IMG/VR virus record: IMGVR_UViG_3300040801_006093
Location: 1-28,783 of that record
Reading direction: 5' to 3' (one strand)
Length of the DNA: 28,783 nt
Source: a virus
Position 1 is the first letter of the stretch. The number at the start of each line of letters is the position of its first letter. Position numbers and translations under genes: made by a program. Positions 1 to 28,783 of this stretch are shown here, piece by piece. The notes beneath the pieces were generated by a model. It was not told where the DNA came from, did no database searches, and saw only the letters and a program-made list of their open reading frames with translations.

Positions 1-3000
1 TCATCCACCAGCAGGAGGGTGATGGGTGGGCTGTTCTTCATCATCAAGCTCGTGCAGCGCGTGCCCAAGTTGCGTGAGGCAGGAGGATACGTCGTTCCAG
101 GCGCTCCTGACAGCCGCGCGTTCGAGGGCGCGCGCCTGGTCGGCCAGCCGAGACTGTCCAAAGGTCTCGGCATGGCCTTTCATCACATGGGCATGCGCGG
201 CCACCTGCGTTAGGTCGGCACGGGCCAGGGCATCTTCGGCGGCGGCCAACTGATCGCGCAGTTCCGTTTTCAACCGGGGGAACAGGCTTTTCAGGGACTC
301 CGGCGGGGCCTCCCGGGCCGGCGGTGGTGACTGTCCAAGGCTGGCAAGCACGGTGGCGCGCAACTGGTGTCGCGTGTAGGGTTTGGTCAGAAAGGCATCG
401 GCCCCGGCGGCCAGGGCCTGTTGGCGCACCTCGGGCCGGGTGTCGGCGGATTGAAAGACAATCGGCACTTTTGGGGGCACCCTTGGGGTGTCCCGCCGCG
501 CTTCCAGCGCCCGGATCGCCTTGAGGGCGGCCAGCCCGTCCATTTCCGGCACTTGCACGTCCATGAGCACGATATCTACCGGCTCGCCAGTCGCCAAAGC
601 CACCGCTTCGCGTCCGTTCCGACACGCGACCAGGGTGAGGGGAAGGCCCGCCAGGTGGTCGCGGATCACCTCCTGGTTCAGGTCCGAATCCTCGACGACC
701 AGAACCCGCGCGGGCTGGTCCGCGCTGACGGGGCGGATGTCGGCCATTGCCGGCGCCGCGCTGTCCGCATCCCGCACTGCCGTCGGACTGGACGGCGGGG
801 CATCGGCGCGGCCCGGCAGGGGCAGATCGACCAAGAAGGTGCTGCCGCGGCCTGGGGTGGAGTCGACCTGAATGCGCCCGCCCATGTGTCGCACCAGGCT
901 GGCGGTGATGGTAAGACCGAGTCCGAGACCCTGGCCGGTGGCGGCGGCCTCAGGTTTGATCTGGTGAAAGGGCTCGAAAATGCGGTCGAGCTGCTTTGCG
1001 TCGATCCCCGGCCCGGTGTCCGTGACGCAGATCCGCACGCCGTCGGCAAGAGGCGTGGCGCTGACTTCGATGAGACCGGTCTGGGTGAATTTCACGGCGT
1101 TGCCGATCAGGTTCACCAGACTCTGGTGGATGCGCCGATCATCGCCAAGGTGGAAATCGGGCAGCGCCGGTGCGATCCGCGTTTGCAGACTCAAGCCCTT
1201 GGCAGCGAGATCCCGGGCGAATAGTTCGGTGGTTCTTTCGATCAGGGCATCAAGGCTGAACCAGCGTTCTTGAACGGGACCGTCACCGATGTCGGTGCGT
1301 GCGAAGTCCAGCACGTTTTCGATCAGCGCACGCAGATGGGTGCTGGCGCGCTGCAGCAGGTCGATTCGCCGTCGGCTGGGGGCGGGAAGCGGGTCATCGG
1401 CCAGGGCCTCGGCCATGGCCAGGATGGCGTTCAGCGGGGTGCGCAGCTCGTGATTGACGGAGGCGATGAAGGTCGTGCGCGCCTTGGCCGCCTGCTCGGC
1501 CCTGCGATTGGCCTGCTGCAGGCGGAGATTCCACCACGCGAACAGGCCGATCAGTAACGCGGCGATCACTGCCGTGCGGACCAGAAGTTCGTAATCCGGC
1601 ACCTGCCGCACTTCCATCGCCAACCATCGATTCAGGATGCGGTTGATCTCGGCGCTCTGTGTGCCGTCCAGGACGGTCTGGATTATCCGATGCAACATGG
1701 GCTCGTCGGCGCGCACGGCCATCGCAAAATCTGCGTCCCAGGACAGGCGCCCCGAGACCTTGAGGTCCACCAGTTCCGCTTCGCGCATGATGTAGGCCAG
1801 ATCCGCCGTGGTGCCGATGTGCGCGAAGACCTCGCGCGTGCGCACTTTCTCCAGTCCGTCCCGAACGGTGTCCACGGGCTCAAGCTGGATTGTGGGATAG
1901 CGACGGCGCAACTCGGCCGCCAAGTCCGGGTCGGGGCCGAAGCTGAACCGCCGGTGCAGTTCGGTATTGAGGTCGGTGATGAAGAACTCTTCGGTGCGCG
2001 TGACCAGCACGTAGGGCAACTGGAATAACGGCTTGGTCAGGCGAAAGCCCGGTAGAGCCGCGGGGCTCGCATGGGTCAGCGCCAGCATGTCGCAGTCGGG
2101 CCAGATCCCGTTGGCTGCGCCGGGCGCCCGGGTGGCCAGCGGCATGGGTTCGACCGCAACCCCCAGGGAGTCCTGGAGAAGATCGACGAAATCGCCCGCC
2201 ATGCCGTCGATGCGCTCCCCGACGATGCGCGCAAAGGGCATCCAATCGGTCTCGGTGCAGAGGTGCAACGGGCCGCGCGCCTGAAGATAGTCCGCTTCTT
2301 CCTCGGTCAATGGAATCCGTCTGGACGTGGGCACCGGAAGCTGATCGCTCCCCTCCAGCCAGCGTTGGCGCAGGTCCATCTGCTCCTGGATCGAGATGGT
2401 TGCCAGCCCTTTGTTAAGGATGGAAGCCAATTCCGGCCAATCGCGGCGCACCTGAAAGACCAGTTCGTAGGGTTGGCCGACGGCAAATGCGGCCTCGATC
2501 AGACCGGCCAGGCCCAGTTGCCGGGCCACAAAAAAGGCCGTTTCGTCGAGGATGGTGAAATCCGCCTCGCGCGAAACGAGTGCAGTGATGGTTTCATCAA
2601 TTGTGTCAACATAGGTCCAATGCGACTCTGATGCGACCTGGCGCGCCATGTTTTCAAAATTAACATTATTGCGCTGCAAAATCAGACGCTTGCCCACCAG
2701 ATCCTGCGCGCTGTAGATATCCGCCGGGTTGCCCGAGCGGACGATCACCAGACCGGTCAATGAGACATACGGTGTAGTGGCGATGAAGAATTTCTCGCGA
2801 TCCTTATGGACCACCGCGGTCGCAAGCCCATCCAACGCGCGCATCCGCGCCCGTTGTTGAATCTCGCCCCAGACGCCCAGTTCGAAGCGGATGCGCAGAC
2901 CGGTGCGCGCCTCGATCAGGGCGGCGATTTCCGCGTCGTGTCCGGTGATTGCGCCGGACGGCTCCCGAAGGACGAAGGGAGCAAACGACAGACCGCTGCC

Positions 3001-3231
3001 GAACGTAACCTCGGGATGCCGGTCAAGAAACGCGCGTTCTTCTGCGGTGAATTCGATGGGATCGGAGTCGACGGGCTCGGAAGCAAACGCCGGGAGCGGC
3101 CCCGCCAGCAGCAACATCGCCAGGAGCAACATGACCGTCTGCAGGGTCGGCCTTGCCGCCCCTTTGGGGGGCCGCGTCCGTGGGCCGGGCAGTTGGATGC
3201 GATGACCCGGCGCTGCGATCATGCCGGGCAT
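1..3231 (-). CDS. BvgS/EvgS-type hybrid sensor histidine kinase
   Basis: Inner-membrane phosphorelay kinase of 1076 aa. Domains in order: signal/anchor helix about 33-50; two periplasmic solute-binding (SBP_bac_3-like) domains about 65-295 and 315-545; one TM helix about 551-567; HisKA with phospho-acceptor H594 in an NHELRTPL motif; HATPase_c with N-box near 707-715, G1 DTGPGID 738-744 and G2 GQGLGLGL 766-773; receiver domain about 841-965 with D891 and K950; Hpt domain with HVMKG at H1015. All phosphorelay residues are present, so it should be active. The tandem SBP architecture is that of BvgS and EvgS, which sense small molecules in the periplasm. The ligand cannot be told from sequence. 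It lies outside the phage genes and is probably host flank. No good ribosome site precedes the ATG at 3231, and an ATG nine bases further in is an alternative. The cognate response regulator is not in the window. Confidence 0.93.
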   Translation of the reverse strand: MPGMIAAPGHRIQLPGPRTRPPKGAARPTLQTVMLLLAMLLLAGPLPAFASEPVDSDPIEFTAEERAFLDRHPEVTFGSGLSFAPFVLREPSGAITGHDAEIAALIEARTGLRIRFELGVWGEIQQRARMRALDGLATAVVHKDREKFFIATTPYVSLTGLVIVRSGNPADIYSAQDLVGKRLILQRNNVNFENMARQVASESHWTYVDTIDETITALVSREADFTILDETAFFVARQLGLAGLIEAAFAVGQPYELVFQVRRDWPELASILNKGLATISIQEQMDLRQRWLEGSDQLPVPTSRRIPLTEEEADYLQARGPLHLCTETDWMPFARIVGERIDGMAGDFVDLLQDSLGVAVEPMPLATRAPGAANGIWPDCDMLALTHASPAALPGFRLTKPLFQLPYVLVTRTEEFFITDLNTELHRRFSFGPDPDLAAELRRRYPTIQLEPVDTVRDGLEKVRTREVFAHIGTTADLAYIMREAELVDLKVSGRLSWDADFAMAVRADEPMLHRIIQTVLDGTQSAEINRILNRWLAMEVRQVPDYELLVRTAVIAALLIGLFAWWNLRLQQANRRAEQAAKARTTFIASVNHELRTPLNAILAMAEALADDPLPAPSRRRIDLLQRASTHLRALIENVLDFARTDIGDGPVQERWFSLDALIERTTELFARDLAAKGLSLQTRIAPALPDFHLGDDRRIHQSLVNLIGNAVKFTQTGLIEVSATPLADGVRICVTDTGPGIDAKQLDRIFEPFHQIKPEAAATGQGLGLGLTITASLVRHMGGRIQVDSTPGRGSTFLVDLPLPGRADAPPSSPTAVRDADSAAPAMADIRPVSADQPARVLVVEDSDLNQEVIRDHLAGLPLTLVACRNGREAVALATGEPVDIVLMDVQVPEMDGLAALKAIRALEARRDTPRVPPKVPIVFQSADTRPEVRQQALAAGADAFLTKPYTRHQLRATVLASLGQSPPPAREAPPESLKSLFPRLKTELRDQLAAAEDALARADLTQVAAHAHVMKGHAETFGQSRLADQARALERAAVRSAWNDVSSCLTQLGHALHELDDEEQPTHHPPAGG

Positions 3232-3357
3232 GCGGCCCGACCCTGGCGGAGAAAAGCACCCATCGTATGACCTTGCCCCGAAACGGTGGACACGGGGTTA
3301 TGCGTCGCGGCGATCGGCCTGCTCCAGGTTCCGATCGCCGGGCGCCGGGTGCAGGGG

Positions 3358-3450
3358 TCAGTCATTATAGGCGCCTTCGGGACAGGCGAACAGGTCGCGT
3401 CTGGCGGCCTCGCGGGTCGCGAAATCTCGTTGGACGGCGGCCTTCTGGTG
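3358..3450 (-). pseudogene. Remnant of an IS3-type transposase C-terminus
   Basis: Directly after the stop of the 3451-3759 gene, in the same frame, 30 codons read HQKAAVQRDF then ATREAARRDLFACPEGAYND and stop. The pattern ATRE-x-A-x-RDLFAY-x-EG-x-YN is typical of the C-terminal integrase-core end of IS3-family OrfB transposases, where HSALGY normally follows. Here the reading stops just at that point. No inverted repeats or other transposase segments are seen, so this is a scar, not an element. The call rests on motif memory over a short stretch. Confidence 0.45.
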
Positions 3451-3759
3451 CTAGGCGAAATCGAGCGCCCCTTTGAGTTCCGGCTCATCCCCCCTTTCAA
3501 AAACGGCTGCCCAGCGGTCAATCTGAGGCTGGAGCTCGGGAGCCTCGATCTGCATGTGGAACGTGTAGAGCCGATCAACGACCTCCTTCATCAACTCCCG
3601 CATCCGGGCATCGTCGATGTGCGAGACCTCTGGCCAAGGGATCTTCCGCCCCTCAGCATCCACCACCATCACGTCGGAATCGTCCCCCGTCTTGGTGACG
3701 GGGACCACGCTGGCGTGGATGTCCTCCAGCCTGGTGTTGCGCACACACATCATGGCCAT
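3451..3759 (-). CDS. Conserved hypothetical protein, 5' end disrupted by a tandem duplication
   Basis: Protein of 102 aa from the ATG at 3759, beginning MAMMCVRNTRLEDIHA and rich in acidic residues. It has no TM segment or catalytic motif that I recognise. It resembles small conserved alphaproteobacterial proteins of unknown function. The likely original start is the ATG at 3833, which opens MNRNDEERIAAKLAKVMAM. A 26-bp tandem duplication (3749-3800) then shifts the frame, and that upstream reading ends after 27 codons at a TGA overlapping the ATG at 3753. Removing one repeat unit restores a continuous 126-aa frame that runs into MMCVRN. The body may still be made by re-initiation at the ATGs at 3759, 3753 or 3750, which lie just after an AAGG sequence. 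Function unknown. Confidence 0.7.
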   Translation of the reverse strand: MAMMCVRNTRLEDIHASVVPVTKTGDDSDVMVVDAEGRKIPWPEVSHIDDARMRELMKEVVDRLYTFHMQIEAPELQPQIDRWAAVFERGDEPELKGALDFA

Positions 3760-3800
3760 GACCTTGGCAAGCTTGTCATGGCCATGACCTTGGCAAGCTT
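3749..3800. repeat. 26-bp perfect-phase tandem duplication
   Basis: Positions 3749-3774 and 3775-3800 are head-to-tail copies identical at 25 of 26 bases (core TCATGGCCATGACCTTGGCA). The unit length is not a multiple of three, so the duplication shifts the frame of the minus-strand gene it lies in. It looks recent, and either slippage or recombination could collapse it. Confidence 0.95.
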
Positions 3801-3890
3801 GGCGGCGATACGCTCTTCATCGTTCCGGTTCATGCCGCGAGCGTACCGTCATCCTTTGCCGCACGCCACGGATTTGAATCCGAGCCCACA

Positions 3891-4154
3891 TCACCGCCAG
3901 CCATGCAAGCACCCCCTTGCCTGCTCCCGCATGACGGCGTAGTCGCTGAGCATCTCCACCAGCGCCGACCCCTCCGGCAGCAGGTTCAGGTCCTCGGCCG
4001 CGCGGGCCTGGACGTCGCGGCTGTACTCGACCACAGGCGGGCACACGGCCGGCTCGCCCGCGTCAGAACCGGCTGTCGCGCAGGCGCTCAGCCAGATCGT
4101 GGCGATCACGGGGACGGCGAGCCGCCGCCTCCAGCATCCGGCGTTGGGCGTCAT
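3891..4154 (-). CDS. Rz1-like outer-membrane spanin lipoprotein
   Basis: Small lipoprotein of 87 aa. A basic N-terminus (CWRRR) and hydrophobic stretch end in an LSAC lipobox with the lipidated cysteine at residue 25, followed by a soluble part of about 60 aa. Its start lies inside the preceding Rz-like gene in another frame (overlap 4063-4154), which is the typical overlapping arrangement of phage i-spanin and o-spanin genes. With its partner it would fuse inner and outer membranes as the last step of lysis. The C-terminal part, with a DYAVMREQARGC stretch, matches small proteins often found at the end of alphaproteobacterial prophage lysis cassettes. It lacks the proline-rich region of lambda Rz1, so the assignment rests on lipobox and context. 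Confidence 0.7.
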   Translation of the reverse strand: MTPNAGCWRRRLAVPVIATIWLSACATAGSDAGEPAVCPPVVEYSRDVQARAAEDLNLLPEGSALVEMLSDYAVMREQARGCLHGWR

Positions 4155-4302
4155 GGGCCTTCTCCATCATTTCCAGGCGTTCGGCGAGACGCCCGGCGCG
4201 GCGGGCACCGAGCAGCACCGCCAGAACGGCGGTCACCACAGCCAGGGCGCGCCCGAGCGCCAGCCCGGACCCGCCCAGCCATCGGCTCAGCATCGCGACC
4301 AT
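4063..4302 (-). CDS. Rz-like inner-membrane spanin
   Basis: Protein of 79 aa from the ATG at 4302. It has one N-terminal TM helix (about residues 14-32, LALGRALAVVTAVLAVLL) and then a charged, heptad-like helix (AERLEMMEKAHDAQRRMLEAA) to the C-terminus, the usual plan of an i-spanin: membrane anchor plus periplasmic coiled coil. The ATG overlaps the endolysin stop as ATGA, so the two are translationally coupled. The Rz1-like lipoprotein gene starts inside it. A longer in-frame start at 4386 would lie inside the endolysin gene and gives a low-complexity shadow peptide, so I prefer 4302. A small holin is an alternative reading, but the coiled coil and nested lipoprotein favour a spanin. Confidence 0.68.
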   Translation of the reverse strand: MVAMLSRWLGGSGLALGRALAVVTAVLAVLLGARRAGRLAERLEMMEKAHDAQRRMLEAAARRPRDRHDLAERLRDSRF

Positions 4303-4979
4303 CACCGCAGACCCCGCCGCCGGTCGTCGATGCGCGCCCAGACCATGACGCCGATGCTGATCAGGGTGACGGCCAGCAGGGCCCACTTCGCTGCATCCAG
4401 GGTAAGGGCCAGATCCCCCAGAACCTCCTGCGCGGGCCCGAGTCCGTCCTGGAGGGCGCCCACCACAGCCGTGCCGACGGTGGCGGCGGCCGCCGCCTGC
4501 CCACCCCGCACCGTGCGGGAGCGGGTCAGCGGCTTTTCAGGGGGCAGCACACCGGCGCGCACCAGGGCGGCGTCGATCTGAGCCTCGGTATAGGGCTGGC
4601 AGCCGTTCTCCATGGTGACCATGGCCGTCAGCACGGGCCGCAGATGGTCGGCGCGGTGGAAGTCCAAAGCCTGATCCGGGCCGAAGCCGCTCTGCCGAGC
4701 CACGAAGGCGACGTAGCCGTTGGTGTCGTTCTCGGACGGCGGCGCCCACAGGGCGATCAGCCGGCGGATCGTGGTCGCATCGCGGCGGTCATGGTGGTTG
4801 ATGATCAGCACCGCCCCGGCCCGCAAGCCCCAGACCGGATCCCGGAACTGCTCGAAGGCGCCGTCGGTGTTGTCGGCCGGGTCGATCCGGCCCTGCCAGC
4901 GGTTGGCGGGGTTCAGGCGGATGTTGAGCGGATTGTGGTTGCGGATGCCGCGCGGCATCCGGGTGGGGTCAGCGGTCAT
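4302..4979 (-). CDS. Endolysin (lysozyme-like) with C-terminal membrane segment
   Basis: Peptidoglycan hydrolase of 225 aa. The N-terminus carries PRGIRNHNPLNIR (residues 9-21) and FEQFRDPVWGLRAGA (about 42-56), the signature of the phage 'structural protein P5'-type lysozyme-like family. The lysozyme-like domain covers about residues 9-145. An Ala/Gly-rich stretch (about 158-172) and a TM helix near 192-208 follow, ending in a basic tail (RIDDRRRG), so the enzyme is probably membrane-tethered. I chose the ATG at 4979, which overlaps the preceding gene by 11 bp; the alternative start at 5018 adds a low-complexity extension. It overlaps the i-spanin gene by ATGA. The membrane tail could tie enzyme release to loss of membrane potential, which is an inference. 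Confidence 0.8.
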   Translation of the reverse strand: MTADPTRMPRGIRNHNPLNIRLNPANRWQGRIDPADNTDGAFEQFRDPVWGLRAGAVLIINHHDRRDATTIRRLIALWAPPSENDTNGYVAFVARQSGFGPDQALDFHRADHLRPVLTAMVTMENGCQPYTEAQIDAALVRAGVLPPEKPLTRSRTVRGGQAAAAATVGTAVVGALQDGLGPAQEVLGDLALTLDAAKWALLAVTLISIGVMVWARIDDRRRGLR

Positions 4980-5253
4980 GGCGGGCGTCCTCCCCGTCGT
5001 GCCCGTACCGGCCCTCAATAACCCGGTCGAGCTTGGTTTCGATCTTGAGCAGATGCGCGGTCAGGCGCGCCTCCACCTCCTTGAGGTGACCGATCGAGGC
5101 GTAGGTGGTGGCGACGTGCAGCTTGAAGGCGGACAGTTCGGCATGCAGGGCCTCGACCTGGCGCTCCCGGGTGGCACGCCCGGTGATGAGCATCCAGAAC
5201 AGCCCGGCCAGGACCGGCACCTCGATGACGGTGATCCACCATTGCAGTTCCAT
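4969..5253 (-). CDS. Small one-TM phage protein with coiled coil (holin candidate)
   Basis: Protein of 94 aa with an N-terminal TM helix (about residues 5-21, WWITVIEVPVLAGLFWML), then a long amphipathic helix (RERQVEALHAELSAFKLHV through LKIETKLDRVIEGR) and an acidic/His-rich tail. The ATG at 5253 has a strong GGGAGG ribosome site eight bases upstream; a longer start at 5334 lies in the previous gene. It resembles the small TM-plus-coil proteins next to phage endolysins (DUF2730-like in layout). Candidate roles are holin, antiholin or endolysin regulator. No classical two- or three-TM holin is present, so this is the best holin candidate in the cassette. Function inferred from context. Confidence 0.6.
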   Translation of the reverse strand: MELQWWITVIEVPVLAGLFWMLITGRATRERQVEALHAELSAFKLHVATTYASIGHLKEVEARLTAHLLKIETKLDRVIEGRYGHDGEDARHDR

Positions 5254-5257
5254 GGGC

Positions 5258-5500
5258 TCACCCTCCCGATGCGGACGCCGCCCGCCCGCGCCGCCGCTGG
5301 GGCGGCGCGGTGGCGGTTTCGGCCGGCGGAGCAACGGCGCGCTCCGGTTCCGGCGGCGGTGGCTTGGGGGCCGGGGCCAGCGGCACCGCCGCCCCGGTCT
5401 CGATCAGGGCCGCGCCCAGGGTGGGCGTGACCGTGACGACCTCGCCGGCCCCGGCGGAGACCTCGGGACCGGCGATGGTGGTGATCATGCGCAGTCTCAT
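5258..5500 (-). CDS. Small conserved phage protein with proline-rich tail
   Basis: Protein of 80 aa. The N-terminal half (MRLRMITTIAGPEV, then GEVVTVTPTLGAALIETGAA) is the short beta-domain typical of small phage proteins encoded near capsid and head-fibre genes. The C-terminal half is low-complexity Pro/Ala/Arg, ending in a basic RRRGRAAS patch. I chose the ATG at 5500, with GTGAGG six bases upstream. A GTG at 5512 overlaps the stop of the previous gene and is an alternative. Role unknown; a minor virion or assembly protein is likely from position. Confidence 0.6.
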   Translation of the reverse strand: MRLRMITTIAGPEVSAGAGEVVTVTPTLGAALIETGAAVPLAPAPKPPPPEPERAVAPPAETATAPPQRRRGRAASASGG

Positions 5501-5508
5501 GTTGGGCC

Positions 5509-5739
5509 TCACGCGCTGGCCACGATGCCGACGGCGCGCAGCGCCGCCAGCACGGCATTGAGGGCGGCGCGGGCCTCGGCATCGGTGGTGGTGCCGCCGG
5601 TTGCGTCAGCGATGGCGGTGGCCGGGGCGCCGGTTGGGCCAACGATGTGGCCCCCCGTGTTGACCTGGATGACGCCGCCGACCTCGATGACCAGGCGGTC
5701 GCCGTCCCGGTCGCGGTAGACCTGGGTGACGTGGCTCAT
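5509..5739 (-). CDS. Head-fibre-like capsid decoration protein
   Basis: Protein of 76 aa. The first 30 residues form a short beta segment (MSHVTQVYRDRDGDRLVIEV). The rest contains AIADATGGTTTDAEARAALN and then NAVLAALRAVGIV, the 'AIADA-x-GGTT-x-DAEARAAINA' motif of phage head-fibre and fibre-base proteins (head fibre of phi29 type and related tail-fibre N-termini). It has a strong AGGAGG ribosome site seven bases before the ATG at 5739 and lies just after the capsid/decoration genes. It probably forms trimeric spikes on the head. The same motif also occurs at the base of tail-associated fibres, so this is the only gene with even a possible tail connection. Confidence 0.7.
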   Translation of the reverse strand: MSHVTQVYRDRDGDRLVIEVGGVIQVNTGGHIVGPTGAPATAIADATGGTTTDAEARAALNAVLAALRAVGIVASA

Positions 5740-5750
5740 ATCGCGTCCTC

Positions 5751-6191
5751 CTAAGCCGTGCCCTCGGCGGGCGAGACGTGGGTTTCGAGGCCGGCGACGG
5801 TGTCGCCCTGGGTGGTGGGCAGCACGCGGGTGCCGTACTGGATGGCGATCACGCCATCGATGACGGCATCGGCCGTGCCCCGGGTGACGACCGCGCGGAC
5901 GTAGCGTTTGGCCGGGCGGACCAGATCCACCACCAGCAACCCGTTGTCGTCGGTGTGGGCGATGGCCTGGGCGGTGCCGGCCAGATCGGCCGCGTCGGTA
6001 AGCGTGGGGTCGTCCCCCTGCTGGACTTTCAGACCGGTCACGGCATCGTCGCCGAGGGTGCCGAAGGCGGCGATGAACACGACGCCCTCGGCATTCGCCA
6101 TATCGATCACCGTTGCCTCCTGGTCGGTCTGACCGGCGGCGACGGCGTCCATGACACGGGTGATGGTCACGGTGCGGGCAAGGTTGGGCAT
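5751..6191 (-). CDS. Phage virion decoration/structural protein
   Basis: Protein of 146 aa, mostly beta-strand by composition (MPNLARTVTITRVMDAV, then VVFIAAFGTLGDDAVTGLKV). It lies 12 bp after the major capsid gene and has a GGAG ribosome site. Small beta-rich proteins of this length directly after HK97-type capsid genes are usually decoration or cement proteins, and similar ones occur in alphaproteobacterial prophages. No enzymatic motifs are seen. The assignment as decoration protein is from position and composition only. Confidence 0.65.
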   Translation of the reverse strand: MPNLARTVTITRVMDAVAAGQTDQEATVIDMANAEGVVFIAAFGTLGDDAVTGLKVQQGDDPTLTDAADLAGTAQAIAHTDDNGLLVVDLVRPAKRYVRAVVTRGTADAVIDGVIAIQYGTRVLPTTQGDTVAGLETHVSPAEGTA

Positions 6192-6203
6192 GGTCTCGTC
6201 TCC

Positions 6204-7445
6204 TCAGGCCAGCGTGACGCGGACGAAGGCTTCCTCCAGGACCGGCGCGCCGTCGGTCTCCAGACGGCCGATGAAGCCGACCTGATTGGTCTCGGCGTAC
6301 AGTTCGTTGAGGCGCTGCACCTGCATGGAGAGCGCATCCACGATCCAGTAGTGCTGGAAATCGCCGAGCAGGCCGACGTAGAGGCCGGTGGTGAAGGTGT
6401 TGGGCGCCCATTCGGACAGGGTCATGGGCAGGCCAAGCAGGGTGTCGGGCTCGCCCTCGCGCACGGACTGGCGCCAGATGTACTGGCCCTCGCCGTCCTT
6501 CAGCTTGGTGATCTGCTTGACGGCGTCGCGGTGGAAGATCCAGCGCGCACGCGGCCAGTACTGGCCCTTGAGCGCGAACTTGGCCTCGATCAGGCCGTCG
6601 AAGCGGATCTCGGTGGCGGTGTTGCCGGTGGCCACGTCGCGGCTGGTGGAGATGCCGTTGTCCGAGGCGGTGAACACGCCCAGCGGCCGGCCGGCGCCGG
6701 AGCCGGTCAGGAAGGCCTTTTCCTGGGTGACCGCGAACTTGTACGCCAGCCGCCCCATGACCAGGGCCTCGGGGCCGATCAGGGCCTGACGCAGAAGCTG
6801 CTGGCTGACCTTGATGCGCTTGGCCAGGGGATGGGGGCGCAGTTCGCGCTTGCCCAATTTCATGGCCGTATCCTCGCCGCCGGTGGCCAGCTCGGTGGTC
6901 CAGTCGGCATCGGCCGGGTCGGCGTCCAGGGACGGCGCGCCGAGGGAGGCGGCCTGGGGCACCTGGAAGGTTCGGGCCAGACCGCGCATGACCACCTGAT
7001 CGTCGACCGCCTTGATCAACTCGGTGACGAACTGCTGGGGCGGGACCAGATAGCCGCCGTCCACATCGGCGCCGGCCTGCAGGGCGCGCAGTTCCTCGCC
7101 GGCCAGGGCACCGGTCCCTCCGCGCAGGAAGCGGGCGAAGGCGGTACGGTAGGCACCATCGGCCCGGGGGTCGGCGCGATCCTCGCGGCTTTCCGGCGCG
7201 GGATGGTCGGGAGCCTGCTCGCTGCGGGCGGCCTCCTCGGCCATGCGGCGGTCGAGGGCCTGCTGGCGCTCCTCGCGGCTGATCTGCTCGCCCAGGCGCT
7301 CCTGGTCGGCGAACAGGGCGTCATAGCGTTCCTGCTCCTCGGCCGTCAGGTCGCGGCCCTCGCCGCCGGCGGCATCGAGCAGGCCACGCATGTCGGTGAC
7401 GATGCGACCGCGCTTCTCGCGCAGATCCTTGAGACGGGTGCTCAT
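6204..7445 (-). CDS. Major capsid protein, HK97 family
   Basis: Protein of 413 aa from the ATG at 7445, which has an AAGGA ribosome site five bases upstream. The first 100 or so residues are charged and helical (LKDLREKRGRIVTDMRGLL, then LTAEEQERYDALFADQERL), the scaffold-like delta domain removed by the prohead protease. The rest is the HK97 fold, with the E-loop/P-domain region following GGYLVPPQQFVTELIKAV and the C-terminal LLGLPMTLSEWAPN and GLYVGLLGDFQHYWIVDAL segments typical of HK97 capsids. It forms the icosahedral head shell. The longer start at 7490 lies across a terminator hairpin and is unlikely. A strong terminator lies just upstream (7480-7518). Confidence 0.95.
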   Translation of the reverse strand: MSTRLKDLREKRGRIVTDMRGLLDAAGGEGRDLTAEEQERYDALFADQERLGEQISREERQQALDRRMAEEAARSEQAPDHPAPESREDRADPRADGAYRTAFARFLRGGTGALAGEELRALQAGADVDGGYLVPPQQFVTELIKAVDDQVVMRGLARTFQVPQAASLGAPSLDADPADADWTTELATGGEDTAMKLGKRELRPHPLAKRIKVSQQLLRQALIGPEALVMGRLAYKFAVTQEKAFLTGSGAGRPLGVFTASDNGISTSRDVATGNTATEIRFDGLIEAKFALKGQYWPRARWIFHRDAVKQITKLKDGEGQYIWRQSVREGEPDTLLGLPMTLSEWAPNTFTTGLYVGLLGDFQHYWIVDALSMQVQRLNELYAETNQVGFIGRLETDGAPVLEEAFVRVTLA

Positions 7446-7479
7446 GGCGTTCCTTTCGTGTGGCTGGAGGCCGGCCAGC

Positions 7480-7518
7480 AAAAAGCCCACCCCCCGCGCC
7501 GGCCGGGCGGAGGTGGGC
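7480..7518 (-). terminator. Rho-independent terminator inside the head operon
   Basis: On the minus strand, arms GCCCACC (7512-7518) and GGTGGGC (7485-7491) pair perfectly around a GC-rich loop that can itself fold. Five T residues (7480-7484) follow. This is a textbook intrinsic terminator between the protease and capsid genes, pointing along the operon. Confidence 0.75.
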
Positions 7519-7554
7519 AGTGAGAACGGGCGGAAGGGGTGAGACGGAGAGGCG

Positions 7555-8136
7555 CTACGGCCCCATGGCCAGCGCCAGGTCCAGGCATCGCCGCAACAGG
7601 GCCACCGGCGGCCGGGGCGTGGCGGCGGCCCGCCAGGCGGTCATGGCCCGCACCGCCACGGCGGTGTCAGGATAGGCGGGGAAGACCACCGGCGAGACAT
7701 CGAGCAGACGCACGGCCGTCAGGGTGCGCAGGACGCGCCCCTCGGCATCCTTCTCCCAGGTCTGGCCGCCGGGGCCGACGATGAAGCCGAAGCTCATCTG
7801 GCTGACATCGCCGCGTCCGATGGAGACCATGAGGTCGCGGGCCGCCTGGGTGTCGGGCGGGTCGATCTCTATGGCCAGCCCCTCGGCATCCTCGCCCAGG
7901 CGCAGGGTGCCGGCGCGGTTGCGCCCCAGGATCACGTTGGGGTCATGATTGAACAGGGCGCGCACGTCGTCCCGCTCCAGGCTGGCGGCGAAGGCGCCGG
8001 GGCGGATGCGCTCGCGGAAGCCCCCCAAATCCTCCGACAGCCGGTCGAACAGGGCCGCGTGTCCGACGATGCGGGGCGCATCCCCGGCTTCAAGGCGCAG
8101 GTCGGTCGCCCCCGCGATGCGTCGCTCAAGATCCAC
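7555..8136 (-). CDS. HK97-family prohead protease
   Basis: Serine protease of 193 aa that cleaves the capsid delta domain and scaffold during maturation. Family features: RRIAGATDLR start region, VGHAALFDRLSEDLGGFRE (24-42), RIRPGAF, catalytic histidine in LFNHDPNVILGR (H64), catalytic serine in SQMSFGF (S115), and the conserved LLDVSPVVFPAYPDT near the C-terminus. I chose a GTG start at 8136 because a GGAGGA ribosome site lies seven bases upstream. It overlaps the portal gene by 11 bp. An ATG at 8178 would extend it inside the portal gene without a clear site. Order portal-protease-capsid is standard for HK97-type phages. Confidence 0.92.
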   Translation of the reverse strand: MDLERRIAGATDLRLEAGDAPRIVGHAALFDRLSEDLGGFRERIRPGAFAASLERDDVRALFNHDPNVILGRNRAGTLRLGEDAEGLAIEIDPPDTQAARDLMVSIGRGDVSQMSFGFIVGPGGQTWEKDAEGRVLRTLTAVRLLDVSPVVFPAYPDTAVAVRAMTAWRAAATPRPPVALLRRCLDLALAMGP

Positions 8137-9394
8137 CGTCAGCTCCTCCCGATTGCCGGGCGATCTCGCCCACGGCATTGGCCAGCTGTTCGGCCGGCGT
8201 CATGTTGACCGGCGCCAGATACAGGTCGCCGCCGTCGATACGGTTCATGTCCTCGCGTTCGCGCACGTCGTTGGCCGAGAGCCAGCCCCACTGGCGGCCG
8301 GTGGCATAGGCGCGGTAGCGGCTTTCGATGTCGCCGCGCAACAGGCCGTCCAGATTGAACGCCACCATGTGGGTGCGGCGCATGTCCTCGGTGAACAGGT
8401 CGCGGGTCAGCGCCTGCTCCCAAACAACCGCCCAGGGGCGGATGGTGTCGGTGACCACCTCGATCGCCTGATGCTCGATGTTGGAGAACGTGGCCCGCTC
8501 CAGATCGCCGATCTTGTGGGGCGGCACACCGAAGATGGCGGCGATCTCGCTGCGCTGGAACTTGCGGGTCTCCAGGAACTGCGCCTGTTCGGCGGTCATG
8601 CCGATGGGCACGATGTCCATGCCCTCTTCCAGGACGGCGGTCTTGTGGGCGTTGGCGGTGCCGGCGTACTGACTGTTCCAGGCCTCCTTCAGGCGCCGGC
8701 CGGCGTCCGGGGAGAGGCGGCCAGGATGCTTGATCACCATGCCGGGGCGGGCGTTGTTGCGGTAGAACCGCGCCCCGTAGGCCTCGGCGGCCAGGGCGAG
8801 GCCGACCGCCTCGCGCATGGCGTCGATGGGCGAGAGCCCCAGCACGCCGTCGGCCGACAGGCTGAGCCCGCGCAGGTGCAGGACCTCCTCCTGCAGCAGG
8901 ATCTCGCGACCGCGTCCCGCCTCGCACGGCCAGTGCTCATAGGCCAGCCGGCCGTTGACGCGCCGCTCCAGCGGGCGCACCCGGTCGGGATGCAGCGGCA
9001 CCAGGGCGGTGACGGCGCCGCCGTTGGTGGCCAGGATGCGGGCATAGGCATTGCCGCGCAGGCAGAGGTGGGCCTGCAGCATGGCCCGGAACTCGAAGGC
9101 GGTCTGCCAGCCGTTGGGCTGGTCGTGCAGCAGGCGGCTGAGCGGATGATCGGGATCGCGCGCCTTGCCGCCATCGGACAGGCGCCGATGCAGGATCAGC
9201 GGCATGGCGGCCAGGGTGCGTGCCAGATACTGCACGCAGGCATAGACGGCGGTGGCGCGCATGGCGCTGTCGGGGGTGACCGTCATGCCGCTGGCGGCCT
9301 CGGTGGCCCCGAACAACCCGGCCAGCGCCGGATCGCGCGGCGCGTACGACCGCGCTTCGCCGCGCCCCATCAGGCGTCGCAACAAGCCCATCAT
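8126..9394 (-). CDS. Portal protein, HK97 family
   Basis: Dodecameric portal subunit of 422 aa that forms the DNA gate of the head. Typical features are AVYACVQYLARTLAAMPLIL near residues 49-68, HPLSRLLHDQPNGWQTAFEFR, LCLRGNAYARIL, the LHLRGLSLSADGVLGLSPI motif and FGVPPHKIGDLERATFSNIE, which define HK97/lambdoid portal (Phage_portal) proteins. Length is usual for the family. It starts at an ATG-ATG pair (9394/9391) with AAGGA seven bases upstream. It is followed by protease and capsid genes, but preceded by connector and head-closure genes, which is not the usual order. Confidence 0.95.
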   Translation of the reverse strand: MMGLLRRLMGRGEARSYAPRDPALAGLFGATEAASGMTVTPDSAMRATAVYACVQYLARTLAAMPLILHRRLSDGGKARDPDHPLSRLLHDQPNGWQTAFEFRAMLQAHLCLRGNAYARILATNGGAVTALVPLHPDRVRPLERRVNGRLAYEHWPCEAGRGREILLQEEVLHLRGLSLSADGVLGLSPIDAMREAVGLALAAEAYGARFYRNNARPGMVIKHPGRLSPDAGRRLKEAWNSQYAGTANAHKTAVLEEGMDIVPIGMTAEQAQFLETRKFQRSEIAAIFGVPPHKIGDLERATFSNIEHQAIEVVTDTIRPWAVVWEQALTRDLFTEDMRRTHMVAFNLDGLLRGDIESRYRAYATGRQWGWLSANDVREREDMNRIDGGDLYLAPVNMTPAEQLANAVGEIARQSGGADGGS

Positions 9395-9428
9395 GGCAAG
9401 GTCCTTTTCGGCCGGGTCGTGGCCGGGC

Positions 9429-10277
9429 TCATCGGCGGATCTGAACGTCCCAGGCGACCACCTCGGCCCCGACGTAAAGCGCGGTGACGGTCGTAACGCT
9501 CCAGTCCGTGCCGTCCAGGGTCACGGTGTCGGCGGTGGTGGGGGCGGTCTCCATGTCACCGCCGCGCACGATCAGGCGCCGGTCCCCTGCGGCCACGCCG
9601 CCCATGATCTCGCTGGCGGCGTAGTCGGCGATGGCCGCGCGCACGGTGCGGGTGGCGCTGGACCCGGCAGGGACGAACACCACGGTCTCGCCGCCGCTCA
9701 GAGCGCCGCTCAGAGCCGGCGTGATCGGGACGTTCAGGAACACCCACGCCATTCCATCGAGCGACTGGGCGACATCGGCCGTTGCGGTATAGGTCGCTCC
9801 GGCCACGCTGATCCCGTCGTCCGCGCGCACCCGCCCCGAGGACCATCCCGAGCAGACGATGGTCAGCGTGGTGGCGCCCGCCCCGGCGGCGCGCGCGGTA
9901 TAGGTCAGGCCCTCATCGGGCGGATCGTAGGACGACCCGCCGTCGCCGCTGCCGGGCGTGGTCCAGGTCACGTCCACGCCCCAGTCCGTGGTGATGGCCC
10001 ACAGCAGCCCCAGGGGATCGCCGGCCACCGGTTCGCCGGCGCGGATGGTGTGGCCGACACCGCCCAGGGTCAGCGTGCCGGCGGTGGGCGTGCCCACCTC
10101 GGCCCGGCGGACATGCCAGACGGAGCGGGCCACGGTGAGGGTGAGCGTGCCCAGGGTCAGCATCTCGGTGCCATCGACCGGCACCACCCGGCAGGCCACG
10201 GCCGGACCGCCGCCCTCGGGCAGCAGGGTGGCAGGCAGCCCCAGGCGCCGGAACGGACCCGCGAGGGATGGAGTCAT
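9429..10277 (-). CDS. Head-closure / head-tail joining protein, probably two-domain
   Basis: Protein of 282 aa, nearly all beta-structure. The C-terminal 75 residues (RAAIADYAASEIMGGVAAGD, then RRLIVRGGDM and TVTLDGTDWSVTTV) match the head-closure / head-tail joining pattern of a small barrel with 'G..V..GDR..iv....' and 'd.v.idG..w.V'. The N-terminal 100 residues contain a similar layout (VGTPTAGTLTLGGVGHTI), suggesting an internal duplication. About 90 residues of beta-rich sequence lie between them. A typical head-closure protein is about 100-120 aa, so this one is more than twice as long. The ATG at 10277 has a CCGGAG ribosome site eight bases upstream. It sits at the bottom of the portal, where a tail would attach. 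Confidence 0.6.
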   Translation of the reverse strand: MTPSLAGPFRRLGLPATLLPEGGGPAVACRVVPVDGTEMLTLGTLTLTVARSVWHVRRAEVGTPTAGTLTLGGVGHTIRAGEPVAGDPLGLLWAITTDWGVDVTWTTPGSGDGGSSYDPPDEGLTYTARAAGAGATTLTIVCSGWSSGRVRADDGISVAGATYTATADVAQSLDGMAWVFLNVPITPALSGALSGGETVVFVPAGSSATRTVRAAIADYAASEIMGGVAAGDRRLIVRGGDMETAPTTADTVTLDGTDWSVTTVTALYVGAEVVAWDVQIRR

Positions 10278-10310
10278 GATCGGTCTCCGGTCATTGCCGA
10301 GGAACGGTGG

Positions 10311-10928
10311 TCACACAACGGCGCCGCCGCGCCAGGGGGCCAGGGCGGTGAGCAGGCCCGCCTCCAGGGTGTCGGGCGCCCAGTAGCTCTCCTGGATCTC
10401 GCCGTAGCGCCAGCTGCGCAGGGCGTCGTCGCGGCCCCGGTCGTCGGCGGCCCGCCGCGCCAGCGTCAGACAGGCCTCGGCCAGCGCCGGGGGCACGTCG
10501 TCCGGATCCCACCCCACCGAGAGGTCGAGGGTCAGGCGGTCGCCCTCCCAGACGCAGGGACGCCCGGTCTCGGACAGCCGCCACAACAGCGCGGCCATGG
10601 GCTCGACCCGCCAATCGGTCTCGGCCAGGGCCGTCCCGTCCAGGGTGATGGCGGTGACCGTTCCGACCGGGATGCGCCAGGGCAGCAGCAGCGGCCCCGG
10701 GCCGGGCGCGATCCCCTCGACCTCGATCCGCGCCGTCTCGCGCAGGAAGGTGCGCCGTCCCGCCTGATCCGGGGCCACGTCGCACCACAGACAGACCGTC
10801 TCCGAAGCGGCCAGGAGCAAAGCCTCCGCCACGGTCGGATCCAGGTCGGGCCGCTCGGCCAGCAGGCGCGCGGTGGGCACCAGCAGGCGGGGCGCGGCCG
10901 GGGTCTCGACGATCAGGCGGGTGATCAT
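10311..10928 (-). CDS. Head-tail connector (gp6-like head completion protein)
   Basis: Protein of 205 aa. It has a helical N-terminal part, a middle beta segment (PWRIPVGTVTAITLDGTAL) and then VPPALAEACLTLARRAADDR and a C-terminal extension. The pattern LPWRIPVGTV-x-I, then 'vP..l..A.l.LaaR', matches the gp6-like / DUF3168-neighbour connector family (head-tail connector, first adaptor under the portal). The start overlaps the terminase stop as ATGA, so the two are coupled. In HK97-type phages this gene normally follows the capsid gene; here it precedes the portal. Confidence 0.72.
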   Translation of the reverse strand: MITRLIVETPAAPRLLVPTARLLAERPDLDPTVAEALLLAASETVCLWCDVAPDQAGRRTFLRETARIEVEGIAPGPGPLLLPWRIPVGTVTAITLDGTALAETDWRVEPMAALLWRLSETGRPCVWEGDRLTLDLSVGWDPDDVPPALAEACLTLARRAADDRGRDDALRSWRYGEIQESYWAPDTLEAGLLTALAPWRGGAVV

Positions 10929-12685
10929 AGGAAGACAAGCTCCTGGGTCTCGTAGATGGAGCGCCCCGGCACCCCGCCCTGCACGAGGGCGCGGCCGAGG
11001 GCGTTGACCAGCGCCGAGATGCCGTCGATGCGCTCGGCGGAACGCTCCTTGTCGGGCTTGATGTTGCCGGCCGGGTCCTGGCGCACGGCGACGTTGGACG
11101 CGTTCCAGCGCAGGACCGGGTGACCGCCGTGCCAGAAGGACCGCGAGACCACCAGCCGTTCCAGTTCAGCCGTGGGCGCGGCGAGCGACAGGAACCCCTG
11201 GCCGAACTCGATCAGGCTCAGCCCCTCCTGCTGCAGGGTCTGCACGATCTCCCCGGCGAAGGTGCGGTCGTAGGCCAACTCCCGCAGGTCGAAGCGCCCG
11301 GCCAGGGCCAGGATCTCGTGTTCGATGAAGGCGAAGTCGGTGGCGTTGCCGGGCGTAGCGACCAGGAAACCCTGGTCGCGCCAGACATCGTAGGGCACCC
11401 GGTCGCGCCTGGCCCGGCGCAGGATGTCGTCCTCGGGCACCCAGAACCGGCACACGGCGATCCATCTGGCGGCCAGCGGCCCCAGGTCGGGATCGCCCGT
11501 AGGCGGGAACAACAGCACGAAGGCCGACAGGTCGTTGACGCGGGCCAGGTCCAGGCCGCCGTAACAGGGCTGCCCGGCCAGCATCGCCTCCAGGTCGTCC
11601 AGATCCGCCTTGACGGCGGCGGCGTCGGTGGCGACCGGCGGGCCGCCGTCTTCCCAGACCGCCATGTCGAGCCAGCGGGTGACCTGCTCGGTCCATTCGT
11701 TCAGGCGCAGGCGGCGGATCGCGTTCTGCTGCGCCGGCATCTCGCGCGCCTCCTCGATCTGGCGGCGCAGGTCGTCTTCCTTGACGGTCACCCCGAGGCT
11801 GGGGTTGGCCTTGATCCAGACGCCGGGATCGGTCCAGTCGTCGCCGTCGTCCAGGGTGGCGATGAAGGCGAACCAGCTGTCGGCGGCCTCCGGCGGGACG
11901 GAGCCTTCCAGCGCCTTGACCGAGAACTCGTGGTGCTGGCGGCAGACCGAATGCCGGTCGTGACCGGCGGTGGTGATCTCGAAGATCAGCGGCTGGCGCC
12001 GCGCGCCGGTGGCGGTGTTGAGCTTCTGGATGATCTCCGCGTTGGGGTGTTCGTGGACCTCGTCGACGGCGGCGAAGTGGACGTTGAGGCCGTCCATCTT
12101 GGAGGCGTCGGCGGACAGCGGCCGGAACCAGGAGGCGGTCGCCGTGACCGCGAGGTTGTTGACGGTGCGCGTCACGCGGGAGCGCAGGGCCGGACTGGCG
12201 TCGACCATGCGCTCGGCCTCGCCGAAGACGATGCGGGCTTGATCGCGGGTGGTGGCGGCGGCGTAGACGTGGCTGCCCGGTTCGCCGTCGGCGACCAGGG
12301 CGTAGAGCGCGGTGCCGGCCAGCAGCACAGACTTGCCGTTCTTGCGGGCCACCTCGACGTAGGCGGTGCGGAAGCGCCGCAGCCCGTCCGCCCGCTTCCA
12401 GCCGAACAGCGAGCCGACGACGAAGGCCTGCCAGGGCTGCAAGGTGAAGGGCTGGTGCGCCCACTCCCCGGTGGAGTGGCGCAGGTGGCCGAAGAAGTCG
12501 AGCGCGTGCCGGGCGGCCGAGGCGTCCCACACCAGCCCGCGCGCCGCCCCCGTCGCAAGATCGGCGAGATGGCGGCGGCAGGCCAGCGTGACCAGACGCC
12601 CAGCCACCACCTTCCCCTCGACCACGGCGCGGGCGTAGGCCTCGACCGGACACGCCGTCGTCTTGGCTTTACGCGTCCTTGCCAC
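10925..12685 (-). CDS. terL: Terminase large subunit (Terminase_1 family)
   Basis: Packaging motor and nuclease of 586 aa. The ATPase domain has a Walker A-like VARKNGKSV (112-120), Walker B VHFAAVDEVHEH (202-213, D208/E209) and coupling motif FEITTAG (235-241). The C-terminal RNase H-fold nuclease has acidic residues in GGLDLARVNDLSAF, ELAYDRTFAGE and ERIDGISA. Length and motifs fit the HK97-type Terminase_1 family, partner of P27-type small subunits. Start is GTG at 12685, overlapping the small subunit by 17 bp, with GAGGAG upstream. The HNH nuclease at 15953-16285 is consistent with cos-type packaging as in HK97, where TerL works with HNH protein gp74. Confidence 0.95.
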   Translation of the reverse strand: MARTRKAKTTACPVEAYARAVVEGKVVAGRLVTLACRRHLADLATGAARGLVWDASAARHALDFFGHLRHSTGEWAHQPFTLQPWQAFVVGSLFGWKRADGLRRFRTAYVEVARKNGKSVLLAGTALYALVADGEPGSHVYAAATTRDQARIVFGEAERMVDASPALRSRVTRTVNNLAVTATASWFRPLSADASKMDGLNVHFAAVDEVHEHPNAEIIQKLNTATGARRQPLIFEITTAGHDRHSVCRQHHEFSVKALEGSVPPEAADSWFAFIATLDDGDDWTDPGVWIKANPSLGVTVKEDDLRRQIEEAREMPAQQNAIRRLRLNEWTEQVTRWLDMAVWEDGGPPVATDAAAVKADLDDLEAMLAGQPCYGGLDLARVNDLSAFVLLFPPTGDPDLGPLAARWIAVCRFWVPEDDILRRARRDRVPYDVWRDQGFLVATPGNATDFAFIEHEILALAGRFDLRELAYDRTFAGEIVQTLQQEGLSLIEFGQGFLSLAAPTAELERLVVSRSFWHGGHPVLRWNASNVAVRQDPAGNIKPDKERSAERIDGISALVNALGRALVQGGVPGRSIYETQELVFL

Positions 12686-13139
12686 GGCTCAGGTACTCCT
12701 CGAACGGATCGACGGTATCGGCCGGTTCGGCCATGCGGATGCGCGAGCGCGAGGATGGTGTCATCCCGAACTCACTCTCGATCTGCGCCATCTGGGCCAG
12801 ACACTTGTTGGCGACGGCCAGGAACGGGTTCTGAATGATGTTGCCGGCCTCGGTCTTGACGACAGGGCCGCGCCGCTTGACCTCGGCCTCGGCGTCGATC
12901 CAGCGGCACCAGACGACGGCGTAGCGGGCCAGGGCGCCGGCATCGAGCTCGGTCATCACGCCGTGGCGGGCGAGCATCTCGGCCATGGCCACGAACTGGT
13001 CCCGGGCCCGGTCCTCCAGATGGTCCGGGGCCTCGGGGACGGCGACGGTGGGCCGGGGCTCGTCCTTGTTCAGGCGATGCGGCCGGGCCGTTCCCTTGAC
13101 CAGCTTGAGTTGGGTGGGCAGCGGCTTGCGGCCAGCCAT
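12669..13139 (-). CDS. terS: Terminase small subunit, P27 family
   Basis: DNA-recognition subunit of the packaging terminase, 156 aa. Family signature: MAGRKPLPTQLKLVKGTARP at the N-terminus, VPEAPDHLEDRARDQFVAMA, then ARYAVVWCRWIDAE and VKTEAGNIIQNPFLAVANKC, all typical of P27-type (Terminase_4) small subunits. It has AAGGAG nine bases before the ATG at 13139. It is the first gene of the head operon and diverges from the plus-strand trio, so the 186 bp between them probably hold promoters for both. Confidence 0.93.
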   Translation of the reverse strand: MAGRKPLPTQLKLVKGTARPHRLNKDEPRPTVAVPEAPDHLEDRARDQFVAMAEMLARHGVMTELDAGALARYAVVWCRWIDAEAEVKRRGPVVKTEAGNIIQNPFLAVANKCLAQMAQIESEFGMTPSSRSRIRMAEPADTVDPFEEYLSRGKDA

Positions 13140-13325
13140 GATCCGTCTCCTTGGGCATCATCCCGGGCTCCCGGGCCGGGGCGAACAGGGGTGGTGATGG
13201 CACCGGACAAGGCCGGCGCCATCCCGAAAATAGCAATCAAATGATCGACTTATCCGCTTGAGGCTGGGGCCCGTGATGGCATGGTGGACGTGTTGAAGGT
13301 CACCAATCACCCAGGACAAGACGCC
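13140..13325. promoter_or_regulatory. Divergent intergenic region, likely promoters for terS and the plus-strand trio
   Basis: Non-coding region between divergent starts. It contains an AT-rich stretch (13226-13262) in otherwise GC-rich DNA, with TATTTT on the minus strand near 13230 as a possible -10. I cannot match -35 boxes with confidence. A cos site could also lie here, beside terS, but no cohesive-end sequence can be recognised. Confidence 0.35.
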
Positions 13326-13559
13326 ATGACCGACAAGACAAAACGCCATGCCATCAAGGAAACCGCCCTCGACGCCTTCATCGCCCGCAAGACCGAGATC
13401 GACGAGCGTCTGGCCCGCCTGCAGGCCCTCAGCGACGAACACTTCAACGCGCACCCCGACGAGATCGACTGGTCGCACGTCGGCAGCCTCGCCGAGTACG
13501 CCAGCCTGCTGAAGCGCATCACCGACATGGCCTTCCGGGAAGGCGAGTACGCCGCCTGA
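13326..13559 (+). CDS. Small conserved phage-associated protein, unknown function
   Basis: Protein of 77 aa from the ATG at 13326 (AGGA about nine bases upstream); a longer in-frame start at 13281 lacks a ribosome site. It is acidic and helical: a basic start (MTDKTKRHAIKETALDAF), then IDERLARLQALSDEHF and a conserved-looking HPDEIDWSHVGSLAEYASLL. It looks like short proteins found in Magnetospirillum-type alphaproteobacteria, but I know no function. It is the first of three plus-strand genes running against the direction of all other phage genes. It could bind DNA or a host protein; nothing in the sequence decides. Confidence 0.7.
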   Translation: MTDKTKRHAIKETALDAFIARKTEIDERLARLQALSDEHFNAHPDEIDWSHVGSLAEYASLLKRITDMAFREGEYAA

Positions 13560-13594
13560 TCACCCCGGCCCCCGCGTCCGAAAGGAAAGCCGAC

Positions 13595-13789
13595 ATGACC
13601 GCGCTCGACATCCACACCACGTCAGACTGGATGCGCACCCTGGCCACCGCGATGACGGCCCGGGACGAGGACATCCTGATCGCGCTTGAGCAGAAGACCC
13701 GCGACTGGCTGCAGCCAGAGGACGAGGCGCAGGCTCAGCAGGCACTGCTGGAAGCCGCCTGGGCGCTGATCGGCGACTGCCCGGAATAG
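13595..13789 (+). CDS. Small hypothetical protein
   Basis: Protein of 64 aa, acidic and helical (IHTTSDWMRTLATAMTARDE, then EAQAQQALLEAAWALI). It has a good AAAGGA ribosome site before the ATG at 13595 and lies 35 bp after the preceding plus-strand gene, so it is probably in the same transcript. No recognised domain. Coding is supported by its ribosome site and by fitting exactly between neighbours on the same strand. Confidence 0.6.
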   Translation: MTALDIHTTSDWMRTLATAMTARDEDILIALEQKTRDWLQPEDEAQAQQALLEAAWALIGDCPE

Positions 13790-13890
13790 GGATCAGCGTT
13801 CCTTCCCGCCCCGCGCCGCACCAGCGGCCGGGGCTCGGGGTGGTAGCGGGGACGCGGTGGTCGCGGCCCCAGCCATCCCGGAGACAACCG

Positions 13891-14466
13891 ATGACCCAGA
13901 TCGACCTGTCCGAAACCCAGCGCACCATCCTGGGCACCGCCTGCGCCCGCGAGGACCGCATGATCTTCCCCGTCACCGCGCCCATCACGGGCGGCGCGGT
14001 CGGCAACGTCCTCAAGAGCCTGCTCAAGCGCGGGCTGATCGAGGAAATCGTCGCCGAGGACGAGACCACGGTCTGGCGCCACGACGAGGACCTTGGCCCG
14101 ATCACCCTGCGCGCCACCGACACGGGTCTGGCGGCCCTGGGCGACCGCGCGCCCACGGCGCCCCTGGGGCGCGACCACGACCAAGCCGGAACGGACATGC
14201 CAGCCGACGAGACCGACGCACACACGGCGCCCGCTGGCGCCCCGCGCCGGGTCCGGGGCAACACGAAGCAGGCCATCGTGGTCGACATGCTGCGCCGGCC
14301 CGAGGGCGCCACCATTGCCGAACTGGTGGAAGCCACTGGATGGCAATCGCACACGGTCCGGGGTTGCTTCGCCGGCGCGCTCAAAAAGAAACTTGGCCTG
14401 AGCATCATCTCGGTCAAGCACGAGCAGCGAGGCCGGATCTACAGCATCGTCCCCGACGAGGCCTGA
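13891..14466 (+). CDS. DUF3489-type HTH protein
   Basis: Protein of 191 aa, third gene of the plus-strand trio. The N-terminal part (MTQIDLSETQRTILGTACAR, then GGAVGNVLKSLLKRGLIEEI) and the C-terminal winged-helix part (NTKQAIVVDMLRRPEGATIA, ELVEATGWQSHTVRGCFAGA, then LKKKLGL and GRIYSI) match DUF3489, a family of two-domain HTH proteins common in alphaproteobacterial mobile DNA. A low-complexity acidic linker joins the halves (about 98-125). It probably binds DNA. GGAGAC lies seven bases before the ATG at 13891; a longer start at 13840 has no site. It could control the trio or the divergent terminase operon (inference). Confidence 0.8.
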   Translation: MTQIDLSETQRTILGTACAREDRMIFPVTAPITGGAVGNVLKSLLKRGLIEEIVAEDETTVWRHDEDLGPITLRATDTGLAALGDRAPTAPLGRDHDQAGTDMPADETDAHTAPAGAPRRVRGNTKQAIVVDMLRRPEGATIAELVEATGWQSHTVRGCFAGALKKKLGLSIISVKHEQRGRIYSIVPDEA

Positions 14467-14494
14467 AGCTGACCCGGGTCCCCCCGGATACAAC

Positions 14495-14522
14495 GCGCCG
14501 CCTCGGGCAACCGGGGCGGCGC
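14495..14522. terminator. Strong hairpin between convergent genes
   Basis: GCGCCGCC (14495-14502) pairs with GGCGGCGC (14515-14522); inside, CGG and CCG close a GCAA tetraloop of the stable GNRA class. It lies between the ends of DUF3489 (plus) and the methyltransferase (minus). No T-tract follows on either strand, so it is a probable two-way transcript end or stabiliser rather than a classic terminator. Confidence 0.5.
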
Positions 14523-14530
14523 TGAACCGG

Positions 14531-15859
14531 TCATGCAGCGTCGGCCGCGTCGTCGGACGCGCCCAGCCGCTCCTCGCGCACCGTCGCGAAGCTGCGGCCA
14601 TCGCCGTCGAGGGTGGCGTCCCGCCCCGTCGCCGCCTGCCAGCGCTCGATGGCGACATCCACATAGGCCGGGCTGATCTCCATGGCGTTGACGCGCCGGC
14701 CGTTGGCCTCCCCGGCCATAATCTGCGAGCCCGAACCCGAGAACGGCTCGTAGCACAGCCCGCCCCGCGCCACATGCTGACGCATCGGAATGCCGAACGC
14801 CTCCAGCGGCTTCGGCGTCGGGTGGTCGGGCCGTTCGTCCTTTGAAAACGATGGCATCTCCCAGGTCGAGGCCAGCGTCTCGTCCGCCACCTTCGGCGGG
14901 CGCTTGCCCTTGACCCAGCCCATGAAGCACGGCTCGTGCTTCCACAGGTAGTGCGACCGGGTCAGAACACCCCGATCCTTCACCCAGATGATCTGCTGGT
15001 GGACGAAGGCTCCCGCCTTCTCCCAGCACGCCTCCAGCATCGCCTGGCGACGGGACGCATGCCAGCAGTACCAGGCCGCGTCCTCGGTGATGGCCTCGGC
15101 CACGGCGGCGGCGATGAAGCCATCGTACAGCTCCGCACCCTGGCTGCTGTCGTCCCAGGTGGTGCCGTAGGACTGGCTCCAGTCCTTGTTCCGGGTCGGA
15201 TGGTTGGACCCGTCATAGTCGACCAGATAGGGCGGATCGGTCGCGAACAGCACGGCGCGCTCGCCGTTCATCAGCCGGCGCACATCCTCCGGCTTGGTGC
15301 TGTCGCCGCACAGCAGGCGATGGTCGCCAAGCTGCCAGAGATCGCCAGGACGGGACGCGGGATTGCGCGGCGGTTCCGGCACCGTGTGGGTGTCGTACCC
15401 GTCGCCAGCCCCCTCCCCGTCGGCGCCATCGTCCACCGGACGCAGCAGGTCGTCGATCTCCGCCGTCGTGAACCCGGTCAGACCCAGGTCCCAGCCGGCG
15501 TCCTTCAGGTCCCCGACCTCCAGGGCCAGCAGATCCCGATCCCAGCCGGCATTGAGCGCGATCCGGTTGTCAGCCAGCACCAGCGCCTGACGCTGGGTCT
15601 TGGTCAGACCGGTCAGCTCGATGGTCGGCACCTCGGCCATGCCCAGCCGGCGCGCGGCCAGCACCCGCCCATGGCCGGCGATGATGGTGCCGTCCTCCCC
15701 CACCAGCACCGGGTTGGTGAACCCGAACTCCCGGATGGACCCGGCGATCTCCGCCACCTGATCCTCGGTATGGGTCCGGGCATTGCGGGCGTAGACCACC
15801 AGACTGTCCAGCGGTCGATAGACCACGGCCAAGTCACGCCGATCGAGACCGTCCGGCAT
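14531..15859 (-). CDS. ParB-like domain fused to DNA methyltransferase
   Basis: DNA methyltransferase of 442 aa. The N-terminal ParB-like domain (about 10-140) has the motif IIAGHGRVLAARRLG (59-73). The C-terminal N4/N6 amino-methyltransferase has catalytic DPPY (208-211) and SAM-binding motif EPFSGSGSQ (371-379) placed after it, i.e. permuted beta-class order (DPPY before FxGxG). The target sequence cannot be read from the protein. Such ParB-methylase fusions are common in phages and may protect phage DNA from host restriction or mark the packaging site. The ATG at 15859 is preceded by a G-rich AGGGGGG site. It sits in the late region between HNH nuclease and terminase genes. Confidence 0.92.
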   Translation of the reverse strand: MPDGLDRRDLAVVYRPLDSLVVYARNARTHTEDQVAEIAGSIREFGFTNPVLVGEDGTIIAGHGRVLAARRLGMAEVPTIELTGLTKTQRQALVLADNRIALNAGWDRDLLALEVGDLKDAGWDLGLTGFTTAEIDDLLRPVDDGADGEGAGDGYDTHTVPEPPRNPASRPGDLWQLGDHRLLCGDSTKPEDVRRLMNGERAVLFATDPPYLVDYDGSNHPTRNKDWSQSYGTTWDDSSQGAELYDGFIAAAVAEAITEDAAWYCWHASRRQAMLEACWEKAGAFVHQQIIWVKDRGVLTRSHYLWKHEPCFMGWVKGKRPPKVADETLASTWEMPSFSKDERPDHPTPKPLEAFGIPMRQHVARGGLCYEPFSGSGSQIMAGEANGRRVNAMEISPAYVDVAIERWQAATGRDATLDGDGRSFATVREERLGASDDAADAA

Positions 15860-15952
15860 GTCACCCCCCCTGTTTCATTTTGGCCACGCACACGCGGCAC
15901 CCCCGCGCGATCTTTGCCCCCAATTCAGGCAGAGATTGCATCCCCCATCCCC

Positions 15953-16285
15953 CTACGGGGGCGGTCGGAGCGGGTTGCCGAAGCCGCCGTCGCGGGCGGC
16001 GGTCTTGCGCCCATGGCACGACGCGCACAGCGCCTGCCAGCGGCTGCGATCCCAGAACACCGTGAGATCGCCTCGGTGCGGAACGATGTGATCGACCACG
16101 GTCGCGGGCACCCCGCACACGGCGCAGACCGGATGCTCCGCCAGGAACGCGCGCCGCGCCCGCTTCCACGCCGCCGTGCGGGTCGGGCGAACCCGGCTCT
16201 GGTCGCGGTAGGTCAGGTAATCCCGATCCCGTGCCGCCTTGTCCCGCCAGCCCTTGGGCCGATGCACCGGCGGCCTGATCGGCAT
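15953..16285 (-). CDS. HNH endonuclease
   Basis: Protein of 110 aa. It has a basic N-terminus and a typical HNH zinc nuclease fold: CAVC (C54/C57), VVDHIVPHRGD with catalytic H66, and CASCHGRKT (C87/C90/H91). Small HNH proteins beside terminase genes assist cos cleavage in HK97-type phages, and that is the most likely role here. It is the first gene after the early/late terminator. The ATG at 16285 has a GGGGGA site. The methyltransferase 93 bp downstream could form a pair with it, but HNH proteins of this type are usually packaging factors. Confidence 0.88.
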   Translation of the reverse strand: MPIRPPVHRPKGWRDKAARDRDYLTYRDQSRVRPTRTAAWKRARRAFLAEHPVCAVCGVPATVVDHIVPHRGDLTVFWDRSRWQALCASCHGRKTAARDGGFGNPLRPPP

Positions 16286-16423
16286 GGCTCGTCCCCCGCA
16301 AACGACAACGCCCGCCAGGGTTTCCCCCGGCGGGCGCTCGCGTCCAAGCTTATGGCGCTACCCTACCAAATTCGGGGGTCGGTGATACCCAAAAAAATGC
16401 GACACATAAATTTTTTCTCCGGG
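16286..16423 (-). promoter_or_regulatory. Early/late boundary region with short leader ORF and AT-rich tract
   Basis: Intergenic region between the DUF6362 stop and the HNH start. Reading the minus strand there is GGAGAAAAAATTT, then a 14-codon ORF (16363-16407, MCRIFLGITDPRIW), then GGTAGGGTAGCGCC (a possible -10-like element), and then the terminator hairpin. The AT-rich part is unusual in this GC-rich element and could hold the late promoter. The mini-ORF plus terminator resembles an attenuator layout, but there is no run of one regulatory codon. Confidence 0.4.
16310..16335 (-). terminator. Terminator between early and late operons
   Basis: On the minus strand, GCCCGCC (16329-16335) pairs perfectly with GGCGGGC (16310-16316) around a GGGGGAAACCCT loop that can pair further. 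The sequence GTTGTCGTTT follows, a moderately T-rich tail. It lies after the DUF6362 gene and before the HNH gene. Confidence 0.6.
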
Positions 16424-16873
16424 TCACTTTTCGCTTGACAGGAAACGGACGCGGTCGACCAGGAAGCGCCGCGACCAGGTCGCCGGCACCGGGCGTCCCA
16501 GCAGCCGCCAGGTGATCAGGCTGATCGCGAACTCCCAGCGCCGCTGGGCGGTCTTGACCGACACGCCGAAGCGCCAGCCGATGCTCTTCCACGGCGTTCC
16601 CTCCGACCGCGCCCAGACCAGACGGGCGTCGTCGGGGTCGAGCCAGCGCAGCCAGTCCAGCGTGGCGTCCATGCGATCGATGGCCTGCGGGCTGGGCGGC
16701 CCCGACCGGGTGGGGCCGTCGGCCCAACCATGGGACTCCCAGGCCTCGCGGACCACCTCGGGCCAGGCGGCAAGCAGCCCCTGGACCCGTTTCTCCGGCA
16801 GCCGCCGCAGCGTCTCCGCCGCCTCGGCCAGCCGGTCCTCCACCCGTGCCGGGTTCCAGGACGGACCGGTCAT
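16424..16873 (-). CDS. DUF6362-type HTH protein, candidate late regulator
   Basis: Protein of 149 aa. The C-terminal half contains a helix-turn-helix: EGTPWKSIGWRFGVSVKTAQ, then RRWEFAISLITWRL. The N-terminal half is helical (RVEDRLAEAAETLRRLP). It matches the DUF6362 family seen in alphaproteobacterial prophages, with HTH of the type used by phage late activators such as ArpU or RinA (similarity in plan, not proven homology). It is the last early gene, immediately before the terminator and late genes, where lambdoid Q or RinA-type regulators lie. The start overlaps the previous stop as ATGA. I infer a role in switching on the late operon. Confidence 0.75.
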   Translation of the reverse strand: MTGPSWNPARVEDRLAEAAETLRRLPEKRVQGLLAAWPEVVREAWESHGWADGPTRSGPPSPQAIDRMDATLDWLRWLDPDDARLVWARSEGTPWKSIGWRFGVSVKTAQRRWEFAISLITWRLLGRPVPATWSRRFLVDRVRFLSSEK

Positions 16874-17190
16874 CGCCGCACCTCCCGTCCCGCATCGCCC
16901 AGGTGATCGACCACGGCGCCGATCAGGGAGGCCGGTCGGGCGTCTCCCTGGCGCCCCATGCTGGCGGCAAGGTCATCGGTGGCGACACCGTGCTGTAGCA
17001 GCCGCGAGACCAGCACGGCAGCGTCGGCCACCAGCGCGTCCAGGTTGGAGCCGGTCTTGAGGCCGGAGACGAACACCTCGCCCACCCGACCATCGGGGTA
17101 GAACCCGACCGTCAGCTGGCAGGCGAAGCCCTCGTGCTCCAGCGGCAGGGTGACCGAGGGCCGGCGGTCGGGCAGGCGGTGGCGGGTCAT
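16870..17190 (-). CDS. TSCPD-like (NrdJ C-terminal-like) small protein
   Basis: Protein of 106 aa with a beta-rich start (FACQLTVGFYPDGRVGEVFV) and a helical second part (SGLKTGSNLDALVADAAVLV, then SRLLQHGVATDDLAASMGR). This pattern of 'G..GS.l.aL..d.a...S..Lq.Gv....l' is that of the TSCPD domain at the C-terminus of B12-dependent ribonucleotide reductase and of stand-alone NrdJ-like regulators. No reductase gene is present. It overlaps both neighbours by ATGA. It may modulate the host reductase to alter dNTP supply during phage replication; that role is inference. Confidence 0.65.
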   Translation of the reverse strand: MTRHRLPDRRPSVTLPLEHEGFACQLTVGFYPDGRVGEVFVSGLKTGSNLDALVADAAVLVSRLLQHGVATDDLAASMGRQGDARPASLIGAVVDHLGDAGREVRR

Positions 17191-17726
17191 GCCAGACCTC
17201 CCGCCCGATGCACGAGGCTCCAGCGCAGCAGGGCCAGGGCGTCGGCCTCGTTGTCGTCCTTGGGGGCAAAGCCGGCGCGGCGCATGGCCTCGATCACCGC
17301 CGCCTTGCTGGCGTTGCCCTTGCCCACGGCAAACCGCTTGATGGTGCCCACCGGCACCCCCTCGTAGGGCACGCCGGCCCCTTCGGCCCAGGCGGTCAGG
17401 GTGGCCAGAAAGCCGCCGTAGGCGTGCGCGGCGGCGGTGCCGGCGTGGGCGCGGACTTCCTCGTAGACCACCAGCCCCAGACTGCCGCTGGTCTCGGCGA
17501 CTTCGCCCAGCCAGTGGCGGAAGCGCAGGAACGGCATGCCGCCCCCGGACCAGCGGTCCTGGCGAAACCGCTCGGTGCCGGAGACGATGGTGCCGTCGGC
17601 ATGGGCCAGCGCCCAGCCGGTGTGGGTCCCCAGGTCCAGCGCCAGGATCGCGCCCGGACCACGGACCGCCTCCGTCCGATGCGCGCTTGCATCCATGGCC
17701 GCCGGGGGCAGAGTCGACAGGGTCAT
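17187..17726 (-). CDS. RuvC-like nuclease (Holliday-junction resolvase fold)
   Basis: Protein of 179 aa with an RNase H/RuvC fold: ILALDLGTHTGWAL (27-40, D31), VVYEEV (E89/E90), GTIKRFAVGKGNASK (127-141) and DDNEADALAL (157-166, D157/D158/D162). The four acidic positions match the RuvC catalytic set. It would resolve branched DNA before packaging. I chose the ATG at 17726, with GGAG about seven bases upstream, giving an N-terminus of MTLSTLPP. The open frame continues upstream to 18140 but through the CAGATTTCGG repeat array, which does not look coding. It overlaps the TSCPD-like gene by ATGA. Confidence 0.82.
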   Translation of the reverse strand: MTLSTLPPAAMDASAHRTEAVRGPGAILALDLGTHTGWALAHADGTIVSGTERFRQDRWSGGGMPFLRFRHWLGEVAETSGSLGLVVYEEVRAHAGTAAAHAYGGFLATLTAWAEGAGVPYEGVPVGTIKRFAVGKGNASKAAVIEAMRRAGFAPKDDNEADALALLRWSLVHRAGGLA

Positions 17727-17847
17727 GATGATCTCCATCGGGTTGGGGATGGTCGTGATGTGGAGGGCGGCGGTGTCAGGTCTTGGCGGAGCTGGCCGCC
17801 GTCGTCCGGCAGGATGTGGAAGGGGGGTGGTCAACCCATCACGCGGC

Positions 17848-17902
17848 CCTAAAGGAATGGGGAGGTGCCCCACCTTGGTGGGGGACACCTCCCCCTTTAG
17901 GG
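17848..17902. repeat. 55-bp near-perfect inverted repeat (very strong hairpin)
   Basis: The left arm begins CCTAAAG at 17848 and includes GGGGAGGTG and CCCCACC; the right arm GGTGGGG, CACCTCCCC, CTTTAGG ends at 17902, with a TT loop at 17875-17876. About 23 base pairs form with small bulges. No T-tract follows on either strand. It lies in the 400-bp non-coding gap between the primase-helicase and RuvC-like genes, just beside the repeat array. Confidence 0.9.
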
Positions 17903-17910
17903 GGGAATCT

Positions 17911-18117
17911 CCGAAATCTGAAATCTGCTCAGAACCCATTGATCGGATTGAGAAATTCCAGATTTCGGAGCAGATTTCGGAGAGGCCCTTCCGAAATCTG
18001 GTTAGCGCCCCGCAAGCCATTGAACTGACTGGCGAAAACCCAGATTCCAGATTTTGCGGCCGAGGCAGATTTTGCGAAATCTGGTCCAGATTTCGGAAAT
18101 CAGGGGGCAGATTTCGG
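17911..18117. repeat. Array of CAGATTTCGG motifs in both orientations (origin or operator candidate)
   Basis: Perfect copies of CAGATTTCGG start at 17959, 17971, 18087 and 18108 on the plus strand, and at 17911 and 17991 as the reverse complement. Shortened or altered copies occur at 17920-17927, 18041, 18048 and 18066-18083 (back-to-back CAGATTT/CGAAATCTG). About ten sites lie in 207 bp that are AT-richer than the surroundings. The array follows the primase-helicase gene. Iterons of a replication origin and multiple operators for a regulator are both possible. Confidence 0.85.
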
Positions 18118-18139
18118 AGCGTGAGAGACGTGTGGTACA

Positions 18140-20431
18140 TCAGTCACTCTCCTCCTGGTAGACCCAAACGGACGGGTTTTCGACCGGGAGGACGGCGCCG
18201 GTTTGCGGGCATTTGTAGTGGCTCGGCAACACCGGGATGGTCTCTGGCTGGATCTCCCCCGTGTCAGAATCGACCGTCTCGTTGCCGGTGGTGAGCACCA
18301 TGTCTTCGACACAGAGGTAGCCGTACTTGCTGCGCTCTGCGGCAAGCCCGATCCGGGTGGCGGCCTCCCCGCGCACGAACTTCACATGTCCTTTGGTGGT
18401 GAGGACGCCGATCCGGTCCCGGATCACCGACTGCCCACCGAGCCCTGCCGTGTTCTCGAACGCCTCCGCGAACTGCGTCACGGTGTACATTCGGCCCTTG
18501 CGGGCTTCGTCATGAAGCAACCCCAAGACCACGTCGTTCTTGCGCATGCGCTCGGCATCATGCCTGGCTCCCTCGTCTCTGCGGGACAGCCGTTCGTTCA
18601 TGGGGTTGACCTCGACCCAGCGGCCGTCCTGCTTGTCGATCAGCATGGGTGCCACGGCCGGCCCGTTGCGCAGTTCGATCTCCAGGCGGCGCTCGCGGCG
18701 GTCCTCGTCGGGGCGGTGCATGATGATCCCGGAGGTGTAGAAGCTGCGCAGGGTGCTGGCGCCGGCCAGGGCCTGGAACGGGTCCTCGCCCAGTTGCTTC
18801 TTGGTCATCTTCCGGGTGTGGTGGCAAAGCACTATCCCGGCCTCCGGGGCGACTGCGTCCCGCAGGGCTTCCACCCGGTTCTGCAGGAAGAACAGCATGG
18901 CGGCATTGGCGTTCTCGCCGCCCTCCTCGGGGCCGCCGTCGAACAGGTTGCGGATCGGATCCAGGCAGAGGATGTCGGGCGGGGCGTCCGGGAAGGCCAC
19001 GCGCACCGCCTCGATGGTCTGGGCAAGGCCGGTCTCGTTCAGCAGCAGCCGCAGCTTCGGTGTGACCACCAGCCGATGCCGGGCGGCGGACAGCACCCCC
19101 GGGTCAACCCGCAGGCCCTGCAATCGCTCGCGCAGGTAGTGGTACTGGATCTCGGCCTGCAGATAGAACACCCGCAGCGGCCGGGGTGGGGTGAAGCTCA
19201 GGAACGGCACCCCGGCCGCCATGTGGACCAGCAGGCTGATCAGGAAGTCGCTCTTGCCCACCTTGGGCGCGCCACCCAGTACCAGCATGCCGCCCGGTGT
19301 CAGCACGCGGGGCGCGATGATGTCCTCGGGCATGGGGCTGGTGTCATCCAGCAGATCGGCCAGCGGGAAGGCCGGCACGGCGGTGGGTGGTGCCGTCTCG
19401 GCCATCAGCAGCGGCGGCCCGTTGCGGGCCACGTGCAGCGCCCACAGGCGGTCGGCCTCCTGGCGCAGACGGTCCAGCGGCCAGGGCGGACGCAGCATGG
19501 CGGCGTTGTACTGGCAGATGCCCTCCCAGCCGGCGTTGGGGGTCATCTGCCCGCCGTGGACCATGCGGATGAAGTGGCCGATGGTGGCGCTGGCGCCCTG
19601 GAACCGGGTCCAGGCGTCCTCGCCGCCGGCATGTGCCGGGGTGGTCAGGACATCGGCCAGCGAGGGCTTGTCCGCCGATCCCTCCGGGGGCGGGCTGACA
19701 CCCGCCATCGCCGGCATGGCCTCGGCGGCCTCGATGATCTCCTCCAGGTCCACCTCGCGGCCGGCGTCATGGTGAGGAATGCTGACCAGACGGCGAACAC
19801 CGCCCTTGTGGTACACGGTGCCGGCAACGCGGATGGGCTGGTGGGCCGAGCGGAAGTGGGTGTCGCCGCCGACCTTGACGGCGATCTCCCCACGCAGACG
19901 GCACAGACGGGCCAGATCGGCCCCCTCGGCCGGCTCGGTCAGACGCCACCACAGGTGGAGCTTGGCTTGGCCATCGGCGGTTCGCCCGCCGCTCTCGACC
20001 ACCAGGGTCGGCGCCCCGAGATGCGCCGTCAGGTGAGCGGCCTTGGCCGGGATATCCCCGGTATCCAGGTCCACCACCAGGGTCTGCATCTGCCGGACGT
20101 CTTCGGCCCGGGCCCGGCCGGTCTCGGCCACGGTGCCGGGGATGACGTAGACCGCCGTGCCCTCGCGCGCCGCCCAGCCCGCGAAGGTCTGCATGCGCGC
20201 GGGCGTGTCGCCATCGGCCTCAAGCCAGATGGTGTGGGGGCGCCCATCCTGGCCCTGGCCCTTGTCGATGAACCCGCGCACAGGGATGAAACCGTCGCAG
20301 TAGCCGAAGACCACGTCCATGAAGACGGCGATCTGATCGGCGTCCGGATGCAGATCGGGCTCATCGTCCTGGATGGGCGCGTCGTTGAAGTCCCGCCACG
20401 GATTGAAGTGGATGATCGTGTCGTCGCTCAT
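18140..20431 (-). CDS. Primase-helicase fusion (AEP-type primase + RepA/DnaB-like ATPase)
   Basis: Replication protein of 763 aa. The N-terminal region (about 30-225) resembles archaeo-eukaryotic primases: LVVDLDTGD with D121/D123, KLHLWWRLTEP with H159, and the VGGDTHFRSAHQPIRVAGT segment, as in RepB-like prim-pols. A linker is followed by a hexameric helicase-like RecA domain with Walker A GGAPKVGKSD (386-395), Walker B DILCLDPIRN (486-495) and GIVLCHHTRK. The C-terminal ~150 residues include a winged-helix-like region (YTVTQFAEAFENT). The ATG at 20431 has GGGAG eight bases upstream and overlaps the nuclease stop by ATGA. It is the most likely initiator or replicative helicase for the nearby repeat array. 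Confidence 0.85.
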   Translation of the reverse strand: MSDDTIIHFNPWRDFNDAPIQDDEPDLHPDADQIAVFMDVVFGYCDGFIPVRGFIDKGQGQDGRPHTIWLEADGDTPARMQTFAGWAAREGTAVYVIPGTVAETGRARAEDVRQMQTLVVDLDTGDIPAKAAHLTAHLGAPTLVVESGGRTADGQAKLHLWWRLTEPAEGADLARLCRLRGEIAVKVGGDTHFRSAHQPIRVAGTVYHKGGVRRLVSIPHHDAGREVDLEEIIEAAEAMPAMAGVSPPPEGSADKPSLADVLTTPAHAGGEDAWTRFQGASATIGHFIRMVHGGQMTPNAGWEGICQYNAAMLRPPWPLDRLRQEADRLWALHVARNGPPLLMAETAPPTAVPAFPLADLLDDTSPMPEDIIAPRVLTPGGMLVLGGAPKVGKSDFLISLLVHMAAGVPFLSFTPPRPLRVFYLQAEIQYHYLRERLQGLRVDPGVLSAARHRLVVTPKLRLLLNETGLAQTIEAVRVAFPDAPPDILCLDPIRNLFDGGPEEGGENANAAMLFFLQNRVEALRDAVAPEAGIVLCHHTRKMTKKQLGEDPFQALAGASTLRSFYTSGIIMHRPDEDRRERRLEIELRNGPAVAPMLIDKQDGRWVEVNPMNERLSRRDEGARHDAERMRKNDVVLGLLHDEARKGRMYTVTQFAEAFENTAGLGGQSVIRDRIGVLTTKGHVKFVRGEAATRIGLAAERSKYGYLCVEDMVLTTGNETVDSDTGEIQPETIPVLPSHYKCPQTGAVLPVENPSVWVYQEESD

Positions 20432-21195
20432 GCCGGCAACTCCCAACAGCGGCCTGCCCACGCGCAGAAGCGGCATTCGTGGAAATTCCGGCTGGTGGCG
20501 ATGCGCGGCAGCAGGTCGCCGGCGTCGGTGGCGCGCAGAATGCGCACCGCCCGGTCGCTGGCGGTCTGGGCCCGTTCGGCCTCGAACGGCACCAGCTCGT
20601 GATGCAGTTCGGCAGTGTCCTTGTTGATGGCCGTGAACAGCGCCGGGGCATCGGCGATGCCGGGCACGGTGGCGGCCATGTAGGCCTGGTACAGGGCGAT
20701 CTGGGTGGCGTAGACCGGCTTGGCGACGACCACGCCCTTGGCCACGGTCTCGCGCCAGTTCTTCGCGTTCATGGTCTTGCATTCCCAGAGGGCGGGGAAC
20801 GCCATGCCGGTCACCGGAGGGCCGGCGGCCAGGATGCCGTCGACATGACCCCGGACGCGGCCGCCGGCGACGGAGAAGCCGAACTGTTCGCCATCAGGAC
20901 GGTTGCCCTTGCGGGTGTAGAGGTCGAACCCGGCCGCCCGCAGCCAGCGGATGGCGAGGTCCTCCAGGGTGTGCCCGATCTCGAAGATCCGCAGCGTCTG
21001 GCCGGTGAAGTCCGCGTCCGGGTCCTTGGGGGCGCCCACGAACTCGAACTGCAGCGCCCGGTCACAGGCCACGCCGAGGCGCGAGCCGCCGAGGTAATCA
21101 CGGGGCGGCACACCAGCCCGCTCGGCGACCAGGGCCTCATCGATGAGCGCCGTGATCTGGTCGCTGACCTGGGCCTTTGAGTTGAAATCGAGCAT
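20428..21195 (-). CDS. Cas4/AddB-like PD-(D/E)XK nuclease with Fe-S cysteines
   Basis: Exonuclease of 255 aa. Nuclease motifs: FEIGHTLED (H75/E78), GHVDGIL (D119), LWECKTM (E138, K140) and QIALYQAYM (Q165/Y169), the RecB/Cas4 set. Four cysteines (C44 in GVACDR; C241, C244 and C250 in ECRFCAWAGRC) frame the domain as in Cas4/AddB 4Fe-4S nucleases. No cas genes or CRISPR array are nearby, so a phage recombination exonuclease is more likely than a spacer-acquisition protein. It would resect DNA ends for the Sak4-like protein encoded upstream. The start overlaps the previous stop by ATGA, with GGAGG upstream. Confidence 0.85.
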   Translation of the reverse strand: MLDFNSKAQVSDQITALIDEALVAERAGVPPRDYLGGSRLGVACDRALQFEFVGAPKDPDADFTGQTLRIFEIGHTLEDLAIRWLRAAGFDLYTRKGNRPDGEQFGFSVAGGRVRGHVDGILAAGPPVTGMAFPALWECKTMNAKNWRETVAKGVVVAKPVYATQIALYQAYMAATVPGIADAPALFTAINKDTAELHHELVPFEAERAQTASDRAVRILRATDAGDLLPRIATSRNFHECRFCAWAGRCWELPA

Positions 21196-21608
21196 CAGAA
21201 GGGCACCTCCTGGCTGTCGGCGCGGTCAGCGGCAATGGTGTGCATGGCGTCCTGGAAGCCGCCCACGGCGACCTCGATCAGGGTCAGCACCTGGGCTTCG
21301 GTGAGACCGGCCAGGGGGGTGCCCCAGCCGATCTCCTCCATGATCTCGCCCACGGGCTTCATCGCCGCCCGCAGCGCCTGTTGCTCCTGTTCGGTCAGAT
21401 CAACCACCGCCAAGTCCTCCCGCGCCCGCGCGGTCCAGAAGGCCTGGCAGGTGATGGAGCAGAACCACACCGAGGGGCGGGGCCGTTTCGAGCAAACCGG
21501 ATCGCGCCAGCCAAAGCCCCGGGCCGGTCGCCGGCAGACGGCGCAGAGCCGTCCACGCGGATGCCAGCACCGCCAGCGGGCGGCGGCGGTCGTCGAGGGC
21601 GTGGTCAT
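21195..21608 (-). CDS. DUF6511-type zinc-ribbon-like protein
   Basis: Protein of 137 aa. The N-terminal part has paired cysteines (CAVCRRPARGFGWRDP, VCSK, FCSITC) that could bind zinc. The rest contains LTEQEQQALRAAMKPVGEIM and EIGWGTPLAGLTEAQVLTLI, matching a domain recorded as DUF6511 in alphaproteobacterial prophages. Function is unknown. It lies 3 bp after the frameshifted helicase and overlaps the nuclease start. From position it belongs to the replication/recombination module. Confidence 0.75.
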   Translation of the reverse strand: MTTPSTTAAARWRCWHPRGRLCAVCRRPARGFGWRDPVCSKRPRPSVWFCSITCQAFWTARAREDLAVVDLTEQEQQALRAAMKPVGEIMEEIGWGTPLAGLTEAQVLTLIEVAVGGFQDAMHTIAADRADSQEVPF

Positions 21609-21611
21609 GGA

Positions 21612-23293
21612 TCATGCCGCCCTCCCGGTCTCGGCGTCGGCGTCCGCCCCGAAGACCAGGGATCGGATTGCCCGCTTGTTGAACTGGAAGGTCAGCAGGG
21701 CGGAGGCCTGATAGCGGGTCAGCCCGTAGTCCTGGCGGAACGCGGCCGGCAGGTAGGACAACTGCTTGTCGGTCGGTGGCTGGTTCAACCAGGACCGCGT
21801 CTTGTGGGCGCTTTCGTCGGTCTCGTGGGTGTTCAGCCAGTCGTCGGCCGCCGCCAGACAGACGGTGCGCTCGCCGAGGGCCAGCAGGCGCGGGGTCTGC
21901 TTCGGCTGGCCACCGATCCCGTACCAACGGCCTTTCAGAAAAAAGACGCCGCCCCAGGCGTTGAAGCCATTGGCCACCAGGGCGGCATCGTCGCCGAACA
22001 GGTCGCACCAGCGGAAGCTGGATCGCTTGAGCAGGTCGACCTCCGACATGATGAAGCTGTCCAGCGGCGCGCCTTCCTCCGCCGGATCCCGCTCCCAGAC
22101 GTGGCCGCACAGCGGGCATTCGGTGACCGCCAACGGCACCTTGGCCCCGCACTCGGGGCAGTCCTTGGTCGGGGCTTCGCCGTCGCCCTCATGGCCGTCG
22201 AGGTCGACGTCCTGCTCAGCGAGCCGTGCAGCAGGGTCGAGGTACCGAAGTCCAGGACGATGCAGTCGGTCTTGACCACACCCGGAAACTCGGCCGGATC
22301 GACCGTGCGCAGGCCGCGCCCGACCATCTGGATCATGGTGGACTTGTACGAACTGGGCCGCAGCAGAACGACGCAGGAGGTGGGCGGATGATCCCAGCCC
22401 TCGGTCAGCACCGCGACGTTGACGACGACCCGGGCCTCGCCGGCCGCATAGGCCGCCAGGGCGGCCTTGCGTTCGCCTTCTGGCATGTCGCCGGTGATCA
22501 GCACCGCGTCGATGCCGTCGCCATTGAACGCGGCCGTCACCGCCTCGGCGTGGGCAACGGTGGAGCAGAACACCACCGTCTGCCGCTGGCCGGCCTTCTC
22601 CCGCCAGTGCGTGATGACGGCCTCGGTGACCGGGGCGCGGTTCATGATGGCATCGACCGCCATCATGTCGAAGTCGTCGACGGTACGGCGCACCTGACCC
22701 AGGGCCTCCTGGACACCGACATCGATGACGAAGGTGCGCGGTGGCACCAGATGGCCGCTGCGGACCAGTTCGCCGATCCGGATCTGATCGGCGACGTTGG
22801 AGAACACCGGGCGCAGCCCGCGTTTGTCGCCCCGGTTCGGCGTGGCCGTCACGCCGAAGACCCGGCAGGAGGGGTTGCGCTGCAGCGCCCGATCGATGAT
22901 CCGCCGGTAGCTGTCGGCGGCGGCGTGGTGGGCCTCGTCGATGACCAGCAGATCCAGGCCGGGCAACTGCTCGAGGTTGGATTGGCGGGCCAGGGTGGGC
23001 ACCATGGCGAAGGTGACCTGGCCGTCCCAGGACTTGGCCCGCGCATCGACCACCGAGGTGGACAGGTCCGGGTTGACGCGGCCGAACTTGTCGCGGTTCT
23101 GGGCGGTCAGTTCATCACGATGGGCCAGCACGCAGGCCTTGGCATCGCTGCCGCCGACCAACTCACCGGCGACGGCGGACAGGCATACCGTTTTACCGGC
23201 ACCGGTTGGCGCCACACCGAGGGTGTTGCCGTGCTCGCCGAGCGCGCGGACGCTACGCTCGACGAACTGCTTCTGGCGGGGACGCAGCATCAT
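21612..23293 (-). pseudogene. DEAH-box superfamily 2 helicase with single-base frameshift
   Basis: Reads as one gene of about 560 codons interrupted once. From the ATG at 23293: Walker A APTGAGKT (28-35), DEAH (119-122), VTATPNRGD, and C-terminal VLTEGWDHP and QMVGRGLRT helicase motifs. The frame continues to about 22218 (LDFGTSTLLHGSL) and is then lost. The correct continuation lies in the -1 frame: EQDVDLDGHEGDG, a CPECG...CPLCG zinc ribbon and a conserved tail with DSFIMSEVDLLKRSSFRWCD to 21612. One missing G near 22214-22219 explains it. No canonical slippery heptamer is visible. The helicase core remains intact, so a truncated active protein is possible. Sequencing error cannot be excluded. 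Confidence 0.82.
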
Positions 23294-23306
23294 GGCCGTC
23301 GCCCCC

Positions 23307-23936
23307 TTACTGCGCCCAGGTCGGACGCTGCGGCGCCGACGCAGGGGAATGGGTCGGCGGCCCGGCCGGCTGGGGCTGGGGCTGGGGCGCCACAGCCGCC
23401 GGGGCGCTGTGGACGGGACCGGCGGCGGGCACCGGCGCCGCCCCCATGGCGGCGGCGTAGTCCCGGTGATCCGGTGTGACGGCGGCGCGGATCTCGTTGG
23501 TGTCGTCGCCGTTGGTGTCGGTGCCGATGTCGATCCGGGCGACGAACTCGACCCCATCGAGGTCCCCAAGGCCGCCGATGCGGCGCGCGGCCTGGGCCTG
23601 CGGGGACTGGTCCTTGTTGGAGATGCCGGGCGCGGAGTTGAGGATGCCGCGCACGAGGGTGCGACCCATGTTGGCCCAGGTCGGCCCGTTCGGGCTGTAC
23701 AAGCCGATCTTGCTGAACACCTTGCGCTTGGCGTAGGGGCCTTCGAGCACGGTGTATTCGCAGTTGAGGTACACCGACCCTGTGGTGCCGCGCGTGGCAT
23801 ACCCGCCGGTCCAGCCCTGCGCCGGATCGTCGAACCCGCCGGGGCGGATCGACAGCCGCACTTTGGCGACGGTGCCCTTGGGGATGAGATTGGCGTTCTG
23901 GCGGGCGTCGTTGAAATCGGTCCAGGAACCCGTCAT
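23307..23936 (-). CDS. Putative ssDNA-binding partner of the Sak4-like ATPase
   Basis: Protein of 209 aa from the ATG at 23936 (AAGGAG nine bases upstream). The body contains MTGSWTDFNDARQNANLIP, TVAKVRLSIRPGGFDDPA, GWTGGYATRGTTGSVYLN and VEFVARIDIG, beta-rich and with conserved aromatic and basic residues. The C-terminal 50 residues are Pro/Ala/Gln-rich, a tail like that of single-strand binding proteins but ending RPTWAQ rather than the acidic DDDIPF tip. It lies 16 bp after the Sak4-like gene. Phage Sak4 proteins usually work with an SSB encoded next door, so I infer ssDNA binding. The exact family is not certain. Confidence 0.6.
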   Translation of the reverse strand: MTGSWTDFNDARQNANLIPKGTVAKVRLSIRPGGFDDPAQGWTGGYATRGTTGSVYLNCEYTVLEGPYAKRKVFSKIGLYSPNGPTWANMGRTLVRGILNSAPGISNKDQSPQAQAARRIGGLGDLDGVEFVARIDIGTDTNGDDTNEIRAAVTPDHRDYAAAMGAAPVPAAGPVHSAPAAVAPQPQPQPAGPPTHSPASAPQRPTWAQ

Positions 23937-23952
23937 CGTCGGGGTCTCCTTC

Positions 23953-24828
23953 TCAGTCTTGCGTGGATTGGGGGGAGGCGTCGGCATCCGGAGAGGCGGG
24001 GCGGCCAAACTCCATCCTCTCGGGTGCCGGCGTGACGGGACCGCGGATCTTGGCAAACAGGCGGCCCAGGTGGGGTTCCTCGACCATGTCGAGGCGCCCG
24101 GAGCGGTCCTTTGCCGGATAGCCCCAGGGGTTGAGGGTGTGGCAGACGAAGGCGCGGAACAGCGTCCCGGACTCGTCCTTCAGGTCGGTCAGGGTGATGA
24201 CCTGATCGACGATGCCGGGCAGTTCGAGGCCGGTCTTGGCGCCCTCCATCTGCGGGACGAAGACCGTGCGGTTGAAATCGTCCTGCTTCTCGTCGAGCAA
24301 CCCGACGAAGATCACGTTCTTGGCGCGGGTGTGCTGGAGGTGGGTCAGCCAGCCGATCATCTCGCGACCGTGCAGGCCGTAGGCGCCGCGCACGTCCGGC
24401 TTGCCGGTGCGATCACTGAAGGCCTCGGGCTGACCCTTGGCCCACTGGAAGCAGAGACGGCCGGCGACGGTGATGCTGTCGACGAAGATGGTCCCGTAAC
24501 GGTCGAGGACGGCGGGGTCGCCGTACCGCTCCCGGACGTCGTCGAAATGGGCCTGACTGTAGGGCTGGTCGTCGCGCAGGGCGGGGTTGGCGCCGCCGAT
24601 GAAGACGGCCAGGTCTCGGCATTCGGTCCAGGTGCGGGGCCGGATGGTATCGCCCGGCCACCCCTGGACAGCGAGGTCGCCGGCCTCCAGATCCAGGAAC
24701 AGGGTGGTCGCCGGATCCAGCGTCCAGAGCTGGCTGGTCTTGCCGATGCCGGCCTTGCCGAAGATCGCGGCCTTGATGCCCCGCGTCTCCGCCAGGCGCT
24801 GGTCGGCGGTGATGATGGGCAGAGACAT
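23953..24828 (-). CDS. Sak4-like RecA-fold ATPase (AAA_24 type)
   Basis: Protein of 291 aa with Walker A IFGKAGIGKTS near residue 23, LFLDLEAGD, Walker B YGTIFVDSITV and ...KNVIFVGLL. This is the AAA_24/Sak4 layout, a small RecA/Rad51-related annealing recombinase of phages. It would anneal or exchange strands during recombination-dependent replication, with the nearby ssDNA-binding candidate, Cas4-like nuclease and helicase. I prefer the ATG at 24828, with GGAGG six bases upstream and ATGA overlap with the preceding stop; a GTG at 24831 is too close to the ribosome site. Confidence 0.78.
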   Translation of the reverse strand: MSLPIITADQRLAETRGIKAAIFGKAGIGKTSQLWTLDPATTLFLDLEAGDLAVQGWPGDTIRPRTWTECRDLAVFIGGANPALRDDQPYSQAHFDDVRERYGDPAVLDRYGTIFVDSITVAGRLCFQWAKGQPEAFSDRTGKPDVRGAYGLHGREMIGWLTHLQHTRAKNVIFVGLLDEKQDDFNRTVFVPQMEGAKTGLELPGIVDQVITLTDLKDESGTLFRAFVCHTLNPWGYPAKDRSGRLDMVEEPHLGRLFAKIRGPVTPAPERMEFGRPASPDADASPQSTQD

Positions 24829-25361
24829 CACTGGCCTCCGTCCATCTTGAGCGTGAAGGTCGGCTTGCCCGGGCGCACCGTGCGCGCGGGTTCGAACACC
24901 GCGCGGATCGGCGCCGGCCAGGCAGCGTACTTGCGTTCGGAGACCTTCAGAACCGTGTCGACATACTCGGCCGGGTCGTCGTCGTTGGCCTGGATGCGTG
25001 CCACGACGTCGGCCAGGATGCCCTGGTCCCAGTCGACCTTCTTGGGCAGATCGGCCACCACGGTGACAGGGCCGTCCTCCAAACGGACGGTGCCAGTATC
25101 CTTGCCAGCAGCCTGGCGCCTTTCGGCGGCGGTGCCGGCGTACCGGATGGCCAGCGCGGCATCGAAGCGATCCTTGGCAGCCTTGGCCTGCTTCAAGCTC
25201 TCGTCGGTCTCACGCTGGAGGACGACGAGGACGTCGACCGGCAACCGCGCGATCTCGCCTGGATCGAGGATCGCCAGATCGCCCGGCGTCGGCATGGGAT
25301 GGGAAGTGGGCATCAACAGGTCTCCCGGGTGGGGGAAGTGGGGCTGGATTGGGGGTGTCAT
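24828..25361 (-). CDS. Conserved phage protein, unknown function
   Basis: Protein of 177 aa. The N-terminus is Pro-rich, followed by a coiled region (VLVVLQRETDESLKQAKAAK, then DRFDAALAIRYAGTAAERR) and a C-terminal part with LEDGPVTVVADLPKKVDWDQ and SERKYAAWPAPIRAVFEPAR. This resembles a protein regularly found before the AAA_24 ATPase in alphaproteobacterial prophages, of unknown function. The ATG at 25361 overlaps the previous stop by ATGA and has AGGAG eight bases upstream. A second start at 25313 also has a possible site (GGGAGA). Confidence 0.68.
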   Translation of the reverse strand: MTPPIQPHFPHPGDLLMPTSHPMPTPGDLAILDPGEIARLPVDVLVVLQRETDESLKQAKAAKDRFDAALAIRYAGTAAERRQAAGKDTGTVRLEDGPVTVVADLPKKVDWDQGILADVVARIQANDDDPAEYVDTVLKVSERKYAAWPAPIRAVFEPARTVRPGKPTFTLKMDGGQ

Positions 25362-25702
25362 GCGGCCGGCTCCTCGGTCAGCACGGCCGAGAGCAAGGCG
25401 GCTGCGGCTTTCGGCCGGGGGCGGGCAATCGCGAGATAAGAAAACCGTTCGGGCGCAATGCGCTGCTGTATCAGGTGCACGAGCCCGTGCTCGGCGGCCC
25501 AGAAGGCTCGGGACGCAAGCCGCACCAGGGCCTGTCGCTCCGGCTCCGGGAGCCCGCCGAGGGCCGGGAAGGTGTCCACCACCAGAAAGCCCTGGTGGTA
25601 CTCCAGTCGATCCCCCGGCGCGGCCTGCGCCACCCAGGCGCAGAACGCCGTCTCGGGCAGAGGCCCACTTGCGGGACTGGTGAAAGGTGGGGAATTCCCC
25701 AT
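25358..25702 (-). CDS. Small conserved phage protein
   Basis: Protein of 114 aa from the ATG at 25702 (GAGGAGG nine bases upstream). Its features are AFCAWVAQAAPGDRLEYHQG, FLVVDTFPALGGLPEPERQA, and LVRLASRAFWAAEHGLVHLI. This combination (short beta hairpin with 'gd.leYhrGfL', then a helix ending in QRR) resembles small early proteins of proteobacterial prophages that accompany replication genes; no function is established that I know. It sits in a tightly coupled operon between the 85-aa and 177-aa proteins. Confidence 0.68.
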   Translation of the reverse strand: MGNSPPFTSPASGPLPETAFCAWVAQAAPGDRLEYHQGFLVVDTFPALGGLPEPERQALVRLASRAFWAAEHGLVHLIQQRIAPERFSYLAIARPRPKAAAALLSAVLTEEPAA

Positions 25703-25727
25703 GAACGTGGCCTCCTCTTCTTCGTCT

Positions 25728-25985
25728 CTATTCAGGCTGCCGGGGATGCGTGCCCGGCGGGCGGGCGGGCCGAACGATGGGGATTTTCGGGGCGCCGTCC
25801 TCTTCGGCTTGGTGGCCGTCGTCCAGGGCGGCGTAGATCGCCAGAAGAGGGGTGCCGTCCTGGTGGGCACCGGCGTCCTCAATCCGGAAGGCATGGTGGC
25901 TGTTGAGAACGTCGGGCAGCTCCCAGCGCCGGTAGAGGCCGGGAACCCTGACCATCTCGGTCGCGGGCAACGGGTCATGCTGCAT
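25728..25985 (-). CDS. Small hypothetical early protein
   Basis: Protein of 85 aa from the ATG at 25985, with AAGGAAA seven bases upstream. It starts MQHDPLPATEMVRVPGLYRR and later has LLAIYAALDDGHQAEEDGAP; the C-terminus is basic and Pro-rich. No domain recognised. It overlaps the 3' end of the sigma-like gene by 11 bp, which supports coupled expression. A longer start at 26024 lies deep in the sigma-like gene without a site. Confidence 0.6.
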   Translation of the reverse strand: MQHDPLPATEMVRVPGLYRRWELPDVLNSHHAFRIEDAGAHQDGTPLLAIYAALDDGHQAEEDGAPKIPIVRPARPPGTHPRQPE

Positions 25986-26781
25986 GGGTCTTTCCTTGCT
26001 CGGGCTGATCGGCGCTGTGGTCACCGTTCAAAAGCGAAAAGCCACTTGGCCGGCCGGATCTGGACATCGGGTCACGATTTTTTTTCAGAGCCTCGCGCAG
26101 CCTGCGGGTGGCGCGCTGATAGCGCTTGTGCGCTGCGGCTACCGTGATGCCGAGTTCGACGGCCGCCTCCGTGTGAGAGAGGCCTTCGACCGCCACGCGG
26201 ACCACGAGTTCCCCGTCCGCGCCGATCACGGGGTGCAGTTCATCCTGCAGGCGCGCCTGACCCGGCGTTCCCCAGGCGGCAGGGGTGTCATCGGGATCGA
26301 CATCCGTGGACAAGCGTTGCCGGTTTGTTTCGCGCACCCGCGCGCGGATCATGTCGCGCTCGACGTTTCGCAGAACCGTGGCCGCTATCCAGGTGACGCG
26401 GTCCAGATCAAGGGTCCGGATTGTTTCGGTGGCACGCGCGAGGAGGTCGGAGGCGATGTCGTCCGACGTCCCGATCCTGCGCCACAGTGACCGGCGCCGG
26501 ATGGCGTCGAGACCGGGCCAAAGGGCCAGGAGCATCAGCGTCAGGGCCGCATCCGCTGCCGCGTCATCGCCATGGGCGACATCGACCAGCGCGCCGAGGA
26601 TTCTGTTCTTGCGGTCGCCGCTGTCCGCCGTCCCATGAAGAGCGTCCAGCAGCGCCGCCGGGTCGAGGAACGGTGCGACCGCGTCGCGCCGACGGCGGAG
26701 ACCATCGAATGTGTGTTGAAAACTCAAGGTGGAAGAGGTGTGCATGAGGGAGTCGCGGATCTCGTGCCACGCGAAGGACAT
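25975..26781 (-). CDS. Sigma-factor-like early regulator
   Basis: Protein of 268 aa. The middle contains TIRTLDLDRVTWIAATVLRN, then VERDMIRARVRETNRQR, an ECF-like sigma region 2 pattern. The C-terminal part has a region 4-like HTH, VEGLSHTEAAVELGITVAAA, then HKRYQRATRRLREAL. The N-terminal 110 residues are helical and unassigned; a basic tail follows the HTH. It may recruit RNA polymerase to phage promoters. The ATG at 26781 lies directly against a hairpin; an internal ATG at 26745 is an alternative start but lacks a clear ribosome site. Confidence 0.72.
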   Translation of the reverse strand: MSFAWHEIRDSLMHTSSTLSFQHTFDGLRRRRDAVAPFLDPAALLDALHGTADSGDRKNRILGALVDVAHGDDAAADAALTLMLLALWPGLDAIRRRSLWRRIGTSDDIASDLLARATETIRTLDLDRVTWIAATVLRNVERDMIRARVRETNRQRLSTDVDPDDTPAAWGTPGQARLQDELHPVIGADGELVVRVAVEGLSHTEAAVELGITVAAAHKRYQRATRRLREALKKNRDPMSRSGRPSGFSLLNGDHSADQPEQGKTHAA

Positions 26782-26810
26782 CGGACGCCTGCCTTCAGGC
26801 CAGGCGTCCG
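26782..26810 (-). promoter_or_regulatory. Hairpin directly against the sigma-like start codon
   Basis: CGGACGCCTG (26782-26791) and CAGGCGTCCG (26801-26810) form a perfect 10-bp inverted repeat with a 9-base loop. In the minus-strand transcript it ends on the base before the AUG at 26781 and includes the AAGGCAGG ribosome-site-like sequence. It could block translation or be a protein-binding site. Confidence 0.75.
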
Positions 26811-26881
26811 GCGCCTTGTCATGGCCAGGTCAGGACGTCGCGCGTCTCTGTGATGTCAGTGGGGATGAGGAGGGAGGCGCG

Positions 26882-27127
26882 TCAGCGCCCAGGGGCGCTC
26901 GCGTGGTTCAGCGTGCCGCAGCCGCGACAGGCGGCCTGAACCGGAAAGCCCACGAGATACTCGTGCCCCCGCGAAAACCGCAGGTGCATGCGGCCGTCCC
27001 GGCACATGCCGAGCAGCTTGCCGCAGCGCGTACAGCGCCATTCCGAGTTCGCAGTGGTGGGATTGGTCTTGGTGGCGCCGGTCCAGCTCGTCGGGGCTGC
27101 CTGGCGCGCGGAGAGGGGAGTCGGCAT
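26882..27127 (-). CDS. com: Mu Com-like zinc-ribbon regulator
   Basis: Protein of 81 aa. A 28-residue low-complexity start is followed by WRCTRCGKLLG (C32/C35) and ACRGCGTLN (C67/C70), the CxxC-CxxC zinc ribbon of the phage Mu Com family. Mu Com binds mRNA and opens the ribosome site of the DNA-modification gene mom. Here the spacing between cysteine pairs is longer than in Mu Com, and no mom gene follows. The gene's own start lies in a 12-bp perfect hairpin, the structure type that Com relieves in Mu. As the first gene of the early operon it may regulate itself and the next gene (inference). Confidence 0.72.
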   Translation of the reverse strand: MPTPLSARQAAPTSWTGATKTNPTTANSEWRCTRCGKLLGMCRDGRMHLRFSRGHEYLVGFPVQAACRGCGTLNHASAPGR

Positions 27128-27160
27128 GAAAGGGCTCCTCGAAAAAGTGGAGCCCTTTCA
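27127..27160 (-). promoter_or_regulatory. 12-bp perfect hairpin covering the com ribosome site and start
   Basis: TGAAAGGGCTCC (27127-27138) and GGAGCCCTTTCA (27149-27160) pair perfectly around a 10-base loop (tcgaaaaagt on the plus strand). In the minus-strand transcript, the 3' arm contains the GGAG ribosome site and ends in the A of the AUG (27127). Folding would hide the site. No T-tract follows, so it is not a usual terminator. Confidence 0.85.
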
Positions 27161-27196
27161 ATAATCACCCGTTTGTTCGACCGTCTTTCGCGATAT

Positions 27197-27216
27197 GTTA
27201 GATGGTCGTTAGATGG
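27197..27216. repeat. Tandem 9-bp direct repeat, one helical turn apart
   Basis: GTTAGATGG occurs at 27197-27205 and again at 27208-27216 (11-bp period), overlapping the stop of the gene to the right and lying about 70 bp before com. The spacing fits a regulator-binding site of two half-sites on one DNA face, or a fragment of an attachment site. No function can be read from it directly. Confidence 0.6.
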
Positions 27217-28783
27217 CGTCCTCGGCCGGCTCCGCCTCGACAACGAGACGCCAATAGCCGCGCTTGCTCCCCTTGCCGATATAGACGTCCACGATGCTCT
27301 CCCAGACTTCCTTGCGGAACGCTTGCTGCGGACTGCGGGAACCCAGGCCGTTCATCAGTTCCTTGACCTGGACGTTTGGGCTGCCCGCCTGTAGCGCAGC
27401 CACCAGCCGCTCGAAGATCACGATCTGGTCGGCTCCGACCAGATTGAGCGAGTCTTTGCCGGGGATGTGCAGCGTGGCCGACTGCTTCCCCGACCGAAGA
27501 ACCTGCGGTGCTGCACCACCGTGCGCGAGAGAGCGGCTTGCACGGAAAGCGAGTTTGATGCCCTGACGTGAGATCGCAAGTTCCTCGTCCTCTGGCGTCA
27601 GGTTTGCCAGAAGCGGCACCACCACGTTCGGCCCAAGGTGAGACGGCATTTCCGCGCTCGCCGCCAGCACGATGCCGACGCCAGCCTGGTTCCGCGCCCG
27701 CATGGCCAGATCAAGCCGTTCCACCGTTTTCAGGTCGTCAAGGCGGCGCGCGAAATACACCGGAACATCAGCGCCCCCAATCTGCATGGCGCCCAACAAC
27801 GTCAGATCGGGATCGAGGATCTGAGACGCGCGCTTGCTCAAGAGTGGTCGGAGCAGCCGCAGGAGTGTCTCATGAAGCCATTGCCCGTTTATGGCGTACA
27901 TTTCAAGGTCGGACACTGGCTGTTCACCGGCGTCTTCACCGAAGGGCCCCGTAATCCGGACCCTACCCCTTGTCGCGGCCGGCTTGACCGACCCTTCTCC
28001 ATCAAGACCGCTCTCGTCGAGAAGGACAACATCCTGGCGGTCTCTGCGTTCAAGCAGTCCCCCCTGGATCAGCCGACTCGGCGCCAGTCCCAGCTCATGG
28101 AGGTAGCTACCGCTGACTTCGTCTTCTACGCGGTCATGAAGCCGGAGCAACTGCGGGAACATCGCGCGCAAATCAGCCGGATCAATCTGCCGAAACGTGT
28201 TCAGGATGCCCCATTCTTGAAGAAGAGCAAAACCGAGGCTGCGCTCGTCAGGATCCTTCTTGCTTTGGAGGTTGCAGCTTTTTGTCCCAGAGATTGTGAT
28301 GTTGAGCGTCCGTTCCTTCTCGTCGCCGATCCGATTGTAGGCAACAGCGAGCCCGATGCGACTGAATGCTTCGGCGCGCCCGAATATGTTGCCGGTCCCG
28401 AGATATTGGTTGGCCACCTCCTCAATATCGTCATCGACCGCGACCTTGAGGAGCAGTTTCCGGCTCCAGGTTCCGAGCCGGACCTCGGCCTCGAGGACAC
28501 GGGCGAACTGGAACTGGTAGCCGTCGATCTCGGGAAGCTCCAGAAGAAACGAGGTGCGAAACCGCGAGAGATTGTAGCGCTTCCAGGTCAGCGGTTTTTG
28601 CGAGATGTCATGGTTGAGCGCGATCTGGGCAAACGAATCGCTCACCTTCTGGCGTACCAGAGGGCTGTCGGCGCAGACCTCGATCTGCCGCAATGTGGGC
28701 GTGTAGATCAGCGTCGCTTCGTTCGGCGGCCGGTAGTAGATCGTGCCCCTGCGCCCGTCGTCGCGATGATCGAAAACGCTCGA
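27209..28783 (-). CDS. Protein of unknown function, 5'-truncated by the window edge
   Basis: The frame is open to base 28783, so the start is outside the window; at least 524 aa are visible. Notable segments are HDISQKPLTWKRYNLSRFRT, NITISGTKSCNLQSKKDPDE, VPVYFARRLDDLKTVERLDL and SAEMPSHLGPNVVVPLLANL. The last 75 residues (GADQIVIFERLVAALQAG to SKRGYWRLVV) have a winged-helix-like pattern. There is no Walker motif, nuclease triad or TM segment. Base composition is visibly lower in G+C than the phage genes. I do not recognise the family. It may be chromosomal, or an accessory gene of defence or regulation carried at the element's edge. Confidence 0.8.
   Translation of the reverse strand, partial: SSVFDHRDDGRRGTIYYRPPNEATLIYTPTLRQIEVCADSPLVRQKVSDSFAQIALNHDISQKPLTWKRYNLSRFRTSFLLELPEIDGYQFQFARVLEAEVRLGTWSRKLLLKVAVDDDIEEVANQYLGTGNIFGRAEAFSRIGLAVAYNRIGDEKERTLNITISGTKSCNLQSKKDPDERSLGFALLQEWGILNTFRQIDPADLRAMFPQLLRLHDRVEDEVSGSYLHELGLAPSRLIQGGLLERRDRQDVVLLDESGLDGEGSVKPAATRGRVRITGPFGEDAGEQPVSDLEMYAINGQWLHETLLRLLRPLLSKRASQILDPDLTLLGAMQIGGADVPVYFARRLDDLKTVERLDLAMRARNQAGVGIVLAASAEMPSHLGPNVVVPLLANLTPEDEELAISRQGIKLAFRASRSLAHGGAAPQVLRSGKQSATLHIPGKDSLNLVGADQIVIFERLVAALQAGSPNVQVKELMNGLGSRSPQQAFRKEVWESIVDVYIGKGSKRGYWRLVVEAEPAEDAI

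What the first reader, a model, noticed from the sequence alone, without database searches (positions are those of the whole stretch)
3891..13139. Complete phage head and packaging set without any tail genes
TerS, TerL, connector, head closure, portal, protease, capsid, decoration, head-fibre and lysis genes are all present and tightly packed, yet no tail tube, sheath, tape-measure, assembly chaperone, baseplate or fibre gene is seen between head and lysis genes or anywhere in the window. Connector and closure genes also precede the portal, an atypical order. Known parallels are capsid-forming satellites (cf-PICIs), which make heads and borrow tails from helper phages, but those do not usually carry lysis genes. 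Other explanations: tail module located elsewhere, a tailless or short-tailed virion, a GTA-like particle, or deletion of the tail module.
Basis: partly seen in the sequence, partly recalled or inferred. Interest (0 to 1): 0.85.

Follow-up and report, generated by a model that had tools for sequence, protein, structure and literature searches.

The report
Tailless prophage that likely borrows tails
This is a prophage-like element of purple and related bacteria that carries its own replication, head, DNA-packaging and cell-bursting genes but no tail, belongs to a family of dozens of equally tailless elements, and carries a tail-docking protein whose only close relatives sit beside the tail genes of ordinary phages, one of them in the same genome, so it probably fills its own heads and fits them with another phage's tails.

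Summary
3891-13139 encodes TerS, TerL, adaptor, stopper, portal, protease, capsid, three small head-linked proteins and a lysis cassette, with no tail gene in the window. A 95%-identical copy in Roseospira visakhapatnamensis lies on a 52-kb contig whose flanks hold BREX defence, integrase and conjugation genes, and no tail. This is not a one-off deletion. In 47 IMG/VR contigs carrying the related neck gene (>=77% identity), none has a tail gene between neck and lysis; 35 go straight into one of three alternative lysis cassettes. The window element has exchanged its head for that of a tailed siphophage lineage (capsid 60% identical to a tailed phage, 27% to its own family), yet no tail came with it. 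Its genes are under purifying selection. Mechanistic clue: the 282-aa stopper has only two other full-length relatives found, both directly beside the same type of siphophage tail module; one is a complete resident prophage in the Roseospira genome. Best explanation: a tail-borrowing temperate element that works like a capsid-forming satellite (cf-PICI) but is about twice the size and keeps its own replication and lysis genes. Tail borrowing itself is inferred, not shown. New variant of a known kind.

The parts
1..3231 (-). sensor histidine kinase (SBP_bac_3, HisKA, HATPase, receiver, Hpt): probable host chromosome at the element's left flank
   Evidence: Pfam; no near match as a unit in R. 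visakhapatnamensis
3451..3759 (-). small protein, probable element cargo; N-terminus disrupted by a 26-bp tandem duplication at 3750-3801
   Evidence: 60% identical to a 120-aa protein next to the lysis genes in L198; TRF
3891..4154 (-). 87-aa lipoprotein, Rz1-like outer-membrane spanin candidate (lysis)
   Evidence: phrog_26778 (unknown) E 8e-25; lipobox and position
4063..4302 (-). 79-aa one-TM protein, Rz-like inner-membrane spanin candidate (lysis)
   Evidence: phrog_27122; weak phrog_1026 Rz-like spanin E 0.002
4302..4979 (-). 225-aa endolysin-like protein with C-terminal TM
   Evidence: phrog_873 endolysin E 1e-52; dN/dS 0.07
4969..5253 (-). 94-aa one-TM protein, holin/regulator candidate
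   Evidence: phrog_29007 (unknown)
5258..5500 (-). 80-aa head-linked protein (DUF7302-like)
   Evidence: weak phrog_748 connector; homologue between capsid and neck in tailed phage G002
5509..5739 (-). 76-aa protein of unknown function following the head genes
   Evidence: phrog_12102 (unknown); a 79-aa ORF at the same place in G002
5751..6191 (-). 146-aa head-linked protein (decoration candidate)
   Evidence: phrog_5707 E 4e-11; homologue after capsid in tailed G002
6204..7445 (-). major capsid protein (HK97 family)
   Evidence: PF05065 E 4e-57; 60% to tailed phage G002, 27% to tailless G010
7555..8136 (-). head maturation protease
   Evidence: 65% to protease of tailed phage G002
8126..9394 (-). 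portal
   Evidence: PF04860 E 2e-119
9429..10277 (-). 282-aa stopper / tail-attachment protein, two FII-like domains around a beta domain
   Evidence: Phage_attach 1e-13; 45% over 264 aa to neck protein of resident siphoprophage C32; Foldseek top hits lambda neck, R4C stopper
10311..10928 (-). 205-aa head-tail adaptor
   Evidence: phrog_442 E 7e-17
10925..12685 (-). terminase large subunit
   Evidence: Pfam; 70-82% relatives
12669..13139 (-). terminase small subunit (P27 family)
   Evidence: Pfam
13891..14466 (+). DUF3489 regulator, opposite strand, conserved next to terS
   Evidence: conserved in relatives
14531..15859 (-). ParB-N6/N4 DNA methyltransferase, conserved family member
   Evidence: Pfam
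15953..16267 (-). HNH endonuclease
   Evidence: PF01844
17187..17738 (-). RuvC-like protein, conserved in the family and in prophage C32; the functional name is a guess, no Pfam match
18140..20431 (-). AAA_25 replication protein
   Evidence: PF13481
20428..21195 (-). PD-(D/E)XK nuclease
   Evidence: PF12705
21615..23293 (-). DEAD/ResIII helicase, frameshifted near 22211-22217 relative to the Roseospira copy
   Evidence: tblastn
23307..23936 (-). SSB-like protein of the replication block (name by position; no Pfam match)
23953..24828 (-). AAA_24 ATPase of the replication block
   Evidence: PF13479
25975..26781 (-). sigma-70 region 4 protein, probable regulator
   Evidence: PF08281
27209..28783 (-). 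large unknown protein cut by the window end; in relatives (G015) followed by the serine-recombinase cassette

Best explanation
A temperate, tail-borrowing element. Shown by sequence: it encodes its own replication block, terminase, HK97-type head, neck (adaptor plus stopper) and lysis cassette, and no tail; this architecture is conserved in a large family. Inferred: on induction it replicates, builds and fills its own heads with its own terminase, closes them with a stopper ring built from the 282-aa protein, and tails made by a co-resident or co-infecting siphophage of the C32 type dock onto that ring; the element's own endolysin and spanins release the chimeric particles. The stopper looks taken over from such a helper while portal and capsid come from elsewhere, which would match the element's heads to that helper's tails.
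For: No tail in the window or around the 95%-identical copy in R. visakhapatnamensis. 47 contigs with the family's neck gene, none with a tail gene between neck and lysis; 35 run straight from neck into lysis genes. Head exchanged as a block (capsid 60% to tailed G002, 27% to tailless G010) without gaining a tail. Head, neck and lysis genes all under purifying selection, dN/dS 0.06-0.33. The 282-aa stopper: 45% over 264 aa (E 2e-53) to the neck protein of the complete siphoprophage C32 in the same genome; full-length relatives in only 2 of 317 genomes of the order, the other (G224) again directly followed by a C32-type tail terminator, tube (63% to C32) and tape measure; a scan of 2.9 million viral contigs returned only C32 and the tailless element; one weak hit in 50,697 phage records. 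Predicted fold matches lambda FII and siphophage stoppers.
Against: No particle, packaging or transfer experiment. The link to a helper rests on one protein at 45% identity in one genome; for the larger clades (neck PF05521, 115 or 106 aa) no tailed phage with a closely matching neck was found. Own replication and lysis genes are more than known satellites need. The window's host genome is not held, so a resident helper there could not be checked. Foldseek E-values are marginal (best 0.019) although probabilities are 1.0; the model is of medium confidence (pLDDT 74).
Confidence: 0.62

Rival explanations
1. Cryptic prophage family: tails were lost by deletion and the remainder persists as non-mobile remnants, perhaps kept for lysis, defence cargo or superinfection exclusion.
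For: Tailed relatives with the same TerS/TerL module exist (G013, G014, G129), so a tail was probably lost; some members have gaps or frameshifts (window helicase; truncated methylase in C30).
Against: Dozens of members with intact, co-linear head, neck and lysis genes; dN/dS well below 1 for capsid, portal, stopper, terminase and lysis genes; wholesale head replacement and a stopper matching a resident phage are not expected of decaying DNA.
Confidence: 0.16
2. Two-part system: tails come from a tail locus kept in the host chromosome (tailocin-like cluster) rather than from a phage.
For: R. visakhapatnamensis has a contractile tail-plus-lysis cluster with no head, C25 43669-56025.
Against: The stopper matches the siphophage C32, not C25; C25 looks like an ordinary tailocin; no such locus could be tied to other members.
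Confidence: 0.1
3. A virus that works without a tail, or with a very short one made from the neck proteins.
For: No tail genes at all and a complete lysis cassette.
Against: Stopper and adaptor are of the long-tail (siphophage) kind; no needle, nozzle, fibre or receptor-binding gene was seen; no membrane or fusion proteins.
Confidence: 0.07
4. A gene-transfer-agent-like particle packaging host DNA.
For: Stopper fold resembles the RcGTA neck among others.
Against: Known GTAs keep their own tails; this family has integrase cassettes, replication genes and its own terminase, like a mobile element.
Confidence: 0.03

Closest known systems
[quoted passage not shown]
   Same: Encode TerS, TerL, HNH, portal, protease, HK97 capsid and head-tail connectors, no tail; depend on a helper for tails (PMC10690885). 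A cf-PICI-like element sits in the same Roseospira genome (C2:114311-127151).
   Different: About 25-28 kb against an average of 14 kb (PMC10803314); own lysis cassette; large replication block; capsid closer to tailed siphophages (60%) than to the local cf-PICI-like element (29%); Alphaproteobacterial host, not in the host list of PMC10803314.
Streptomyces satellites MulchRoom and MiniFlayer
   Same: Satellites with own capsid and packaging genes and, in MulchRoom, tails thought to be helper-encoded (PMC10690885).
   Different: They lack key replication genes and parasitise virulent phages; homology not tested here.
Tailed siphophage relatives (G013, G014, G129; G002 for the head)
   Same: TerL 70-82% identical, with the same neighbouring genes (G013/G014/G129); capsid and protease 60-65% (G002).
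   Different: They have full or partial siphophage tail modules after the neck.

Membership tests
cf-PICI | own capsid, protease, portal, connectors, TerS and TerL | tested here: met
cf-PICI | HNH endonuclease in the packaging region | tested here: met
   HNH at 15953-16267, upstream of the methyltransferase and terS
cf-PICI | no tail genes | tested here: met
cf-PICI | AlpA/HTH regulator and Stl-like repressor with an integrase | tested here: inconclusive
   Roseospira copy has HTH_17, HTH_3 plus IrrE-type genes and a tyrosine integrase beyond BREX; window shows none before it ends
cf-PICI | small size, about 14 kb on average | tested here: not met
   about 25-28 kb backbone (typical size from PMC10803314)
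cf-PICI | no lysis cassette of its own | tested here: not met
   lysis genes follow the neck in 35 of 47 contigs; that cf-PICIs lack them is general knowledge, not checked in the founding paper (not held)
cf-PICI | capsid within the cf-PICI capsid clades | tested here: inconclusive
   pairwise only: 29% to local cf-PICI-like element, 60% to tailed G002; no reference cf-PICI tree available
cf-PICI | mobilised in particles with helper tails | not testable with these tools
   needs induction experiments
Gene transfer agent | own head and tail genes, no replication or integration genes | tested here: not met
   no tail; replication block in window, integrase cassettes in relatives

The most novel reading that the evidence does not exclude
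A widespread class of temperate 'headed but tailless' phages in Alphaproteobacteria and probably beyond that are autonomous in replication, packaging and lysis and depend on other phages only for tails, adapting to a helper by swapping in that helper's stopper protein.
Probability: 0.5. Interest if true: 0.82.

Novelty: new variant of a known kind. Interest (0 to 1): 0.72.

Why it matters
Tail borrowing is known from cf-PICIs, which are small islands. Here the same dependence appears in a near-complete phage with its own replication and lysis, in dozens of isolate and metagenome contigs, intermediate between phage and satellite. It would show that losing only the tail can be a stable strategy, that stopper exchange may decide which tails are used, and it makes head-tail compatibility testable in a culturable, harmless host (R. 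visakhapatnamensis JA131) that also carries a cf-PICI-like element and the candidate helper.

Tried and rejected
Tail gene hidden among the small proteins: the 146- and 80-aa proteins have homologues between capsid and neck in tailed G002, which has separate tail genes; the lysis-block position is kept in relatives. Contig truncation: excluded by the 52-kb Roseospira contig, 47-kb G011 and several contigs that run on into host or defence genes. AlphaFold of the 146-aa protein was too poor to use (pLDDT 51). TerL tree: clades I and II hold only tailless or undecided members, but the order of branching against tailed lineages is unresolved, so one or several tail losses cannot be told apart. Named phages and PLSDB plasmids: no TerL above 60%. 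Literature searches found no description of such a family, but only open-access papers are held and the founding cf-PICI paper was not available. Helper for the other clades: not found. Empty site for the window's left flank in Roseospira: not found.
Full report
What is there. The window is an IMG/VR provirus record. Positions 1-3231 are a bacterial sensor kinase; everything from about 3.4 kb to the right end is phage-like and almost all on the minus strand. Read in transcription order: a large unknown protein cut by the window end, sigma-like regulator, replication block (AAA_24 ATPase, SSB-like, helicase, DUF6511, PD-(D/E)XK nuclease, AAA_25 protein, RuvC-like), DUF6362, HNH, ParB-methyltransferase, TerS, TerL, 205-aa adaptor, 282-aa stopper, portal, protease, capsid, three small proteins of 146, 76 and 80 aa, then a lysis block of 94 aa, 225-aa endolysin, 79 aa and an 87-aa lipoprotein. 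No tail tube, sheath, tape measure, baseplate or fibre gene is present.

Is the tail just outside the window? A copy 95% identical at the DNA level lies in Roseospira visakhapatnamensis JA131, Rhodospirillales. Its whole 52,463-base contig was read: beyond the lysis genes come a BREX system (BrxF, BrxC, PglX, BrxH, PglZ) and a tyrosine integrase; beyond the replication end come an HTH_17 protein, an IrrE-type/XRE regulator pair and, by reading of their translations, conjugation genes. No tail occurs on this contig.

Is it a deletion? TerL relatives at 70-82% identity were collected and their records fetched. Most share the same backbone and end: TerS, TerL, portal, ClpP-type protease, capsid, 128-146-aa protein, adaptor, head-completion protein, then lysis. 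Scans with two of these neck proteins brought 47 contigs with neck identity of 77% or more; 35 continue directly into lysis genes, of three interchangeable kinds (225-aa endolysin type with spanins; GH19-like endolysin plus holin; a muramidase), the other 12 into host or defence genes or the contig end; none has a tail gene between neck and lysis. Tailed relatives do exist: G013 and G014 (metagenomes) and G129 (a genome of the same order) share TerS/TerL and neighbouring genes but continue into tail genes. Taillessness is thus most simply derived, but it is stable, not a local deletion. The TerL tree puts tailless elements in two large groups plus the window/Roseospira pair; the branching order against the tailed lineages is unresolved.

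The window pair is special. Its capsid is 60% identical to that of G002, a tailed siphophage, 71% to L003, but only 27% to the rest of the tailless family; the protease shows the same. So the head module was exchanged as a block. In L003, which has this head type (portal 79%), TerL is followed directly by the portal, without adaptor and stopper in between, so the placing of the adaptor-stopper pair there looks specific to the Roseospira lineage. Between the window and the Roseospira copy all head, neck, packaging and lysis genes evolve under purifying selection, dN/dS 0.06-0.33.

The stopper. The 282-aa protein consists of two Phage_attach/FII-like domains around a beta domain; the best structural matches are the lambda neck and the stopper of siphophage R4C, with marginal E-values and probability 1.0. 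In 50,697 named phages there is one weak match. In the Roseospira genome itself, the complete siphoprophage on contig C32 (integrase, replication, head, tail tube, tape measure, lysis) has a 309-aa neck protein 45% identical over 264 residues. Among 317 genomes of the order only one other full-length relative exists, in G224, again closely followed by a C32-type tail terminator, tube (63% identical to C32) and tape measure. A scan of all viral contigs with the C32 protein returned only C32 and the tailless element. The family is thus tied to one tail type in both tailed instances, and the third instance is the tailless element. The simplest reading is that the element carries the docking piece for that tail. 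This is an inference from homology; nothing here shows assembly.

Comparison with what is known. cf-PICIs encode heads and packaging and take only tails from helpers (PMC10690885), average about 14 kb (PMC10803314), and can use tails of phages not resident in the same strain (PMC11389934 notes 17 resident prophages that did not mobilise EcCIEDL933). The present family works on the same principle if the inference is right, but fails two tests of membership: size and possession of a lysis cassette; its capsid is also nearer to tailed phages than to the cf-PICI-like element in the same genome. I therefore describe it as a new variant: tail-dependent but otherwise nearly complete temperate phages.

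Limits. Gene calls come from a simple codon model of my own, checked against ORF lists and profile searches; small genes may be mis-started. The SSB and RuvC names are positional or by similarity, without a Pfam hit. The negative searches for helpers are limited by the need for exact 8-residue words. Host names are known only for Roseospira. The window's helicase carries a frameshift, so this particular copy may not be fully functional.

Noticed in passing
L020:2990-17034 (R. visakhapatnamensis C30): Complete BREX-type defence cassette (WYL, BrxF, BrxC, PD-T7-3-like, PglXI, BrxHI, PglZ) between the lysis end of the tailless element and a tyrosine integrase; L225 has an 80%-identical integrase beyond other large genes in the same relative place.
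   Followed up: partly
L023/L024 (G003 C2:114311-127151): A cf-PICI-like element in an alphaproteobacterium: integrase, DUF927 primase, portal, fused protease-capsid, HNH, adaptor, head-completion protein, TerS, TerL, no tail.
   Followed up: partly
L171/L172 (G003 C25:43669-56025): Contractile tail genes plus lysis genes without a head between ordinary chromosomal genes: tailocin-like.
   Followed up: no
window 22211-22217: Frameshift splitting the helicase relative to the 560-aa Roseospira copy.
   Followed up: partly
window 3750-3801: Perfect 26-bp tandem duplication that disrupts the start of the 3451-3759 ORF; an intact 120-aa homologue lies next to lysis genes in L198.
   Followed up: partly
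L187:12108-15706: Next to a tailless element's lysis genes, an IS3-type insertion and then a single gpD-like tail gene, holin and lysozyme: possible relic of a tail or of another prophage.
   Followed up: no
L198:9544-9837, L195:11972-12259, L127:1472-1753: A 93-97-aa ORF after the lysis genes in three members with no PHROG match, perhaps the end of a fibre-like protein.
   Followed up: no
window 3262-3355: Intergenic stretch with about 80% matches at two places in the Roseospira genome (C33, C36): dispersed repeat of unknown nature.
   Followed up: no
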